Shown piece after piece: positions 1 through 64,000 of a stretch of DNA of 64,000 nucleotides (positions are counted from its first letter, which is position 1; each line of letters starts with the position of its first letter). The stretch comes from Myxococcus guangdongensis (GTDB lineage Bacteria > Myxococcota > Myxococcia > Myxococcales > Myxococcaceae). Where the stretch lies: positions 496,001 through 560,000 of the forward strand of contig NZ_JAJVKW010000006.1 in assembly GCF_024198255.1 (NCBI RefSeq), read 5' to 3'. The translations under genes and the position numbers were made by a program. Under the pieces are notes generated by a model. That model ran no database searches and was not told the origin of the DNA. It saw only the letters and a list, made by a program, of their open reading frames with translations.

Positions 1-158
1 TTGCAGTTGTACGCGCTCACCAGGCAGTACTCGCCGTTGACGCCCGAGAAGGCCGCCTGCTCCCGCGTCTGGAGCGCGCCGTCGTCGGGCTTGAGGCCCC
101 CTCCGCACGCGGTGACGAGCAGGCTCAGGGACGCAATCGAGATGGTCGTGATTTTCAT
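1..158 (-). CDS. Secreted lipoprotein, N-terminal fragment
   Basis: Reading leftward from an ATG at 158, the first 52 codons of a gene are visible before the window ends. The product begins with a short basic start, a hydrophobic stretch and a lipobox LVTAC with the cysteine at residue 18, so it should be exported and lipid-anchored. After the cysteine it continues GGGLKPDDG, a typical flexible tether. The visible part is too short to assign a family. It is divergent from the methyltransferase gene to its right. Confidence 0.7.
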   Translation of the reverse strand, partial: MKITTISIASLSLLVTACGGGLKPDDGALQTREQAAFSGVNGEYCLVSAYNC

Positions 159-321
159 GATTAATATGAGAAAGCGTTGAGCCCGGAGCCGTCAACGCGG
201 GCGTCGACGAGCGGCCGGTGGGCGAGCGGGGGATGTTGAGCCCTGGTCAAAGGGGCGCATGCCGCGAGCGCGCCAACGCACCGCGTCCTGGGGCGCGGCG
301 TCGAGGTACGCTGCCGGCGCG

Positions 322-1299
322 ATGTCCCGCCTCCCCGACGCCTTGCCCTCGCCGCGCCGCTTCCACGACGAGCCGCTCATCCTCATCCTCCGCCACCTGA
401 AGGCGGGGCTCGCGCAGGCGGGCCGGGTGCGCATCGAGGTGCCGGACCCGGACCTGGGCGCCGGGCGTTATCCGGGCGAGCGGGTGGGCCCGGAGGAGGG
501 CCTGGTGCACCGTCCCCTGCGCCACTGGTGTGACCTGGCGGAGGGGCTGGGCTGCCGGCTGCTCACGCCGCGCGTCGTGGAGGCCACGCATGTGGCGCTG
601 ACCTTCGAGGCCTTGGGGGCCGAGGCGTCCTGGCACGCGGGGAGCGCGAGGCCGGAGGTGGAGGTGCCCGCGGAGGAGCGGTATGGGGCGGACTCCGCCT
701 TCGCGCGCGTGCGCAAGCTGGAGGACGCGGGCTTTCTGTTGCCGTGGTTGGAGGCGCTGGGGCGCGTGCGGTTGCCCGCGGTCGCGAGGGTGCTGGACCT
801 GGGCGTCAACCGTGGGGACGAACTGGACGCGTTCTCCTGGTTGGAGACGGTGCCTGACGTCTCCTTCGTGGGCGTGGACCACAGCGCCACCGCGATTGCC
901 CAGGCGCGCGCCCGCTTCCCCGACTCGCGTCATGCCTTCCATGTGGCGGACCTCAACGCGCTGCCCGCCGCGCTGGGGCGCTTCCACCTGGTGGTGTCGG
1001 TGGGCACGTTGCAGAGCCCCGGTGTGGATGACCACGCGTTGTTGCGGACGCTGGTGCAGGAGCATCTGGAGTCCGAATCGACGCTCGTGCTCGGCTTCCC
1101 CAACTCGCGCTTCCGCGACGGCGAGGTCGTCTACGGTGCCCGCGTGCGCAACCTGCGCGAGTCGGACCTGTCGCTGCTCGTGAAGGACTTGTCGTTCTAC
1201 CGCCGCTACCTGCACCAGCACGGCTTCCGCACGTTCCTCGGTGGGAAGTACGACCTGCTGCTCACGGCGGTGCGCGGTGGGGCTCAGTCCTCCGACTGA
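322..1299 (+). CDS. Class I SAM-dependent methyltransferase
   Basis: The 325-residue product has the Rossmann-type methyltransferase core in its second half: motif I VLDLGVNRGDEL at about residues 157-168, the acidic end of strand 2 in VGVDHS at about 183-188, and FHVADLNALP after it. The first 120 residues are a separate extension without a recognised domain. The substrate cannot be read from the sequence. I chose the ATG at 322; an in-frame ATG at 259 would add 21 low-complexity residues. Its 3' end overlaps the convergent RNase H gene by 16 bases. Confidence 0.75.
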   Translation: MSRLPDALPSPRRFHDEPLILILRHLKAGLAQAGRVRIEVPDPDLGAGRYPGERVGPEEGLVHRPLRHWCDLAEGLGCRLLTPRVVEATHVALTFEALGAEASWHAGSARPEVEVPAEERYGADSAFARVRKLEDAGFLLPWLEALGRVRLPAVARVLDLGVNRGDELDAFSWLETVPDVSFVGVDHSATAIAQARARFPDSRHAFHVADLNALPAALGRFHLVVSVGTLQSPGVDDHALLRTLVQEHLESESTLVLGFPNSRFRDGEVVYGARVRNLRESDLSLLVKDLSFYRRYLHQHGFRTFLGGKYDLLLTAVRGGAQSSD

Positions 1300-2042
1300 A
1301 CGTCGCCGGGTTGGACGCCCCAGTCCGCGAGCACCTGGGCCTCGTCCTCGGGGCTCTTGGTCTTCTTGAAGCGCGCGTCGGAGACGCCCTTGACGCGGCG
1401 CTCGCACGCGGCCCACGTGGCGTGGCGCTTCACGCTGCGGCCCACCTGGCTCAGGTACGAGTGCGCCTTGACCGCGGGCTGACGAGGCTTCTCCTCCGGG
1501 AGCGAGGTGTCCTCGGGGATGTCGTGGACGTCCACCTCGTACGTGGACAGCGCGCCCGAGTAGAGCCGCACGCCCTTGCCGCGCGAATAGCCCACGGCGA
1601 TTTCATCCACCCGCTCGTTGCCGGGCACCCCCACGTGTCCGCGCACGTAGTGCCACTCGACCGCGGCGGCCTCGCCGGAGTGGGTCTGCTTGCGTTGGGC
1701 GAGCAGCGCCATCAGCCGCTTCCAATAGGGCGTGTTGGCGACCTCCTTGCCCTCGGCCGTCTTCCAGCCGCGCTTGCTCCAGCCGAACGCCCACTTGGTG
1801 ATGCCCTGAATCACATAGGTGGAGTCGGTGTGGATGCGCAGCGGGCCGGGCGTGGCCTCCAGGTGGCGCAGCGCCATGCCCACGGCGGTCATCTCCATCC
1901 GGTTGTTGGTCGTCTCGCGCTCGTGGCCACCCAGCTCCGTCACCTGTCCGTCCGGCGTGGCGATGATGACGCCCCAGCCCCCGGGGCCCGGATTGCCGGA
2001 GCAGGCTCCGTCGGCGAAGACGACCGTGGCGTGGCTCTTCAT
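1284..2042 (-). CDS. rnhA: Ribonuclease HI with C-terminal extension
   Basis: This is a 252-residue RNase HI, which cuts the RNA strand of RNA-DNA hybrids. All expected catalytic positions are present: D11 in FADGACSGNPG, E50 in NNRMEM, D73 in HTDSTYV, H136 in RGHVG and D146 in NERVDEIA. The usual enzyme is about 150 residues. Here roughly 90 extra residues follow, ending in a charged, lysine-rich stretch of unknown role. An upstream in-frame ATG at 2135 exists, but the conserved core starts right after the ATG at 2042. The gene is convergent with the methyltransferase gene and overlaps it. Confidence 0.93.
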   Translation of the reverse strand: MKSHATVVFADGACSGNPGPGGWGVIIATPDGQVTELGGHERETTNNRMEMTAVGMALRHLEATPGPLRIHTDSTYVIQGITKWAFGWSKRGWKTAEGKEVANTPYWKRLMALLAQRKQTHSGEAAAVEWHYVRGHVGVPGNERVDEIAVGYSRGKGVRLYSGALSTYEVDVHDIPEDTSLPEEKPRQPAVKAHSYLSQVGRSVKRHATWAACERRVKGVSDARFKKTKSPEDEAQVLADWGVQPGDVQSED

Positions 2043-2244
2043 GCGGCGCACCCTAGGCGGCCTCGGGGCGGGGCGGCCAGGATGACTCGCGGCAGGGGCG
2101 TCCTCGGGCTGACATGAAAGTCGTGATTCCACCACGAGCCCGAGTCTTCCTCACTTGGAGGCGTGAGCGTGGTACGTGGCTTGCTCCTGCCGCGAGGGCT
2201 CGGGCGGGAGCGCTGGTACCCGAGGGAAAGCCATCCACACCACC

Positions 2245-2850
2245 ATGTCGACCGAGCACTTCAAGTCCTCCCCGAGCGACTCCAGGCCCCTCTCCTCGCG
2301 CGGCAGGACCTGGGCCGCCAGGCTCGCGCTGCTGGTGGCGGCGGCCGCCTCGGTGGCCACGTCGCGCAGCGCGCCGGCCGCACGCGTCGAGGAGTCGGCG
2401 CCGGGCGTGCTGCGGCTGTCGGCGGACGCGCCCTCGGCCAGCGTGCTGTTGCCGGTGCGGCTGGGGGTTCCGAACGGCTCCACGCAGACGGTGTGGGTGA
2501 CGATGCGCGCGCCGCTCTCCGCCCGGTGGACGCACGACGAGGGGGGCTCGAGGGCGGAGCCGAGCATCACCGCGACGCTGCGCTTCGGGCCGCATGCGCT
2601 CAAGCCGGTGACGCAGGCGCTGGGGGTGTCGGAGGGGACGGCGGTGACGTTCGATGCACACTCGGATGGGGATGTCTGCCGGCTCCAGAAGCCGTGCGAG
2701 TGGGAGGCGACGCTCGACGTGGCCATCGCGGCGGGCTCGCCCGTCCCCGGCGTGGTGGAGGTGGATTGGCGGATGGTGGGCGAGGTGAGCTTCGATGAGA
2801 CGGTGGACGATGAGCCCCAGGGGCTCGAGTTCAACGTGGGGACCCGCTGA
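2245..2850 (+). CDS. Exported protein of unknown function
   Basis: The product has 201 residues. Residues 22-42 are a hydrophobic alanine/valine/leucine stretch after a basic run, consistent with a signal peptide or N-terminal anchor. The mature part looks beta-rich, with alternating hydrophobic residues and a CRLQKPCEW segment whose two cysteines could form a disulfide. No family was recognised. The stop at 2850 is three bases before the GTG start of the next gene, so the two are probably co-transcribed. An in-frame ATG at 2176 is possible but would precede the basic run with a less likely leader. Confidence 0.6.
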   Translation: MSTEHFKSSPSDSRPLSSRGRTWAARLALLVAAAASVATSRSAPAARVEESAPGVLRLSADAPSASVLLPVRLGVPNGSTQTVWVTMRAPLSARWTHDEGGSRAEPSITATLRFGPHALKPVTQALGVSEGTAVTFDAHSDGDVCRLQKPCEWEATLDVAIAAGSPVPGVVEVDWRMVGEVSFDETVDDEPQGLEFNVGTR

Positions 2851-2853
2851 CGC

Positions 2854-3411
2854 GTGAGGGCCTCGCGTGCCACCGCGTGCGTGCCGGGTGACACGCTGCT
2901 GCATCCGCTGGTGTTCTGCGCGGTGTTGGTGCTCGTGCTGAACGACCATGTGTTCAAGGTGCGTTGGCCGTCCTGGTGGACGGGCAAGCTGTCGGACGTG
3001 GCGGGGCTCGCGATGTTCCCGCTGCTCCTGCAGGGCCTCTGGGAGCAGGCGCGGGGACGCAGCGCGCGGGACGACTTCCAGCCGTCGCTCGCGGTGCTGA
3101 CGACGTGCGTGGTGCTGACGGGGCTGGTGTTCACCGCCATCAAGGTCCTGGAGCCCGCGGCCGACGCCTGGCGCTGGGGGCTCGGGGGACTGCAGTGGCC
3201 CGTGCGCGCGGCGTGGGCCGTGGTCTCCAGTCGCGCGGTGCCGTCTGTCGCGCCAGTTGCGCACACGATGGACGTGACGGACCTGCTCGCGTTGCCGGCG
3301 CTGGGCGTCTCGTACTGGCTGGGGCGCAAGCGCTGCGCGAGTCACCCCGTTCAGAGTGAGCCGAGGAACGCGAGCAGCGCTTCACGGTCCTCACGGGGCA
3401 GCCGCGTGTAG
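2854..3411 (+). CDS. Membrane protein of unknown function
   Basis: The 185-residue product starts with GTG just after the preceding gene. It contains about four hydrophobic segments: LVFCAVLVLVLN near residue 17, GLAMFPLLLQGLW near 52, VLTTCVVLTGLVFTAI near 82, and a segment around DLLALPALGVSYWLG near 150. Conserved-looking polar motifs (NDHVFKVRWPSWWTGKLSD) sit between the first two. I do not recognise the family. The last 20 codons overlap the convergent di-haem oxidoreductase gene by 61 bases, and the serine/arginine-rich tail there may simply reflect that overlap. Confidence 0.6.
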   Translation: MRASRATACVPGDTLLHPLVFCAVLVLVLNDHVFKVRWPSWWTGKLSDVAGLAMFPLLLQGLWEQARGRSARDDFQPSLAVLTTCVVLTGLVFTAIKVLEPAADAWRWGLGGLQWPVRAAWAVVSSRAVPSVAPVAHTMDVTDLLALPALGVSYWLGRKRCASHPVQSEPRNASSASRSSRGSRV

Positions 3412-4745
3412 CGCGTCTGCGCGGGGGCCGCCTCGCCGCCATGCCACAGCACGGCCTCCTCGAGGTTCCGCGCACGCCCGTCATGCAGGAAGCGCGTGTG
3501 GCCGTTCACCGTCGCCGTCAGGCCGATGCCCCACAGGGGCGGCGTGCGCCACTCCTGGCCGGTGGCGAGGCCGTCTGGCCGTCCATCCGCCAGCGCCTCG
3601 CCCATGTCGTGCAGCAGCAGGTCCGAGTACGGGTAGATGACCTGCCGCGACAGCTCCGGGAAGCCCGGCACGTCCCCCGTCTCCATCGCCGTGTCGACAT
3701 GACACGCGGCACACCCGATGGCGCGGAACACCGCCTTGCCGCGCAGCACCGCGGGCGCATCCCAGTCCCGGCGCTTCGGCACCGCGAGCAGGCGCGTGTA
3801 GAACACCAACTGCTCCAGGTCATAGGCCTTCACGTCGACGGCATCCGGCGCCGCCCCGGGCTCTGCCTCCTGCGCGCGCGGATAGAGCTCGTTCGTCAGC
3901 CCCATGTCCGCCACCAACGCGTGTGTCACCTGCTGGAGCAGGGTGGGCTGATTCGCCTTCCACCCGAACCGCCCCAGGCGCGTGCCGCGCGTCTTCACAT
4001 CCTCGACCCGGTTGGCGCGTCCGGAGATGCCATCCTGGTCGCGGTCCTCGGCGTCCTCCCGGGCCAACAGCGTCGCCTCGGGGATGGCCTCCAGGAGCCC
4101 CAGTCCGAAGTTCGCCGGCGCCACGCGAGGTGAGAAGGGCGTGCCTTCGCCGAGCGGCCCGTGGGCCAGGTGCTCGAACTGATAGACGGGGCGCGCGAGC
4201 ACGTAGGGCTCGCCGGAGGAGAAGCGGCCGGAGAGCTCCTCGTGGCGCACCACCACGGTGCCCTCGCCCCGCAGCCCACCGAGCCGGTGCAGGTCGAGCT
4301 GCTCCCCATACACGGGATGTGGCCCCGGCCCATGGGGCGAGCCCAACTGGAACGCGATGGAGACGACGGGCTCGGAAGGGGACTCGGGGGGACGTCCGCG
4401 CCCGTCCTTCACGTGACACGTCATGCAGGAGTTGGCGCTGAAGAGCGGGCCCAGCCCGGGGCCGTGCGCGGGGTCGCTCCAGTCGCGGTCGAACACCCGC
4501 TTTCCGATGTGGAACTGCGGCCAGCGCGAGCGGTCCAGGTTCGGCGGCGAGCGACCGAAGGCGTTGCGCCCCGTGTCCTTCACCGTCGCGTCACCGCCGG
4601 ACAGCTCCTCGCCGGGCACCGACAGGAGCGGCAGCTCGCCGAGCACGAGGGGAGGGGGCGGTGGAGGCCGGCCAGCCCGGGCCCACACGGCCGTGAGCAC
4701 CATCGCTCCAAGGGGGATGCCCAGAAGGTACAGCCGCCGTCTCAT
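3351..4745 (-). CDS. Di-haem oxidoreductase (DHOR/DUF1111-type c-type cytochrome)
   Basis: The 464-residue product begins MRRRLYLLGIP with an N-terminal membrane-spanning or signal segment, so it acts outside the cytoplasm. Two c-type haem attachment motifs are present: CMTCH (C107-H111) and CAACH about 240 residues later. The surrounding pattern (NAFGRSPPNL, GLGPLFSANSC, GRFGWKANQPTL, LWGIGLT, FLHDGRARNLEEAVLWHGGEA) matches the di-haem oxidoreductase family, formerly DUF1111, often annotated as thiol oxidoreductase. The electron donor or substrate is unknown. An unrelated lipoprotein and a second di-haem protein follow upstream, so this corner is rich in extracytoplasmic cytochromes. Confidence 0.85.
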   Translation of the reverse strand: MRRRLYLLGIPLGAMVLTAVWARAGRPPPPPPLVLGELPLLSVPGEELSGGDATVKDTGRNAFGRSPPNLDRSRWPQFHIGKRVFDRDWSDPAHGPGLGPLFSANSCMTCHVKDGRGRPPESPSEPVVSIAFQLGSPHGPGPHPVYGEQLDLHRLGGLRGEGTVVVRHEELSGRFSSGEPYVLARPVYQFEHLAHGPLGEGTPFSPRVAPANFGLGLLEAIPEATLLAREDAEDRDQDGISGRANRVEDVKTRGTRLGRFGWKANQPTLLQQVTHALVADMGLTNELYPRAQEAEPGAAPDAVDVKAYDLEQLVFYTRLLAVPKRRDWDAPAVLRGKAVFRAIGCAACHVDTAMETGDVPGFPELSRQVIYPYSDLLLHDMGEALADGRPDGLATGQEWRTPPLWGIGLTATVNGHTRFLHDGRARNLEEAVLWHGGEAAPAQTRYTRLPREDREALLAFLGSL

Positions 4746-4846
4746 CGCGCGCGCTCCAGGACCATCGATGAAGACGCCGGGCGGCGAAGGTGCTGCCACG
4801 CGCCGCCCGGCGCCAGACCCATGCCTTCACGGCATGGGACTCGGGA

Positions 4847-5668
4847 CTACTTCGCGGCCGGGACGAACGACTCGCTCAGGATGCTGAGGCCCTTGCCCGT
4901 CGCCTTCACGTCCATGCCCGTGAAGCCGTTGTACGGGTAGTGGCCGTCGCCAATCTCCTCGACGAACTCGAAGGAGTCACCGGTGACCACCTTGCCGTCC
5001 GCCAGCGTCACGGAGAACGTGTTGCCCGGCGTGGTCATCTGCCAGCCGCAGGCGCCGACGTTGCTCGCGGCCGTGGCCTCGCCCGTCTTGGTCCAGATGA
5101 TGTCCAGCTCGTAGAAGTCGGCGACCGCCACCAGCCAGCGGAAGAAGTCCCGCCAGTTGGTGAAGACGATCATCGCGTTCGGGGTGTGGGTGGACGTGCC
5201 CTGCAGCACACCGTCGCGGTAGATGTTCATGCGGAAGTTCGAGCCGCCCGGCGAACCGGTGAACGTCGGCGTCACGAAGGCCGAGTCCACGTCGCGGCCC
5301 GGCGTCACGCGCAGCGTGCTGACCACCTGGTCACCCGAGCGCGCCTCGAGCTGCAGCTGGCCGCTGGAGCCCAGCGCCACCGACGTCGTCTGCGACCACC
5401 GGGCCGCGCGGCCGAAGGTGCTCGACACGCCGTCCGTGCGCGCGCTGCGCAGGCCCGTCACGTTCAGGCCCTTGTCCGTCGCGGACAGCTGCGCATTGCC
5501 CAGCGCGCAGCTGGTGATTCCGTCGAAACGCGTCACGCACTGCGTCTTCGCACCGGCCTCCTGGGCGGCGACATCACCCTCGGTGGACGTGGGCTCCTCG
5601 CCCTGGCAGCCCGACAAAACACTCAGGAGCGCGGCCGCCATCAGACGGCTCATCATCTTCAGCTGCAT
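4847..5668 (-). CDS. Lipoprotein of unknown function
   Basis: The 273-residue product starts MQLKMMSRLMAAALLSVLSGC, a type II signal peptide with lipobox LSGC, so it should be membrane-anchored. The mature protein has three or more cysteines (TQCVTRF, TSCALGN, GACGW) and many beta-prone stretches. No known domain was recognised. A purine-rich GAGGTAGG lies shortly before the ATG. It reads toward the di-haem oxidoreductase gene on the same strand with a gap of about 100 bases, so co-transcription is possible. A long intergenic region separates it from the divergent cytochrome-peroxidase-type gene. Confidence 0.7.
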   Translation of the reverse strand: MQLKMMSRLMAAALLSVLSGCQGEEPTSTEGDVAAQEAGAKTQCVTRFDGITSCALGNAQLSATDKGLNVTGLRSARTDGVSSTFGRAARWSQTTSVALGSSGQLQLEARSGDQVVSTLRVTPGRDVDSAFVTPTFTGSPGGSNFRMNIYRDGVLQGTSTHTPNAMIVFTNWRDFFRWLVAVADFYELDIIWTKTGEATAASNVGACGWQMTTPGNTFSVTLADGKVVTGDSFEFVEEIGDGHYPYNGFTGMDVKATGKGLSILSESFVPAAK

Positions 5669-6257
5669 GGAATGACCTACCTCTTCAATAGGGGGAAGGC
5701 GTTGCTCCGCCAGAGGCTTGCTGCATCCGGTGCCGGCCCTGCCCGAATGCCCACCATCCGGCGGCGCTCCAGTCCACTGCACCCCGCACGCCAACGGCCT
5801 CGGGCGTGTATCACCTCCTCTGTATCAGCAAGCCTTTGCACCGCTCGCGGCCCCCCGTCTGTAGCGCCCACCGTCACAGGCAACGGCGGCATGTATCGCG
5901 CCTTGCTACACGCCCACGACTCTCACCGGAGGAGGCATTCACCCAGGGTGATGCGCATTCGCTCCATGTCTGGTCATGCGAATGGCTCGCATTCCTAGAA
6001 TGGCTGCCAGGGGCGTGGGCCCGGGTTCCCTGGACAGGACGCGTCATCGGGTTTAGTGCGCCCACCCAGTGAGGTCGTTCCAATCCGCCAGCATTCACTA
6101 CCCAGATTTTATGCTGAGACTGGAAGTGCACCCTGGGTCAGGGCCGCCTGGACAGGAATAATGCGGAACCGGTATAAAACTGTCCGTCAGACTGGAGACA
6201 CTGGTGATTCCGCCAACCTCATACAAGTCCTGACGCTCTGAGAAGGGGGCATTCTCT
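5669..6257. other. Long divergent intergenic region
   Basis: These 589 bases separate two divergent exported-protein genes. I see no convincing small gene: the open frames here lack ribosome sites and protein-like composition. A sigma-70-like promoter for the rightward gene is listed separately. Base composition is slightly less GC-rich in the last 150 bases, as expected for a promoter zone. Confidence 0.5.
6149..6178 (+). promoter_or_regulatory. Sigma-70-like promoter for the di-haem peroxidase-type gene
   Basis: TGGACA at 6149-6154 and TATAAA at 6173-6178 are separated by 18 bases, about 80 bases upstream of the ATG at 6258. The match to TTGACA/TATAAT is good for GC-rich DNA, but it was judged by eye only. 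Confidence 0.45.
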
Positions 6258-7928
6258 ATGGCTCGTTCGTCGTGGTCCCGCGGAGTGAGTGGTTGGTTGA
6301 ACCGCGGCCTTTTCTCGTCTGCTCTGGCGGTTTCCTTGTCGGCGTGTGAGCCGGCTGGACAGGTCGAGCCTCCCAAGCCCTCCCCCGCCGAGAATGAGGA
6401 AGTGGCGGTGGATGCGAAGGCCCTGCTGGACAGCATGGCCGTGTTCTCGTTGCGTCCGCTGTCTCATGAGCCGGTGCCGCAGCCCGTGGGCAGCCGCATC
6501 ATCAACAAGGCCGCGGCCATCCGGCTGGGCAAGGCCTTCTTCTGGGACATCCAGTCGAGCGGTGACGGCGTGACGGCGTGCGCGAGCTGTCACTTCGCCG
6601 CCGGCGCGGACGACCGCAAGAACAACACCATCCACCCGGGCTTCGACAACACGTTCGACAGCATCTCGGGGCCCGGCCAGGACTTCACGCTGGCGAAGAT
6701 CACCAGCGACGACCGCGTGGGCTCCATGGGCCCGTTCCGCGCCGCGTTCCTCGACCTGGACATGGCCAACCTGGACAACCCGGCGGACCAGTGCGTGGTG
6801 GTGCCGGCCGAGCCGTTCAACGAGTTCCAGTTGGTGGGCCCGCGCCACACGCCGACCGTGGTGGGCTCCGGCTTCTACCGCAACCAGTTCTGGGGCGGCG
6901 AGGCGAACGTCCTCTTCAACGGCGTGAACATCTGGGGTGACTCGGGCAACAACGGCCAGGGCTTCCTGGTGCGCATCGAGGGCGCCTCGCTGGCGTCGCA
7001 GGCCACCGGCCCGGTGGGGAACTTCAGCGAGCAGACCTGCTCGGGCCGTCAGATCCTCGGCCCCGACAGCCTGGGCACCAAGCTCATCCCGCGTCAGCCG
7101 CTGCGCCACCAGCGCGTGTCCATCAACGACAGCGTGCTGGGCGCCATGGCGAACCCGGACGGCCCGGGCCTGCTCTGCAACGGCGCGCCCTGCACGTACG
7201 ACCGGATGATTCGCGACGCGTTCGGCGACGCGCTGGCGAACATCGGCGAGAACGCCTTCTCGCTCTTCTGGGGCGAGGCGCTCCAGGCCTACCAGGCCTC
7301 GCTCATCCCGGACCAGACGCCGTTCGACCGCTTCCTGGGTGGCAACCTCGCGGCGCTCACGCCCAAGCAGCTCAAGGGCCTGTCCGTGTTCGTGGGCAAG
7401 GGCGAGTGCATCAACTGCCACACCGGCGCCATGCTGACCGACGCCACGGTGTCCTGGTATGAGATCGCCGGCCCGCTCAACCGCGACGGCGGCGACACGG
7501 GCTTCCACAACATCGGCGTGCGTCCCACCGACGACGACCTGGCGCGCGGTGACCTGGGGGTCTTCGGCGGCGTGCCCAACTCCATCAGCCTCTCCTCGTT
7601 CGACATGGGCGCGTTCAAGACGCCCACCCTGCGCAACGTGGGCCTCAACCCGCCTTACTTCCACAACGGCGGCTACCCCACGCTCGAGGACGTGGTGGAC
7701 TTCTACGAGCGCGGCGGTGACTTCGCCAACCCGGAGAAGTCGCTGGACATCGTCCCGCGCGTCTTCACCGCGAGCGAGCGCTCCGCGCTGGTGGACTTCC
7801 TTCGCAACGCCCTCACGGACTGCCGCGTCAAGACCTACCGCGCGCCGTTCGACCACCCGGAGCTGACGTTCCCCAACCGCGAGACGCTGCCCGTCACCGG
7901 CCGCTTCGGCATCGGCGCCTGCAACTGA
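6258..7928 (+). CDS. Di-haem cytochrome c peroxidase / MauG-family lipoprotein
   Basis: The 556-residue product has a signal sequence ending in lipobox SLSAC (C30), followed by a proline-rich tether. Haem motifs CASCH (C108-H112) and CINCH (near residue 388) and the core patterns LGKAFFWD, DRFLGG, LSVFVGKGECINCHTG and FKTPTLRNVGLNPPYFHNG place it in the cytochrome c peroxidase/MauG superfamily. It is much longer than the usual peroxidase of about 330 residues because of a large insertion between the haems. Whether it reduces peroxide or oxidises another substrate cannot be told. It stands alone, with a terminator-like hairpin just downstream. Confidence 0.88.
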   Translation: MARSSWSRGVSGWLNRGLFSSALAVSLSACEPAGQVEPPKPSPAENEEVAVDAKALLDSMAVFSLRPLSHEPVPQPVGSRIINKAAAIRLGKAFFWDIQSSGDGVTACASCHFAAGADDRKNNTIHPGFDNTFDSISGPGQDFTLAKITSDDRVGSMGPFRAAFLDLDMANLDNPADQCVVVPAEPFNEFQLVGPRHTPTVVGSGFYRNQFWGGEANVLFNGVNIWGDSGNNGQGFLVRIEGASLASQATGPVGNFSEQTCSGRQILGPDSLGTKLIPRQPLRHQRVSINDSVLGAMANPDGPGLLCNGAPCTYDRMIRDAFGDALANIGENAFSLFWGEALQAYQASLIPDQTPFDRFLGGNLAALTPKQLKGLSVFVGKGECINCHTGAMLTDATVSWYEIAGPLNRDGGDTGFHNIGVRPTDDDLARGDLGVFGGVPNSISLSSFDMGAFKTPTLRNVGLNPPYFHNGGYPTLEDVVDFYERGGDFANPEKSLDIVPRVFTASERSALVDFLRNALTDCRVKTYRAPFDHPELTFPNRETLPVTGRFGIGACN

Positions 7929-7956
7929 CGCAGGTCGCCGCGCTCGCAAGCACGCC

Positions 7957-7994
7957 AGGCCACCCACGGGAGACTCCTGTCCCCTGGGTGGCCT
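7957..7994 (+). terminator. Hairpin downstream of the di-haem peroxidase gene
   Basis: AGGCCACCCA at 7957-7966 and TGGGTGGCCT at 7985-7994 form a perfect 10-base inverted repeat about 30 bases after the stop codon. The following bases (CGCCCTTTCTGG) contain only a weak T run, so termination is likely but not certain. Confidence 0.5.
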
Positions 7995-8193
7995 CGCCCT
8001 TTCTGGCACTCCCGGACGCAAGGTTTGCGCGGGAAGCCCTGGCTACCCGGCTGGAGCGCGGATGTCAGGGCTCATGTCAAAATGGGCGCTGTCTCGACTC
8101 CCGGGGCTCGCTTGATGCTCCGGGGGCCTCGTGGAAGAGTTCCTGACCTTTGCGTCAGGTCTGAACAACGGGTTTCTCCCCAGGAGCAGTCGC

Positions 8194-9993
8194 ATGAGTC
8201 AGGAAGCCGTGCCCATCGACCCGCATGAGACGCTGTATCTGCCCATGCGGCGCCGGTTCATGAGTGAGTACGTGCAGACGGAGGAGGGCACGAACGAGCT
8301 GCGCATCTACTACGGGCTCAAGGAGATCAGCATCGAGGAGCCCGAGCTGTACGCCTTCGGCGAGAACCTGCTCAAGCAGGACAGCTTCATGGCGGGCATG
8401 GCCACGCGCTGGTCCACCGGTGAGCCGCTGCCGTGGGAGCGGGTGCAGGGGCTGCTCGCGCACCTGCTCTCGGAGAACATCCTGTCGCGCGAGGCGCCCA
8501 AGCTCGCCGCGGACACCGACTACCACAAGATGATCATGGCGGCGGAGGCCAAGCGCCCCGCGCCCGACTCCCCCATGTGGTGGAACCCCGACACCGAGGG
8601 CGTGCTCAAGCAGCTGGTGGGCCGGCCCATGGAGTTCGGCTTCCTGGAGGCGATGCTGCCGGTGCACCGCGCGGCGCACGCGGCGCTGGACGCCGAGGGC
8701 CGCCACATCGGTGAGAACAACGTCTTCCCGGACTCGATGCGCATGCGCATGGAGACCGAGTGGCGCATGTGCCCGTACCCGGGCAGCCGCTTCCGCGACG
8801 ACGCGCTGATGAACGTCACGGCGCTCAAGTCCATGACCAAGGTCTGGAAGCCCGCGCTGCAGGCGATGCTCATCCTGCGCGACGAGTTCCTCAAGCGCTA
8901 CCCACTGCTGCCGGACGGCCAGTGGCGCATCGGTGACTTGCACGCGTTCAGCTGCGCGGTGCTCGCGCTGCCGTCGATGATGCTGCTGCGCGGGGAGGAC
9001 CCCGTCCCCAACGGGACGTTGGACCCGCTGCTGTCGTCGGTGTTCCGCGTCACCGACGGCGTGCGCATGGTGAGCATCTACCTGATGTTCCTGCCCGAGC
9101 AGCCCATGCCGTACGAGACGCCCATCAACCCGGCGTCGCTGCTGCACCTGACGGAGCGCGACAACCACTTCCTGTCCACGCGCGGCGTGTGCGCCGGCCC
9201 GCCGCACATGGTCGAGGAGTTCTTCGCGACCATGCTGGACGGCAAGCCCATGGCGGGCGAGCCGCTGCCCCAACCGACGTGGCTGGAGGAGATTCCCGCC
9301 GCGTTCGACTATGGCCTGCGCGGCCTGCAGCTGTACTCGCTCCAGTTCACGCTCTGGGCGCACATGTGTCACACCTACGAGCGGCTGCGCGACATCATCC
9401 TCCAGGCCGAGGCCCCGAAGACGACCGGCTGGGGCCGGCTGCGCGAGCGGCTGGAGAAGGACTGGAAGACCATCCAGCCCACGCGCCAGCACACCGAGGT
9501 CCAGCGCGCCTGGGCCAAGGCGCGCTACGTGGAGATGTTCGACCGCGCCCAGCGCGGCCTGCGCGGTTTCTCCGAGGAGAAGCTGCAGCACATCTCGGAC
9601 GTGTTCGCGCCGGCCAAGGACGCCGTGCACGAGCAGGCGCGCCAGCAGCTGCGCACGCTGTTCCGCGAGCGGGCCCCCGCGCCCGAGGGCGCCGACCCCG
9701 AGCTGACGGACCGGCTGGCGGACGTGCTCGCCGACTACATCACCATCGAGCGCTCCGCCGTGGGCACCCTGGACACCGTGCAGCGTGAGGTCAACACGCT
9801 GCTCAAGCGCGAGCACCCCCAGCGCCACTTCACCAACCTGGACCTCTCCATCCACCACCGGCTGCGGTTCGCCACCATCGGCGTGCTGCCCTACCTGATG
9901 GAGGTGTTCCGCGAGGAGCTCGGGTTGGTCATCCAGGACGACGTCGCGTCCGTCACCATCACCCCCGGCAACCCCCGCGCCGTGGCCGCGTGA
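8194..9993 (+). CDS. 599-residue protein of unknown family, candidate partner of the peptide arrays
   Basis: The ATG at 8194 follows a good ribosome site (CAGGAGC). The soluble-looking product has no signal peptide and no obvious membrane segment, and I recognise no enzyme family. Residues about 18-100 (YYGLKEISIEEPEL through LLAHLLSENIL) look like a small winged-helix unit, loosely like the peptide-recognition elements of RiPP enzymes, but this is only a resemblance. The middle is rich in Trp, Met, His and Arg (PMWWNPDTEG, GENNVFPDSMRMRMETEWRMC, ERDNHFLSTRGVCAGPPH), and the C-terminal third is helical and charged. It lies 164 bases upstream of the first precursor array on the same strand, with a hairpin between. 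It could be a modifying enzyme, an immunity or regulatory protein, or unrelated. Confidence 0.75.
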   Translation: MSQEAVPIDPHETLYLPMRRRFMSEYVQTEEGTNELRIYYGLKEISIEEPELYAFGENLLKQDSFMAGMATRWSTGEPLPWERVQGLLAHLLSENILSREAPKLAADTDYHKMIMAAEAKRPAPDSPMWWNPDTEGVLKQLVGRPMEFGFLEAMLPVHRAAHAALDAEGRHIGENNVFPDSMRMRMETEWRMCPYPGSRFRDDALMNVTALKSMTKVWKPALQAMLILRDEFLKRYPLLPDGQWRIGDLHAFSCAVLALPSMMLLRGEDPVPNGTLDPLLSSVFRVTDGVRMVSIYLMFLPEQPMPYETPINPASLLHLTERDNHFLSTRGVCAGPPHMVEEFFATMLDGKPMAGEPLPQPTWLEEIPAAFDYGLRGLQLYSLQFTLWAHMCHTYERLRDIILQAEAPKTTGWGRLRERLEKDWKTIQPTRQHTEVQRAWAKARYVEMFDRAQRGLRGFSEEKLQHISDVFAPAKDAVHEQARQQLRTLFRERAPAPEGADPELTDRLADVLADYITIERSAVGTLDTVQREVNTLLKREHPQRHFTNLDLSIHHRLRFATIGVLPYLMEVFREELGLVIQDDVASVTITPGNPRAVAA

Positions 9994-10011
9994 GATGACG
10001 CGGTGTTTCAC

Positions 10012-10052
10012 TCCCGGGCCTGGAGCCATGATGGAATGTTTCAGGCCCGGGA
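10012..10052 (+). terminator. Hairpin between the 599-residue protein gene and array A
   Basis: TCCCGGGCCT at 10012-10021 and AGGCCCGGGA at 10043-10052 form a perfect 10-base stem with a 21-base loop, starting 18 bases after the stop codon. There is no T run, so it may terminate weakly or act as an mRNA end. It suggests array A is transcribed mainly from its own promoter just downstream. Confidence 0.5.
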
Positions 10053-10055
10053 AGC

Positions 10056-10084
10056 TTGACTCACATGTTTCACCGACTTATATC
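10056..10084 (+). promoter_or_regulatory. Promoter of precursor array A
   Basis: TTGACT at 10056-10061 is followed after 17 bases by TATATC at 10079-10084 (or TTATAT one base earlier). It is 74 bases upstream of the first precursor ATG. The same TTGACT with 17-base spacing occurs before arrays B and C, which supports all three. Confidence 0.6.
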
Positions 10085-10157
10085 GGAGAAGCCAAAAACG
10101 TCAGTTAGCTGAACTGTCGCGATTGGTGCTGATGCCTCGAAGTCCTGGAGCAAGCAC

Positions 10158-10229
10158 ATGCAGATCAAGACCAAGGTTCGTGGCGGTCCCCGCGGCTGTG
10201 GCGGCGGTGTCGTGGTCAAGGCTGTCTGA
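10158..10229 (+). CDS. Precursor peptide A1 (Q-type)
   Basis: A 23-residue peptide: MQIKTKVRGGPRGCGGG followed by VVVKAV. A GGAG ribosome site lies eight bases before the ATG. The first 17 residues are the conserved part shared by Q-type precursors, and only the six-residue hydrophobic tail is individual. It is the first of six genes in array A. C39-type processing could occur after the first GG (residue 10) or after the glycine run (residue 17). Confidence 0.85.
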   Translation: MQIKTKVRGGPRGCGGGVVVKAV

Positions 10230-10275
10230 GCTGTCCCGTAGTTGAGGTCCGCAACCTCTCACCAGGAGCAAGCAC

Positions 10276-10338
10276 ATGCAGATCAAGACCAAGGTCCGTG
10301 GCGGTCCCCGTGGCTGTGGCGGCGTGATTGCTGTCTGA
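10276..10338 (+). CDS. Precursor peptide A2 (Q-type, shortest)
   Basis: A 20-residue peptide: MQIKTKVRGGPRGCGG followed by VIAV. It has an AGGAG site and the CACCAGGAGCAAGCAC leader seen before most copies. It is the shortest of the fourteen and lacks one glycine of the GGG run, so its possible tail is only four residues. Confidence 0.82.
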   Translation: MQIKTKVRGGPRGCGGVIAV

Positions 10339-10395
10339 GCTGTGTTGTTGCTGAACCGCTGAACCCCGTTCCCACTTTTCACCAGGAGAAATCCG

Positions 10396-10473
10396 ATGAA
10401 GATCAAGACCAAGGTTCGTGGTGGTCCTCGCGGCTGTGGCCCCGGTGGCATCAGCTACGAAGTGCTGGAGTAG
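10396..10473 (+). CDS. Precursor peptide A3 (K-type)
   Basis: A 25-residue peptide: MKIKTKVRGGPRGCGPGG followed by ISYEVLE. It is the first K-type copy: lysine at position 2 goes together with GPGGIS in place of GGGV. The AGGAG site is present. It lacks the isoleucine-aromatic pair (ISIWY or ISIYY) of the other K-type peptides and has ISY instead. Confidence 0.85.
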   Translation: MKIKTKVRGGPRGCGPGGISYEVLE

Positions 10474-10522
10474 TCGTCGCTCGGAGTCGTCGTTCACGCA
10501 TCACACACCAGGAGCAAGCACC

Positions 10523-10600
10523 ATGAAGATCAAGACCAAGGTTCGTGGCGGTCCCCGCGGTTGTGGTCCCGGCGGCATCTCCATCTACTACGAGCTGTAA
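10523..10600 (+). CDS. Precursor peptide A4 (K-type)
   Basis: A 25-residue peptide: MKIKTKVRGGPRGCGPGG followed by ISIYYEL, ending in TAA. The AGGAGCAAGCACC leader places the ribosome site correctly. The protein is identical to A5, and the genes differ only around the stop, so the two are a recent tandem duplication. Confidence 0.87.
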   Translation: MKIKTKVRGGPRGCGPGGISIYYEL

Positions 10601-10630
10601 TTCCAGCCTCGCACCTCAGGAGCCAACACC

Positions 10631-10708
10631 ATGAAGATCAAGACCAAGGTTCGTGGCGGTCCCCGCGGTTGTGGTCCCGGCGGCATCTCCATCTACTACG
10701 AGCTGTGA
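10631..10708 (+). CDS. Precursor peptide A5 (K-type, identical to A4)
   Basis: A 25-residue peptide with the same sequence as A4 (tail ISIYYEL) but ending in TGA. The spacer CCTCAGGAGCCAACACC is nearly the same as that before A6, which shows repeated duplication of a unit of about 108 bases. Confidence 0.87.
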   Translation: MKIKTKVRGGPRGCGPGGISIYYEL

Positions 10709-10738
10709 TTCCAGCCTCGCACCTCAGGAGCTAACACC

Positions 10739-10819
10739 ATGAAGATCAAGACCAAGGTTCGTGGCGGTCCCCGTGGTTGTGGTCCGGGTGGCATCAGCAT
10801 CTGGTACGAAGAAGTCTGA
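10739..10819 (+). CDS. Precursor peptide A6 (K-type)
   Basis: A 26-residue peptide: MKIKTKVRGGPRGCGPGG followed by ISIWYEEV. It is the last gene of array A, with a hairpin terminator 22 bases downstream. The tail starts with the ISIWY motif shared with both array B peptides. Confidence 0.87.
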   Translation: MKIKTKVRGGPRGCGPGGISIWYEEV

Positions 10820-10841
10820 TTCAGACCCGTCGCCAGTCCTT

Positions 10842-10883
10842 CGGCCGTCAGTGGGCTTCCCCCCGCTGGCGGCCGTCGTGTTT
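10842..10883 (+). terminator. Terminator hairpin of array A
   Basis: CGGCCGTCAGTGGG at 10842-10855 pairs with CCCGCTGGCGGCCG at 10862-10875 over 14 bases with two G-U pairs and a six-base loop, followed by TCGTGTTT. It lies between array A and the convergent end of the exporter operon. Confidence 0.7.
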
Positions 10884-10978
10884 CCAGCGTCCGCCCTGGG
10901 CGCGAAGTCCCGCCCGTGGGGTTACCGGCCCGCGCGCGGTGACCTCTGGCGCGCGGGCGGCGTTCCCCCCGAGTCCCG

Positions 10979-13168
10979 TCAGGGATGGGCGATGACGATG
11001 AGCGTGGGCGCGCGCTCCTCGACGCACGCCATCACCTTGCGCATGGTCACCGGGTCCAACGCGCCGAAGGCCTCGTCGAGCACGACGACCTGGACGCGCT
11101 GGAGCAGGGCGCGCGCGACGAAGATGCGGCTCTGCTCGCCGTGGGACAGTTGCCAGCCGCGCTCGCCCACCATCTGCAGGATTCCGGCGGGCATGCGCTG
11201 CAGCAAATCCCCCAGGCCCAGCTCCTCGCACAGCTCGCGCGCCAGCTTCACGTCGTCCTGGGTGTGAGGCCAGGCGCGGCCCAGCAGCAGGTTCATCGCC
11301 AGGGTGCCGGAGATGATGTGGTTCTCGTGGAACTGCGGCGCGCCCGCTATCTGCGCGCCCCAGCCCTCCTGCGTCCAGGTGGACATGTCCAGGCCGCGCA
11401 GCAGCACCACGCCGGAGCCCTGGCGCCGCAGGCCCGTGAGGATGGAGGCGAGCGTGGACTTGCCGGAGCCGGACGCGCCCTCCAGCAGCACGCGCTCTCC
11501 GGGATGGATGACCACGGAGGCGCCCTCGAGCACCGCGCGCGGCGAGGCGGGGTGCTTGAAGTACAGGTCACGCACCTCGAGCAGCGCCTGGCTCTTGGAC
11601 GGCGCCTCGGTGGCCGCCAGCGGCGTCACCTGGGGCGCGGCATCCTCGTCGTCCTTGCCGCCGCCCACGGCGCCGGAGAGCCGGGCCGCGTCGAGCATGG
11701 GGCGCACCGCGGAGAACAGCACCCGCGAGCCGATGAGCGCCAGCGCGCCCACCGCCAGCGACATCACCGCGCGGGCCCCCAGGAGGGCCGCGCCCACGCC
11801 CACCGCGATGCTCGCCGTGCTCGCCCCGGCCAGCACGCCGGGGAGAAGGGTGATGATGGCCACGGGCAGCAGGCCCCGGCGCGCGAGCGTCGTCACCCGC
11901 GCGGTGCCCGCGTCCCAACGCTCGGAAGCGTCCGAGTAGCGCGCCAGCTCCTGGTCCTCCTCCTCGTGCCAGCGCGAGGGCTGCTCCTGCGCCAGCCGCG
12001 TGCGGTGGCCGAGCATCCGCTCGATGAGCGCGTGGGTCATCACCACGCGCGCCTCCGTCCAGCCCCGGAACAGCAGCGACTGGCGCGCCACCAGCACGCC
12101 CAACAGGACGCAGTACCCGCCCAGCGCCGCGAGCCCCAGCATGCCGGCGGGGCCCGACAGCGTGACGCTGCCGGCCAGGGACAGGTCCACCACGGCGAGC
12201 AGGCTGGTGAAGCTGCCGGCGAGCGCCATCTGCTCCATGCCCGCGCTCTCGAAGGTCCTCCCCACGTACTCGCCGATGCCGCCGCGCTTCGCCTCGTCCA
12301 CCGGCATGGCCAGCGCGCCCGCCAACAGCCTGCGCCGGAGCAGCGCGGACAGGTCCAACGCCAGCGAGCCCTGCGTCCACGCCAGCGCCGCCTGCAGCGG
12401 CACCGCCGTCAGCCCCATCAACGCCCACGCCCACAGCCAGCCGTGGTCCAGCTGCCCCTCGAACGCGCCGCGGCCAATCAGCCACCACGCGCTGAGCACG
12501 CACACCTGGATGAGCACCGCCAGCACCAGCACCAGCGCCAGGCGCGGCGCGGTGGACAGGGCCTTGAGGTGGTGGACCAGCCGGGCGCCCGGCGGCAGCC
12601 GCAGCGTGCGCGACGCCACCAGGTGCGTGTTGGCCAGCTGCGCGCCCAACAGCGCTCGCCGCGCGAGCAGCCGCTGCGCCTCCGGCATCGCCGCGCGCGA
12701 CAGCACCCGGTCCACCGTGGGGGCCTGGGTGCCCTCCACCAGGGCCTGCACCCCGGACGTGAGCAGCTCGATGGGCACGTCGCGCTCGGTCTCGTCCGGC
12801 GCGATGACGCGCGCGGTGCGGCCGGAGGCGGACACGCTCAGGAGCGCCGCCACCTGGACGCCCTCGTGGGTGACGACGTCCAGCAGGGCAGGGGAGGCGC
12901 GCAGGAGCGCCTTCTCCACCTCGCCGTGGCGCGTGTACGCCAGGTCCAGCTCCAGCCCCTGCGCCTGGGCGGCGGCGTCCAGCCACTCGCCCAGCCGGTT
13001 CGGGTCCGTGGGCGCCGCGCCGACGACGTTCGCCCGCGTCCGGGGCAGCGGCAGTCCCGCCGCCCGCGCCAGCGACTCCAGCGCCTCCGCGCCGCGCTCC
13101 ATGGGCCACACCAGCCCCGCGAGCGGCTCGGCGGGCCTGGACACCTTCGCGTCCGAAGCGCGCGTCAT
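10979..13168 (-). CDS. ABC exporter subunit, permease/ATPase with degenerate N-terminal domain (NHLM ABC2-like)
   Basis: The 729-residue product has an N-terminal region of about 200 residues resembling a peptidase-like fold but without catalytic Cys/His/Asp motifs. A transmembrane domain follows at about residues 205-480. The nucleotide-binding domain has Walker A GASGSGKST (near 564), a signature LSHGEQSR (near 674, with H in place of the usual second G), Walker B VVLDEAF and H-loop IAHP. This layout matches the second ABC protein of NHLM-type peptide export systems. Its ATG overlaps the stop of the peptidase-ABC gene (ATGA, 13165-13168), so the two are translationally coupled and probably form a heterodimer. 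It ends the leftward exporter operon. Confidence 0.87.
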   Translation of the reverse strand: MTRASDAKVSRPAEPLAGLVWPMERGAEALESLARAAGLPLPRTRANVVGAAPTDPNRLGEWLDAAAQAQGLELDLAYTRHGEVEKALLRASPALLDVVTHEGVQVAALLSVSASGRTARVIAPDETERDVPIELLTSGVQALVEGTQAPTVDRVLSRAAMPEAQRLLARRALLGAQLANTHLVASRTLRLPPGARLVHHLKALSTAPRLALVLVLAVLIQVCVLSAWWLIGRGAFEGQLDHGWLWAWALMGLTAVPLQAALAWTQGSLALDLSALLRRRLLAGALAMPVDEAKRGGIGEYVGRTFESAGMEQMALAGSFTSLLAVVDLSLAGSVTLSGPAGMLGLAALGGYCVLLGVLVARQSLLFRGWTEARVVMTHALIERMLGHRTRLAQEQPSRWHEEEDQELARYSDASERWDAGTARVTTLARRGLLPVAIITLLPGVLAGASTASIAVGVGAALLGARAVMSLAVGALALIGSRVLFSAVRPMLDAARLSGAVGGGKDDEDAAPQVTPLAATEAPSKSQALLEVRDLYFKHPASPRAVLEGASVVIHPGERVLLEGASGSGKSTLASILTGLRRQGSGVVLLRGLDMSTWTQEGWGAQIAGAPQFHENHIISGTLAMNLLLGRAWPHTQDDVKLARELCEELGLGDLLQRMPAGILQMVGERGWQLSHGEQSRIFVARALLQRVQVVVLDEAFGALDPVTMRKVMACVEERAPTLIVIAHP

Positions 13169-15861
13169 GCCGCCCCCCGCTTCGTCTCCGAGGGCTGCTC
13201 GGCGAGCTGTCCCTGGTCCAGCATCATCCGCCTCCAGCCGCCCTGGCCCGACAGGGCCCGCCGCATCTGCTCCTCCTCGTCCAACAGCGAGCGGTACACG
13301 GAGTCCTCCTGCTTGGCGAGCTCGCGCGGGTTGGCGTCCTCCACCAGCTGGCCGCCCTTGATGACCAGCACCCGGTCGAACGTCAGCGTCTCCGCGATGT
13401 CATGCATGATGCACAGCAGCGTGGCGCCCTCCAGCTCCTGCCGGGAGCGCTCCAGCAGCGCGGCGCGCCGGTCCCGCTCCAGGCCGCGGAAGGGCTCGTC
13501 GAAGATGGCCAGCCGCACCCCGGGCCTGAGCAGCGCCCGACCCAGGCGCACGCGCTGTCCCTGGCCTCCGGACAGGAGGCTGCCGCCCTCGCCCAGGCGC
13601 GTCTGGAGCCCCTGGGGCAGCTTGTCCAGGAACTCGATGAGGTCCGCGGACCGGAGCGCCTGCCCCACGCGCGGCAGCACCTCGCTCGTCTCCACGCCGT
13701 AGGCCAGGTTGTCCACCAGCGACTTGTTCCACAGCGTCACCTCGGGCTCCACCCACGCCGTCTGCCGGCGCAGGCGCGCCAGCGTCTGGCCCTGGAGCGG
13801 CTCGCCGTCCACCTTCACCTGGCCGGAGGACGGGCGGTGCCAGCCCAGGAGGATGCCCACCAGCGACGACTTGCCCGCGCCCGACGGGCCGACGATGGCC
13901 ACGTGCTCACCGGGCCGCACCGCCATGTCGATGCCCTGCAGCACCGTGAAGCCCGCGGCCTTGACCTCCACCTGCTCCAACGTGAAGCCCACGCCCTGGG
14001 GCTGCGAGGCGAGCGCCGCGGGGGAGGGCTCCTCCACCGTCTCCAGCCCCGCGCCCACCTCGTCGGGCGCGAGCAGCGGCTCCATCAGGCGGCCCGTGAG
14101 CGACGACGCGGCGGGGTACTGCCGGAGCGCGTCCGCCAGCTGCTTGCCCACCGTGGCCAGCGCCAGGGCCCAGTACACCAGCAGCAGCACCGCTCCGGGC
14201 TGGATGCCCTGGGACACGGCGTGCAGGACGATGGCCACCGAGCCTCCGGTGGCCGCCAGCATGGAGAGGGTGTCGGTGAGGATGCCCCGGCCCAACAGCG
14301 TGCGCGCGGCGCCCACGTACTCGTGCAGGGGCTCCTCGTGCGCGCGCCGCAGCGTCAACTCCGCGCGGTGCGCGCGCAGCGCCACGGCGCCCCGCATGGC
14401 GTCCAGGTAGAAGCGCGACAGCACGCCGTCGAAGTCGCGCATGCGCCGGTCCGCTTCCAGCAGCGAGCGCTGCGCCAGCAGCGGCACCGCGAGCGCCATG
14501 GCCCCGCCCAGCACGATGAGCGGCGCGCTGCCGGGGGCCAGCCACACCAATCCCCCCAGCGTCACCAGCATCTCCGAGGTGGCGCGCAGCACGCCCACCC
14601 CCAGCGTGGGCACGCTGCGCACCTGGTGGATGCCGTGGCAGCGCTGCGCCATGTCGGAGACGAGCCGGCTCTTGAAGTAGCGGTCCCCCAGCCTTGGAAT
14701 CTTGTCGAGGAACGCCAGCCGCAGCCGGACCTCCAGGCGGCGCCCCAGCTTCAGCGTCCCCATGGCCAGGGGCAGCTCCAGCGTGAACAGCACGCCCATC
14801 AGCACCAGCAGCGTCACGATGCCCGCCAGCCGCTGCTCCTGGGTGGTGAGGTAGCGGCCCGCGTCGATGATGCCGCGCAGGAGCAGCGCCTCCAGGAAGC
14901 CGCCCACCGCGGCCGTCAGGGCGATGGCCGCGAGGATGGAGGGCGCGAGCAGGCCGTCCCGGCGCATCAGCCCGACGAGCTCGCGCAGGGGGCGGGTGGG
15001 GGGCTCCAGCAGCGCCGCCTTGAGGTCCGCGGACAGGGGCTCCTCGTCCTCGTCGCGCGTCTGACGCAGGCCCCGGGCGAGGATGCAGACCACGCCGCGC
15101 AACGTCACCTCTTCACCGTCCGCGGCGCCCACCGCCGTCCAGTAGGTGGCGGGGATGACCTGCTCGGCGCGGCCCTCCTCCAGGGCCACGCGCACCTCGC
15201 TGAGCAACTGCTCCAGGAAGCGCGCGGACGGCTCGCCGTGCTCCACGCCGCCGCCGTCCACCAGCGTCTGGACCATCCGCGTCGTCGCGTCCAGGCACGC
15301 CACGCCCTTCCAGCTCGCGTCGGCCAGGGCCTCGTCGAGCAGCTTCGCGGCGAGCGACGTGTCCACGAGCGCCTGCAGCCTCAGGCGCATCCCGGCGAGG
15401 AACTCGTCCGTGCCGGCCCAGTCGCGGAAGGCCTCGGCCGGGACGGGCAGGGCGTGGACGTACAGCCGGTCCATCAGCTCCGCCACGGACACCCAGCGCC
15501 GTCCCAGCGCGGGGTCCATGATCTGCACCCGGTCGCCGATGCGGCGCCAGACGACGACGAAGTGCAGGTTGCTGTCCGCCAGACGCACCACCATGATGGC
15601 CGGCAGCGTCTTCGTCTCAGGCATCAGCACCTGGTCGCGAGGCAGGACGACCTGGGTGGCGTCCAGGCCCAGCTTGCCGGCCAGCTCCTCCAGCACGTCC
15701 ACGGACGTCCCGTCGATGTCCGTCTGGCAGGCCTCGCGCAGGCGGCCGTAGCTGACCGACACGCCGAAGCCGTCGAAGAGCGCCTTGAGGGCCGCCGGAC
15801 CGCAGTCCATGGCGGAGGTCTGGATGACTTCGGGGATGAGCAGCCTTCGTGTGCCCGCCAT
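13165..15861 (-). CDS. Peptidase-containing ABC exporter (C39 family, NHLM ABC1-like)
   Basis: The 898-residue product combines leader peptidase, permease and ATPase. The N-terminal C39 domain is intact: Q14 and C20 in QTSAMDCGPAAL, H100 in NLHFVVVWR and D116 in IMDPALG. Such domains cut peptide leaders after a double glycine during export. An insert of about 150 residues precedes a transmembrane domain at about 300-570. The ATPase has Walker A GPSGAGKSS (near 657), signature LLSGGQGQR and Walker B LAIFDEP. The neighbouring precursors all carry GG motifs, so they are the obvious substrates. It sits four bases after the HlyD gene and overlaps the second ABC gene. Confidence 0.93.
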   Translation of the reverse strand: MAGTRRLLIPEVIQTSAMDCGPAALKALFDGFGVSVSYGRLREACQTDIDGTSVDVLEELAGKLGLDATQVVLPRDQVLMPETKTLPAIMVVRLADSNLHFVVVWRRIGDRVQIMDPALGRRWVSVAELMDRLYVHALPVPAEAFRDWAGTDEFLAGMRLRLQALVDTSLAAKLLDEALADASWKGVACLDATTRMVQTLVDGGGVEHGEPSARFLEQLLSEVRVALEEGRAEQVIPATYWTAVGAADGEEVTLRGVVCILARGLRQTRDEDEEPLSADLKAALLEPPTRPLRELVGLMRRDGLLAPSILAAIALTAAVGGFLEALLLRGIIDAGRYLTTQEQRLAGIVTLLVLMGVLFTLELPLAMGTLKLGRRLEVRLRLAFLDKIPRLGDRYFKSRLVSDMAQRCHGIHQVRSVPTLGVGVLRATSEMLVTLGGLVWLAPGSAPLIVLGGAMALAVPLLAQRSLLEADRRMRDFDGVLSRFYLDAMRGAVALRAHRAELTLRRAHEEPLHEYVGAARTLLGRGILTDTLSMLAATGGSVAIVLHAVSQGIQPGAVLLLVYWALALATVGKQLADALRQYPAASSLTGRLMEPLLAPDEVGAGLETVEEPSPAALASQPQGVGFTLEQVEVKAAGFTVLQGIDMAVRPGEHVAIVGPSGAGKSSLVGILLGWHRPSSGQVKVDGEPLQGQTLARLRRQTAWVEPEVTLWNKSLVDNLAYGVETSEVLPRVGQALRSADLIEFLDKLPQGLQTRLGEGGSLLSGGQGQRVRLGRALLRPGVRLAIFDEPFRGLERDRRAALLERSRQELEGATLLCIMHDIAETLTFDRVLVIKGGQLVEDANPRELAKQEDSVYRSLLDEEEQMRRALSGQGGWRRMMLDQGQLAEQPSETKRGAA

Positions 15862-15864
15862 GGC

Positions 15865-17082
15865 TCAGCTCCCACCCCGCGACATCTCCAGCTCCCCCGA
15901 CGAGCGCGGCGGCAGCGGGCGCGAGCGCGCCGGCGCCTCCAGCCCCCGCCCCAGCGAGCGCAGCACCAGCCTGAGCGGCGTGGAGTCCTCCACGGCGATG
16001 TCCACCGTGCCCGGCAGGCCGTGCTCCAGGGGGATGCCCACCGGCATCTCGTCCACGGACAGCTCCACGCGCACCAGGCCGTCGCGCGCCTCGCTCGCCA
16101 CCGCGACCACCGTGGCGCGCACCATGCCGAACTCCGTCCAGGCGAAGCCCTCCAGCTTCATGCGCGCCGGCTGGCCCGCGCGCACCCGGCCCAGCGCCGT
16201 GGCGGGGGACAGCTGCGCGACGATGCGCACGTCGCCGCCCGCGACGACGGTGGCCATGCGGTCTCCGGCCCTCACCTGCGTGCCCACGCGCACCGGGCTC
16301 GTCTCGCCCAGGATGCCGTCGGCGGGCGCCTTCACCACGCGCCGCTCCAGCTCCTCGCGCAGCCGCTCCACGGTGGCCTGCGACACGCTCTCGGCGGCCT
16401 CCAGCTCCGCGATGTCCCGCTTGAGCGCCGCGGCCCGGATGCGCCGCTCGGTGGCCAGCATGGTCCCATCCATCTTCACGCGCGCGAGCGCCGCGCGGGA
16501 GGCCTGCTCGGACGCCTGGGCACGCTCCAGCTCGGTGCGCACGCGGCTCCACTCGGACTCGCTGATCAACTGGCGCGAGTGCAGCTGCTCCGCGCTCGAC
16601 TTCTCCTCGAGCGCCCGGCGCGCCAGCGCCTCGGCCTCCACCAGCCGGGCCTTGGCCTCCTCCACGCCCGCCGCGCCGCGCTCCTGCTGGGCCACGAGCG
16701 CGCCCTGCTCCACCTCGAGCTCCGCGCGCGCCGCCGTCAGCTGCGGCCCCAGGCCCCGAAGCTGGGCCTCCGCCTCCGCCAGCTGCCGCGCCTCCTGCTC
16801 GTGCGCGAGCTCGAAGAGCACCTCGCCCGCGCGCACCTGCCGGTGCAGCTCCACCCGCGTCTTCACCAGCCGCCCGTCCACCGGCGCATCCACCGCATAC
16901 ACCTCGCGGTGGACCTCCAGCCGCGCCTGCACGCTGGGCTCGTAGACGGTGATGCTCGCTCGCAGGAACCACACGCCCCAGACGGCGAACAACCCCACCG
17001 GCAACAACCAGAGCGCCGAGCGCCCTCGTCCCCGCAGCAGCGCGCGCACGGTGCGCGGGAACATTCCTTCACCAACTCTCAT
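15865..17082 (-). CDS. HlyD-family membrane fusion / secretion protein
   Basis: The 405-residue product has one N-terminal membrane segment (about 24-42, WLLPVGLFAVWGVWFL), then a biotinyl-lipoyl-like half (VYAVDAPVDGRLVKTRVELHR and, later, VKAPADGILGE) split by a long alanine/glutamate-rich coiled coil (about 95-235), then a beta-barrel region. This is the standard HlyD layout for the periplasmic bridge of a peptide exporter. It is the first gene of a three-gene operon (HlyD, peptidase-ABC, ABC), the order usual for NHLM-type systems. No outer-membrane TolC-type gene is present in the window. Confidence 0.9.
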   Translation of the reverse strand: MRVGEGMFPRTVRALLRGRGRSALWLLPVGLFAVWGVWFLRASITVYEPSVQARLEVHREVYAVDAPVDGRLVKTRVELHRQVRAGEVLFELAHEQEARQLAEAEAQLRGLGPQLTAARAELEVEQGALVAQQERGAAGVEEAKARLVEAEALARRALEEKSSAEQLHSRQLISESEWSRVRTELERAQASEQASRAALARVKMDGTMLATERRIRAAALKRDIAELEAAESVSQATVERLREELERRVVKAPADGILGETSPVRVGTQVRAGDRMATVVAGGDVRIVAQLSPATALGRVRAGQPARMKLEGFAWTEFGMVRATVVAVASEARDGLVRVELSVDEMPVGIPLEHGLPGTVDIAVEDSTPLRLVLRSLGRGLEAPARSRPLPPRSSGELEMSRGGS

Positions 17083-17620
17083 GAGCGAAGCCTACCTCAT
17101 CACCGTGGAACAGACGGACTCCCCGCCAGACCTTCCACCCGGGACGCTCCCGGAGGTCGGCGCCCATCCTCGCCCGCCGGACTGACGCGCGGCAAAGCCA
17201 CGGGGCCACCCGCGGACGCCTTGCGCGCCCCGTCATGGCTCGGGGCCCGGTCCGCGAGGGTCTTCCGCGCGGGGTCGTGAATGGACAATCCATCCAGGCG
17301 CGAAGCCACGCACCCGTCCCGGCTCGCGTCGCGGGTCTGTCAAGGGTTGTCCAGGTCAGACCTGTCTCGGAGATAGGGCTTATAAAATCGCTAAAACATG
17401 TTTTCAGGCGATTGCGACGCGAGGCGTGATGCGGGCACCCCGTAGCGCCGAGGAGGCGCCCCTCTGTGGCGCTCCAGGATGGGCCGCTGTAACCGGTTTG
17501 CGCATCGCGGCAGCGGGTTCAGGTGGATTCATGACCCAGGGGTCTCTCAGGATTCGATAAATTGGGCCGTTTCTCCAAGTCCGCGGATCTATTCCGGATG
17601 ACGGGTTTTTCCGTTGAAGG
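17083..17620. other. Intergenic region between exporter operon and array B
   Basis: These 538 bases hold the presumed leftward promoter of the exporter operon and the upstream region of array B. A TTGACA is found on the leftward strand at 17338-17343, but no convincing -10 element follows at normal spacing. A palindrome at 17386-17413 is listed separately. No protein-like open frame with a ribosome site was seen. Confidence 0.4.
17386..17413. promoter_or_regulatory. Palindrome between divergent exporter operon and array B, possible operator
   Basis: A perfect 12-base palindrome AAAACATGTTTT (17393-17404) is nested inside a second inverted repeat, AATCGC (17386-17391) and GCGATT (17408-17413). 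It overlaps a TATAAA and is AT-rich in otherwise GC-rich DNA. It could bind a dimeric regulator or form a hairpin. Function is inference only. Confidence 0.4.
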
Positions 17621-17621
17621 C

Positions 17622-17650
17622 TTGACTCCGAATTTTCATCGATTTTTAAT
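17622..17650 (+). promoter_or_regulatory. Promoter of precursor array B
   Basis: TTGACT at 17622-17627 and TTTAAT at 17645-17650 are separated by exactly 17 bases. The following bases GATTCTACTCCG are nearly repeated after the array C promoter (GATTCCACTTCCG), so the promoters are copies of each other. It is 70 bases before the first array B ATG. Confidence 0.65.
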
Positions 17651-17720
17651 GATTCTACTCCGGGTGTGCATGGGCAACCGTGCCGGCTGGAGCGACCGTG
17701 GTTCAACCAGGAGCGACATC

Positions 17721-17807
17721 ATGAAGATCAAGACCAAGGTTCGTGGCGGTCCCCGTGGCTGTGGCCCGGGTGGCATCAGCATCTGGTACGACACCGTTCT
17801 GGCGTAG
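17721..17807 (+). CDS. Precursor peptide B1 (K-type)
   Basis: A 28-residue peptide: MKIKTKVRGGPRGCGPGG followed by ISIWYDTVLA. A CCAGGAGCGACATC leader provides the ribosome site. It is the first of two genes in array B. Confidence 0.87.
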   Translation: MKIKTKVRGGPRGCGPGGISIWYDTVLA

Positions 17808-17861
17808 TCGTGCCTGCTGTCGTTGTTTCACCGTAGTGACTCAATCACCAGGAGCAGACAC

Positions 17862-17960
17862 ATGAAGATCAAGACCAAGGTTCGTGGCGGTCCCCGTGGT
17901 TGCGGCCCCGGCGGCATCAGCATCTGGTACGACCTCGACGTCGCCCAGCAGCTCCCGTAG
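17862..17960 (+). CDS. Precursor peptide B2 (K-type, longest K tail)
   Basis: A 32-residue peptide: MKIKTKVRGGPRGCGPGG followed by ISIWYDLDVAQQLP. Its QLP end resembles the ends of array C Q-type peptides (TQLP, AQLP), so it links the two subfamilies. A CACCAGGAGCAGACAC leader precedes it, and an intrinsic terminator follows after 40 bases. Confidence 0.87.
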   Translation: MKIKTKVRGGPRGCGPGGISIWYDLDVAQQLP

Positions 17961-18000
17961 TTTCGTCCCCGGGCGTTGATTCGCTCGGACGAGACTCGAA

Positions 18001-18038
18001 ATCGCCAGTGAGCGGAGCATCGCTCGCTGGCGATTTTT
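18001..18038 (+). terminator. Intrinsic terminator of array B
   Basis: ATCGCCAGTGAGCG at 18001-18014 pairs with CGCTCGCTGGCGAT at 18021-18034 (14 pairs, one G-U), directly followed by a run of six T. This is the clearest Rho-independent terminator of the locus. Confidence 0.85.
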
Positions 18039-18144
18039 TATGCCTTCACGAAGCCGGCTGTATTTTCTTCCGATTCGCGAAGTCTGAGATTGGCTGTGGC
18101 CTGAGAGGTTACAAAGACTTTCGCCGCATTCTTTGCGTGGTGAC

Positions 18145-18173
18145 TTGACTGGCCGATTACACCCGCCTTTAAT
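18145..18173 (+). promoter_or_regulatory. Promoter upstream of array C
   Basis: TTGACT at 18145-18150 and TTTAAT at 18168-18173 are spaced by 17 bases, with the same downstream GATTC motif as array B. The distance to the first ATG (18496) is about 320 bases, so either the leader is long or a second promoter lies nearer. Confidence 0.55.
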
Positions 18174-18421
18174 GATTCCACTTCCGATGCGAACCGGAAA
18201 CGGTGAATCGCACGCAATGGCGAATCGGGAGCCGCGTAATGGCTGGGTGGACAGGGAATAGCGGCGGGCAGCGCGGGTTGTGGAGGTGGCTCGGAGAAAT
18301 CCGGCCGCGGGGGAGGCGGGACAGCGGGTGACCTTGGAGACCCGCGTGTCAGAGGGGTGTGTATAGATTCGCGGGCACCGAAGAACCAGAAGGTGTCGTC
18401 GTTCGTAGACTCGTGAGTTTC

Positions 18422-18475
18422 TGTCAACGCCTTCCAGCCATCCAATCCCATGGGTTGGGTGTCTGGTGTCAACGC
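18422..18475 (+). promoter_or_regulatory. Palindrome flanked by direct repeats in the array C leader
   Basis: A near-perfect palindrome CCAATCCCATGGGTTGG (18442-18458) lies between two copies of TGTCAACGC (18422-18430 and 18467-18475). The second copy ends 20 bases before the first array C ATG, so binding or folding here could control translation or transcription. Role is inference. Confidence 0.35.
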
Positions 18476-18495
18476 AGTACATCCAGGAGCGTACC

Positions 18496-18585
18496 ATGCA
18501 GATCAAGACCAAGGTTCGTGGCGGTCCCCGTGGTTGCGGTGGTGGCGTCGTGCTGGCCGGCCAGGTCCGCACCCAGCTGCCGTAG
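18496..18585 (+). CDS. Precursor peptide C1 (Q-type)
   Basis: A 29-residue peptide: MQIKTKVRGGPRGCGGG followed by VVLAGQVRTQLP. An AGGAGCGTACC leader precedes the ATG. The protein is identical to C2 although several codons differ. Confidence 0.87.
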   Translation: MQIKTKVRGGPRGCGGGVVLAGQVRTQLP

Positions 18586-18652
18586 TCGTCGTCCGTCGTA
18601 CCGGTTGACTCGGCTGTTCATCCAACGCGGTCTTTCACCAGGAGCAGACATC

Positions 18653-18742
18653 ATGCAGATCAAGACCAAGGTTCGTGGCGGTCCCCGTGGCTGCGGCGGC
18701 GGCGTCGTGCTGGCCGGCCAGGTCCGCACCCAGCTTCCGTAG
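18653..18742 (+). CDS. Precursor peptide C2 (Q-type, identical to C1)
   Basis: A 29-residue peptide with the same sequence as C1 (tail VVLAGQVRTQLP) but with synonymous differences (for example GGC TGC GGC GGC in place of GGT TGC GGT GGT). Protein identity with codon differences suggests selection on the peptide. A TCACCAGGAGCAGACATC leader precedes it. Confidence 0.87.
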   Translation: MQIKTKVRGGPRGCGGGVVLAGQVRTQLP

Positions 18743-18808
18743 TCGACTGGCAGCACCGTCTCATCCATCCGACTCCAGCGATGGAGTCATCCTCACCAGG
18801 AGCTCATC

Positions 18809-18901
18809 ATGCAGATCAAGACCAAGGTTCGTGGCGGTCCCCGTGGTTGCGGTGGTGGCGTGTCCCTGCCCGTGCTGAACCAGAACGTCCGCATCCCGTA
18901 G
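18809..18901 (+). CDS. Precursor peptide C3 (Q-type)
   Basis: A 30-residue peptide: MQIKTKVRGGPRGCGGG followed by VSLPVLNQNVRIP. The ribosome site CACCAGGAG lies at normal spacing. Confidence 0.87.
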   Translation: MQIKTKVRGGPRGCGGGVSLPVLNQNVRIP

Positions 18902-18942
18902 TCCACCCGGGTTCCCCTCCGGGAATCCACAAGGAGAACACC

Positions 18943-19029
18943 ATGCAGATCAAGACCAAGGTTCGTGGCGGTCCCCGTGGTTGCGGTGGTGGCGTGCTGA
19001 CCAACCAGGTTCGCGCGCAGCTGCCGTAG
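18943..19029 (+). CDS. Precursor peptide C4 (Q-type)
   Basis: A 28-residue peptide: MQIKTKVRGGPRGCGGG followed by VLTNQVRAQLP. An AAGGAG site precedes it. The NQVR segment resembles the GQVR and NQNVR segments of its neighbours. Confidence 0.87.
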   Translation: MQIKTKVRGGPRGCGGGVLTNQVRAQLP

Positions 19030-19086
19030 TCGTTCGTCAGCATTCCCGAGCTGACTTCACTCACACCTGATTCCGAGGAGTCCATC

Positions 19087-19188
19087 ATGCAGATCAAGAC
19101 CAAGGTTCGTGGCGGTCCCCGTGGCTGTGGCGGTGGTGTTGCGATTCCCGTGCGCACCACGGGCGGCGTCATCACGCAGATCCCGTAG
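19087..19188 (+). CDS. Precursor peptide C5 (Q-type, longest peptide)
   Basis: At 33 residues this is the longest precursor: MQIKTKVRGGPRGCGGG followed by VAIPVRTTGGVITQIP. It has an extra internal GG in the tail, which could be a further cleavage site. An upstream GAGGAG gives the ribosome site. Confidence 0.87.
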   Translation: MQIKTKVRGGPRGCGGGVAIPVRTTGGVITQIP

Positions 19189-19242
19189 TCGTCAGTCTTC
19201 CCGACTGACTTCGACCCACGCTGTTCTCGATAGGAGCTCGTC

Positions 19243-19341
19243 ATGCAGATCAAGACCAAGGTTCGTGGTGGTCCCCGTGGCTGTGGTGGCTCTCTCCCGC
19301 TGCCCACGCAGCCCGTGCTGGACGCTGCCTACGCGCTGTAG
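19243..19341 (+). CDS. Precursor peptide C6 (Q-type, divergent tail)
   Basis: A 32-residue peptide: MQIKTKVRGGPRGCGG followed by SLPLPTQPVLDAAYAL. It lacks the third glycine and valine of other Q-type copies and has a proline-rich, aromatic-containing tail. It is the last gene of array C; a hairpin follows 41 bases later. Confidence 0.86.
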   Translation: MQIKTKVRGGPRGCGGSLPLPTQPVLDAAYAL

Positions 19342-19382
19342 TCCTTGTTCGGGCGCCTAAGGTGCCTGTCTAAGACGCGAGT

Positions 19383-19417
19383 CGCCAGGGGGCGGAGTTC
19401 CACGCCCTCTGGCGGCT
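19383..19417 (+). terminator. Terminator-like hairpin after array C
   Basis: CGCCAGGGGGCG at 19383-19394 pairs with CGCCCTCTGGCG at 19403-19414 (12 pairs, one G-U). The CGCCAG...GCGGAG start resembles the array B terminator, but there is no T run, so it may be an eroded copy. Confidence 0.6.
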
Positions 19418-19485
19418 GTCATTGCGGGGCCCGGTGCGGCTCGCGCGAATCCCTGTCGTGGGGAGGGCGCGCTAGAGTCCCTGGG

Positions 19486-20427
19486 ATGATCAACCCGGTT
19501 CATGTGTACGCCTGGCAGGCGGCCATCGTCGGCAACGCGCGGCTCGAGGGTCGCCCGGCGCGCGCGCTGATGCTCGAGGACCCGTGGGCGGGCGCCTTCG
19601 CGCGGAGCCCGGAGCTCTTCCGGGGCTTCGAGGTGGATGGAGGCTTCGAGCCGTCGTTCGACCCGTGGTTCGAGCGGATGAAGGCGCGGGGGCTCTTGGC
19701 CATCCGCGCGCTTCGGATCTCCGACCCTTCGATCTGGTTTCTGTACGACCCGCCCGATTCCCCGCCCCGGTTGCCGGAGCTGGCGCTGGTGTTCCCGGAC
19801 CGGGTGGTCTGGTACCGCTACTTCTTCCCGTGGCCGGGCCCCAATCCCCAGTCGGCCGTGCCGCAGGAGGACGGCTTTCGCGAGGTGGAGGAGACGCGCT
19901 CGGCGGCGGCGCCCTCGGTGGAGGACGCGGAGCGGGAGCTGCTCGCGGCGACTCGGGAGTACGTCGCCTTCGTCGGGTCCCAGGCACGCAAGGACCACTC
20001 GAGCGACGTGTTCTACGCGGCCATGGGGCAGAAGGCGCTGGAGCTGCTGACGGACACGGAGGCGGGCTTCCAGACGCGACTGGCGGCCCGGCGGGAGGCG
20101 GACGTGAAGGAGTACCGCCGGCGCAGCAAGGACTGGTGGCCCGTGCAGCCGGCGACGCGCGCCATGCGGCCCCAAATCTTCGAGAACGCGGCCAGGAGCC
20201 TGGAGCGGGACGACTACCTGCGGGTGATGGAGGCGGCGGGGCTGTCCTGGAGGGCCGTCCGGCTGGCCTGCGCCGCCCAGGACATCTGGCCGCTCAACAT
20301 GCACAACGAGCGCACGTCGGAGGACATGCTCCCGCCGTTCGTCGTGGAGCCGGGGTACGCGGCCGTCGGCAAGCGCTGGGCCGACGCGGCCATCGCCGCC
20401 ACCAACGCGGCGGTGAACGCTCGCTGA
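19486..20427 (+). CDS. Protein of unknown function downstream of the peptide arrays
   Basis: The 313-residue product begins MINPVHVYAWQAAIVGNARL at an ATG after a purine-rich stretch. It is soluble, without signal peptide or membrane segment, and rich in Trp, Tyr and Arg in its middle (VVWYRYFFPWPGP). I recognise no family. The C-terminal part looks helical. It follows array C on the same strand after a hairpin, so it could belong to the peptide locus or be an unrelated neighbour. It is convergent with the mechanosensitive channel gene. Confidence 0.65.
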   Translation: MINPVHVYAWQAAIVGNARLEGRPARALMLEDPWAGAFARSPELFRGFEVDGGFEPSFDPWFERMKARGLLAIRALRISDPSIWFLYDPPDSPPRLPELALVFPDRVVWYRYFFPWPGPNPQSAVPQEDGFREVEETRSAAAPSVEDAERELLAATREYVAFVGSQARKDHSSDVFYAAMGQKALELLTDTEAGFQTRLAARREADVKEYRRRSKDWWPVQPATRAMRPQIFENAARSLERDDYLRVMEAAGLSWRAVRLACAAQDIWPLNMHNERTSEDMLPPFVVEPGYAAVGKRWADAAIAATNAAVNAR

Positions 20428-20586
20428 GGCCGCCTGGGGGCGAGCGTCGCCGGGGCCTCGCCCCACCGCGGGCGGGGTCGACGCCTCGGCGAGCGCGCGT
20501 CCCTCGCTCGAGGCGCTCCTCCTTGCGCCCTGTCCCGGGCGCGGGTGTCTCTTGCTCCCTGGAGAGGCTCGGGAGGACGCGCTGCC

Positions 20587-21408
20587 TCAGCCGACCCTGG
20601 CGAGCTGCGGCGGGGTCGACGGCGCGAGGACGACGTAGCCGGAGGCGATGAGCGTCTCCTCCACGGCGAGCGAGACGGCGGCCTGCACGGCGCCGGCCTG
20701 GGTGGGCTTGCAGTGCACGCCGATGGCGATGACGGGGCCCTGGGCGGTGAACTCCGCCACCTCGACGCTGGGCACGGGCGCGGCCTGGACGCCGGGCACC
20801 ACCACGGCGCGCTCGCGGAAGGCCTTCATCAGCCCGTGGATGTCCCCGCCGTGCGTCAGCGGCACCTTCACCACGACGCGGCGGTGCGGGTGGTGGCTGT
20901 AGTTGACGATGTTGTCGCTGAAGAGGCGGTTGTTGCCGACGGAGTTGCGCAGGTTGTCGCCCGTGTCGATAGTGGTGGCGAACAGGCCAATCTCCTGCAC
21001 CACGCCCGTGACGCCGGCGGCGGAGATTTCGTCGCCCACGCGGAAGGGCCGCAGCACCAGGAGGAAGATGCCCGCGGCGAAGTTGGAGAGCAGCCCGGAC
21101 CACGCGGTGCCGATGGCGATGCCCGCGGCGGCGAGCAGCGCGGCGAACGAGGTGGTCTCGAACCCCATCATCCCCAGGATGCCGAGCAGCAGCAGGATGG
21201 TGAGGGAGCCGGCGAAGAGCGACTCGATGTACCGGATGAGCGTGGCGTCGAACTGCCGCTTCTGCAGCGTCAGGTTCAACACGCGCCGGAAGGTGCCGAT
21301 GACGGCGCGACCCACGAACCACAACACGAGCGCGCCCACCGCCTTGAGCAGGAACGGGAACGCCTCCGCGAGAGCCAACGTCTTCAACTGTTCGATGACC
21401 GCTTCCAT
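20587..21408 (-). CDS. mscS: Small-conductance mechanosensitive channel, MscS family
   Basis: The 273-residue product has three transmembrane segments in its first 125 residues. The pore-lining helix appears as AAAGIAIGTAWSGLLSNFAAG followed by IFLLVLRPFRVGDEI, the MscS hallmark, and the beta domain (GVVQEIGLFATTIDTGDN, NNRLFSDNIVNYS) and alpha-beta C-terminus follow. Length fits a minimal MscS. It releases solutes when membrane tension rises. I chose the ATG at 21408; a longer open frame to 21705 would add 99 residues of unlikely composition. Confidence 0.92.
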   Translation of the reverse strand: MEAVIEQLKTLALAEAFPFLLKAVGALVLWFVGRAVIGTFRRVLNLTLQKRQFDATLIRYIESLFAGSLTILLLLGILGMMGFETTSFAALLAAAGIAIGTAWSGLLSNFAAGIFLLVLRPFRVGDEISAAGVTGVVQEIGLFATTIDTGDNLRNSVGNNRLFSDNIVNYSHHPHRRVVVKVPLTHGGDIHGLMKAFRERAVVVPGVQAAPVPSVEVAEFTAQGPVIAIGVHCKPTQAGAVQAAVSLAVEETLIASGYVVLAPSTPPQLARVG

Positions 21409-21622
21409 GACGCTCCTGAAGCGGCCGAGAGTCCACGGTCGTGGCGCGCCTGCTTCGTTCCGGCCGCGTGTGCAGGGCACGGGCCAGCCCGGGGGCCTCA
21501 CGTAAGTCCGCGAACGCGCGACCCGTGGCGCGCCGGGTCGGAGGCGGCGCGGGGGCTTCGGACGCGTCAGCGGGGCGGCCTGACGCGTCAGGTGGAGCTT
21601 CGACGTGAGGGCGTGGACACGG

Positions 21623-23428
21623 TCAGGGCGCGGTGACGAGCCGCAGCCCCCGCTCCCGGACGAGCGCCCCGCGGGCCGCGTCCGAGACCTGGGTCCCTCG
21701 GACATCCAGCACGCGCAGCGAGGGGAGGGCGCGCAGCGAGCTCAGCCCCGCGTCGGTGACGCCCGTGCGGGTCAGGTGGAGCGTGTGCAGCGTCCTGGGC
21801 AGATGGCTTAGGGCCGCGTCCCCGACGCGCGCCCGGGCGAGGCTGAGCCAGGTGAGCTGGGGGAAGCTTCGCAGGGGCTGGAGGCTCTCGTCGTGGAGCC
21901 AGGTGGCGCCCAGGTCCAGTCGCGTGAGGCGCGGCAGCCGCTGGAGGGCCACCAGTCCCGAGCCGCTGATGGGCGTGCCCGCGACGTGAATCGACTCCAG
22001 GCCCGACAGCTCGCCCAGCTGGCCCAGCCCCAGGTCGGTGAGCAGGGTGCGCTCGGCGCGCAGGGACTGGAGGTGGGGCAGGGCGCGCAGCGCGGCGAGC
22101 CACTCGTCGTTGAAGGCGGTCCGGCTCACGTCCAGCTCTCTCAGGCCCGCGGCCAGATGCCCCAGGGCCCGAGGACCCACCGGCGTGGCGCTCAGGTCCA
22201 GCCGAGTCAGTCGCTCCATCCCTCGAAGCGCGGCGAGCGAGTCATCCGTCACGGCCAGTCCGGACAGGCCCAGCCGCTCCATCGCGACGAAGCCCGCGAG
22301 AACGTCGAGCCCCCGGGCGGTGATGGCGGTCCTCGACAGGTCCAGCTCCCGCAGGGCCACCAGCCCGCGCACGTGGCCCAGGGCCTCGTCGTCCACGCGG
22401 GTGTCATCGAGGTGCAGCAGCTCCAGCGCGCTCAGCGTCGCGAGGTGCCGGAGCCCCGGGCCCCGCAGATGGGTCCTGGTGAGGACCAGGGCTCGCAGCG
22501 TCTTCAGGCCGGAGAGGTGGACGAGGCCCGGGTCGGTGAGGCGGGTGTGGCCCAGGTGCAGCGCCTCCAGGTTCCGCAGCGTGCCGAGGTGCGCGAGGCC
22601 CGCGTCGGTGAGCCCGGTGCGCGCGAGCCCCAGCCACGTCAGGCCGGGCAGCTGCCGCAGCCGCGCGAGGCCCGCGTCCGTCACGTGGGTTCCGCTCAGC
22701 ACCAACGTGTGCAGGCGCGCGCCCGTGACCCAGGCGAGGACGCTGTCGTCCACCGCGGTGTCGGAGAGGTCCAGCCACTCGAGCTCCGACTGGGAGGCGA
22801 GCGCGGACAGCGCCTTCGGGCTGATGGCCGTGCCCGCGAGGGTGAGGCGTCGCAGCGTCGTCAGCCCGGAGAGGAAGCCGAGGCCCGCGTCGGAGATGGC
22901 CGTCTCGTCCAGACGGACGACGGCCAGTCTCCGCATCCCCGTCACGTGCGCGAGCCCCGCGTCCGTCACCCGCGTGCCGTCCAGGTGCAGGGCCTCCAGG
23001 GAGGTGTGCTCCTTCAGCGCCTCCAGGTGCGCGTCGCCCAGCGAGGTGCCGGAGGCGCGCAGGCCCACCACGCCCGAGTCGCGCAGCAGCGTCGCGAGGA
23101 GCGACGGAGCGGGGAGGGCCGCCGAGTCGAAGCAGAGCTCGGGCACCCGATGCGCCTTCGACGCGATGGCCCGCTGGCGTGCCTCCTCCTCCGTCACGAG
23201 CGCGCCGAGCGGCTCCGCGCACCACGCGCCCTCGGCGGGAGGCTGGAAGCCGGTGGCGTCCGTCGTCAGGGGGCGCCAGCGCTCGAGCCCTCCTCCCGGG
23301 AGCACGCGGTAGGCGGTGAGCACCGCGGGAGGTGGCTCGATGCGGGGGGGAGGCGTCGGGAGGACCGGCGGCGTGGAGGCGCAGCCCCACAGGAGTCCCA
23401 CGAGGAGTCGCCACGACCCAGGTCTCAT
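21623..23428 (-). CDS. Leucine-rich-repeat lipoprotein
   Basis: The 601-residue product has a signal peptide with lipobox LLWGC (C16) and a proline-rich tether (PPVLPTPPPRIEPPP). From about residue 115 to the end it consists of some 19 leucine-rich repeats of 23-24 residues with the pattern TxITDxGLxxLxxLxxLxxLxL, the ribonuclease-inhibitor-like or cysteine-containing type. Such proteins act as surface or periplasmic binding scaffolds. No catalytic domain is present. It starts 30 bases after the PilZ gene on the same strand, so they may be co-transcribed. Confidence 0.9.
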   Translation of the reverse strand: MRPGSWRLLVGLLWGCASTPPVLPTPPPRIEPPPAVLTAYRVLPGGGLERWRPLTTDATGFQPPAEGAWCAEPLGALVTEEEARQRAIASKAHRVPELCFDSAALPAPSLLATLLRDSGVVGLRASGTSLGDAHLEALKEHTSLEALHLDGTRVTDAGLAHVTGMRRLAVVRLDETAISDAGLGFLSGLTTLRRLTLAGTAISPKALSALASQSELEWLDLSDTAVDDSVLAWVTGARLHTLVLSGTHVTDAGLARLRQLPGLTWLGLARTGLTDAGLAHLGTLRNLEALHLGHTRLTDPGLVHLSGLKTLRALVLTRTHLRGPGLRHLATLSALELLHLDDTRVDDEALGHVRGLVALRELDLSRTAITARGLDVLAGFVAMERLGLSGLAVTDDSLAALRGMERLTRLDLSATPVGPRALGHLAAGLRELDVSRTAFNDEWLAALRALPHLQSLRAERTLLTDLGLGQLGELSGLESIHVAGTPISGSGLVALQRLPRLTRLDLGATWLHDESLQPLRSFPQLTWLSLARARVGDAALSHLPRTLHTLHLTRTGVTDAGLSSLRALPSLRVLDVRGTQVSDAARGALVRERGLRLVTAP

Positions 23429-23458
23429 CGGGCCGAGCGTAGCGGTTCCTTCCCCGGC

Positions 23459-24355
23459 TCAGGAGGACTTCGTCGCCGCCAGGAGCTTCTCCACCGCGAC
23501 GAGCACGGAGGCCGCGCTGGCCGGGCCCTTGACGAAGGCCGCGGGGCTGAGGTTCGACAGCCGGCCCATCAGCGAGTCCGGCCCGCTCACGTTCACCATC
23601 ACGATGCGCGAGCCGGGGCGCGCCGCCGTGCTGAGCACATCCAGCGCGGAGCCCGTGTCCACGATGATGATGCGCGCGGGCTTGTCGCTGTCCGTCACCA
23701 CGCGCAGGCCCTTCTGCTCGAACAGCTCGGTGATGAGCGCCATCAAGCGCGCGTCCGACAGGCGCACCAGCACCGGCACCCGCGTGTCCAGCTCCACCGC
23801 GTTGGCGGCCTGGGGCGCGGGCCCCTTGCCCAGCTCCCGCACGTCCTTCTTCAAGAGCTCCATCACGTCCGTCTTCAACACGCCCCGCACGCGCTGGAGC
23901 AGCGAGGCGTCCTGGGCCACGAACGCCTTCAATCGCTGCTCACCGTCGGACGCCAGCTGCGTGAAGGCCACGCCCATGCCGTCCTCGCGCGACCACGCCA
24001 CCTGGCCGAAGGCCCGCAGCGCCTGGCCCGAGTCGGGCAGGGTGATGCGCAGCTCCAGCGTGCTGCCCACCGGAAGCGCGCGCGTCGTACGGATGGCGAG
24101 CCCTCCCGTGCCGATGTTCCTGCTGTACGCGCGCACCACGTCGTCCTGGGTGGCGAACGTCAGCTCCAGCACCGCGTCCGCGCGAGCGGGGCGCGCGGGC
24201 AACGGACTGCCTTCGGGTGGCAGCGCCCCCAATTCCAGCAGCACGTCCCGGAGCAATTCCAGACGCTGCGCCTCATCGGGGCCGAGCGGTTGGGTGCGCT
24301 GCCGCTCCAGCAGCGTCTTGTATTCCTCGAGCGCGTTGACGCGTGGACTTCCCAT
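23459..24355 (-). CDS. PilZ-domain protein with C-terminal receiver-like domain
   Basis: The 298-residue product has a PilZ domain at about residues 55-135 (VLELTFATQDDVVRAYSRN, IGTGGLAIRT, GQVAWSREDGMGVAF), matching the Myxococcus paralogue type. The RxxxR motif needed for c-di-GMP is absent, and the second motif is NIGTGG rather than D/NxSxxG, so nucleotide binding is doubtful. Residues about 190-295 (VPVLVRLSDARLMALITELF, ARIIIVDTGSALDVL, AAFVKGPAS) look like a degenerate response-regulator receiver. It is probably a scaffold in gliding, polarity or signalling. It is divergent from the acyltransferase gene, with a gap of about 110 bases. Confidence 0.82.
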   Translation of the reverse strand: MGSPRVNALEEYKTLLERQRTQPLGPDEAQRLELLRDVLLELGALPPEGSPLPARPARADAVLELTFATQDDVVRAYSRNIGTGGLAIRTTRALPVGSTLELRITLPDSGQALRAFGQVAWSREDGMGVAFTQLASDGEQRLKAFVAQDASLLQRVRGVLKTDVMELLKKDVRELGKGPAPQAANAVELDTRVPVLVRLSDARLMALITELFEQKGLRVVTDSDKPARIIIVDTGSALDVLSTAARPGSRIVMVNVSGPDSLMGRLSNLSPAAFVKGPASAASVLVAVEKLLAATKSS

Positions 24356-24468
24356 GATGCCCCCCTGCCTGCCTTTCGCGCCTCCCAGCCTGCCATGTCC
24401 TCACGGACAGGCGCGAGAGGTCCACTTCCACCCTGTCCTCATGCATACACCCTGGTATAGGCAAGCGC

Positions 24469-25206
24469 ATGGACGTCCCTCCCTCGCTCCCTACCCGCCC
24501 GGGCCTGCTGTCGAGCCTGCTGCGCTGGGGGGTGGCGTGCGCGGCGATGCCCCCCCTGCTCACGCCCGCGCTGCTGCTGGGCCCCGTCAGCCCCGGGGCC
24601 TCGGACGCGCTGATGCGGCTGTGGTGTCTGTGGGCCCGGCGCGTCTTCGGCGTGGACGTGGAGGTGGTGGACCACAACCAGGGCCGCTACGACGCTTCCT
24701 CGTATCTGTTCCTGCAGCTGAACCAGACGAGCTTGAGCGAGACGTTCGTGACGCCCCCGGCGCTGCCTCGGCCGGTGCGCATCTTCATGAACATCGAGTA
24801 TGCGGCGCTGCCCTTCGCTGGCTGGGTGCCCTGGGCCCAGGGCTCCACGGTGGTGGTGCGCCAGTGGAGCGCGCAGGCGCGTCGCGCCGTGGACCGCGCC
24901 GCGGAGGCCCTGCGCGCGGGCGCCAGCTACTACATGTCCATCGAGGGCCGGCGCAGCGAGGACGGGCGGCTCAACCCCTACCGCAAGGGCGCGGCGGTGC
25001 TCGCCATCCACTCCGGCGCCACCCTGGTCCCCCTGGTGTTCCACGGCGCGCGGGACGTGCTGCCCTTCGGGGAGTGGCGCGTCCGGCCGAGGAGGGTGCG
25101 CGTGGAGCTGCTGCCCGCCATCCCCACGCAAGGGCTGCGCTACGAGGACCGGGATGCGCTCGTCGAGCGGCTGCGCGCCCTCGCCAGGGCCCAGGGATTG
25201 GAATAG
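24469..25206 (+). CDS. PlsC-like acyltransferase with altered catalytic motif
   Basis: The 245-residue product resembles 1-acylglycerol-3-phosphate acyltransferases: an N-terminal hydrophobic stretch, then SSYLFLQLNQTSLSETF at about 78-93, MNIEYAALPFAGWV, the glycerol-phosphate-binding-like IEGRRSEDGRLNPYRKGA and a late VPLVFHGARD. In normal family members the first motif is NHxSxxD with a catalytic His and Asp (HX4D). Here it reads Q86-X4-E91, so the charge-relay His is Gln. The enzyme may be inactive, use a different chemistry, or have become a lipid-binding protein. It is followed after 25 bases by an amidase gene on the same strand, suggesting a lipid-related pair. Confidence 0.78.
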   Translation: MDVPPSLPTRPGLLSSLLRWGVACAAMPPLLTPALLLGPVSPGASDALMRLWCLWARRVFGVDVEVVDHNQGRYDASSYLFLQLNQTSLSETFVTPPALPRPVRIFMNIEYAALPFAGWVPWAQGSTVVVRQWSAQARRAVDRAAEALRAGASYYMSIEGRRSEDGRLNPYRKGAAVLAIHSGATLVPLVFHGARDVLPFGEWRVRPRRVRVELLPAIPTQGLRYEDRDALVERLRALARAQGLE

Positions 25207-25231
25207 CCCGGGCTGGGGGTAGGCTCCGGGC

Positions 25232-26905
25232 ATGTCCTACCAACGCAACCCGGTGAAGGCGCCTCGCGTGTCGGGGCTGGCGCTCAAGGCGTTCGTCAAC
25301 ACCCTGGAGAGCGCCGTCGGCTCGCCCGTGCTGGAGAAGCTGGTGCGCGACAGCGGCATCGACCGGTGGCGGGAGCTGTCCGCCGGCGATGCGCCTCCGC
25401 TCCAATATCCGCTGCCGCCGGGCGCGCCCGCCACCGAGCCCCAGTCCCCCACGGAGCAGGCCGCGCGGGCCATCTCCGCCCAGCCCGCGACGCCGGGGCG
25501 CGAGACGGTGGGCGCGTACGTGCGGGCCTACCGCGAGGGTGGCTCGGACCCGGTCTCCGTGGCCCGGCGGCTGAACGAGGCCATCGACCGGTTGGAGCGC
25601 GGCGAGGCGCGCATGGGGTGGTTCATCGCGCGCAAGCCCGACGAGGTGCTGCGCGCCGCGGAGGCCTCCGCCGAGCGTCTTCGCGAGGGCCGGGCGCTGA
25701 GCGTGCTGGACGGCGTGCCGGTGGTGCTCAAGGACGAGGTGGACCTGGCGGGCTTCCCCACCACGCTGGGCACGCGCTTCCGCGACCAGGTGGCCTCGGT
25801 GGACTCGACGGTGGCCGCGCGCCTCAAGGCCGCGGGCGCGCTCATCCTGGGCAAGGCCAACATGAACGAGATTGGCATCAACCCCATCGGGTTGAATCCG
25901 CACCACGGCGCCGCGCGCAACCCGTGGAACCGGGGCCACATCACCGGAGGCAGCTCCAGCGGCTCGGCCGCCGTCGTCGCCGCGGGGTTGTGTCCGCTGA
26001 GCATCGGCGCGGACGGCGGCGGCTCCATCCGCATCCCCGCGGCCCTGTGCGGCATCGTCGGGCTCAAGGCGACGTGGGGTCGAATCCCGGAGACGGGCGT
26101 ACCGCCCCTGTGCTGGAACGTGGGGCACGTGGGGCCCATGGGCCTCACCGTGGACGACGTCGCGGCGGCGTATGCGCTGCTGGCCGGCCCCGACGGCAAG
26201 GACCTGGTCTCCCAGGGGCAGCCCTCGCATCACCTGTCCGGTTACGAGCGCGCGGATTTGACGGGCGTGCGGCTGGGCATCTGCTGGCCTTACTTCGAGG
26301 ATGCGTCACCGGACGTGGTGGCGCGTTGCAAGGAGGCGGTGCGCGCGCTGACGGACGCGGGCGCCACCGTGGTGGAGGTGCCCGCGCCGGACCTGAACAC
26401 CGTGCTCTGGACACACAGCTGCATCATCCTCAGCGAGATGGCGGAGTCGATGCTGCCGCACTCTCGCGAGCACGCCTCGGACTTCGGGCTCGACTCGCGC
26501 ACCAACCTGGCCATCGGCCGACACTTCCGCGCCACGGACCTGGTGCACGCCCTGCGACACCGCCACCGGCTGACACGCGAGCTGCTCGCCGTCATGGTGG
26601 GCGTGGATGTCCTCGTCACCCCGTCGACGGCCACCACCGCGCCCCTCATCCCCGAGGGCACGCTGCCCGATGGCGAGTCGAACCTGCCCGTGGTGGACGC
26701 GCTGATGCGCTTCGTGCGCGAGGGGAACCTGACGGGCTTCCCGGCCCTGTCCGTCCCCGCGGGCCACGACAGCGCGGGCCTGCCCGTGGGACTGCAGCTC
26801 ATGGGCCGCCCCTACGAGGAGCATCTGCTATTGCGCCTGGGCCGCGTGGTGGAGCGCTCCACCACGGCGCGCACGCCCACCGTGCACGTCACCGCCCTGC
26901 GCTGA
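25232..26905 (+). CDS. Amidase-signature hydrolase
   Basis: The 557-residue product belongs to the amidase-signature family (amide hydrolases such as fatty-acid amide hydrolase, GatA and aryl-acylamidases). The Ser-cisSer-Lys triad is visible: K167 in GVPVVLKDEVD, the GGSSSGS loop at 239-245 and the nucleophile region GADGGGSIRIPA with S265. The first 110 residues are an extension with no recognised domain. No signal peptide is evident. The start ATG follows the preceding acyltransferase by 25 bases. The substrate is unknown; the neighbour suggests a lipid amide. Confidence 0.88.
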   Translation: MSYQRNPVKAPRVSGLALKAFVNTLESAVGSPVLEKLVRDSGIDRWRELSAGDAPPLQYPLPPGAPATEPQSPTEQAARAISAQPATPGRETVGAYVRAYREGGSDPVSVARRLNEAIDRLERGEARMGWFIARKPDEVLRAAEASAERLREGRALSVLDGVPVVLKDEVDLAGFPTTLGTRFRDQVASVDSTVAARLKAAGALILGKANMNEIGINPIGLNPHHGAARNPWNRGHITGGSSSGSAAVVAAGLCPLSIGADGGGSIRIPAALCGIVGLKATWGRIPETGVPPLCWNVGHVGPMGLTVDDVAAAYALLAGPDGKDLVSQGQPSHHLSGYERADLTGVRLGICWPYFEDASPDVVARCKEAVRALTDAGATVVEVPAPDLNTVLWTHSCIILSEMAESMLPHSREHASDFGLDSRTNLAIGRHFRATDLVHALRHRHRLTRELLAVMVGVDVLVTPSTATTAPLIPEGTLPDGESNLPVVDALMRFVREGNLTGFPALSVPAGHDSAGLPVGLQLMGRPYEEHLLLRLGRVVERSTTARTPTVHVTALR

Positions 26906-26930
26906 ACGCGATTCAAAGACAGCCTGAAAT

Positions 26931-26979
26931 TTGCCAAGCCCATGGTTCCTCATGGGCTTGTGTGTATTCACACTGGCAA
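26931..26979 (+). promoter_or_regulatory. Structured leader element 1 (TTGCCAAGCC motif)
   Basis: In the 195 bases before the cellulase gene, TTGCCA (26931-26936) can pair with TGGCAA (26974-26979), enclosing hairpins CCCATG/CATGGG and TGTG/CACA. The closing strand can alternatively form CTGGC-AAA-GCCAG. A closely similar start, TTGCCAAGCC-ATGATTCC, lies before another exported-protein gene (36152). It could be a cis-acting RNA or a protein site. Confidence 0.35.
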
Positions 26980-27100
26980 AGCCAGAAAGACCTGCCAGTA
27001 TTCCCTCGGCGCGCGGCGTGGACTCTCGGGGCCGCCAAAGGCCCGTGACTCGCTGGACGTCAATTCCTGGCATCCGGTTCCGGGCAGGAGGAATTGTTTC

Positions 27101-28558
27101 ATGCAACTGCGTCAGCAGGTGGGTTGGGTGCCGTTCGTCCTCGCGGCGTCGCTGGTGGCGGCGTGTGGTCCGTCCTCGTCGGAGGCGCAGGGGCCCGCGC
27201 CGGAGACGGCAGGATCGCAGACCGCGCCGTTGGCGGAGCTGGTGGTCAACGGGAACTTCAACAGTGGACAGACGGCGCCCTGGTGGAACGGGCCCAACAC
27301 ACAGTCCGTGGTGGAGAACGGCCGGCTGCGCGTCAACGTCACCGGAGGCACGGCGAATCCGTGGGACGCGCCCATGGGGCAGGACAACATCGCGCTGGCG
27401 AACGGGCAGGCCTATACGTTGACGTTCACCGCCTCCGCGACGGCGAACGTGACGGTGCGGGCCACGGTGCAGTTGGGCACGGCGCCGTACACCGCGCCGT
27501 TGGACCAGAACATCACGCTGGATGGCACGGCGCGCACCTTCAGCTTTCCCTTCACGTCCAACCTCGCGACGGCGGCGGGGCAGGTGACGTTCCAGGTGGG
27601 CGGGCGGGGCGCGTTCTCGCTGTTCCTGGACGACATCTCCCTCACCACGTCGGGGGGCGGCAATCCGGGCGGCGGTGGACCGGTGGCGATGACGAGCGGC
27701 TTCTACGTGGACCCCAACTCCAACCCCGCCACCTGGGTGCGCAACAACGGTGGGGACTCGCGCGCCTCGCGCATCCAGACGTCCATCGCGAGCAAGCCGG
27801 GCGCGCGTTGGTTCGGCAACTGGAGCGGCGACATCACGGCCGCGGTGTCCAGCTTCGTCGGCGCGGCGGACACGGCCGACAAGCTGCCGGTGCTCGTGGC
27901 CTACAACATCCCCGGGCGTGACTGTGGCAGCCACTCCGGCGGTGGCGCGGGCAGCCCGGAGGCTTATCGCGCGTGGATCTCCGCCTTCGTCACCGGCCTG
28001 GGCAGCCGTCCCGCCATCGTCATCATCGAGCCGGACGCCGTCGCGCAGCTCGACTGTCTGCCCAACGACACCGAGCGCCAGACGCGCCTGGGGCTGTTGC
28101 GCTACGCGACGGAGCAGCTCCGGGACAGGGCGCCCAACACCTGGGCCTACCTGGACGGCGGCAACGCGAATTGGATTGGCGCGGACACCATGGCGCAGCG
28201 GCTGGAGTCCGCGGGCGTGCGCAACATCCGGGGCTTCGCGCTCAACGTGTCGAACTTCTACACGACGGCGCAGTCGACGACGTACGGCGGCAACGTGAAC
28301 ACCGCGCTCAACTCGCGCTACGGCTACACGAAGCCCTTCGTCGTGGACACCAGCCGCAACGGCAACGGACACAACGGCGAGTGGTGCAACCCCGGTGGCC
28401 GCAGGCTGGGCGTGACCTCCCAGGTGGGCGGCGGGGCGGAGTTGCTCCTGTGGGTGAAGGTGCCGGGTGACTCGGACGGCAACTGCGGCATCGCGCCGAA
28501 CACCCCCGCGGGCACGTTCAGCCCCGACCTGGCCATCCGCCTCATCGACGGTACCTGA
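27101..28558 (+). CDS. Glycoside hydrolase family 6 cellulase, secreted lipoprotein with binding module
   Basis: The 485-residue product starts at an ATG with a strong AGGAGG site. It has a signal peptide with lipobox LVAAC (C22). Residues about 46-185 form a CBM4/9-like carbohydrate-binding module (ELVVNGNFNSGQTAPWW, FSLFLDDISL), then a glycine linker (GGGNPGGGG), then a GH6 domain. GH6 features include NIPGRDCGSHSGGGA, VIIEPDAVAQLDC with the catalytic-acid Asp, RGFALNVSNFY and FVVDTSRNGNG. It should cut beta-1,4-glucan by inversion, as endoglucanase or cellobiohydrolase. A structured leader element lies upstream. Confidence 0.93.
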   Translation: MQLRQQVGWVPFVLAASLVAACGPSSSEAQGPAPETAGSQTAPLAELVVNGNFNSGQTAPWWNGPNTQSVVENGRLRVNVTGGTANPWDAPMGQDNIALANGQAYTLTFTASATANVTVRATVQLGTAPYTAPLDQNITLDGTARTFSFPFTSNLATAAGQVTFQVGGRGAFSLFLDDISLTTSGGGNPGGGGPVAMTSGFYVDPNSNPATWVRNNGGDSRASRIQTSIASKPGARWFGNWSGDITAAVSSFVGAADTADKLPVLVAYNIPGRDCGSHSGGGAGSPEAYRAWISAFVTGLGSRPAIVIIEPDAVAQLDCLPNDTERQTRLGLLRYATEQLRDRAPNTWAYLDGGNANWIGADTMAQRLESAGVRNIRGFALNVSNFYTTAQSTTYGGNVNTALNSRYGYTKPFVVDTSRNGNGHNGEWCNPGGRRLGVTSQVGGGAELLLWVKVPGDSDGNCGIAPNTPAGTFSPDLAIRLIDGT

Positions 28559-28568
28559 CGGGCCGCGC

Positions 28569-29027
28569 TCAGCCTCGCTTGGGCAGGAGCCGGGCCAGCT
28601 CGCGGTCCAGCGTCGCGGCGAAGCGCTGGCGGTCCTGGGCATTGAAGCCGCTGGGACCGCCCGTCGTCACGCCGCTCTCGCGCAGCTCCTGCATGAAGTT
28701 CCGCACGGAGAGTCGCTCGTCGATGTTCTCCTCGGTGAACAGCTCGCCGCGCGGGTCCAGGGTCACGACGCCGCGCGGCACCAGCAGCGCCGCCAGGGGG
28801 ATGTCCTGGGTGACGGCCAGGTCTCCCTTCTGGGCGGAGGTGGCGATGTGCTGGTCCGCCACGTCCAGCCCCGCGCCCACCTGCACCGTGGAGACGAGCT
28901 CCGAGCGGGGCAGGGACAGGGCCTTGTTGGCCACGAAGACGAGCGGCACCTTCAGGCGCTGCGAGGCGCGCAGGAGGATGTCGCGGACGGGCGTGGGGCA
29001 GGCATCGGCGTCGACCCAGATTCGCAT
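28569..29027 (-). CDS. yaiI: YaiI/YqxD family protein (DUF188)
   Basis: The 152-residue product is a full-length DUF188/UPF0178 protein: MRIWVDADACPTPVRDILLR at the start, VFVANKALSLP, VVTQD-like segment AVTQDIPLAALLVPRG and GGPSGFNAQDRQRF near the end. The fold is PIN/NYN-nuclease-like, but the biological role is not established. The gene is convergent with the cellulase gene (10-base gap) and divergent from the peptidase gene. An in-frame ATG at 29123 is less likely because conserved sequence starts at 29027. Confidence 0.9.
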   Translation of the reverse strand: MRIWVDADACPTPVRDILLRASQRLKVPLVFVANKALSLPRSELVSTVQVGAGLDVADQHIATSAQKGDLAVTQDIPLAALLVPRGVVTLDPRGELFTEENIDERLSVRNFMQELRESGVTTGGPSGFNAQDRQRFAATLDRELARLLPKRG

Positions 29028-29106
29028 GGCGCGCACATCCTGGCGTGGACAGGCGCGAAGATGAAGTCCTTGACGATGTCCAGGCGCGGCGCTCGGATGC
29101 GCGCCC

Positions 29107-30765
29107 ATGTCCCAGCTGCTCACCCGCGCCGAAGCCTCGAATCACGCCGAAACCTCGCGTCATTCCGACGTGCTCGCCTTCATCGACGAGCTCTGCCGCC
29201 GCACGAAGCTCGCCCGCCGGGTGGACTTCGGCACCAGCGGCGAGGGCCAGCCCCTGGTGTCGCTGGTGGTGAGCGACCGCAACGGCTTCACGCCGGAGCT
29301 GGCGCGCAAGCAGAAGAAGGTCGTGGTGATGGTGGAGGCCAACATCCACGCCGGCGAGGTGGAGGGCAAGGAGTCGGTGCTCGCGCTCGCGCGGGATTTG
29401 ACGCTCACCAGGCTGGGCCAGAAGCTGCTCGACAAGGTGGTGCTGGTGCTCGTCCCCAACTTCAACCCGGACGGCAATGACCGCATCAGTCCCAACAACC
29501 GCAAGTTGAACCTCCAGGACCTGGAGGGGCAGGTCAACCCGGCGGGCGGCGTGGGCACGCGCTACACGGGCGAGGGCTGGAACCTCAACCGCGACAGCAC
29601 CAAGCAGGAGGCGCCGGAGACGCGCGCCATGGCGAAGCTGCACCAGACGTGGTGGCCGGAGCTGTTCATCGACTGCCACACCACCGACGGCAGCATCCAC
29701 GACTTCGATTTGACCTACGACACGTCGCACTCCAACGAGCCGCTGTTCCAGGGGCTGCGCGACTACAACCGGCAGATGCTGGACCGCGTCTCCCAGGCGG
29801 TGCAGAAGCGCCACGGCTTCGACAGCTTCTGGTACGGCAACTACCGCGAGGAGGGCGTGCCCACCTCGGGCTGGCACACGTACCCGGCGCTGCCGCGCTT
29901 CGGCAGTCACTACCGGGGACTGCTCGGCCGGCTGGACGTGCTGCTGGAGACGTACAGCTACATCGACTTCCCGCGCCGCTGCGCGGTGATGTACGCGTGG
30001 CTGCTGGAGCTGATTCGCGAGGCTGCCCGGAGCGCGAAGACGCTCCGCGCGCTCACCCAGGCGCAGGAGGAGGCCATCATCGCCCGGGGCACCACGCCCG
30101 ATTTGCAGACGCTGGTGGGCATCAACTACGGCGTCGCCACGCGGGACGGGGAGGGGAAGCTGACGTTCGACTACCCGGCCTACGTGAAGCCCGGCGACCT
30201 GGCGCGCATCCAGGCCTTCGACGAGAAGAGCGTCGCGGAGCGGCGCTTCCCGGGCAAGAAGCGCAAGGTCTACCGCGTGCCGCACCACCGCACGTTCATC
30301 CCGACGCAAGCGGTGAGCACGCCGGAGGCGTACCTGGTGCCCGCGGCGCTGGCGCCCCGGCTGGAGTCGCAGGGCATCCGCTTCGAGGTGCTCCCCAAGG
30401 CGCAGCGCTTCCTGGTGGACAGCTACCGCATCGCCCGGCGCGAGGAGACCTTCAGCCCGGACGTGGCCGCCAACGTGCCGCCGCCCGGACAGGCGGAGGT
30501 GCCGCTGAGCCAGAAGCCCAAGCCCGTGCGCTTCGAGACGGTGCTGACGGTCTCTCCCGAGCGCGGCGAGCGCGAGTTCGCCCAGGGCACGCTCCGCGTC
30601 CCGACGGCGCAGCGCGCGGGCACGCTGGCCGTCTACCTGCTGGAGCCGCACTCCGATGACGGCTTCTGCCGGTGGCAGTTCCTGGACACCTTGCTGGAGG
30701 TGGGCGGGTACTACCCCGTGCACCGCGTGGTGAGCCCCGCCCCCGCGCCGAAGAAGGCGGAGTGA
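29107..30765 (+). CDS. M14-family metallocarboxypeptidase
   Basis: The 552-residue product carries the zinc-binding pattern of M14 peptidases: H81 and E84 in NIHAGEVEGKE, the third ligand H191 in FIDCHTTDGS, the substrate-binding segment NLNRDSTKQEAPETRA and a general-base candidate E in LLETYSYID. No signal peptide is seen, so a cytoplasmic location is likely, unless export is unconventional. The 200-residue C-terminal part contains a second beta-rich region of unknown role. It probably releases C-terminal amino acids or processes a modified peptide. Confidence 0.88.
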   Translation: MSQLLTRAEASNHAETSRHSDVLAFIDELCRRTKLARRVDFGTSGEGQPLVSLVVSDRNGFTPELARKQKKVVVMVEANIHAGEVEGKESVLALARDLTLTRLGQKLLDKVVLVLVPNFNPDGNDRISPNNRKLNLQDLEGQVNPAGGVGTRYTGEGWNLNRDSTKQEAPETRAMAKLHQTWWPELFIDCHTTDGSIHDFDLTYDTSHSNEPLFQGLRDYNRQMLDRVSQAVQKRHGFDSFWYGNYREEGVPTSGWHTYPALPRFGSHYRGLLGRLDVLLETYSYIDFPRRCAVMYAWLLELIREAARSAKTLRALTQAQEEAIIARGTTPDLQTLVGINYGVATRDGEGKLTFDYPAYVKPGDLARIQAFDEKSVAERRFPGKKRKVYRVPHHRTFIPTQAVSTPEAYLVPAALAPRLESQGIRFEVLPKAQRFLVDSYRIARREETFSPDVAANVPPPGQAEVPLSQKPKPVRFETVLTVSPERGEREFAQGTLRVPTAQRAGTLAVYLLEPHSDDGFCRWQFLDTLLEVGGYYPVHRVVSPAPAPKKAE

Positions 30766-30926
30766 CGCGGAAGGGGCCCTGACGTCGGTCGGGGTCCACC
30801 CGGACGGCAACGTCACCGCGACGCTGGAGTGCTCGCATGATGGGGAGCGCCGTTCATCCCTGACGCGGAGCGGTTCATCCCAGCGCACGTGGAAGCCCTC
30901 CCGGGAGATGGTTAGCCTCTGCGCGC

Positions 30927-32045
30927 ATGCGCGACGCGGAGCCGGTCCATCCCCGAGTGGATGAGGTGGAGCCCCTGCCGTCCTGGGCCGTGTGGCTCGG
31001 GGCGTTGGGGTGGTGGCTCGCGGACGCGCTCATCTCCGTCAGCCAGACGCAATTGCTGGTCCGCATTGGCGAGCTGAAGGGGGTGGAAGGGGCGCTGTGG
31101 CGGATGTCCCTCGCCAGCTCCCTGCTGTGGGTGCCCATCACCGTGATGTGCTTGCGGCTGTCCGAGCGGGTGCCCCTGGCGCGAGGACACCTGCGCCGGG
31201 CGCTGGGCTTCCACGGGGGCGCGCTGCTCGTCGTCGTGCTGGGGCGAGCGACCTTCGTCGTGCTCACCCAGGACCTCATCGGCTGGTACGAGCGGACGCC
31301 CCAGGTGCTGGACGTGCTGGCGCAGAGCGTCGTGAACAACCTGCTGCCCTTCGTGTTGCTGACGGCGGGCGCCCATGCGCTGGGCCTGGCGCGCAGGGCG
31401 CACGTGCGTCAGCGTCGGGCGGACCAGCTCCAGGCGCAGCTGGCGCAGGCGCGGCTCCAGGCCCTGGCGTCGCAGCTTCGCCCCCACTTCCTCTTCAACG
31501 CGCTCAACGCCGTGGCCTCGCTGGTCCACGCGGACCCGGACGCCGCCGAGAAGATGCTGGCGCGCCTGGGGGATTTGCTGCGCCACAGCCTGGAGTCCCA
31601 TGCGCGGCAGGAGGTGACGCTGCGCGAGGAGCAGGCGGCGCTCGCGCCCTATCTGGACATCGAGCAGACGCGCTTCGGGCCCCGGTTGGAGGTCGCCTGG
31701 AAGCTGGGCCCCGACGTGCTGGACGCGCGCGTGCCCTATCTGGCGCTGCAGCCGTTGGTGGAGAACGCCATCCGCCATGGACTGGCGCCGCGCGCGGAGC
31801 CCGGGCGCATCGAAATCTCCGCCGAGCGGGAGGGCGACGTGCTGCGCCTGCGGGTGAGCGACGACGGGATGGGGCCTCCCGCGAGCGGCCCTCCGAGAGG
31901 CGGCGGCGTGGGGCTGTCGAACCTGCGCGCCCGGCTGGCGACGTTGTACGGGCCCCGGGCCGCGCTGGAGCTGCGCGCGGGGGTTCCTCGCGGCGCGGTG
32001 GTGGAGCTGCGGGTTCCGCTCGATGGCGCGCGGGCGGCTGCGTGA
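30927..32045 (+). CDS. LytS-type sensor histidine kinase
   Basis: The 372-residue product has four hydrophobic segments in its first 155 residues, then the LytS/YehU His_kinase domain: QLRPHFLFNALNAVASL with the phosphoacceptor His, and an ATPase domain with the N box LQPLVENAIRHGL and glycine loops DDGMGPP and GGGVGLSNLRARL. It lacks an extra sensor domain, so the membrane part must sense the signal. It is followed on the same strand by its LytTR partner, with an 80-base gap. Confidence 0.92.
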   Translation: MRDAEPVHPRVDEVEPLPSWAVWLGALGWWLADALISVSQTQLLVRIGELKGVEGALWRMSLASSLLWVPITVMCLRLSERVPLARGHLRRALGFHGGALLVVVLGRATFVVLTQDLIGWYERTPQVLDVLAQSVVNNLLPFVLLTAGAHALGLARRAHVRQRRADQLQAQLAQARLQALASQLRPHFLFNALNAVASLVHADPDAAEKMLARLGDLLRHSLESHARQEVTLREEQAALAPYLDIEQTRFGPRLEVAWKLGPDVLDARVPYLALQPLVENAIRHGLAPRAEPGRIEISAEREGDVLRLRVSDDGMGPPASGPPRGGGVGLSNLRARLATLYGPRAALELRAGVPRGAVVELRVPLDGARAAA

Positions 32046-32123
32046 GGGCCGCGCGCGCGGGATTGAATCGGGGCCGCGGGCCCCTGGCGGCGCCAGGGCG
32101 GGCCAGGTGCCTGGGAGGGGCGA

Positions 32124-32939
32124 GTGATGATGGGGGGTGGTGAGGTCGTGGAACCGTCCGTGCTTCGCGTGGCGCTCGCGGATGACGAGCCGCTCGCCCG
32201 TTCTCGATTGCGCGCGCTGCTCGCGGCGGAGCCGCACGTCGAGCTCGTCTCCGAGGCCGCCAGTGGGGCGGAGGCCGTGCGCGGCGTGCTCCAGTCCTCC
32301 CCGGACGTGCTGCTGCTGGACGTCGAGATGCCGGCGGGCGATGGCTTCGAGGTCCTCCGCGCGCTGCCGCCCGAGTCGCTGCCCGTGGTCGTCTTCGTCA
32401 CCGCGTGGCAGCAGCACGCCGTGCGGGCCTTCGAGGCCCAGGCGTTGGACTTCCTGCTCAAGCCCTATGACAAGGAGCGCTTCCGCGCCGCGCTCGCCCG
32501 CGCGCGCCAGCAGGTGCGCCTGGTGCGTCGGGGCGAGGCGGTGGCGCGCCAGGAGGCGCTCCTGTCCGGGCTCGCGTTGTCGGAGGCGCCGCTGCGGCGG
32601 CTGCCCGTCAAGGTGGACGGGCGCATCCGCTTCGTCGAGTGCTCCGCCATCTCCCACGTCGAGTCCGAGGCCAACTACGTGCGCGTGCACGTGGGCGGAG
32701 CGCAACACGTGCTGCGCGAGACGCTGACGCACCTGGAGGAGCGCCTGGACACGCGGCGCTTCCTGCGCGTGCACCGCTCCGTGCTCGTGAACCTGGACCA
32801 GGTGCGCGAGGCGGAGCCGCTGTCCCAGGGCGAATACCTGCTGGTGCTCGGCTCGAGCGGCACCGCCGTGCGCACCGGCCGCAGTCACCGCGCGCGCGTC
32901 GAGGCCGCGCTGGGCCTGGGCGGCGACAGCACCCGCTGA
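32124..32939 (+). CDS. LytTR-family response regulator
   Basis: The 271-residue product has a receiver domain (LADDEPLARSRL, phosphoacceptor Asp in VLLLDVEMPAGDGF, TAWQ, LKPYDK) and a C-terminal LytTR DNA-binding domain (LPVKVDGRIRFVECSAI, VESEANYVRVHV, FLRVHRSVLVNLDQV). It should be phosphorylated by the upstream LytS-type kinase and bind paired direct repeats. GTG and two ATG codons follow each other at 32124-32132 after a GGGAGGGG site, so the exact start is uncertain by one or two codons. Confidence 0.93.
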   Translation: MMMGGGEVVEPSVLRVALADDEPLARSRLRALLAAEPHVELVSEAASGAEAVRGVLQSSPDVLLLDVEMPAGDGFEVLRALPPESLPVVVFVTAWQQHAVRAFEAQALDFLLKPYDKERFRAALARARQQVRLVRRGEAVARQEALLSGLALSEAPLRRLPVKVDGRIRFVECSAISHVESEANYVRVHVGGAQHVLRETLTHLEERLDTRRFLRVHRSVLVNLDQVREAEPLSQGEYLLVLGSSGTAVRTGRSHRARVEAALGLGGDSTR

Positions 32940-33086
32940 CGTCGCCGTCCCCGACAGCGCGCCATCCATCCCGCGCCCCCCTCGCTTCATCCCCGCTTCC
33001 CGGACAGGCGAGCGGGCACCGCGTACCTCTCAGCCCATGGCGAGAGCGAGCCCGACTCCTCCCGCCACACCCGAGAGGAGCCCACC

Positions 33087-34013
33087 ATGTCGTCGTCCCG
33101 TCGCATCCCCACGCTGCTCGCGGCGCTCGCGCTGTCCGTCGCGACGTCCGCCTCCGCCTCCGCGCCTGTCACGCCGGAGGTGCTCGCCCCCGGCTTCATC
33201 TCGCTGCCCGAGCAGGAGGAGTGGCGCATCGCCTTCACGCCGGACGGCCGCACCGCGTTCTGGGGCGTGAGCGCGGGCTTCTTCCCCGAGACGCGTCAGG
33301 CCACCATCGTCTTCTCCGAGTGGCGCAACGGCCGCTGGACGCAGCCCCGCCCGGCGCCCTTCTCCGGCGTGCACTCGGACATCGACCCGTTCGTCTCCCC
33401 CGACGGGCGCCGCCTCTTCTTCTCCTCCATCCGCCCCGTCCACGGCCAGCCGCGCGCGGACGTGGAGATGTGGGTGGTGGAGCGTCGCCGAGACGGCGGC
33501 TGGGGCGAGCCGCGCCACCTGGGCGCCGCGGTCCACAGCACCGCCGACGAGCTCTACCCGAGCGTGGACGCGGAGGGCACGCTGTACTTCGGCTCGGACC
33601 GCGAGGGGGGCTACGGCGGCTGGGACATCTACCGCTCGCGCCCGCGTCACGACGGCACCTACGGCCCCGCGGAGAACCTGGGGCCCGCCATCAACACGGA
33701 GTACTGGGAGTTCAACCCGAACGTCCTCGCGGACGGCAAGACGCTCCTGTTCGCGTCCATCGCCCGTCCGGATGGCCATGGCTATGGGGACCTCTACGTC
33801 GCGAACAAGACGTGGCGCGGCTGGCAGCCGGCGCGCAACCTGGGGCCGACGGTGAACACGGACCTGGACGAGTACCACCCGACGCTCTCGCCGGACCGCC
33901 GCACGCTCTACTTCGTGCGCCACCAGTACGAGCCGTTCGTCCCCGGTGAGCTCTACCACGTCCGCGTCGGCGGGCTGCTGTCCGAGGACGGCACCTGCGA
34001 CGTGAGCCACTGA
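33087..34013 (+). CDS. Secreted PD40 beta-propeller protein (TolB-like)
   Basis: The 308-residue product has a cleavable signal peptide (LAALALSVATSASASA). The mature part contains about five WD40-like PD40 repeats, each with the pattern FSPDGxxLFF or its like (FTPDGRTAFW, VSPDGRRLFFSS, DAEGTLYFGSDR, LADGKTLLFAS, LSPDRRTLYFVR). Such propellers serve as binding scaffolds in the periplasm or outside the cell. No enzyme domain is attached. It stands alone between the LytTR gene and a broken protease gene. Confidence 0.88.
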   Translation: MSSSRRIPTLLAALALSVATSASASAPVTPEVLAPGFISLPEQEEWRIAFTPDGRTAFWGVSAGFFPETRQATIVFSEWRNGRWTQPRPAPFSGVHSDIDPFVSPDGRRLFFSSIRPVHGQPRADVEMWVVERRRDGGWGEPRHLGAAVHSTADELYPSVDAEGTLYFGSDREGGYGGWDIYRSRPRHDGTYGPAENLGPAINTEYWEFNPNVLADGKTLLFASIARPDGHGYGDLYVANKTWRGWQPARNLGPTVNTDLDEYHPTLSPDRRTLYFVRHQYEPFVPGELYHVRVGGLLSEDGTCDVSH

Positions 34014-34076
34014 GCCACCGCGCGAGCGCCTCCGCCTGGTGTCATCCCTCGTCCGGGCGGGGGCGTCACGCGCGGC

Positions 34077-35968
34077 TCAGCGTGACTGCAGACGCAGGTT
34101 GTCCAGGGCCACCTCTGCGTGCCCCTCGGGCAGGTCGACGAAGAACGCGACGGGCTGCTCGGTGCCCAGCTGGAAGTTGGCGCGCACCCGCTTCGCCACC
34201 GCGTCACACTGCGTGCGCGGCTCCCGCCCATCGGCGGTGATGAAGCCGCACATCATCCCCCGGGTGGCGCGCGAGGTGTCGAAGCCCACCGCCCAGGCGC
34301 GCCCCGGAACGAGCGCCTGCCGCGTCACCACCCACCGCTGCCCTCCGCGCAGCAGCGCCGCGAAGCGCGAGGACTCGCCCCGGGTCCACGTGGCCGGCGC
34401 GGGCGCGGACGCTCCGGGCTCCAGGATGCCCACCCCCACGCGCTGCGAGCGGTGCTCGAAGCCCTGGGTCAGCGTGTCGGAGACGACGACGAGCTCCGTC
34501 ACCGCGGCGTCGCTGGAGTCCGCCTCCAGCGAGAGCTTCAGCGCCTGCGTGCCTCCGCTGTTCGAGACGAACGTGGTGGCGACGAGCCCCGCGGCCTCTC
34601 CCGGGCGGCTCTGGGGCCTGGCCCCTCGCAGGAGTGTCTGGCCGCCCGGGGTGAGGGTGACTCGCGGCGCCGTGGCCTCCAGCGCGCGGACGCGGACCGA
34701 CACGCGATAGCTCATGCCGGAGACCCTCTTCGCGGGCGGCAGCGTGAGGGGACGGCTCTTCCCGAGTGGCACCAGCGGCTCGTTGGGGAAGCGCACGCGC
34801 TCCCACTCGGAGCAGCTGTCGGCGACGCAGGGCCAGGGCCTGGGAAAGGCCTGGCGGGCGAGCGGGGCGCGCCGCAATAGCCAGACATCGTGCTCGAGCC
34901 ACAGGTGGAGGTTGGCGAACAGGCCGGGCGATTGGGCATCGCAGACGTCCGAGGCGCTCCTCGGCTCCACCAGCTTCCGTGTGAAGGCCAGGCGCGCGCA
35001 GCCCAGCCCCGCGTCTCCCGGACCGCGCGCGGTGCGCTCGGGGTCCTCGCAGAGGAAGTCGTAGTCGTGCGCCGGGAACACCCACGGGGCCCAGACGGCC
35101 ACGGGGCCCAGCAGCTCCTGCGTGCCCAGCGCCGCGTTGCGCCGGGTGATGCCGGAGCCCGACGAGCCGTGACAGCCATGCAGCTCGGTGAGGCGCGCGT
35201 CCGTGCCCGTGGCCGTCAGGCCCAGCGAGACGCGGGGCGGCCAGAGGACCACGGCGTGGAGCGCAGCGGCACCGTTTGGTGGGCGTCGTAGTCGTGGAAG
35301 TTGAGCGTGGGCTCGTAGCCAGCGTAGCGCGTGTAATGGCGCCAGAGGTCCGAGCCCCGGTCCCCGGGGATGGTGTAGACCTCGTGCGTCCAGGACATCG
35401 AGACGGGGACCGACTCGCCCTCCGACTCGGCCACGCCCAGGGAGTCATGACGACAGCCAGGGCTCGAGTCTCCGCAGTCGAGCAGCGCGCCACCACGCGG
35501 CAGCCATAGGACGTCGTGCTGTAGCCCGGCCCCAGCGGTGTCTTGCGATAGCGCGGGAAGGTGCCCGACAGGCTCCGGGCCGTGGTCTCCCAGTCCACCT
35601 CCTCGGTGCGCATGGGGTCATACATGCGCACCTCGAGCAGCTGGTTCGCGGGCGACCACACCTGGGTGGAGTCCACGCAATGGGCCGCGGTGATGGCGCG
35701 GCGCGGTGAGACGAACGTGACACCCCATGTGTAGCGCAGCGGTGTTCCATCCAGACCCAGGACGGGTGCGTGTGTCCCCGGGCGCAGCATGGGCACGAAC
35801 ACCGTCCCATGACTGAGCAGGCTGCTGGCCAGCGCTCCCGAAGGTGTCAGGTCCACCCAGGTAGTCATCCTGATAGGCCCATTGCACGCGCGGGTCCCTG
35901 GATGTTCCCCCCTCGATGACGCAGGCGCGGCCGTCCAGCACCCGCGCGAGTGCTGGTGTCACCAGCAC
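34077..35968 (-). pseudogene. Trypsin-like serine protease gene broken by frameshifts
   Basis: The pieces of one S1-family protease lie in different frames. The His motif ITAAHC is in the frame starting at 35868. The Asp motif HDVLWLPRGGALLDC is one frame over, after a G/C run near 35523-35533. The Ser motif ELHGCHGSSGSGI is in a third frame after a shift near 35265-35280. A segment DGRACVIEGGTSRDPRVQW upstream (to 35968) may be the true N-terminus in yet another frame. Each of the two main shifts equals loss of one base. The roughly 300-residue C-terminal domain stays open to 34077. Either the gene is decaying or the assembly has base-call errors in GC runs. Confidence 0.75.
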
Positions 35969-36151
35969 CCCGCATCATGCTGCGCATCTCCCCGCCCAGG
36001 GCCCGCACGGCGCGCCCGCGCAGCTGTCGGCCGTCCCACGCTGGAGGTGTTTCACGTCTTCGGAGTGGCACTGCGTCCAAGTCACCCCGTGTGCGGGTTT
36101 GCGTGGATTTATGCCAATGAACAATGTATAAACGTGTAATCACGGCATATC
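35969..36151. other. Upstream region of broken protease and haem lipoprotein genes
   Basis: The sequence becomes AT-richer near 36090-36160. A weak promoter for the rightward gene is possible: TGGATT at 36104-36109 and TATAAA at 36127-36132, with 17-base spacing. No supported gene was found. Confidence 0.35.
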
Positions 36152-36199
36152 TTGCCAAGCCATGATTCCGGCGGTGCCGGAGTTGCTCATCCCTGGCAG
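36152..36199 (+). promoter_or_regulatory. Structured leader element 2 (TTGCCAAGCC motif)
   Basis: TTGCCAAGCCATGATTCC at 36152-36169 nearly matches the element before the cellulase gene. TGCCA can pair with TGGCA at 36194-36198, enclosing a CCGGC/GCCGG hairpin. It lies about 20 bases after a possible -10 element and 36 bases before the ATG, so it would be within the 5' leader. Confidence 0.35.
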
Positions 36200-36234
36200 G
36201 GGGCGCGGCCGTCCGCGCGGGTGTGAGAACGCGA

Positions 36235-37740
36235 ATGCAACGCATGTTTGAAAAGCGCCAGGGCAGCTGGCGCATGGGAGTGGTGTGCGCGCTGTGGGCC
36301 TTGGGCTCGGCGTGTGGTGATGCGGTGGTGGAGCCCGAGTCACCGGAGCCCGAGGTGGTGAGCGCGGACCCGGCGCGTCATCCGGAGCGTCGTGGCATCG
36401 GGATGTTGCCTTTGCCGCCGAGCGGGCCGTCGGCGATGGCCATCACGGTGGACCCTCGCGCGTCGCTCATCGTCACCGAGGACGCCATCGTGAAGAACTT
36501 CACGCTGCTGCGGGTGATGACGCAGCTGGTGACGCAGTCCGGGGTCCCGGGCCTGACGCCGCTGGCGCTCTTCCAGGACTGGTGGAGCACGCAGGCGCCT
36601 CCGGGCTGTCTGCCCGTCTTCAACACCTTCCCCTATGAGTGTCCGCGGCCGGAGTCGAACCAGGCGCTGGTCAATCCCTTCATCAACCCGGGCACCAACC
36701 CCGACGAGTACATCCCGCTGGCGCTGGTCAACCGCTTCGACCTGGCGCCCGTGTCGGGCAGTGACTGTGGTGAGTACCGCATCGTCTTCGGCAAGCGCTC
36801 GGGCATCCCGGGCGGGGGCAATCGCAACCTGCTCATCTTCGAGGCGGTGCTGCCCAATCCCAACCCCGCCGCGGGCCTCAATGGCTGTCAGCCGGTGGCC
36901 AACTTCTGGGCCTCCCTGACGGGGATGACCGCCCTGTCGGCCCGGGTCTCCGCGCTGACGGGCTTCTACTTCAACGGTCTGCCGGGCGCGGGCTTCATGC
37001 CGGTGGTCCACATGGACAACTACGGCAACCGCGCCGGGGCCGTGGCGACGGGGCAGGTGCGCACCAACCAGTTCATCGGGCGGCCGTGGACGCTGCGTGA
37101 GTTCAGCGTGCGGCGGACGATGTGCGGCGGCACCCCCTGCCAGCTGCGCTTCACGCCGGTGACGGTGAAGGTCAACCCGGGTGGGACGCTGTTCAACCCG
37201 GCCTCCGGACACCCGCTGGCGGCGACGTTCCAGGGCTCGCTGTTCCCGGGGCAGGTGCCCGCGCTGACCGTGAATGACATCAACCTGTTCAACAACACCA
37301 TCCCGGACACCTTCAACAGCGGGCAGAGCCACGTGGGCGTGTTCGAGAACCAGTACGTCGCGCAGTTCGGCCCGGGCCCCAGCCCCTTCCACACCAACGT
37401 CCAGGCGGCGATTGTCGCGGCGGGCAGCACGCTGACGCCGCAGCAGGTGGTGGCGCGCTCCATGGCGCTGTCGTGCGCCGGGTGTCACGAGAACAGCAAC
37501 GGCGCCAACCTGGGCGGCGGGCTCGTCTGGCCTCCGTCGGGCGGCTTCGTCCACGTGGGCGAGCAGTTCGACCCGCTTTCGGGGACGTTCGGCCCGCGCT
37601 ACCGCATCTCCCCGGCGCTCACCAACGTCTTCCTGCCCCACCGCAAGGCGGTGCTGGAGACGTTCCTGAACGCCTCGTGCGGGGATGCGGTGTGCCAGCC
37701 GTGGGAGACGACCACCGTCTGCCCGGCTGACTGCCCGTAA
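36235..37740 (+). CDS. Haem-binding lipoprotein of unknown function
   Basis: The 501-residue product has a signal peptide with lipobox LGSAC. The main body has no recognised family but repeats motifs seen in secreted myxobacterial proteins (LALVNRFDLAP, GEYRIVFGKRSG, REFSVRRTMC). A single c-type haem motif CAGCH lies near residue 415 (SMALSCAGCHENSNG). The last 20 residues (CGDAVCQPWETTTVCPADC) form a cysteine-rich tail like those of many myxobacterial secreted proteins. Three nearby in-frame starts exist (36223 GTG, 36235 ATG, 36244 ATG). Confidence 0.75.
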   Translation: MQRMFEKRQGSWRMGVVCALWALGSACGDAVVEPESPEPEVVSADPARHPERRGIGMLPLPPSGPSAMAITVDPRASLIVTEDAIVKNFTLLRVMTQLVTQSGVPGLTPLALFQDWWSTQAPPGCLPVFNTFPYECPRPESNQALVNPFINPGTNPDEYIPLALVNRFDLAPVSGSDCGEYRIVFGKRSGIPGGGNRNLLIFEAVLPNPNPAAGLNGCQPVANFWASLTGMTALSARVSALTGFYFNGLPGAGFMPVVHMDNYGNRAGAVATGQVRTNQFIGRPWTLREFSVRRTMCGGTPCQLRFTPVTVKVNPGGTLFNPASGHPLAATFQGSLFPGQVPALTVNDINLFNNTIPDTFNSGQSHVGVFENQYVAQFGPGPSPFHTNVQAAIVAAGSTLTPQQVVARSMALSCAGCHENSNGANLGGGLVWPPSGGFVHVGEQFDPLSGTFGPRYRISPALTNVFLPHRKAVLETFLNASCGDAVCQPWETTTVCPADCP

Positions 37741-37801
37741 CCGGAAGGGCACACGAGGCGGGGGTACGGGCGCGGGGGGAGGTCTATACTCCGCGCCCAC
37801 C

Positions 37802-39163
37802 ATGACGGCGGACTCCCTCAAGCAGCACCTCCGGCGCACGCTCCGGCGGGATTTGTGGCTGACGCTCACTCCCGCGCTGCTCCTCATCGGCGTCGCCTTC
37901 GCCGCCGCGTTCCACTTCATCAAGCCCGCGCCGCCCAAGACGCTGGTGCTGGCCATGTCCCAGGACGAGGGCGGCTTCCGCTACTACGCCCGGAAGTACC
38001 AGGACTTCCTCGCCAAGCACGACGTCAAGCTGGAGCTGCGCTCGACGAAGGGCTCCATCGAGAACGTGGCGCTGCTGGCGGACGAGTCCTCGGGCGTCGA
38101 CGTGGCGTTCGTGCAGAGCGGCACGGTGCCGGGTGAGTCCGCGGGGAACGTGGTGTCGTTGGGCAGTCTGTCCTACGTGCCCGTGTGGGTCTTCTACCGG
38201 GGCGAGCCGTTGGAGGACGTGCGCCAGCTCAAGGGGCGCAAGGTGGCGGTGGGGCCCGAGGGCAGCGGCACGCGCGCGCTCGCCGTCACGCTCTTGAAGG
38301 CCAATGGCATCGACGAGGCGCCCACGGAGCTGTTGCCGCTGGAGCGCGACGCGGCCATCGAGCAGCTCAAGCAGGGGCAGGTGGATGCCATCTTCCTCAT
38401 CTCTCCGGCGGAGTCGCCCGCCATCCACCGGCTGGCGGCGGTGCCGGGCATCCGGCTCTTGAGCTTCACGCGGGGCTCGGCGTACGCGCGGCGCTTCCCC
38501 TATCTGTCGCGGCTGGTGCTTCCCCGGGGCGTGTTCAACCTGGCCTCGGACATCCCGGCCGAGGACGTGGTGGTGATTGCGCCCACGGCGAACCTGGTGG
38601 CGCGCGACTCGCTGCACCCGGCGCTGGCGTATCTGTTGATGCGCGCGGCGAGCGAGGTCCACGGCAACGCGGGCCTGCTCGACGGCGCGTCGGAGTTCCC
38701 CGCGCCGCGGGAGACGGGCTTCCCGCTCAGCGACGAGGCGAAGCGCTATTACGAGGCGGGTGTCCCCCTCCTGCAGCGCTACCTGCCGTTCTGGGCCGCC
38801 AACCTGGTGGACCGGCTGTGGGTGATGCTGGTGCCCATCATCGCGGTGGTGGTGCCGCTGTTCCGGGCGGTGCCCGCGGTGTACCAGTGGCGCATGCGCT
38901 CGCGCATCGTCCGTTGGTATGCGCGCTTGAAGGAGATTGAAATCCAGCTCGACGAGAACCCCGGGCGGGAGATGCTCGAGGACATGCTCAAGCGGCTGGA
39001 GGAGGCGGAGCGGGAGGTCAATCGCATCCCCATGCCGCTGGCGTACGCGGAGAACCTCTACTTCTTCCGGGAGCACATCGAGGTGGTGCGCCGTCGGCTC
39101 ATCCGCCGGATCTCCGGTGGGCGAGAAGGGGCGGACGCCCACGCGCACTCGGCCAGCGCGTAG
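37802..39163 (+). CDS. TAXI-family solute-binding protein with C-terminal membrane tail
   Basis: The 453-residue product has an N-terminal membrane anchor (LTLTPALLLIGVAFAAAF) and a periplasmic binding domain of the TAXI type found in TRAP transport (VDVAFVQSGTVPGES, LKGRKVAVGPEGSGTRALA, VDAIFLISPAESPAIHRL). A second membrane segment near residue 345 (LWVMLVPIIAVVVPLF) is followed by a charged, coiled-coil-like cytoplasmic tail. This fused form is not the classic free binding protein, and no TRAP permease gene is adjacent, so it may be a sensor rather than a transporter part. Its 3' end overlaps the convergent sigma factor gene by 65 bases. Confidence 0.82.
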   Translation: MTADSLKQHLRRTLRRDLWLTLTPALLLIGVAFAAAFHFIKPAPPKTLVLAMSQDEGGFRYYARKYQDFLAKHDVKLELRSTKGSIENVALLADESSGVDVAFVQSGTVPGESAGNVVSLGSLSYVPVWVFYRGEPLEDVRQLKGRKVAVGPEGSGTRALAVTLLKANGIDEAPTELLPLERDAAIEQLKQGQVDAIFLISPAESPAIHRLAAVPGIRLLSFTRGSAYARRFPYLSRLVLPRGVFNLASDIPAEDVVVIAPTANLVARDSLHPALAYLLMRAASEVHGNAGLLDGASEFPAPRETGFPLSDEAKRYYEAGVPLLQRYLPFWAANLVDRLWVMLVPIIAVVVPLFRAVPAVYQWRMRSRIVRWYARLKEIEIQLDENPGREMLEDMLKRLEEAEREVNRIPMPLAYAENLYFFREHIEVVRRRLIRRISGGREGADAHAHSASA

Positions 39164-39761
39164 TCGGTTCGAGCCGCGCGCGCGCCGTGGGGGCCCGGGG
39201 GGCTGGCTCCCGCTGCGTGCTTCGGTCGGCGCTTGCCGTCAAGGCCACGCGCAACACCTGACAGGCGCGCATCAGGCGCCGCCGCGTGTTGACGTGGGTG
39301 AGGCCGAGCTGCACGGCCATGCTGCGCCCGTCCAGCTCCCGCTCGAAGCGCAGCACGCAGGCCTGTCGCAGCGGCTCGGGGAGGCGGGCGACGTGGCGCC
39401 ACAGGAGCCGGGCCTGCTCGCGCTCGAGCAGGAGGTGTTCGGGGGAGGGGGCGTGGATGACGTCCATGATGGCCTCGGGGCACGTGTCGTCGGTGAGGTC
39501 GTCCGCGCGCCGGGCCCGTGCGCGGTGCTGGTCCACGCAGGTGTTGTGGAGGATGCGGGCCAGCCACGCCTCGGGGTTTCGCAGGTGAGGGGACTCGCGG
39601 GGCCAGGCCTCCGCGGCCCGGAGCATCGCGGCGCCCAGCGCGTCCTCCGCGTCGGCGTGGTTGCCTCCGAGCTGGCGCACGCTCCTGGCGAGGAGCCTCG
39701 GTTGGTGCTGCCGCCACAGCTCCCAGAAGCGGGTCGACGTCGTTTCGTTGAGAGTCTTCAC
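39099..39761 (-). CDS. ECF-type RNA polymerase sigma factor
   Basis: The 220-residue product has sigma region 2 (RFWELWRQHQPRLLARSVRQL, ADAEDALGAAMLRAAEAW) and region 4 (LPEPLRQACVLRFERELDGRSMAVQLGLTHVNTRRRLMRA), the layout of an ECF sigma factor. The start is taken as GTG at 39761, where similarity begins; upstream in-frame codons give unlikely sequence. The last 45 residues are a low-complexity arginine/proline tail that overlaps the TAXI gene. No anti-sigma gene is adjacent. A palindrome at 39853-39877 lies in the divergent promoter region. Confidence 0.82.
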   Translation of the reverse strand: MKTLNETTSTRFWELWRQHQPRLLARSVRQLGGNHADAEDALGAAMLRAAEAWPRESPHLRNPEAWLARILHNTCVDQHRARARRADDLTDDTCPEAIMDVIHAPSPEHLLLEREQARLLWRHVARLPEPLRQACVLRFERELDGRSMAVQLGLTHVNTRRRLMRACQVLRVALTASADRSTQREPAPRAPTARARLEPTTRWPSARGRPPLLAHRRSGG

Positions 39762-39852
39762 CGTGGGCTCACCCCTGCGTGTGAGGCCCCCTTGAGCAAC
39801 GGGTATGCCCAGGCGTGTCCCACGGACGGCGGCGCCCGGAGGCATGGACTGG

Positions 39853-39877
39853 CATGTCAGCGGGATGCGCTGACATG
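39853..39877. promoter_or_regulatory. Perfect palindrome between sigma factor and sigma-54 activator genes
   Basis: CATGTCAGCG (39853-39862) and CGCTGACATG (39868-39877) form a perfect 10-base inverted repeat with a five-base centre. A further TGTCAG overlaps the right end. It lies in the 214-base divergent promoter region and could be an operator for either gene. Confidence 0.45.
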
Positions 39878-39975
39878 TCAGCCGAAGGCCCGGGGAGGGT
39901 GGCGTCAGCCTCGACCCATGCCTCGTCGGTGTAGCCTGGAGGAGAACCCCGGCTCCGGCGCCGAGCGTCCCCCTC

Positions 39976-41541
39976 ATGTCGCAGCGAATCCTCGACGATG
40001 TCTCCACCGCCAGCCCCCCTCGGCGTGGCGGTGACTCCCAGTCCGCGCCCCTCGCGCCAGCGCTGACGCTGGTCTCCCATCCGCTCGCGTCGAGGGTGGG
40101 GGAGCGCTACGTGATGGAGGCCCTGCTCGCGGGGCGCGAGGTGGCCCTGTCGCGCAACGAGCCGCTCTTCACGCGCGTGGGGGAGGGCGTGGGGCGACCG
40201 CTGGCGGACCCGTTCCTGAGCCGACGTCCGCTGCGTTTCCTGCCGCGTCCGGAGGGCGGACTCCGGCTGGAGGTGGACGTGGGGGGCACTTCCGTGGTGG
40301 TCGGAGGTGTGCCCGGTGGTGCGTGGGATTTCCGGCCGCAGGTGCTCGAGGCGGGGGTGACGCTGGAGCTGGGCGGGCGTGTGGTGCTGCTGCTGCACCG
40401 CGTGGCGCTGGACGCGGAGCGCTCCGCGGACACCCTGGGCATGGTGGGGCAGAGCCTGGCTTTGGGCCGCGTGCGCACCCGCGTGCGGCAGGTGGCGGAC
40501 CTGGAGGTGCCGGTGCTCGTGCGAGGGGAGACGGGCTCGGGGAAGGAGCTGGTCGCCCGGGCGCTCCATCAGCGGAGTCCTCGGCGCAGGGGGCCCTTCA
40601 TCAGCGTCAACGTGGGCACGCTGGCTCGCGAACTGGCGGCCTCGGAGCTGTTCGGCGCGCAGCGCGGGGCCTACACGGGCGCGTCGCAGAGTCGCGAGGG
40701 GTTCTTCCGCGCGGCCCATGGCGGCACGCTCTTCCTGGACGAGGTGGGTGAGGCTCCGCCGGAGGTGCAGGTGGCGCTCTTGCGCGTGCTGGAGACGGGG
40801 GAGGTGTTCCCGGTGGGCTCACATACGCCCGTCGTCACGGACGTGCGGCTGGTGGCCGCGACGGACGCGCCCTTGGAGGAGCTCATCGAGCAGGGGCGGT
40901 TTCGCGCACCGCTGTTGCATCGGCTCTCCGGTTACACCCTTCAGATGCCCGCGCTGCGGGAGCGGCGTGAGGACATCGCGCTGCTCTTCCATCACTTCGC
41001 GCGACAGGAGCTGGAGGCGCTGGGCGAGGCGTGGCGGCTGGAGCCCGAGGACCCCTACGCGGAGCCGTGGTTGCCCGCGTCGCTGGCGACGCGTCTGTTG
41101 GACTTCGACTGGCCCGGCAACGTGCGCCAGCTTCGCAACGTGGTCCGGCAGCTGGTCATCAGCAGTCGGGGGCAGGCTCGGCTCCAGGTGGATGCGTCCC
41201 TGGAGGCGGAGCTGGGCTCCGGCAGGCGCGAGGAGCCCGTGGCGCTGACGCGTCGCAAGCCGGCGGAGGTGTCGGAGCGGGAGCTGCTGGAGGTGCTGCG
41301 AGAGTGCTCGTGGGACTTGAAGGGCACGGCGGAGCGGCTCGGCATCACCCGGGCGTCGCTCTACAACCTGGTGGACCGCAGTCCGCACATCCGCACGGTG
41401 AAGGACGTGAGCGCGGAGGAGATAGCGCGCTGCTTCCACGAGTGTTCGGGAGATCTGGACGCGATGGTGCGCCGGCTGGAGGTCTCCCGGCGCGCGCTCC
41501 AACGGCGGGTCCGTGAGCTGGGGCTCGGGCCCGCCGAGTGA
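39976..41541 (+). CDS. Sigma-54-dependent transcriptional activator with FHA-like input and two tandem Fis-type HTH motifs
   Basis: The 521-residue product starts with an FHA-like domain (about 40-150; ALSRNEPLF, DPFLSRRPLRF). The AAA+ domain has Walker A GETGSGKE (near 183), the sigma-54 contact loop GAYTGA (near 232, a common variant of GAFTGA), Walker B GGTLFLDEVGE and the arginine-finger region. Two helix-turn-helix units follow: LKGTAERLGITRASLYNLV and LDAMVRRLEVSRRALQRRV. It should activate sigma-54 promoters in response to a phospho-threonine-type input. Related proteins act in myxobacterial development. Confidence 0.9.
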   Translation: MSQRILDDVSTASPPRRGGDSQSAPLAPALTLVSHPLASRVGERYVMEALLAGREVALSRNEPLFTRVGEGVGRPLADPFLSRRPLRFLPRPEGGLRLEVDVGGTSVVVGGVPGGAWDFRPQVLEAGVTLELGGRVVLLLHRVALDAERSADTLGMVGQSLALGRVRTRVRQVADLEVPVLVRGETGSGKELVARALHQRSPRRRGPFISVNVGTLARELAASELFGAQRGAYTGASQSREGFFRAAHGGTLFLDEVGEAPPEVQVALLRVLETGEVFPVGSHTPVVTDVRLVAATDAPLEELIEQGRFRAPLLHRLSGYTLQMPALRERREDIALLFHHFARQELEALGEAWRLEPEDPYAEPWLPASLATRLLDFDWPGNVRQLRNVVRQLVISSRGQARLQVDASLEAELGSGRREEPVALTRRKPAEVSERELLEVLRECSWDLKGTAERLGITRASLYNLVDRSPHIRTVKDVSAEEIARCFHECSGDLDAMVRRLEVSRRALQRRVRELGLGPAE

Positions 41542-41610
41542 TGGCGTCATCCGGCGTGGCGGCCTCTCGCGACCACGCTCCATTCAGTCGAACGACGTGA
41601 GGAGGCTCGC

Positions 41611-42129
41611 GTGATGCAGTGGCACGGAATGCGTTGGCTGGGAGTCGTGATGTGTCTGGGCGCGGGGTGTGCTCCGGAGCAGGCCCCGCCGCAGGAGGTC
41701 CTCGAGACGGGCGCGCAAGGACAGGATGTCGACATGTCCAAGATGAGGGAGGTGCCCTGTACCCTGGAGGAGGGACGGTGTTCGAAGGTCGCGCTGGACG
41801 AGGTGTGCACCATCACCATCGGCATGGGGGCGGAGCCCGTGTCGCCCGCCAGGTCCTGCATCCGGCGGAAGCAGTGGCTCAAGATCCGGCTGGACCCGGA
41901 CGTGTCCTACGCCATCATCCACTTCGACGGTGACCCCTCGGGCATCCTCTTCGAAGGGGACCCGACGGACCGCGTCAAGCTGGACCACTGGGGGATGCCT
42001 GTGTGGTACGGGAGGGTCTCGGGCACCGCGGGGCGGAAGGGCTATCCCTTCAGCGTGTCCTCGGATACGGGCCAGGGGCAGCCTGGAGAGCTGGAGGTGG
42101 TGAGGGATCCAGGCGATCCGGAGGACTGA
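41611..42129 (+). CDS. Small lipoprotein of unknown function
   Basis: The 172-residue product has a signal peptide with lipobox LGAGC (C20). The mature part has four cysteines (VPCTLEEGRCSK, EVCTITIG, SCIRRKQ), which could form two disulfides, and a beta-rich core. No family was recognised. A GAGG site precedes tandem ATG codons, and the upper start was kept. It is convergent with the large kinase gene, with only 11 bases between. Confidence 0.7.
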   Translation: MMQWHGMRWLGVVMCLGAGCAPEQAPPQEVLETGAQGQDVDMSKMREVPCTLEEGRCSKVALDEVCTITIGMGAEPVSPARSCIRRKQWLKIRLDPDVSYAIIHFDGDPSGILFEGDPTDRVKLDHWGMPVWYGRVSGTAGRKGYPFSVSSDTGQGQPGELEVVRDPGDPED

Positions 42130-42140
42130 GGACTGCTCGC

Positions 42141-45971
<3,831 letters not shown>

Positions 45972-46298
45972 CGCCGTTCCTCGGGCGCGCGTACGTCCGG
46001 GCCCTGCCGGAACGCCGTGCGGGAGGGTTCTACCACCCCCCTCCCGACGACATCCCGTGCAGGCACCGGGCTGGATTGATATGCAGGGAGCGCCGGACGG
46101 CGATGGCCGCCGCCCCGCAGCTCCTCGGAGGCACCATGAACGCCGACAATCATCTTGCCGCGGTGGGAGTCCCGTTCCCCCGGAGGACGTCGGCCTGAGC
46201 AGGTCGACGTGAAGGTCCGTCACAGCGCGGTCCTCGCTCCGGGTGCCCTGACGAATCCAGGTGCGCCGCAGGCACCGCTCTGTCCGGAGTCTTTCCCC
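45972..46298. other. Divergent intergenic region between kinase and RsgA genes
   Basis: These 327 bases hold the divergent promoters. A 20-codon open frame (46136-46198) with a good GGAGGC site is present, but it has no other support. No clear promoter or terminator was identified. Confidence 0.4.
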
Positions 46299-47387
46299 GT
46301 GTCTCTCGAAACTTTTGGTTGGGGCCCCGAGCTGGCCCAGGCTTTCTCCCGCGTCGTCGAATCCTCCCCACTTCCCCTCGTCCCCGGCCGCGTGGTGCGC
46401 CAGGCCCGAGGGCTCCTCACCGTTCAGGCCGCGGAGCGCACCCTGCTGGCGCGCACCGCCGGCCGGCTGCTCCACCAGTCCGCCACCGCCGAGTCCCTGC
46501 CCACCGTCGGAGACTGGGTGACGCTCCAACTGCCCCCGGGCCAGGGGGAGGGGATGCTCCACGCGGTGCTCCCCCGCAAGAGCCTCCTCGTGCGCCGCGA
46601 TGCGGGACGGGAGCGGGAGGGGCAGCTCATCGCCGCCAACCTGGACGTGGTGCTGCTCGTCGCCGGGCTGGACGGGAACTTCAACCCCCGCCGCATCGAG
46701 CGCGCCCTCACCCTGGCCTGGACGAGCGGCGCCTCCCCGGCGGTGCTGCTCACCAAGGCGGACCTCCATGACGACGCGGACGCCGTCGTCGAGGAGGTCT
46801 CCGCGCTGGCCCCCGGCGTCCCCGTGCTCGCCCTGAGCTCCAAGACGGGCGAGGGGCTGGACGCCGTGCGGGCCCTCATCCCCGAGCACCGCACCGGCGC
46901 CCTGCTGGGCTCCTCCGGCGTGGGCAAGTCCACCCTCGTCAACCGCCTGCTGGGTGAGGCGCGCCTGGCCACGCAGGAGGTGCGCTTCGACGACGACCGG
47001 GGCCGCCACACCACCACCCACCGCGAGCTGTTCCGCCTCCCCCACGGCGGCCTGCTCATCGACGGCCCCGGCATGCGCGAGCTGGGGCTCCTGGGCGAGG
47101 AGGAGAAGGCCATCGAGCAGACCTTCGCCGACATCCTCGAGCTCGCCGAGGGCTGCCGCTTCCGCGACTGCACCCACCAGCGTGAGCCGGGCTGCGCCGT
47201 GCGCGTCGCCGTCCAGTCCGGGGCCCTCTCCGAGGAGCGCCTCTCGAGCTTCGAGAAGCTCCAGAAGGAGAAGGCCTTCCAGGCGCGCCAGTCCAATGCC
47301 GCGCTGCAGAAAGACCAACGGCGCTTCGAGAAGAGCCGCTCCCTGCAGGGTTGGGAGACCACTCGGGCCAAGCGCCGGCGGGACTGA
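46299..47387 (+). CDS. rsgA: Ribosome small subunit-dependent GTPase RsgA
   Basis: The 362-residue product is a full-length RsgA, which helps mature the 30S ribosomal subunit. An OB-fold N-terminus is followed by a circularly permuted GTPase with G4-type LLTKADL, the Walker A LLGSSGVGKSTLVNRL, the switch segment GRHTTTHRELFRL and the DGPGMRE motif, then a zinc site (CRFRDCTHQREPGCAV). I chose GTG at 46299, giving MSLETFGWGPELAQAF, which matches the family start; an upstream ATG at 46155 would add 48 unlikely residues. Confidence 0.93.
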   Translation: MSLETFGWGPELAQAFSRVVESSPLPLVPGRVVRQARGLLTVQAAERTLLARTAGRLLHQSATAESLPTVGDWVTLQLPPGQGEGMLHAVLPRKSLLVRRDAGREREGQLIAANLDVVLLVAGLDGNFNPRRIERALTLAWTSGASPAVLLTKADLHDDADAVVEEVSALAPGVPVLALSSKTGEGLDAVRALIPEHRTGALLGSSGVGKSTLVNRLLGEARLATQEVRFDDDRGRHTTTHRELFRLPHGGLLIDGPGMRELGLLGEEEKAIEQTFADILELAEGCRFRDCTHQREPGCAVRVAVQSGALSEERLSSFEKLQKEKAFQARQSNAALQKDQRRFEKSRSLQGWETTRAKRRRD

Positions 47388-47795
47388 AAGCCGGACCGAA
47401 AATTCGCCGTAAATCCTCCACTCAAGGATTCCGACGGGCCGCGTTTGGATATTTCGAAAGGTAGGGACACCCGGGCAGAGCCTGGATGTCCGCGGGCCTC
47501 GGGCGCTGAGCGTCCGGGCAGGTGGGTGGGGGGAGTGTCCGGGGGAATCACCGGCACTCAGGTTTTCGAACGTTCGACGTTCGAGGGGGAAGAGGCGCGC
47601 CGGGGGGCTCGTCTCGGACCTTTGAGGGGGCGCCCCTGGGGAGGGGCGTGGCTTCCGGAGGGTGCGCCGAGGGGCGCGCTCACGCTGGACCGGAAGTACG
47701 AATTCTCGCAGTCCTTCATACGGCGGGGAGCGCGTCGAGGGGGCGCGCTCCCCGCGGTTCTTTTCAGGGTCCTTCGGACCCGCCCGCGTCGTGGA
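47388..47795. other. Long non-coding interval with a terminator and CGTTCGA repeats
   Basis: The 408 bases lie between convergent genes. A motif with repeated ACGTTCG inside CGAACGTTCGACGTTCGAG (near 47567-47585) and a strong rightward hairpin terminator (47724-47764) are present. The interval could hold a small RNA, or simply the 3' untranslated region of rsgA. No protein gene was supported. Confidence 0.4.
47724..47764 (+). terminator. Rightward intrinsic terminator
   Basis: CGGGGAGCGCG at 47724-47734 pairs perfectly with CGCGCTCCCCG at 47744-47754 (11 pairs), followed by CGGTTCTTTT. It is about 340 bases beyond the rsgA stop, which is far for a simple terminator. Confidence 0.7.
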
Positions 47796-48293
47796 CTACT
47801 TCGAGTCCGACGAGGGCATCATCTTGATGCGCTGGCCCTGGTCATCCGTCACCACGGAGCCCTGGGCCTTCTGCTGCTCGGTGGGCTGACCGACGGCGAA
47901 GCTGGCCACCTTCGTCAGGGGCACGCCCTGGAAGATGCCGCTCACCGTCACGACCAGGTGCGAGCGTCCGGCGCCCGGCGTGAAGGCCACGTCCAGGTTC
48001 GTCAGGGCCGACTTCTCCACGCTGACGCCCGTCACGGGCGAGGGGCTGCTGGTCACCTGCAGCCCGTCGGCGCCGGAGACCTCCACCCGGACATCCTCGC
48101 CGGGGACCTGGAAGCGCAGCGAGACGGTGGCCGTGGTGTCGGACACCTTCGCGCCCACGTCCACGGGCGCGCTGAGCTTGGCGGTGTCCGCCGGGGTGGT
48201 GCTGGAGGGGCTGGTCTTCGCCGGAGAGGTGCAGGCCACGGGCGCCAGCAGCGCCAGGAGGCCGGAGAGGACCGCGGGGGCAATGCGATTCAT
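47796..48293 (-). CDS. Small lipoprotein, probable partner of the metalloprotease
   Basis: The 165-residue product has a signal peptide with lipobox LAPVAC (C21) followed by a serine/threonine/proline tether. The mature part resembles one immunoglobulin-like or beta-sandwich domain (VSLRFQVPGEDVRVEVSGADGL, LVVTVSGIFQGVPL). A strong AGGAG site precedes the ATG. It lies 38 bases downstream of the metalloprotease gene on the same strand, so the two probably form an operon. No specific function can be given. Confidence 0.8.
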   Translation of the reverse strand: MNRIAPAVLSGLLALLAPVACTSPAKTSPSSTTPADTAKLSAPVDVGAKVSDTTATVSLRFQVPGEDVRVEVSGADGLQVTSSPSPVTGVSVEKSALTNLDVAFTPGAGRSHLVVTVSGIFQGVPLTKVASFAVGQPTEQQKAQGSVVTDDQGQRIKMMPSSDSK

Positions 48294-48331
48294 GAGTGCT
48301 CCTGGGAACGAGGGAGGAAGACGAGGTCCGC

Positions 48332-49936
48332 TCATTGGCTGGTGATGGAGACGCTGTAGCTGTAGGTGCCCGAGCCCTCGTCGTCCCAGCCCGTCACGAT
48401 GAGGACATAGCGGCGGTCGCTCTGGCTGTTGAAGTCGAAGGTCTCCGTGCCCGTGATGAGGCGGTCGGCCTCGCCCGCGGTGGCGCCCTGTTGCAGGGCG
48501 AGGATGCTCACGTCCTCGGCGGAGTTGGCGGAGATGGTCATCCTGCGGCCGGTGCCGGTGAAGACGTAGTACCGGTTCTGCTGCCGCTGGTTGAAGGGCT
48601 CTCCCCGGGTGAAGGTGGCGTTGTCCGTGAAGGGCACCGTCACGAAGTTGTACATGCCGTACAACCCCGAGTCCCCCTCGCCCCACTCGGAGCGGATGGA
48701 GCCGATGTTGTAGTGCGCCGCGAGCCGGTCCACCGCCGCGGCGTCGACACCCGGCTGGGCCTTGAGGCCGGTGATGAACGAGCCGACGGTGGTCAGCGCC
48801 GGCGTGGTGCGCTGCGGCCCCACCAGCACGTCGTAGAGAGTCCCGAGGCTGAGGGACACCTGGTCGAACGAGGCCTCCGCCAGCGTCGACTCGTCGTGCA
48901 GGTCGTAGAGGAAGCGCATGATGCTGAACTCGGAGAAGACGCCCGGGTTCGGGTCGTCCGTGGACGCGGGCGGCGTCTCCAGGTCGAAGCCGAACGCGCC
49001 CAGGCGGGTGCCGCTCCAGAGCGTGTCCACGTAGATGGAGCTGGGCAGGAGGATGCCGGACAGCGCGTTGCCGTAGCCCTCGCCGAAGGCGATGCGCGGG
49101 TCCAGCACGTCACCGGCGGAGTGCGGGCCACCGGGGTTGTCGGCGCGCGACAGGTTGGCCTCGAAGAAGTGCCCCCACTCGTGGACGATGACGTGGCTGT
49201 CGAACTCGTCGGTGTCCGCGCCCGCGAGGCCCAGCACGTAGACCTCGTTCTCGGTGGGAGAGAAGTGCGAGGTGCCAATCTGGCCCCGCGCCTTGTCGCC
49301 GCTCTGCGGGGCGTTGTCCGGGCTCCAGTTCACCTTGAGCGCCGGGAAGGGCACGGGCCGCTCCGCCAGGAAGGCGTGCGACGCGGTGTACATGGCGTCC
49401 AGGATGGCGAAGGGCGCCGCGACGCGCTGGTTGGCGGTGTAGCCCGCGCCGTTCCAACCGTGGCCCGCGTGCAGGTCCTTGCTCGTGGTGCCGCCCTTGA
49501 TTTGCGTCACCACCGCCCAGATGGCGTTGCCGTCGGTGTTGTCCTCCACCTGGATGGCGGGGGTGGTCGTCTTGGCGAGCGTGGCCAGCGTCACGTTGGC
49601 CTGGTCGCCCGCGGTGAAGGTGAGCTGGTAGCGGCCGTCCTCGTCGGTGGTCGCCGCGGCGAGCACGTTGCTGCCCCGGAGCACCTGCACCGTGGCGTTG
49701 CGCACGGGCTTGATGCTCACCTGGTTGAAGGCGAGCGAGCCCTGGCGCGTCGTCGGCGTGTAGACGGCCGGGACGGAGTCGAACGTCACCCGACCCGTGA
49801 GGGTGGCCGTGACGGGCGTCCCCTCGTCCTGGTCGCCGTCACCCTCCTTGTCGGAACAACCGAGCACGGTGAGACCGAGCGCGAGTGCCAGCGTCGCGCC
49901 TGTGCGGGCCCACGCTGATTTGCGAGATACGTACAT
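48332..49936 (-). CDS. Secreted zinc metalloprotease lipoprotein (HEWGH motif)
   Basis: The 534-residue product has a signal peptide with lipobox LTVLGC and an acidic tether (SDKEGDGDQDEG). An N-terminal carboxypeptidase-regulatory-like beta domain (ATVQVLRGSNVLAAATTDEDG) is followed by a zincin domain with VIVHEWGHFFEANLSR (HExxH near residue 252). A distal ligand is not obvious. The final 100 residues resemble a pre-peptidase C-terminal domain (RYVLIVTGWDDEGSGTYSYSVSI). It is likely an outer-membrane or secreted predatory protease. Purine-rich sequence precedes the ATG at 49936. Confidence 0.86.
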   Translation of the reverse strand: MYVSRKSAWARTGATLALALGLTVLGCSDKEGDGDQDEGTPVTATLTGRVTFDSVPAVYTPTTRQGSLAFNQVSIKPVRNATVQVLRGSNVLAAATTDEDGRYQLTFTAGDQANVTLATLAKTTTPAIQVEDNTDGNAIWAVVTQIKGGTTSKDLHAGHGWNGAGYTANQRVAAPFAILDAMYTASHAFLAERPVPFPALKVNWSPDNAPQSGDKARGQIGTSHFSPTENEVYVLGLAGADTDEFDSHVIVHEWGHFFEANLSRADNPGGPHSAGDVLDPRIAFGEGYGNALSGILLPSSIYVDTLWSGTRLGAFGFDLETPPASTDDPNPGVFSEFSIMRFLYDLHDESTLAEASFDQVSLSLGTLYDVLVGPQRTTPALTTVGSFITGLKAQPGVDAAAVDRLAAHYNIGSIRSEWGEGDSGLYGMYNFVTVPFTDNATFTRGEPFNQRQQNRYYVFTGTGRRMTISANSAEDVSILALQQGATAGEADRLITGTETFDFNSQSDRRYVLIVTGWDDEGSGTYSYSVSITSQ

Positions 49937-50231
49937 TCCGTCCTCCCCCTTCCTTTCGTCGCCTGAGATGGGTGGCGCGTCATTCTCGACGGGTCGTCCG
50001 GGAACTTCAAACACGGAGGACCCGGAGAAGGCGTGGGATGAGGCTTGCTTGTCGTGGGCCCGTGTGCGGGACAGCGTCCGGGCGGGCGTGCCCGTCTTCC
50101 GGGGCTTGGTGGGTTGGCCGACCTGGGGGTGGCGCGGAGGTCGGGTTGGCGAGGCCCTGGAGCGCGCCAATCATTGAGGGGGGCGTCACGCGCGGAGGGC
50201 GGGCGACCCCACGGCCCATCGCCTCCTCGCC

Positions 50232-52358
50232 ATGCCCCACCCGACCGACAGCGCGTCTTCCCCTCCCGAGGCGTCCCAGGACCTCACCGGCGTCGAGCGG
50301 GCCCTGCGCGAGAGCGAGGAGAAGTACCGCACGCTCTACAACAACACGCCGGTGATGATGCACTCCATCGACCGGGAGGGCCGGCTGGTGAGTGTTAGCG
50401 ACTGCTGGCTGGCCACGCTGGGCTACACGCGCGAGGAGGTCCTCGGCCACGACTCCACGGAGTTCCTCACCGCGGAGTCGGCCCGCAGGGCGCGTGAGGA
50501 CGTGCTGCCGGACTTCCTCAGAACGGGCTTCTGCAAGGACGTGCCCTACCAGGTGGTGAAGAAGGACGGGACGCGGCTGGACGTGCTGCTGTCCGCCATC
50601 ATGGAGCGTGACACCACGGGCGCCTGCGTGCGCTCCCTGGCGGTGCTGTTGGACGTCACCGAGCGAAAGCGCGCGCAGGAGGCGCTGCAGCAGAGCGAGC
50701 AGCAGCTGCGCGCCATCCTGGACAACGCCACCTCCGTCTTCTTCCTGCTCGACACCCAAGGGCGCTACATCTTCGTGAACCGGCAGTGGGAGCGGATGTT
50801 CCACCTCACGCGCGAGGAGGTCGCCGGCAAGACGGCGCGCACCATCTTCCCGGAGGACACCGCGCGGGAGTTCCAGGCGCTGAACAGGCAGGTGCTGGAG
50901 CAGCGCCTGCCCGTCGTCCGCGAGGAGCGCGTCCCGAGGGAGGACGGCGTCCACACGCACATCACCCAGAAGTTCCCGCTGCTGGACGCGTCGGGCGTGC
51001 CCTACGCCGTCTGCGGCATCTCCACCGACATCACCGAGCGCAAGCGCCTGGAGGAGTCCCAGCGTTTCCTCGCGGAGGCGGGGCGGGAGCTGGGCACGTC
51101 GCTCGACTACGAGACGACGCTCCAGCGCGTCGCGGAGCTGACGGTGCCCCGCTTGGGGGACGTGTGCATCGTCTTCATGCCCGACGGCAGCCACGGGCTG
51201 CACCCGGTGGCGGTGGCGGCCCGCTCGCCCGAGATGGCGCGTGAGGTGCGGGAGCTGCTCGAGACCCATCCGCTCCTCCCCGACGTGACGTACGGCCCGG
51301 TGGGGGTCATGGCGTCGGGGCGCTCGGAGTGTTCGCCGGTGCCCCACGGAATCCTGCGCGACGGAGGGCTGGGCTCACCGCGCTGGCGCCAGGTGCGCGC
51401 GTGGGGCGGCAAGCCGTCGCTCAGCGTGCCCCTGCAGGCGCGCGGGCGCGGCCTGGGCGTGCTGACGCTCGTGTCCCGGCAGTCCGGGCGGGCCTTCGGC
51501 GCGGACGAGGTGGCGCTGGCGGAGGAGCTCGGGCGGCGCGCCGGGTACGCCATCGACAACGCGCAGCTCTACCGCAAGTCCCAGGAGGCCATCCGCGTGC
51601 GCGACGAGTTCCTCTCCATCGCCTCGCACGAACTGAAGACGCCGCTGACGTCCATGAAGCTGCGCATGCAGCAGATGAGCGCCCTGCTGTCGCGGCCCCG
51701 GACGGACTCGAGCCTGCGCGCGAAGCTGTCCGGCATGCTGACGGTGTGCGAGAGCCAGCTGTCGCGGCTGTCCCGGCTGGTGGAGCACCTGCTGGACGTC
51801 TCGCGCATCCACGAGTCGCGGCTGTCGCTGCGTCTGGAGGACATGGACCTGTCCGCCGTCACGCGCGACGTGGTGGGCCACCTGCGCGAGCAGCTGGAGA
51901 AGGCGGGCTGCGCGCTGGAGCTGGACATCCCCGAGTCCCTGCCGGGCCGGTGGGACCGGCTGCGGCTGGAGCAGGTGTTGATGAACCTGCTGACGAACGC
52001 GGTGAAGTACGGCGCGGGCCAGCCCATCCGGCTGGGGCTGTCCGCCCACCACGACGAGCGGGTGTGGCTGAGCGTGGAGGACCACGGGATGGGCATCCCC
52101 CGCGAGTCGCAGGGGCGCATCTTCGAGCGCTTCGAGCGCGCCGCCTCACCCAACTACGGCGGCCTGGGCCTGGGCCTCTTCATCACCCGTCAAATCGCCC
52201 AGGCCCATGGCGGAGAGGTGTGGGTGGAGAGCGAGCCGGGGCGGGGCGCCCGCTTCGTCGTCGAGCTGCCCCGCTGGACTCAAGTCAGCGGGCCCTCCAC
52301 CAGCCGCAGCACGTCCGCCAACACGCCGGACGCCGTCACCGCCGCGCCCGCGCCGTAG
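50232..52358 (+). CDS. PAS-PAS-GAF hybrid-input sensor histidine kinase
   Basis: The 708-residue soluble kinase has two PAS domains (about 25-145 and 155-275, each ending in DVTERKR or DITERKR), a GAF domain (about 285-445), a HisKA dimerisation domain with the phosphoacceptor His in [15 protein letters not shown] (near 466), and an ATPase domain with N box [19 protein letters not shown] and GLGLGLFI. No receiver is attached and no partner regulator is adjacent, so it is an orphan kinase. The last 26 codons overlap the end of the convergent thrA gene by 79 bases; that serine/threonine/proline tail is probably not conserved. Confidence 0.92.
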
Positions 52359-54733
52359 CCCCGGATGACCAGCGGCGTGGGGCTGTAGCGCTCCGACAGG
52401 AAGCTCAGCGCGTTCTCTCCGCCCTTCACCGCGGCCAGGGGGTTGGCGAGCGGCACGGCCTTGAGCCCCACCGAGCAGCCCTCGGGGCCGACGCTGCCCA
52501 CGTACCGCAGCACCTGTCCCTCGGCGCGCAGCGCCTCCACGCGGCGCTGGAGGCCCTCGTCGAGCGACGGCAGCCGCGCGAGGAACGCGTCGAGCGGACC
52601 GGACGCGTCGAAGTCCTCGGGCAGGAGCGACTGGAGCGCGACCTCCTCCAGCTCCACCGGGCGGCCCAGCTCGCGCGCGAGGATGAGCACCTTGCGCGCC
52701 ACGTCCGTGCCCTGCACGTCGTCGCGCGGGTCCGGCTCCGTGAAGCGCTTCTCCATGGCGGAGCCCACCGCGCGCGACAGCGGCACGCCTTCCTCCAGCA
52801 GGCCCAGGATGTACGACAGCGAGCCGGAGAGGATGCCTTCGATGCGGTGCACCTGGTCGCCGGTGCGCAGCATGTTCTTGAGCGTGTCGATGACGGGCAG
52901 GGCGGCGCCCACGTTCGTTTCGTACAGGAAGCGGCGCTGGTGACGCGACGCCGTCTCGCGGATGGCGCGGTGGTGGGCCATGCGCCCCGCGTTGGCCTTC
53001 TTGTTCGCGGTGACGACGTGCAGCCCCGCGGCCAGGAGGGACGGGTAGGCGAGCGCCACGTCCTCGCTGCTGGTGCAGTCCACGAAGATGGGCCGGCCGG
53101 GCCGCTTCGCCCGCACCTGCTCCCGGAAGGACTCCAGCGACGCGGGGGCGCGGCTCGCCTCCAGCCGCTCCTTCCACTCGCCCAGGGGGACGCCGCCCGG
53201 CTCGATGAGCGCGTGCCGGCTGTTGGCGATGGCGCACACCCGCAGGTCCACGCCCTGCGCGCGCAGGTGCGGGGCCTGCTGACGAATCTGCCGCATCAGC
53301 TCTCCGCCCACGCTGCCCACGCCCGCGACGAACAGCTCCACCACCTCCGTGGTGCCGAAGTAGCGGTGGTGCACGTGCGCCATGGCGCGGGGGCCGTCGG
53401 CTTCGGTGATGACGGCGGAGATGCTCCGCTCGCTGGAGCCCTGGGCAATCGCGGCGATGCTGCAGCCCACGTCGGCCAGCCCGCTGAAGAAGGTGCCCGC
53501 CACGCCCACGCGGTGGCGCATGCCGTCGCCGACGATGCTGAGCACGGCCAGCTGGCCCTGGCGCTCGATGGTGTCGACCTTGCCAGCCTCGCGCTCCACC
53601 TCGAACTCGGACTCCAGCGCGCGCACGGCGGAGTCCGCCTCCGACTGCTGCACGCAGAAGCTGATGGAGCACTCGCTGGAGCCCTGGGTGATGAGCACCA
53701 CGGAGATGCCCGTGCGGGCCATGGCCTCGAAGACGCGCGCGGCGGTGCCGGGCACCCCCTTGAGCCCCGCGCCGGCGATGTTGACCAGCGCCACGTCCTT
53801 GAGGAACGACAGCCCGCGCACCGGATGCTCGGGCGGCGCGGCCCTGTCGGTGACGAGGGTGCCGGGGTGCTCGGGCTTGAAGCTGTTGCACACGCGCACG
53901 GGGATGCCGCGCTCGCGCGCCGGGGCAATCGTCTTCGGGTGCAGCACCTTGGCGCCGAAGTACGCCAGCTCCATCGCCTCCTCGAAGCTCACCTCCGACA
54001 GCGGGAAGGCCTCGGGGACCAGGCGCGGGTCGGCGCTGTAGATGCCGTCCACGTCCGTCCAGATTTCCAGCAGCGCCGCGTCCAGCGCCGCCGCCGCCAG
54101 CGCCGCCGAGTAGTCCGAGCCGCCGCGTCCCAGCGACATCGTCTTGCCGCGCTCGTCACCGCCGAAGAAGCCCGGCATCAGCAGGAGCCCCGGCCCCGCC
54201 GCGTCGCGCAGCGGCGCGAACCTGGCGCGAATCTCGTCCATGCGCGGCGTGGCCTGGAGCGGGTCTCCCGAGCAGATGAGCGCCTGCCGTGGGTCCACCA
54301 GGTGCGGCGACAGCTTGCGCCCGGACAGGAGCGCCTCCAGCACCAGGCACGACGCGCGCTCGCCCAGGCCCGACAGGTGCGCGAGCACCGAGGGCGAGCA
54401 CTCGCGCAGGAGCCCCACGCCCTGCAAGAGCCCGCGCAGCTCGGTGGAGATGGCGGCGAGCCCCAGCTCCAGCGGGGCCAGCGCCTCCAGCTCCCCGCCC
54501 AGCTCCCGGGCGATGCCCAGGTGCGTCTGCTCGAAGCGCGACAGGGACTCCTCCACCGAGTGCCCCTCCTGCGCGAGCCGGGCCGTGTCCACCAGGAGGT
54601 TGGTGATGCCGGAGACGGCCGAGGCCACCACGCACACCCGCGTCTCCTGTCGTGCCCGGGCGACCAGGTCCACCACGCGCCGCATCTGCGCGGTGCCGCC
54701 CACGCTGGTTCCGCCGAATTTCATCACCCGCAT
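52280..54733 (-). CDS. thrA: Bifunctional aspartokinase I / homoserine dehydrogenase I
   Basis: The 817-residue fusion catalyses the first and third steps of the threonine/methionine branch. The aspartokinase half starts [13 protein letters not shown] and has [20 protein letters not shown] and [14 protein letters not shown]. Two ACT domains follow ([26 protein letters not shown]), and the dehydrogenase half has [11 protein letters not shown] and [18 protein letters not shown] with NAD-binding and catalytic lysine regions. Length equals the family norm (about 820). A threonine-rich leader and terminator upstream imply attenuation control by threonine. Confidence 0.95.
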
Positions 54734-54836
54734 GACGGCACCTCGCGCTGGAGCAGGCGGCCGAGGGACACGGGCGGGCGGGGCGTCGTCGTCGGGGTCT
54801 GGGTCTGCATGGGGTTCCTGGTGGGTGGGGGAAACG

Positions 54837-54866
54837 AAAAAAGCCCCGCGCCGGGGAGCGCGGGGC
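54837..54866 (-). terminator. Attenuator terminator upstream of thrA
   Basis: On the leftward strand GCCCCGCGC pairs with GCGCGGGGC (54858-54866 with 54843-54851, nine perfect pairs, six-base loop), directly followed by six T (54842-54837). It lies between the leader stop and the thrA start, the standard attenuator position. Confidence 0.88.
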
Positions 54867-54892
54867 CAGGTCGGAAGGACAGCGATTCCGAG

Positions 54893-55021
54893 CTAGACCT
54901 CCCGCGCTCCGCGGGTCGTCGTGTGCGTCGTCGTCGTCGTCGAGGTGAAGGTCGCCGCGCGCGCGGAGGTCCGGGACGTCCATCCCGAGGTCCACGCGAT
55001 GTCGAGGCCGATGCCGTTCAC
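54893..55021 (-). CDS. thrL: Threonine-rich thr operon leader peptide
   Basis: A 42-residue frame from GTG at 55021, NGIGLDIAWTSG onward, ends TFTSTTTTTHTTTRGAREV. Thirteen residues are threonine, including runs of five and three, encoded mostly by ACG and ACC. Ribosome stalling here when charged threonyl-tRNA is scarce would prevent the terminator immediately downstream. Unlike E. coli thrL it has no isoleucine run. The start codon is my best guess; other starts keep the threonine run. Confidence 0.75.
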   Translation of the reverse strand: MNGIGLDIAWTSGWTSRTSARAATFTSTTTTTHTTTRGAREV

Positions 55022-55088
55022 GAACCCGAACGCTGACCGATGAGCCCGGTGCGAGTCAAGCCGCCCTCCCGGACAGGAGGGCGACGGC

Positions 55089-56666
55089 TCACCCACCCGC
55101 CACGTCCCACTCCACGCGGTGCAGCGTCAGCGCCTCCTGCTTGCCCTTCACGTGGGTGGGGGGCAGCGGCGTCAACGCCCAGCGCGACTCGCGCAGCCGC
55201 GCGCGCGTGGCCTCGGACAGCACCACCTGGCCCGCCTTCGCCACGCCGCACACCCGGCTGGCCACGTTGGTGACGTCCCCGAGCGTGGCGTACTGGAGGT
55301 AGTGCTCGGAGCCGATGTTGCCGGCGGCGGCCGGGCCGCTGTTGAGGCCCACGTGGATGCGCAGCTCCGGCTGTCCCCGGGCGCGGAAGCGCGCGTTGAG
55401 GCCCTCCAGCTCGCGCTGCATGTCCACCGCCGCGCGCACGGCCCGGTCCGCGTCGTCCTCGCGCGAGAAGGGCGCGCCCCACACCGCCATCAGCGCGTCG
55501 CCGATGTACTTCTCCAGCGTCCCCTCGTGACGGAAGACCACGTCCGCCATCACCGGGAAGTACGCGTTGAGCATGTCCACCACGTCCCGGGGACCGCGCG
55601 AGGAGGACAGGGGCGTGAAGTCGGAGATGTCCGCGAAGAGCACCGTCACCTCCGTCTCCACCACCTCCAGCGCGGTGCCGGGCGAGGCGTGCAGCCTTCG
55701 CACGACGGCGGGCGGGAAGAAGCGCAGGTACGTGTTGCGCAGCACCGCCTCCTCCTCCAGCCGCCGCGTCAGCCGCGCGTTGTCGAGCGCCACCGCCGCC
55801 TGGTTGGCGAAGGCGGTGAGGAACTCCAGGTCGGCCTCCGTGAACAGGCCCCCGTGCGAGCGGTTGTCCACGTACAGCACGCCCAGCCACGTGTCCCGGG
55901 GCTTGAGCGGCACGCACATGGCGGAGTGGATGGACTGCGCGCGGATGGAGACGGAGCTGTCCAGCCGCACGTCCTCTTGGGCGTGGGCGAAGAGCGCCGC
56001 CAGCCCGCTCTTGCGCACGGAGTCGACGATGCGCTGGCTGTAGAAGCGCTCCGGCGGGGGCTCGCCGGCGGCGGCGCGCGCCACGCGGGGACGCAGCTCT
56101 CCGGTGGCCTCGTCCACGAGCAGCAGCGCGGCCCGGTCCACGCCGAGCACGCGGAAGACGAGCTGGAGGATGCGCTCCAGGAGCGAGTCGAGCGAGCCGG
56201 GCGACGACAACAGCTGCGCCACCGCGAGCAACACCTGGAGCCGCTCGCGCGTCGCGTCGCCCTCCGGCTCCGGGCGCACCCTGAGGCGCGGCGCATCCAG
56301 GGACAGCGCTCCGGGCGCGGGGGAGAAGCGCGTGTCCAGGGTGCGCGTGTGCAGCGGGCTCAGCCCGGTGTCCGCGTCGGGGTCCCCCGCGAGGAGCTGG
56401 AACCCCACCTCGCCGCAGCGGAACGTGTCCCCCGCGGAGAGCTCGTGGCGCTCCACGCGCAGCTCGCGGACGAAGGTGCCGTTCTTGCTGCCCTGGTCCA
56501 CCAGCACCACGCGCGAGCCGTCGCGCTCCAGGCGCGCGTGCCTTCGCGACAGGCTCTTGTGGAGCACGCAGACGGAGCTCTCCTCCGTCCTGCCGATGGT
56601 GGTGACGCCTTCGGGGAGCAGCAGCTCCTGCTCGCCCTCCCGCCCGGGGTTGAGGATGAGGCGCAT
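55089..56666 (-). CDS. FHA-GAF-adenylate/guanylate cyclase
   Basis: The 525-residue product has an N-terminal FHA domain (about 1-95; TTIGRTEESSVCV, SLSRRHARLE, GSKNGTFV) that should bind phospho-threonine, a GAF domain (about 135-300) and a class III nucleotide cyclase domain (about 335-520). Metal-binding aspartates are visible in LFADISDFT and KYIGDALMAVWG, with transition-state residues in YATLGDVTNVASRV. The FHA domain could couple Ser/Thr kinase signalling to cAMP. It lies directly upstream of the thr leader, on the same strand with a 67-base gap. Confidence 0.93.
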   Translation of the reverse strand: MRLILNPGREGEQELLLPEGVTTIGRTEESSVCVLHKSLSRRHARLERDGSRVVLVDQGSKNGTFVRELRVERHELSAGDTFRCGEVGFQLLAGDPDADTGLSPLHTRTLDTRFSPAPGALSLDAPRLRVRPEPEGDATRERLQVLLAVAQLLSSPGSLDSLLERILQLVFRVLGVDRAALLLVDEATGELRPRVARAAAGEPPPERFYSQRIVDSVRKSGLAALFAHAQEDVRLDSSVSIRAQSIHSAMCVPLKPRDTWLGVLYVDNRSHGGLFTEADLEFLTAFANQAAVALDNARLTRRLEEEAVLRNTYLRFFPPAVVRRLHASPGTALEVVETEVTVLFADISDFTPLSSSRGPRDVVDMLNAYFPVMADVVFRHEGTLEKYIGDALMAVWGAPFSREDDADRAVRAAVDMQRELEGLNARFRARGQPELRIHVGLNSGPAAAGNIGSEHYLQYATLGDVTNVASRVCGVAKAGQVVLSEATRARLRESRWALTPLPPTHVKGKQEALTLHRVEWDVAGG

Positions 56667-56742
56667 GGCGCCCGGGATGCTACACCCGCCCGCGGGCCTC
56701 TCGAAGGAAGTGGCCGGCGCGGGCGGGGAGGGTGGTGGGCAC

Positions 56743-57768
56743 TCAGCCCACCATGCGGACGACGAGCTGAGTCATGCCGTAGATGAGCAGCGCCATCAGC
56801 GCGGAGGCGGGGATGGTGAACACCCAGGCCCAGATGATGCGGCCCGCCACGCCCCACTTCACCGCGCGCCAGCCGCGCGTGGAGCCCACGCCGACGATGG
56901 CGCCGGTGATGGTGTGGGTGGTGGACACGGGGATGCCCAGCTCCGCCAGCGCGATGATGGTGACGCCGCCGCCCGTCTCCGCGCTGAACCCGCCGATGGG
57001 CGCCAGCTTCGTCAGGCTGTGGCCCATGGTGCGGATGATGCGCCAGCCGCCGAAGAACGTCCCCATCGCGATGGCCGCGTGACAGGAGATGATCATCCAC
57101 CAGTCGATGTGGAACGGACGGTCCGCCCAGATGGTGCCGAAGAGCACCACGGCGATGATGCCCATCACCTTCTGCGCGTCGTTGGTGCCGTGGCTGTAGG
57201 AGAAGATGGCGGACGAGACGAGCTGGAGCCGGCGGAACCAGACGTCCACCACGCGCGGCGTCTGCTTGTGCACCACCCACGTGCTCACCAGCATCAGCGT
57301 CATGCCCAGCGTGGTGCCGATGAGCGGCGAGAGCACGATGAAGGCGGCGATCTTCGCGATGCCCGCGCCCATCAAGCCCTTCAGCCCCAACACCGGCAGC
57401 GTCGCGCCAATCATGCCGCCCGCCAGCGCGTGCGAGGACGACGACGGCAGCCCCCACCACCACGTGAGCAGGTTCCAGGCGATGGCGCCCATCAGCGCCG
57501 CGAAGATGACCGACAGCACCGCGGTGGGGCCCGTGGCGCGCAGCATCTCGAAGTTGATGATGCCCTTGCCCATGGTGTTGGCGACATGGACACCGCCACC
57601 GAAGGCGGCGACGAAGTTGAAGAAGGCGGCCCACGCCACGGCCAGGTTCGGTGACAACACCCGGGTGGACACCACGGTGGCGATGGAGTTCGCCGCGTCG
57701 TGGAAGCCGTTGATGAAATCGAAGATGAGCGCCACTCCGACGATGAGGATGACGGCCGCGAGTAGCAT
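56743..57768 (-). CDS. pit: PiT-family inorganic phosphate transporter
   Basis: The 341-residue product has about ten membrane segments and both family signatures: FDFINGFHDAANSIATVV near the start and YSHGTNDAQKVMG in the second half. It moves phosphate (as metal-phosphate) across the inner membrane with protons. It starts one base after the DUF47 gene, whose product usually binds and controls PiT transporters. I chose the ATG at 57768. Confidence 0.95.
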   Translation of the reverse strand: MLLAAVILIVGVALIFDFINGFHDAANSIATVVSTRVLSPNLAVAWAAFFNFVAAFGGGVHVANTMGKGIINFEMLRATGPTAVLSVIFAALMGAIAWNLLTWWWGLPSSSSHALAGGMIGATLPVLGLKGLMGAGIAKIAAFIVLSPLIGTTLGMTLMLVSTWVVHKQTPRVVDVWFRRLQLVSSAIFSYSHGTNDAQKVMGIIAVVLFGTIWADRPFHIDWWMIISCHAAIAMGTFFGGWRIIRTMGHSLTKLAPIGGFSAETGGGVTIIALAELGIPVSTTHTITGAIVGVGSTRGWRAVKWGVAGRIIWAWVFTIPASALMALLIYGMTQLVVRMVG

Positions 57769-57769
57769 C

Positions 57770-58396
57770 TCAGGAGTGCTCCAGCACCACGCCCTCGATG
57801 ACGTTCGCCACACCCTGGCACTTGTCCGTGGCGGTCTCGATGAGGTCGTAGATCTCCTTCCACTTGATGATGGTCAGAGTGTCGACCCCGCTCTTGAACA
57901 GCCGGCCCAGGCCCGAGCGAAGCACTTCGTCCGCCTGCGTCTCCAGGCGTTTGATCTCCTTGCAGCCGGCGAGGATCTGCTCCGGCTTCTTGATGAGCCG
58001 CAGCGCCGCCACCACCTCCTGCACCTTCTGGGCGGACAGCACCAGCAGGCGCGCCAGCTCCGTCGCGTCCGGCAGGCTGCTCTGGATTTCGTAGTAGTGC
58101 AGCCGTGACGCGGCCGCGTTCGCCAGGTCCAGCACGTCGTCGATGCGCGACAGCAGCGAGTGGATCTGCGTCCGGTCGAACGGGGTGATGAACTGCTTGT
58201 GCAGACGGTTGAAGGCGGTGTGGGTGACCTCGTCACCCTGGTGCTCCACGTCCTTGAGCGCCTGGACCCGCCTGGGCACGTCCGTGTAGTCGCTGAGCAG
58301 TTCGTGAAGCATCTTCGCGCCCTGCACTGTGGCGGCGCACTGTTTGTCGAAGTCGTCGAAGAACTCGTCCGACTTGGGCATCAGCCTTTCGAGCAT
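57770..58396 (-). CDS. DUF47 / PhoU-like phosphate transport regulator
   Basis: The 208-residue all-helical product is a DUF47 protein, distantly PhoU-like: EHQGDEVTHTAFNRLHKQFITPFDR and SRIDDVLDLANAAA at about 50-95, then IKRLETQADEVLRSGLGRLF near 150. The family binds metals and modulates PiT phosphate uptake. It is directly upstream of the PiT gene, with a one-base gap, in a clear two-gene operon. Confidence 0.94.
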   Translation of the reverse strand: MLERLMPKSDEFFDDFDKQCAATVQGAKMLHELLSDYTDVPRRVQALKDVEHQGDEVTHTAFNRLHKQFITPFDRTQIHSLLSRIDDVLDLANAAASRLHYYEIQSSLPDATELARLLVLSAQKVQEVVAALRLIKKPEQILAGCKEIKRLETQADEVLRSGLGRLFKSGVDTLTIIKWKEIYDLIETATDKCQGVANVIEGVVLEHS

Positions 58397-58587
58397 TGCT
58401 CCCTCCCGGATGGGGGCATGCCTCGGGTGTCACCTCCGCGTGACACGGCCGTGGCGCGCCCGTGACTACCTCACCTGGGGAGAATCACCAGCCTTCCTTT
58501 TTGACTTGCAACGGAATTCCGGGCTCCGGGGCCCCGGGTCTCGCTGTCTCGAGCCATTAGGCCGCCAGCGAGGAGGGGCCTTGGTGT

Positions 58588-58914
58588 CTACAGGTGGGGA
58601 AGCAGCGCCTGTTCCAGCTTCGCCCGGGGCATCGCGCCCAGGAGCTGCTGGACGACCTGGCCGTCCTTGAAGAGCAGCAGGGCGGGGACGGAGCGGATGT
58701 TGTAGCGCTGGGCCGTCACCTGGTTCGCGTCCACGTCGAGCTTCGCCACCTTGAGGCGGCCCCGGTATTCGGTGGCGAGCGCGGCCAGGGTGGGGGCGAT
58801 GGCGCGGCACGGCGGGCACCAGGTGGCGGTGAAGTCCACCAGCACCGGTTCCTTCGACTCCAGCACCTCCTGGTGGAACCGCGTGTCGCCCAACTCGATG
58901 ACGTCGGTGGCCAT
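58588..58914 (-). CDS. trxA: Thioredoxin with WCPPC active site
   Basis: The 108-residue product is a single thioredoxin domain: PVLVDFTATWCPPCRAIAPT with redox cysteines C33 and C36, KLDVDANQVTAQRYNIRSVPALLLF with the cis-proline, and a closing helix. The active site is CPPC rather than the usual CGPC, which should alter redox potential. A GGAGC site precedes the ATG at 58914. It stands alone, probably cytoplasmic. Confidence 0.93.
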   Translation of the reverse strand: MATDVIELGDTRFHQEVLESKEPVLVDFTATWCPPCRAIAPTLAALATEYRGRLKVAKLDVDANQVTAQRYNIRSVPALLLFKDGQVVQQLLGAMPRAKLEQALLPHL

Positions 58915-59037
58915 GTCCTGTGCTCCTGGGTGGAGGCGCGGCGTCGGGGCCGTGCCTCGGTTCGAGGAGGACATGTAGTGGCCGGGGCGCCCGGGGACGA
59001 GCGTCCCTGGCGGAACGCGAGGTTGCGTGAAGAGCCC

Positions 59038-59970
59038 TCAACGTCTCCGGGGGAGGGATGTCTCCGCCTCCCAGGGCAGCGAGGCGCCGCGCTCCGAGAG
59101 CAGCGTGAGGAAGGCGCGCAGCTTGGGTGGGAGCTGGCGGCTGCTCGGGTAGACGGCGAACACGGGGATGCCCGGGGGCGTCGCGGCCTCCAGCACGGGG
59201 ACGAGCAGTCCGCTCCTCACGTCGTCGACGACGAGGGAGGCGGGCAGTCGGACCACGCCCAGGCCCGCGCGGGCGGCGGCCTGGCCCGCGCGCACGCTGG
59301 GGACACGGAGACGGCCGGTGACGGGGTGGCTGAGCGCGTCGCGTCCCTCGCCGAAGAACCAGACCTCGTCGGTGCCGGGCTCGGCGAGCACGACGCAGGC
59401 ATGGCCCTGGAGGTCGGCGGGGGTGCGCGGGGTGCCCTGGCGGGAGAGGTACGCGGGGCTGGCGTAGTAGCCGGTGCGCAGGCGCCCGAGCTTCCGGGCC
59501 ACCAGCGACGAATCGGCGAGCGGGCCGGTGCGCAGGGCCACGTCGTACTCCTCGGCGATGAGGTCGACGTGGGCCTCGGCGAGCGCGAGTTCCACGCGCA
59601 GCAGCGGGTGGTGCAGGAGCAGCTCCGCGATGAGCGGGGTGAGCAGCTCGCCCAGGAGCGACAGGGTGGCGATGCGCAGGGTGCCTTGGGGCGTGGCGCG
59701 GGACTCGCCCAGGGCGCGGTTCACCTCGCGGGCCTCGGAGACCAGCCGCGCGCAGTGGGCATGGTAGTCGCGCCCCGCCTCGGTGAGGCGCAGGTGGCGC
59801 GCGTTGCGCTCCAGCAGGCGGACCCCGAGCCGCTCCTCGAGCGCGGAGAGCCGGCGGCTCACGGTGGACTTGCGCAGGCCCAGCCGCTGGGCGGCGGCGG
59901 TGAGCCCTCCGGAGGTGACCACCTCCGTGAAGAGCAGCATGTCATCCAGGAGGGGTGGGCTCGGTGGCAC
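59038..59970 (-). CDS. LysR-family transcriptional regulator
   Basis: The 310-residue product has the winged-helix N-terminus (LLFTEVVTSGGLTAAAQRLGLRKSTVSRRLSALE split over residues about 12-45) and an effector-binding domain (LRIATLSLLGELLTPLIAEL and following). It starts with GTG at 59970; an internal ATG at 59940 is possible. It is divergent from dusA with a 95-base gap, so it may regulate itself or that gene. Its target is unknown. Confidence 0.92.
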   Translation of the reverse strand: MPPSPPLLDDMLLFTEVVTSGGLTAAAQRLGLRKSTVSRRLSALEERLGVRLLERNARHLRLTEAGRDYHAHCARLVSEAREVNRALGESRATPQGTLRIATLSLLGELLTPLIAELLLHHPLLRVELALAEAHVDLIAEEYDVALRTGPLADSSLVARKLGRLRTGYYASPAYLSRQGTPRTPADLQGHACVVLAEPGTDEVWFFGEGRDALSHPVTGRLRVPSVRAGQAAARAGLGVVRLPASLVVDDVRSGLLVPVLEAATPPGIPVFAVYPSSRQLPPKLRAFLTLLSERGASLPWEAETSLPRRR

Positions 59971-60065
59971 GGGGGTGGAGCCTAGCCGGGGAGGTCGTCC
60001 GGCTCCTTGCTCTTTGGGCCTCCGGGCGTCACTGGGGGGTGGGCAGGGGAGGAAAAGCCGGGTAG

Positions 60066-61091
60066 ATGCAGGGCGTTTCCCAGGTCCCGCCCATGATGCC
60101 CTTGAGCCCCATGCCGTTGTGTGTCGCGCCGATGATGGATTGGACGGACCGGAACTGCCGGTACTTCCACCGTCAAATCAGTCGGCACACGCTCCTGTAC
60201 ACGGAGATGTTGACCACGGGCGCCGTGCTGCACGGCGACCGCGAGCGGCTGTTGGGCTACGAGGCGGCCGAGCATCCGGTGGCCATCCAGTTGGGTGGTT
60301 CGGAGCCGGAGGCGTTGGCGGAGTCGGCGCGCATCGCCGAGTCGTGGGGCTACGACGAGGTGAACCTCAACGTCGGCTGCCCCAGCGACAGGGTGCAGTC
60401 GGGCCGCTTCGGCGCGTGTCTGATGGCGGAGCCGGAGCTGGTGGCGCGGCTGGTGGGCGCGATGCGCTCGGCGGTGAGCATCCCGGTGACGGTGAAGTCG
60501 CGCATCGCCATCGACGAACTGGAGGAGTGGCCCACGCTGGAGCGCTTCGTGCGGCTGATTGCGGCCGAGGGCTGCACGCGCTTCATCGTGCATGCGCGCA
60601 AGGCGTGGCTCCAGGGGCTGAGCCCCAAGGAGAACCGCGACGTGCCGCCCCTGCGTTACGACCTGGTGCACCGGCTCAAGCAGGAGCTGCCGCACCTGGA
60701 CATCAGCATCAACGGCGGCATCAAGACGCTGGACGCGGCGGCCGAGCACCTGAAGCACGTGGACGGGGTGATGATTGGCCGCGCCGTCTACGAGAACCCG
60801 TACCTCCTGGCGGAGGCGGACCGCCGCTTCTTCGGGGCGACGGAGGCGCCGCGCGAGCGCCACGAGGTCGTGGAGGCGATGCTGCCGTACATCGAGCGCA
60901 GCCGTCAGCGGGGCGCGCCGCTGAGCGCGGTGACGCGGCACATGCTGGGATTGTTCCAGGGCCTGCCCGGCGCGCGCGCGTGGCGGCGGCACCTGAGCGA
61001 GAACGCGCACAAGCCCGGAGCGGGACCCGAAGTGGTGGTGGCCGCGCTCGCCAAGGTGCGCCGCGAGCCCGACGCCGTCGTGGCGGCCTGA
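60066..61091 (+). CDS. dusA: tRNA-dihydrouridine synthase A
   Basis: The 341-residue product reduces uridines in tRNA with FMN. Family features are APMMDWTDRNCRYFHRQIS, VAIQLGGSEPEALAE, NLNVGCPSDRVQSGRFGACLM with the catalytic Cys in GCPSD, KSRIAIDE, VHARKAWLQGLSPKENR and SINGGIKT. Length and motifs fit DusA. An internal ATG at 60096 is an alternative start. A hairpin follows its stop codon directly. Confidence 0.95.
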   Translation: MQGVSQVPPMMPLSPMPLCVAPMMDWTDRNCRYFHRQISRHTLLYTEMLTTGAVLHGDRERLLGYEAAEHPVAIQLGGSEPEALAESARIAESWGYDEVNLNVGCPSDRVQSGRFGACLMAEPELVARLVGAMRSAVSIPVTVKSRIAIDELEEWPTLERFVRLIAAEGCTRFIVHARKAWLQGLSPKENRDVPPLRYDLVHRLKQELPHLDISINGGIKTLDAAAEHLKHVDGVMIGRAVYENPYLLAEADRRFFGATEAPRERHEVVEAMLPYIERSRQRGAPLSAVTRHMLGLFQGLPGARAWRRHLSENAHKPGAGPEVVVAALAKVRREPDAVVAA

Positions 61092-61149
61092 GGGCCCGAA
61101 GCACTTCGTCCCTCGCGTCGACGACAGAGACGACGAAGCCCGGGCCCTC
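61090..61149. terminator. Hairpin between convergent dusA and papain-like gene
   Basis: GAGGGCCCG (61090-61098) pairs with CGGGCCCTC (61141-61149), and inside it CTTCGTC (61104-61110) pairs with GACGAAG (61132-61138). The structure starts at the dusA stop codon. There is no T run, but it could end transcripts from both sides. Confidence 0.55.
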
Positions 61150-61190
61150 ACCTCGAGGACCCGGGCTCGCGGGGGTGAAACCGTGCTGGC

Positions 61191-63119
61191 TCAGCCGATG
61201 ACGAGTTCGCCCGACAGGGGCTTCTTGCCCTCGTCCATGAAGAGCCCGAAGTAGCTCTCCGCCAGCCTGTACTCGTTGTACGCCGGCGAGCACGCCATGT
61301 TGCGCACCGCCATCAGCGGATCATTCGGCTTGCCGTCGTAGTCGGTGAGCAGGACGTTGATGCCCATGTGCCCGCCGTTCTGCGCCTGGACGCCGGAGCG
61401 GCGCTGCATCTCCTCGATGTCGTCGGCCGTCAGGTTGAGGGTGATGGGCCGGTCGTGCTCGCGCGCGGCCTTCGCCTTGTCCGCGTCACCGGTGAACGAG
61501 TACACGAGCAGCTCGCGCGCGTTGTCGTCCTTCGTGTCGAACTTCATCGCGAACTTCTCGGAGCCGGGGACGAGCTTGCCGTCCTTGCCGTACTTCTGCT
61601 CGAGGGTGATGTCCGGGTGGTCACCACCGTAGGTGATGTCGGACGTCAGCGACTTCGTCCCGTCCGGGTGGTGCGTGATGAGGTAGTCGCCGGTGTTGGT
61701 GGTGCCGTCGGTCTCGATGCTGAACGGCCCCACGTCGATGCCAATCTTGCCGCCCGTCGACTCGTAGTTGATCTTGTCGAAGCGCAGCGTGTTGGCCACG
61801 CCCGGGCCTTCCTTCTCCGGCATCCGGCCGTCCTTGGCGAAGGCCTCGAAGGCCTTCTGGCCCTCGGGGTTGCCCAGGTCGAACTCGGCCGTGCGCAGCT
61901 TGTACTCCTTGAGCGTGTCCTCGCGGCCCATGCTCACGGACACGGGGCCCGCGCCCAGCGTCACCTTGCCGTTGTTCTCGATGAACTCCGTGGGGCCCGT
62001 CGTCATCGACAGCTTGTCGCCCGTGCGGCTCACCTCGATGGACATGCCCTTGCCACTCTTGACGTCGCCGGAGATGCCCAGCTCCACCGCGTGATAGGAC
62101 AGGCCCACATCCAGCCCGTAGCCGGCGAACTGGCTCTGCTCCATCTTGATGGACGTGCCGTCCGGAATCGTCTCCGGGTTGAGCGGATGCGGCGGCGCGA
62201 TTTCACCGCGCTTGAGCTTCTCGAAGTCCGCCTCCGTCATCTTCACTTCGTACGTCATGCTCTTGCCGGCCTCGACGCTGCCCTCCACGGACGCGCCCAC
62301 GCCGACCTTGGCCTTCTTGAACTCCACCGAGCCCGACGCGGACACCGACGTCTCCGCGCTGATGGACACGGTGACGAAGCCGTCCTCCTTCTTCACGTCC
62401 TTCTCGAGCGAGTCGCTGAACTCGACGGACACGGGGCCCGCCTGGCCCGGGATGGTCGTCTCGTGCGGCTGCACGTTGGCCGCGTCCGGCACGCTGCCCA
62501 CGTCCGCCGGGTAGTCGGCCACCATCATCTGCTGCAGCTCGGGGGACACGTTCGCGTCCGCCAGCGCCTGGGCGCGCTCGGGCGTGCCCGCCTCGGTGCC
62601 GAACACCTTGGCCGCCGTGGTGCCGGGGATGGAGCCCGCCTCGCTGTAGTGCGAGTTGCCCTGGAGGTAGGACTTCATGTCGTCCCAGCTCTGGCCGTTG
62701 CTGGGGTCCAGCACGCGCTCGCCCTGGCGCACGACGACGTGGCCCGACTGGCCCTCGGCGCCCGCGCGCGAGTCCTTCAGGAACACCAGATCCGAGCGGC
62801 CCTGCAGCTCGGGCGAGGACTTGTTGATGAAGTCCGCGGCCTTGTCCAGGCAGTTGACCTTGGCGTCCTTGCTGTTCTCCGTGAAGAGCGACGTCGACGG
62901 GGCGCCCTGGCCATCCAGCTTCAGCTGGTTCTTCGCGCCCGCGGGCTCGAAGGTGGACACGTCCTTCTTCTGCGCGGCCAGCTTCTTGGCGGCCTCCGCG
63001 GCCTTCTTCGCGGCCGCGGCAGCTGCCTGACGAGCCGCCTCCGCCGCCCTGCGCGCCGCCTCCGCTGCCCTGCGTGCCGCCTCTGCTGCTCCACCATCAC
63101 CAACGCGTCCAGCTCCCAT
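61191..63119 (-). CDS. Large protein with alanine-rich N-terminus and possible papain-like triad
   Basis: The 642-residue product starts after a TAGGAG site. Residues 11-50 are an alanine/arginine/lysine helical repeat (AAEAARRAAEAARR and similar), seen at the start of other myxobacterial proteins. Residues about 88-145 carry VNCLDKAADFIN (C90), GQSGHVVVRQGE (H127) and RVLDPSNGQSW (D138), the order and spacing of a papain-like Cys-His-Asp triad. The remaining 480 residues are beta-rich with many VSV/ISI segments and no recognised family. It has no classical signal peptide. It could be a toxin or effector delivered by a specialised system. Confidence 0.7.
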   Translation of the reverse strand: MGAGRVGDGGAAEAARRAAEAARRAAEAARQAAAAAAKKAAEAAKKLAAQKKDVSTFEPAGAKNQLKLDGQGAPSTSLFTENSKDAKVNCLDKAADFINKSSPELQGRSDLVFLKDSRAGAEGQSGHVVVRQGERVLDPSNGQSWDDMKSYLQGNSHYSEAGSIPGTTAAKVFGTEAGTPERAQALADANVSPELQQMMVADYPADVGSVPDAANVQPHETTIPGQAGPVSVEFSDSLEKDVKKEDGFVTVSISAETSVSASGSVEFKKAKVGVGASVEGSVEAGKSMTYEVKMTEADFEKLKRGEIAPPHPLNPETIPDGTSIKMEQSQFAGYGLDVGLSYHAVELGISGDVKSGKGMSIEVSRTGDKLSMTTGPTEFIENNGKVTLGAGPVSVSMGREDTLKEYKLRTAEFDLGNPEGQKAFEAFAKDGRMPEKEGPGVANTLRFDKINYESTGGKIGIDVGPFSIETDGTTNTGDYLITHHPDGTKSLTSDITYGGDHPDITLEQKYGKDGKLVPGSEKFAMKFDTKDDNARELLVYSFTGDADKAKAAREHDRPITLNLTADDIEEMQRRSGVQAQNGGHMGINVLLTDYDGKPNDPLMAVRNMACSPAYNEYRLAESYFGLFMDEGKKPLSGELVIG

Positions 63120-63268
63120 GGGGTGTGGGCTCCTAGCTGTCGAACGAGATTCCCAATTCTCGGGAGTCGACGCGCCGGGTTGCGGAAGGTGAGAAAATTC
63201 CCGGTGTCTCCTCCGAATCCGGCCCGGGAGTGAAGCCCCGGCGCTCATCTCGTATGGATGTGGGGGCT

Positions 63269-63823
63269 TCAGCGCCGGGGCGGGGTGGCTCGGAAGCGCT
63301 GGAGCTTGGTGCGGTTGCCGCACACGGCCATGGAGCACCACCGACCGGAGCGGTTCTTGGAGGTGTCGTAGAAGGCCTCCTGGCACGCGCCCGCGGCGCA
63401 CACCTTCATCCGGGGCCAGTGGCCGTCGCGCTGGGTGGAGACGATGGCGGCGAACAGCGCGCCCAGGGCCTTCCAGCCGCCAGTGGCCGAGGGGCGCAGC
63501 GCCACGCCGTCCTGGCTGAAGCTCACGGTGAGGGGGCTGGAGGAGGCGACGCGCTCCAGCGTCTTCAAATCAGCGGGGGCCAGGGGCTCGCCGGTGTGGG
63601 AGAGGAGCACGGCGCGCAGGGCCTCGCGGGCCTCGATGGCGGCGCGGAAGGCGTCCGGGGTGAAGGTGTCCGAGGACGACACGAGGCCCCGTGCGCGGCA
63701 CCAGGTGTCGAGCGCGCCCGGCGTGGGCACGGCATCGACGAGCTTCTCCACGTCGAGCGTGTTGACGAACTCGAGGAGCAGGACGACGTCCGTGGGGAGT
63801 CCGGGGCTGCGCGCATCGGCCAT
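63269..63823 (-). CDS. CGNR zinc-finger protein (ABATE domain)
   Basis: The 184-residue product has an N-terminal ABATE-like region (VVLLLEFVNTLDVEKL) and a C-terminal CGNR zinc finger: MKVCAAGACQEAFYDTSKN then RWCSMAVCGNRTKLQRF, with four zinc-ligand cysteines. Such proteins are thought to be small transcriptional regulators. It starts 9 bases after the arginase-family gene on the same strand, so the two are likely an operon. Confidence 0.92.
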   Translation of the reverse strand: MADARSPGLPTDVVLLLEFVNTLDVEKLVDAVPTPGALDTWCRARGLVSSSDTFTPDAFRAAIEAREALRAVLLSHTGEPLAPADLKTLERVASSSPLTVSFSQDGVALRPSATGGWKALGALFAAIVSTQRDGHWPRMKVCAAGACQEAFYDTSKNRSGRWCSMAVCGNRTKLQRFRATPPRR

Positions 63824-63832
63824 GCGGTGGGC

Positions 63833-64000
63833 CTATCGTGTCCTGCGCGTGGGCACCAGGGCCCCCAGTCCGTGGGTGAGTGCCTCCACCAGCGCGCGGG
63901 CCGCATCGCGCCGGGGGTCCAGGCTCGGGTCATAGATGGTGACGTCCATGCCCACCGCCAGCCCCGAGTCGACGAGCCGGGCGACCAGGTCGCCGAGCTC
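63833..64000 (-). CDS. Arginase/agmatinase-family protein, C-terminal fragment
   Basis: The last 55 codons of a leftward gene are visible, running off the right edge. The sequence GLAVGMDVTIYDPSLDPRRDAARALVEAL, read in parts, matches the C-terminal end of ureohydrolases (arginase, agmatinase, formiminoglutamase), where a conserved DVTIYDPSLDP-like segment precedes the last helix. The metal-binding motifs lie outside the window, so the exact enzyme cannot be told. Confidence 0.75.
   Translation of the reverse strand, partial: ELGDLVARLVDSGLAVGMDVTIYDPSLDPRRDAARALVEALTHGLGALVPTRRTR

Follow-up and report, generated by a model that had tools for sequence, protein, structure and literature searches.

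The constant partner of the leader peptides encoded in the window (the whole 64,000-nucleotide stretch of Myxococcus guangdongensis DNA that was analyzed) is a 599-residue protein, designated c0, and the leader-peptide/c0 system points to an undescribed RiPP-like class. Such a system provides a testable handle on the class, namely a fixed 10-residue tag together with a partner for which no named family or fold was found, and some genomes hold between 14 and 28 precursors as a natural set. Should c0 be an enzyme, new chemistry is possible, and so short a leader would be convenient in peptide engineering.

Precursor genes and their neighbors

Open reading frame and pattern checks of the window recovered 14 small genes of 20 to 33 codons on the forward strand between positions 10158 and 19341, arranged in three arrays of six, two and six, as described in the earlier note. 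A 21-base leader pattern, allowing up to three mismatches, was matched 14 times in the window and not once in 100 shuffles. Array 1 (10158-10819) contains genes starting at 10158, 10276, 10396, 10523, 10631 and 10739 (23, 20, 25, 25, 25 and 26 residues, respectively), array 2 (17721-17960) contains genes starting at 17721 and 17862 (28 and 32 residues), and array 3 (18496-19341) contains genes starting at 18496, 18653, 18809, 18943, 19087 and 19243 (29, 29, 30, 28, 33 and 32 residues). Identical peptides are encoded by two gene pairs (10523 with 10631, and 18496 with 18653). The claim that each gene has its own AGGAG site held for 13 of the 14; the first gene carries TGGAG, and these Shine-Dalgarno-like sites lie 6 to 8 bases before the ATG.

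The window leader is M-K/Q-I-K-T-K-V-R-G-G (10 residues), with VRGG at residues 7-10 in all 14 peptides, and is followed by a core that opens with P-R-G-C and then varies. Each array is followed by a strong hairpin (10842-10875 after array 1; about 17998-18037, with a T run, after array 2; about 19380-19416, long and without a T run, after array 3). Taken as a whole, the terminator scan gave no excess over shuffles (3 versus 2.6), and no promoter was found by a sigma-70 consensus scan. Note that TTGACT-like hexamers were seen by eye upstream of the arrays and were not counted as evidence. Elsewhere in the source genome there is one further window-type copy (contig C6:169081), and related precursors are present at two more loci.

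The HlyD / C39-ABC / ABC operon that had been described as surrounded by the peptide genes was confirmed at 10979-17082, on the reverse strand, opposite to the precursor genes and between arrays 1 and 2. It encodes an exporter with an N-terminal C39 peptidase (13165-15861, 898 residues) in which the Q, C, H and D active-site motifs are present, a second ABC transporter (10979-13168, 729 residues) in which no peptidase domain was matched, and a HlyD-family periplasmic adaptor (15865-17082, 405 residues, or 399 residues from 17064), all on the reverse strand. The C39 domain matched PF03412 at 77 bits. By our own patterns, the Cys, His and Asp motifs are all present in 32 of the 36 exporters compared, including that of the window. 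PADLOC, run on six window proteins, returned ABC matches only.

The first list of features did not contain c0 (8194-9993, forward strand) or a gene at 6258-7928 (forward strand) for a 556-residue protein of the MauG/MbnH-like di-heme cytochrome c peroxidase family; both are associated with the peptides. The MauG-like protein has a lipoprotein-type signal (lipobox identified by eye) and two CXXCH motifs, and is probably periplasmic. With scores below the curated cut-offs of TIGR04039 (113 of 363 bits) and TIGR03791 (102 of 444 bits), it is a relative of MbnH/MauG and not an equivalog. A 313-residue protein (19486-20427, forward strand), to which no family was matched, is encoded in seven of the nine window-type loci, and its membership of the system is uncertain.

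Occurrence across loci and genomes

Full-length c0 was compared at 60 loci, one of them in the window and the other 59 retrieved with a long c0; near-identical species account for many of these loci. Repeats or near-repeats of counted loci (L105-L111 and L119-L126) were excluded, and a fragmentary c0 match in G057 and one in G153 lay outside the loci examined. These loci come from Myxococcus, other myxobacteria, Methylococcales, Nitrosomonas, Phenylobacterium and others. Leader-type small open reading frames, conforming to MK(I/V)(K/Q)xx(V/I)(R/K)(G/A)G or close to it, were present at 59 of the 60, a count to be read with the pattern having been drawn up after inspection of the same loci and with many loci being close relatives. 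The pattern was found at none of six loci of shortened c0 relatives and gave no matches in 4.3 Mb of shuffled DNA. The sole c0 locus without a leader peptide (L118, from Aestuariivirga) is a 3.4-kb contig whose end cuts c0, and its partial C39 gene fell below the length filter of the exporter count.

The earlier note had grouped the peptides with the exporter, and constant co-occurrence of the two had been set beforehand as a test. The grouping stands at window-type loci, where exporter, peptides, c0 and MauG-like gene occur together in 9 of 9 cases; the exporter and the peptides are likewise linked at all 24 14-mer-type loci and in a number of proteobacteria. The grouping does not stand throughout: the exporter was found at 43 of the 60 c0 loci and is absent from 17, 16 of which hold leader peptides, and many leader peptides of G020 are dispersed with no linked exporter, so that scattered homologues without exporter genes were partly found. 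The exporter was therefore rejected as the defining partner. Because the constant partner is c0, a peptide system can still be upheld, but one centered on c0 and not on the exporter. When six genomes without an exporter at the c0 locus were searched, a C39 relative was found elsewhere in four, with a leader peptide, by our own pattern, beside none of the four; these relatives thus provide no help for the exporter link. The MauG-like gene is present at 15 of the 60 loci, namely all nine of window type and six proteobacterial ones (two near-identical).

In a scan of 27 genomes of the genus, the nine genomes with window-type c0 were also the nine with window-type peptides (best E ≤ 8.2e-6, compared with 0.22 or worse in the other 18). 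The third-type small gene was found in the 18 genomes with third-type c0 and was absent from the other nine; in G020, one of those nine, it gave only weaker matches, to window-type peptides. At E ≤ 1, 31 matches were obtained in G020, of which 28 are confirmed window-type open reading frames, one is of the second type and two are unconfirmed. Plasmid records contained no near match to 9600-19500. Note also that genes outside the window were called by a simple GC-frame caller, so their starts are uncertain.

Leader and core evolution

The leader is conserved and the tails change faster. Between two species, values of pN and pS were 0.003 and 0.041 for the first 15 residues (1 and 5 changes) and 0.083 and 0.143 for the peptide tail (25 and 16 changes), where 11 of the 14 pairs were reciprocal best and were counted, and one pair (18809 with 16429) is possibly not orthologous. 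The corresponding values for c0 were 0.019 and 0.090. Over the first 14 codons, pN/pS was 0.33 for 49 distinct window-type DNA variants, which is less strict conservation than the two-species figure, and 0.10 for 12 variants of the third type. A single Cys is present in 94 of 98 peptides and three in the other four, in a set that includes near-identical copies from related species. The sequence past Gly10 varies in length and composition in other subtypes. A ribosomal precursor with a conserved leader and a variable core, by which a RiPP is recognized, is found here.

A sister subtype has precursors of 14 to 17 residues, in which the core past the leader would be four to seven residues (PKAR, MKIR). 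The core PKAR was the same in 23 of 23 loci from the family of the source organism, and some second copies are one residue longer. These 14-residue genes hint at bacterial peptides of about four residues whose genes lie next to an exporter dedicated to them, and genes of this size would be missed by gene finders with a length limit.

The c0 protein

The RRE is the leader-binding domain of RiPP enzymes. c0 is predicted to consist of an RRE-like winged helix (residues about 11-105) and an all-helical domain (about 126-599). In the predicted model, residues 13-93 are arranged strand-strand-strand-helix-helix-helix, and the N-terminal model matched ThcOx (Z 7.3, 98 residues aligned, 3.3 Å), TigE (Z 6.5), a McbBCD chain (Z 6.4), the PbtF RRE (Z 6.0, 80 aligned) and a heterocyclase (Z 6.0); the matched parts of ThcOx, TigE, the McbBCD chain and the heterocyclase we take to be RREs. 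Ranked above them, in the first five structural rows, are oxygenases of the MINA53 and NO66 types (Z 9.1-7.4), which are not RiPP proteins, and Z values of 6-9, here with a predicted model as query, lie in the range where the tool warns of common arrangements. At the sequence level, searches started from the N-terminal domain found neither PqqD nor any RRE. From the predicted fold we infer that the front end of c0 is an RRE-like domain of the peptide-binding type.

For the helical domain no PDB match was found; the best VIA-align score among 996 chains was Z 5.0, to helical membrane proteins, which we take as a common helical arrangement. Foldseek gave no match at E ≤ 0.001 with either c0 model, and no Pfam or NCBIfam match at a meaningful score was obtained for c0 or its N-terminal domain. 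The only weak rows, Apolipoprotein (E 0.16) and the candidate-RiPP family TIGR04031 (E 0.088, 13 of 57 bits), were taken as chance, and profile searches of PDB sequences, run with c0 and with its N-terminal domain, brought up nothing but unrelated entries, among them apolipoprotein and designed proteins. The heme dioxygenase fold, the type of IDO, TDO and PrnB, was considered for the all-helical core, and no such row was among the sequence and fold matches listed. In an alignment of 20 c0 rows, many polar residues are invariant and two Cys residues (C193 and C333) are kept, which is more like an active site; c0 is probably a modifying enzyme of the precursors. The tree of c0 gave long-branch warnings on the shortened relatives.

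Comparison with known systems

Five of the 14 window peptides and five relatives had no match in Pfam or NCBIfam (best Sublancin, E 0.09, below the cut-off), and the leader strings did not occur in the main texts of the open-access literature searched. Within Pfam, NCBIfam and these full texts, the judgement that the precursor family is undescribed is borne out.

RRE-dependent RiPP classes (ThcOx, TigE, McbBCD, PbtF, LynD/TruD) share with this system a short precursor with a conserved leader and variable core, and a protein in which an RRE-like winged helix is fused to a second domain. In c0, by contrast, no enzyme match was found for the joined domain by sequence or fold, and the leader here has only 10 residues. 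The accessible text of PMC12710340 describes a set of about 5,000 new RREs, many of which are fused to uncharacterised domains, and c0 may sit in such a list unnamed.

C39 (PCAT) double-glycine peptides (class II bacteriocins, microcins and class II lanthipeptides) have the same C39-ABC and HlyD proteins, the same Gly-Gly leader end and a hydrophobic residue at -4 (14 of 14 window peptides). The rule given in the accessible text of PMC10885120 places GG, GA or GS before the cut and hydrophobic residues at -4, -7 and -12, whereas here -7 is Lys and the leader, at 10 residues, ends before -12. Agreement is thus confined to -1, -2 and -4, and canonical double-glycine membership was rejected on -7 and -12. 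Further differences are that some relatives end in AG and that a second ABC protein and an RRE-like partner are present.

NHLP/NHLM export systems (proteusin, nitrile hydratase leader) share two ABC proteins, one with C39, and HlyD. This assignment was rejected, since scores fell far below the curated cut-offs of NHLM_micro_ABC1 (175 of 853 bits), ABC2 (105 of 709) and HlyD (20 of 156), and the window peptides lack a nitrile-hydratase-like leader.

Methanobactin clusters (MbnA/B/C with MbnH/MbnP) share a short Lys/Arg-rich leader, Cys in the core and a nearby MauG/MbnH-type di-heme protein. A MATE exporter is found in the 13 operons treated in the accessible text of PMC3621798, whereas c0 and a C39 exporter are found here. 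Neither MbnB (MNIO) nor MbnC was listed for the eight neighboring proteins scanned (for the two ABC proteins, among the best 25 NCBIfam rows), and methanobactin membership was rejected on this basis.

Prochlorosin-like systems use one enzyme for many precursors with a fixed leader and diverse cores, some precursors being encoded far off. The present system has a similar single set of machinery for many precursors; no LanM-type enzyme was seen here, and the leader is much shorter.

Proposed mechanism and alternatives

We consider it probable that this is a RiPP-like system in which precursors are bound, and probably modified, by c0, cut after Gly10 and exported by the C39/HlyD/ABC proteins. The 10-residue leader would bind the RRE-like domain of c0, as its predicted fold suggests, and the helical domain would modify the core near the single Cys/Arg/Gly motif. 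The C39 domain would cut after Gly10 and the HlyD/ABC pair would export the core, given the GG site, the intact active site and the gene neighborhood. In the window subtype, the periplasmic MauG-like protein may oxidise the exported product; this is the weakest step, and since Trp or Tyr is missing from some window cores, its target is not evident. A single c0/exporter set would serve a large number of precursors whose cores change. An extracellular role, in antagonism or in signalling, is the most likely one for the products.

More tentatively, and at somewhat short of an even chance, c0 may be the founder of a new class of RiPP-modifying enzyme in Myxococcota and Pseudomonadota, combining an RRE with an unsolved catalytic fold and acting on a 10-residue leader. 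The product of one branch would be a conserved, ultra-short peptide signal, its mature core of four to seven residues being the same in 23 of 23 loci, and the array branch would make changing, strain-specific peptides with machinery of a similar kind.

It is unlikely that c0 is instead a chaperone, escort or receptor that passes the precursor to the C39 exporter, with unmodified pheromones or microcins as products. That role would suit a core for which neither an enzyme fold nor a meaningful Pfam/NCBIfam match was found, and also the 14-mer subtype, whose PKAR past Gly10 is a very small substrate. However, the invariant polar residues with C193 and C333 resemble an active site, and leader peptides are held by 16 of the 17 c0 loci where no exporter is linked.

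PqqA is the starting material of PQQ, and the peptides could similarly be converted into a small redox cofactor or metallophore, which the MauG-like protein would use or finish. The presence of that protein at all nine window-type and six proteobacterial loci would agree with such a pathway, as would the Cys content (one in 94 of 98 peptides, three in the others). We regard it as quite improbable, since one fixed product would not call for 14 genes whose tails diverge, or for the 28 open reading frames in G020, and an export operon is linked.

It is very improbable, in spite of the dispersed G020 copies with no linked exporter, that the small peptides act inside the cell as regulators or in a toxin-like manner and that the exporter is their neighbor by chance; the GG end and the C39 motifs speak against this, as does the joint occurrence of exporter and peptides at all window-type (9 of 9) and 14-mer-type (24 of 24) loci and in several proteobacteria. 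Non-coding repeats with chance open frames, suggested by repeat-unit DNA that is nearly identical across the window copies, have a negligible likelihood and were rejected on codon-level selection (pN/pS), a Shine-Dalgarno-like site also preceding each gene and the leader being conserved at the protein level across phyla.

Peptide arrays and their distribution

All 14 tiny precursor genes described in the earlier note were present as claimed, sharing the start M(K/Q)IKTKVRGGPRGCG and diverging past residue 15. They form three arrays, the first of which (10158-10819) is flanked by the gene for c0, a 599-residue protein (8194-9993, + strand), and by the 3′ end of the exporter operon; the others (17721-17960 and 18496-19341) lie past the 5′ end of that operon, which encodes HlyD (15865-17082), a C39-ABC protein (13165-15861) and a second ABC protein (10979-13168), all on the − strand. 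About 150 residues separate the C39 domain from the membrane part of the C39-ABC protein, which is above our expectation for such exporters. A strong hairpin was found 3′ of each array, and a terminator scan of the whole 64-kb window yielded 3 versus 2.6 in shuffles, which is no excess. The leucine-rich-repeat protein encoded at 21623-23428 (− strand) is outside the peptide system as far as seen.

The search for the peptides covered the window's own genome and 60 related ones. Nine of these 61, all within the 27 of the window's genus, gave strong matches (best E ≤ 8.2e-6); in the remaining 52, matches were weak (best E 0.07 or worse) or absent. When genes were called around the copies, all nine window-type loci encoded a MauG-like di-heme protein (6258-7928, + strand, in the window), c0 (589-602 residues in loci other than the window), two ABC proteins and HlyD. 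Genome G020 retains this set in altered order. Of its 31 peptide matches, 28 were confirmed as window-type ORFs, many of which sit alone on different contigs, and the exporter operon was in one of the stretches fetched. The window's own genome carries a lone extra precursor, MQIKTKVRGGPRTCGGGVIIIAGPGPYNPNNPYELEP, far from the cluster (contig C6:169081; L056:9028-9141), with relatives in G003 and G004 (L057, L059). Note also that one Myxococcus-type locus (L125, BNCN01000007.1) is filed under the title Comamonas sp. KCTC 72670, which looks wrong.

Linkage of the peptides to c0

Full-length c0 occurs as three types across the 27 genomes. The window type is in nine, identical to the nine having window-type peptides. 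The second type (55-59% identity) is in five, in each of which it adjoins one to three peptides of the form MKIKTR(V/I)R(A/S)GP..RGC(G/A)GG... The third type (32-33% identity) is in 18, in an operon ordered HlyD, C39-ABC, ABC, TolC-like, c0, kinase-like; close to HlyD lie one or two tiny genes, 14 or 15 codons long, that encode MKIK(I/L)HVRGGPKAR. In a DNA search of the 27 genomes this small gene was present in the 18 with third-type c0; among the other nine, eight gave no match and G020 gave weaker matches, to window-type peptides only. Genes of 14-17 codons (this sequence and its kin) adjoin the HlyD/C39/ABC/TolC/c0/kinase-like operon in L072-L078, L081, L082, L186-L199 and L176, and would escape gene finders that apply a length cut-off. 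Two proteins resembling radical SAM/SPASM by eye adjoin three of the five second-type c0 genes (L068, L069, L071); the pair at L068:11821-14436 has 389 and 480 residues.

One scan of the genome collection for c0 returned 22 loci, in taxa including Methylococcales, Nitrosomonas, Phenylobacterium, Aestuariivirga, Archangium and Corallococcus. In further searches c0 was matched in 12/301 genomes from the order of Methyloglobulus and in 32/195 from the window's phylum, in some cases by shortened relatives or fragments only. A leader peptide was found at 59 of the 60 full-length c0 loci examined; because the leader pattern was drawn up after viewing c0 loci, and the loci are non-independent, this count indicates linkage and is not a probability. 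The pattern had zero matches in 4.3 Mb of dinucleotide-shuffled sequence, and a leader peptide was absent from all six loci of shortened c0 relatives (L080:9065-11557, L079, L182-L185), which have about 414-466 residues and lack the N-terminal domain. A methyltransferase-like protein adjoins them in L079 and L080.

The exporter and the MauG-like gene were found at 43 and 15 of the 60 loci, respectively. The earlier grouping of peptides with exporter thus holds at 9/9 window-type loci but at only 43/60 c0 loci, and the caution attached to it was justified: c0 is the constant partner and the new center of the system.

Structure and phylogeny of c0

An AlphaFold2 model from 20 sequences (pLDDT 85.5, pTM 0.82) places strands and then helices in residues 13-93, in the order of an RRE, the leader-binding winged helix of RiPP enzymes. 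This part aligns with winged helices of solved structures, MINA53 and NO66 first (Z 9.1 to 6.8), followed by parts of the RiPP proteins ThcOx (7.3), TigE (6.5), a McbBCD chain (6.4) and, at 6.0 each, the PbtF RRE and a heterocyclase. Since these Z values are middling by the tool's own scale, the RRE call is based on topology, on several RiPP proteins matching alike and on the linkage to leader peptides. The all-helical core domain, predicted alone (pTM 0.90, pLDDT 86.5), matched nothing in Foldseek at E ≤ 0.001 and reached a best Z of 5.0 in VIA alignment to solved structures. Residues invariant in 20 rows include H162, D166, R170, E174, C193, R199, N207, D288, R291 and C333; with shortened relatives included, D166, R170, E174, N207 and C333 are kept in 23/23 rows and C193 and R199 in 21/23. 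Because shortened relatives without the RRE are also without peptides, the data suggest that the core domain acquired the RRE on coming to act on peptides. In the c0 tree, where long-branch warnings attach to the shortened relatives, 24 rows of the window, second and Archangium types cluster together with support, as do the 10 proteobacterial rows; the third type forms a group of six.

Conserved start and variable tail of the peptides

In all types residues 1-10 depart little from M-K-(I/V)-(K/Q)-x-x-(V/I)-(R/K)-(G/A)-G (position 2 is Q or L in many window-type peptides), and the part after them ranges from 4 to about 36 residues. At L176 (genome G066; another family of the same order), four small genes encode MKIQTNV(K/R)AG followed by LTKIR, MKIR, VLVKGR or LIAVKGR, tails to be compared with PKAR in the Myxococcus third type. 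These patterns suggest that the leader gives way to the core at Gly10. Between the window's genome and G003, pN and pS were 0.003 and 0.041 for the first 15 peptide residues, 0.083 and 0.143 for the tail and 0.019 and 0.090 for c0; the leader is fixed and the core is evolving faster. For the first 14 codons, pN/pS was 0.33 over all window-type variants and 0.10 over third-type variants. Cys occurs once in 94 of 98 window-type peptides and three times in four; most other types retain Cys next to Arg or Gly, and the 14-17-residue type has none. LP or IP ends 42 of the 98, perhaps as a C-terminal recognition mark.

Comparison with known systems and proposed pathway

The exporter scored far below curated cut-offs for an NHLP transporter, the MauG-like protein was ruled out as an MbnH or MauG equivalog, and neither MbnB nor MbnC was among the families listed for the eight neighboring proteins scanned. 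The leader strings used as queries were absent from the main texts of the open literature searched, which bears out the earlier view of an apparently undescribed system. The system is RiPP-like in kind; should c0 turn out to be an enzyme, it would establish a new RiPP class. Genes, linkage and selection at the codon level are shown by the data. In the pathway that we propose, the leader would be bound and the core modified by c0, the precursor would be cut after Gly10 and exported via C39-ABC/HlyD, the MauG-like protein of the window type may oxidize in the periplasm, and the products would act outside the cell. According to PMC10885120, known C39 domains require hydrophobic residues at −4, −7 and −12 and GG, GA or GS; of the three hydrophobic positions the window-type leader fits at −4 alone, and some relatives end in AG, which counts against a simple export model. 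C39 active-site motifs were found in 32 of the 36 exporters compared, and the MauG-like protein has a signal sequence and two CXXCH motifs.
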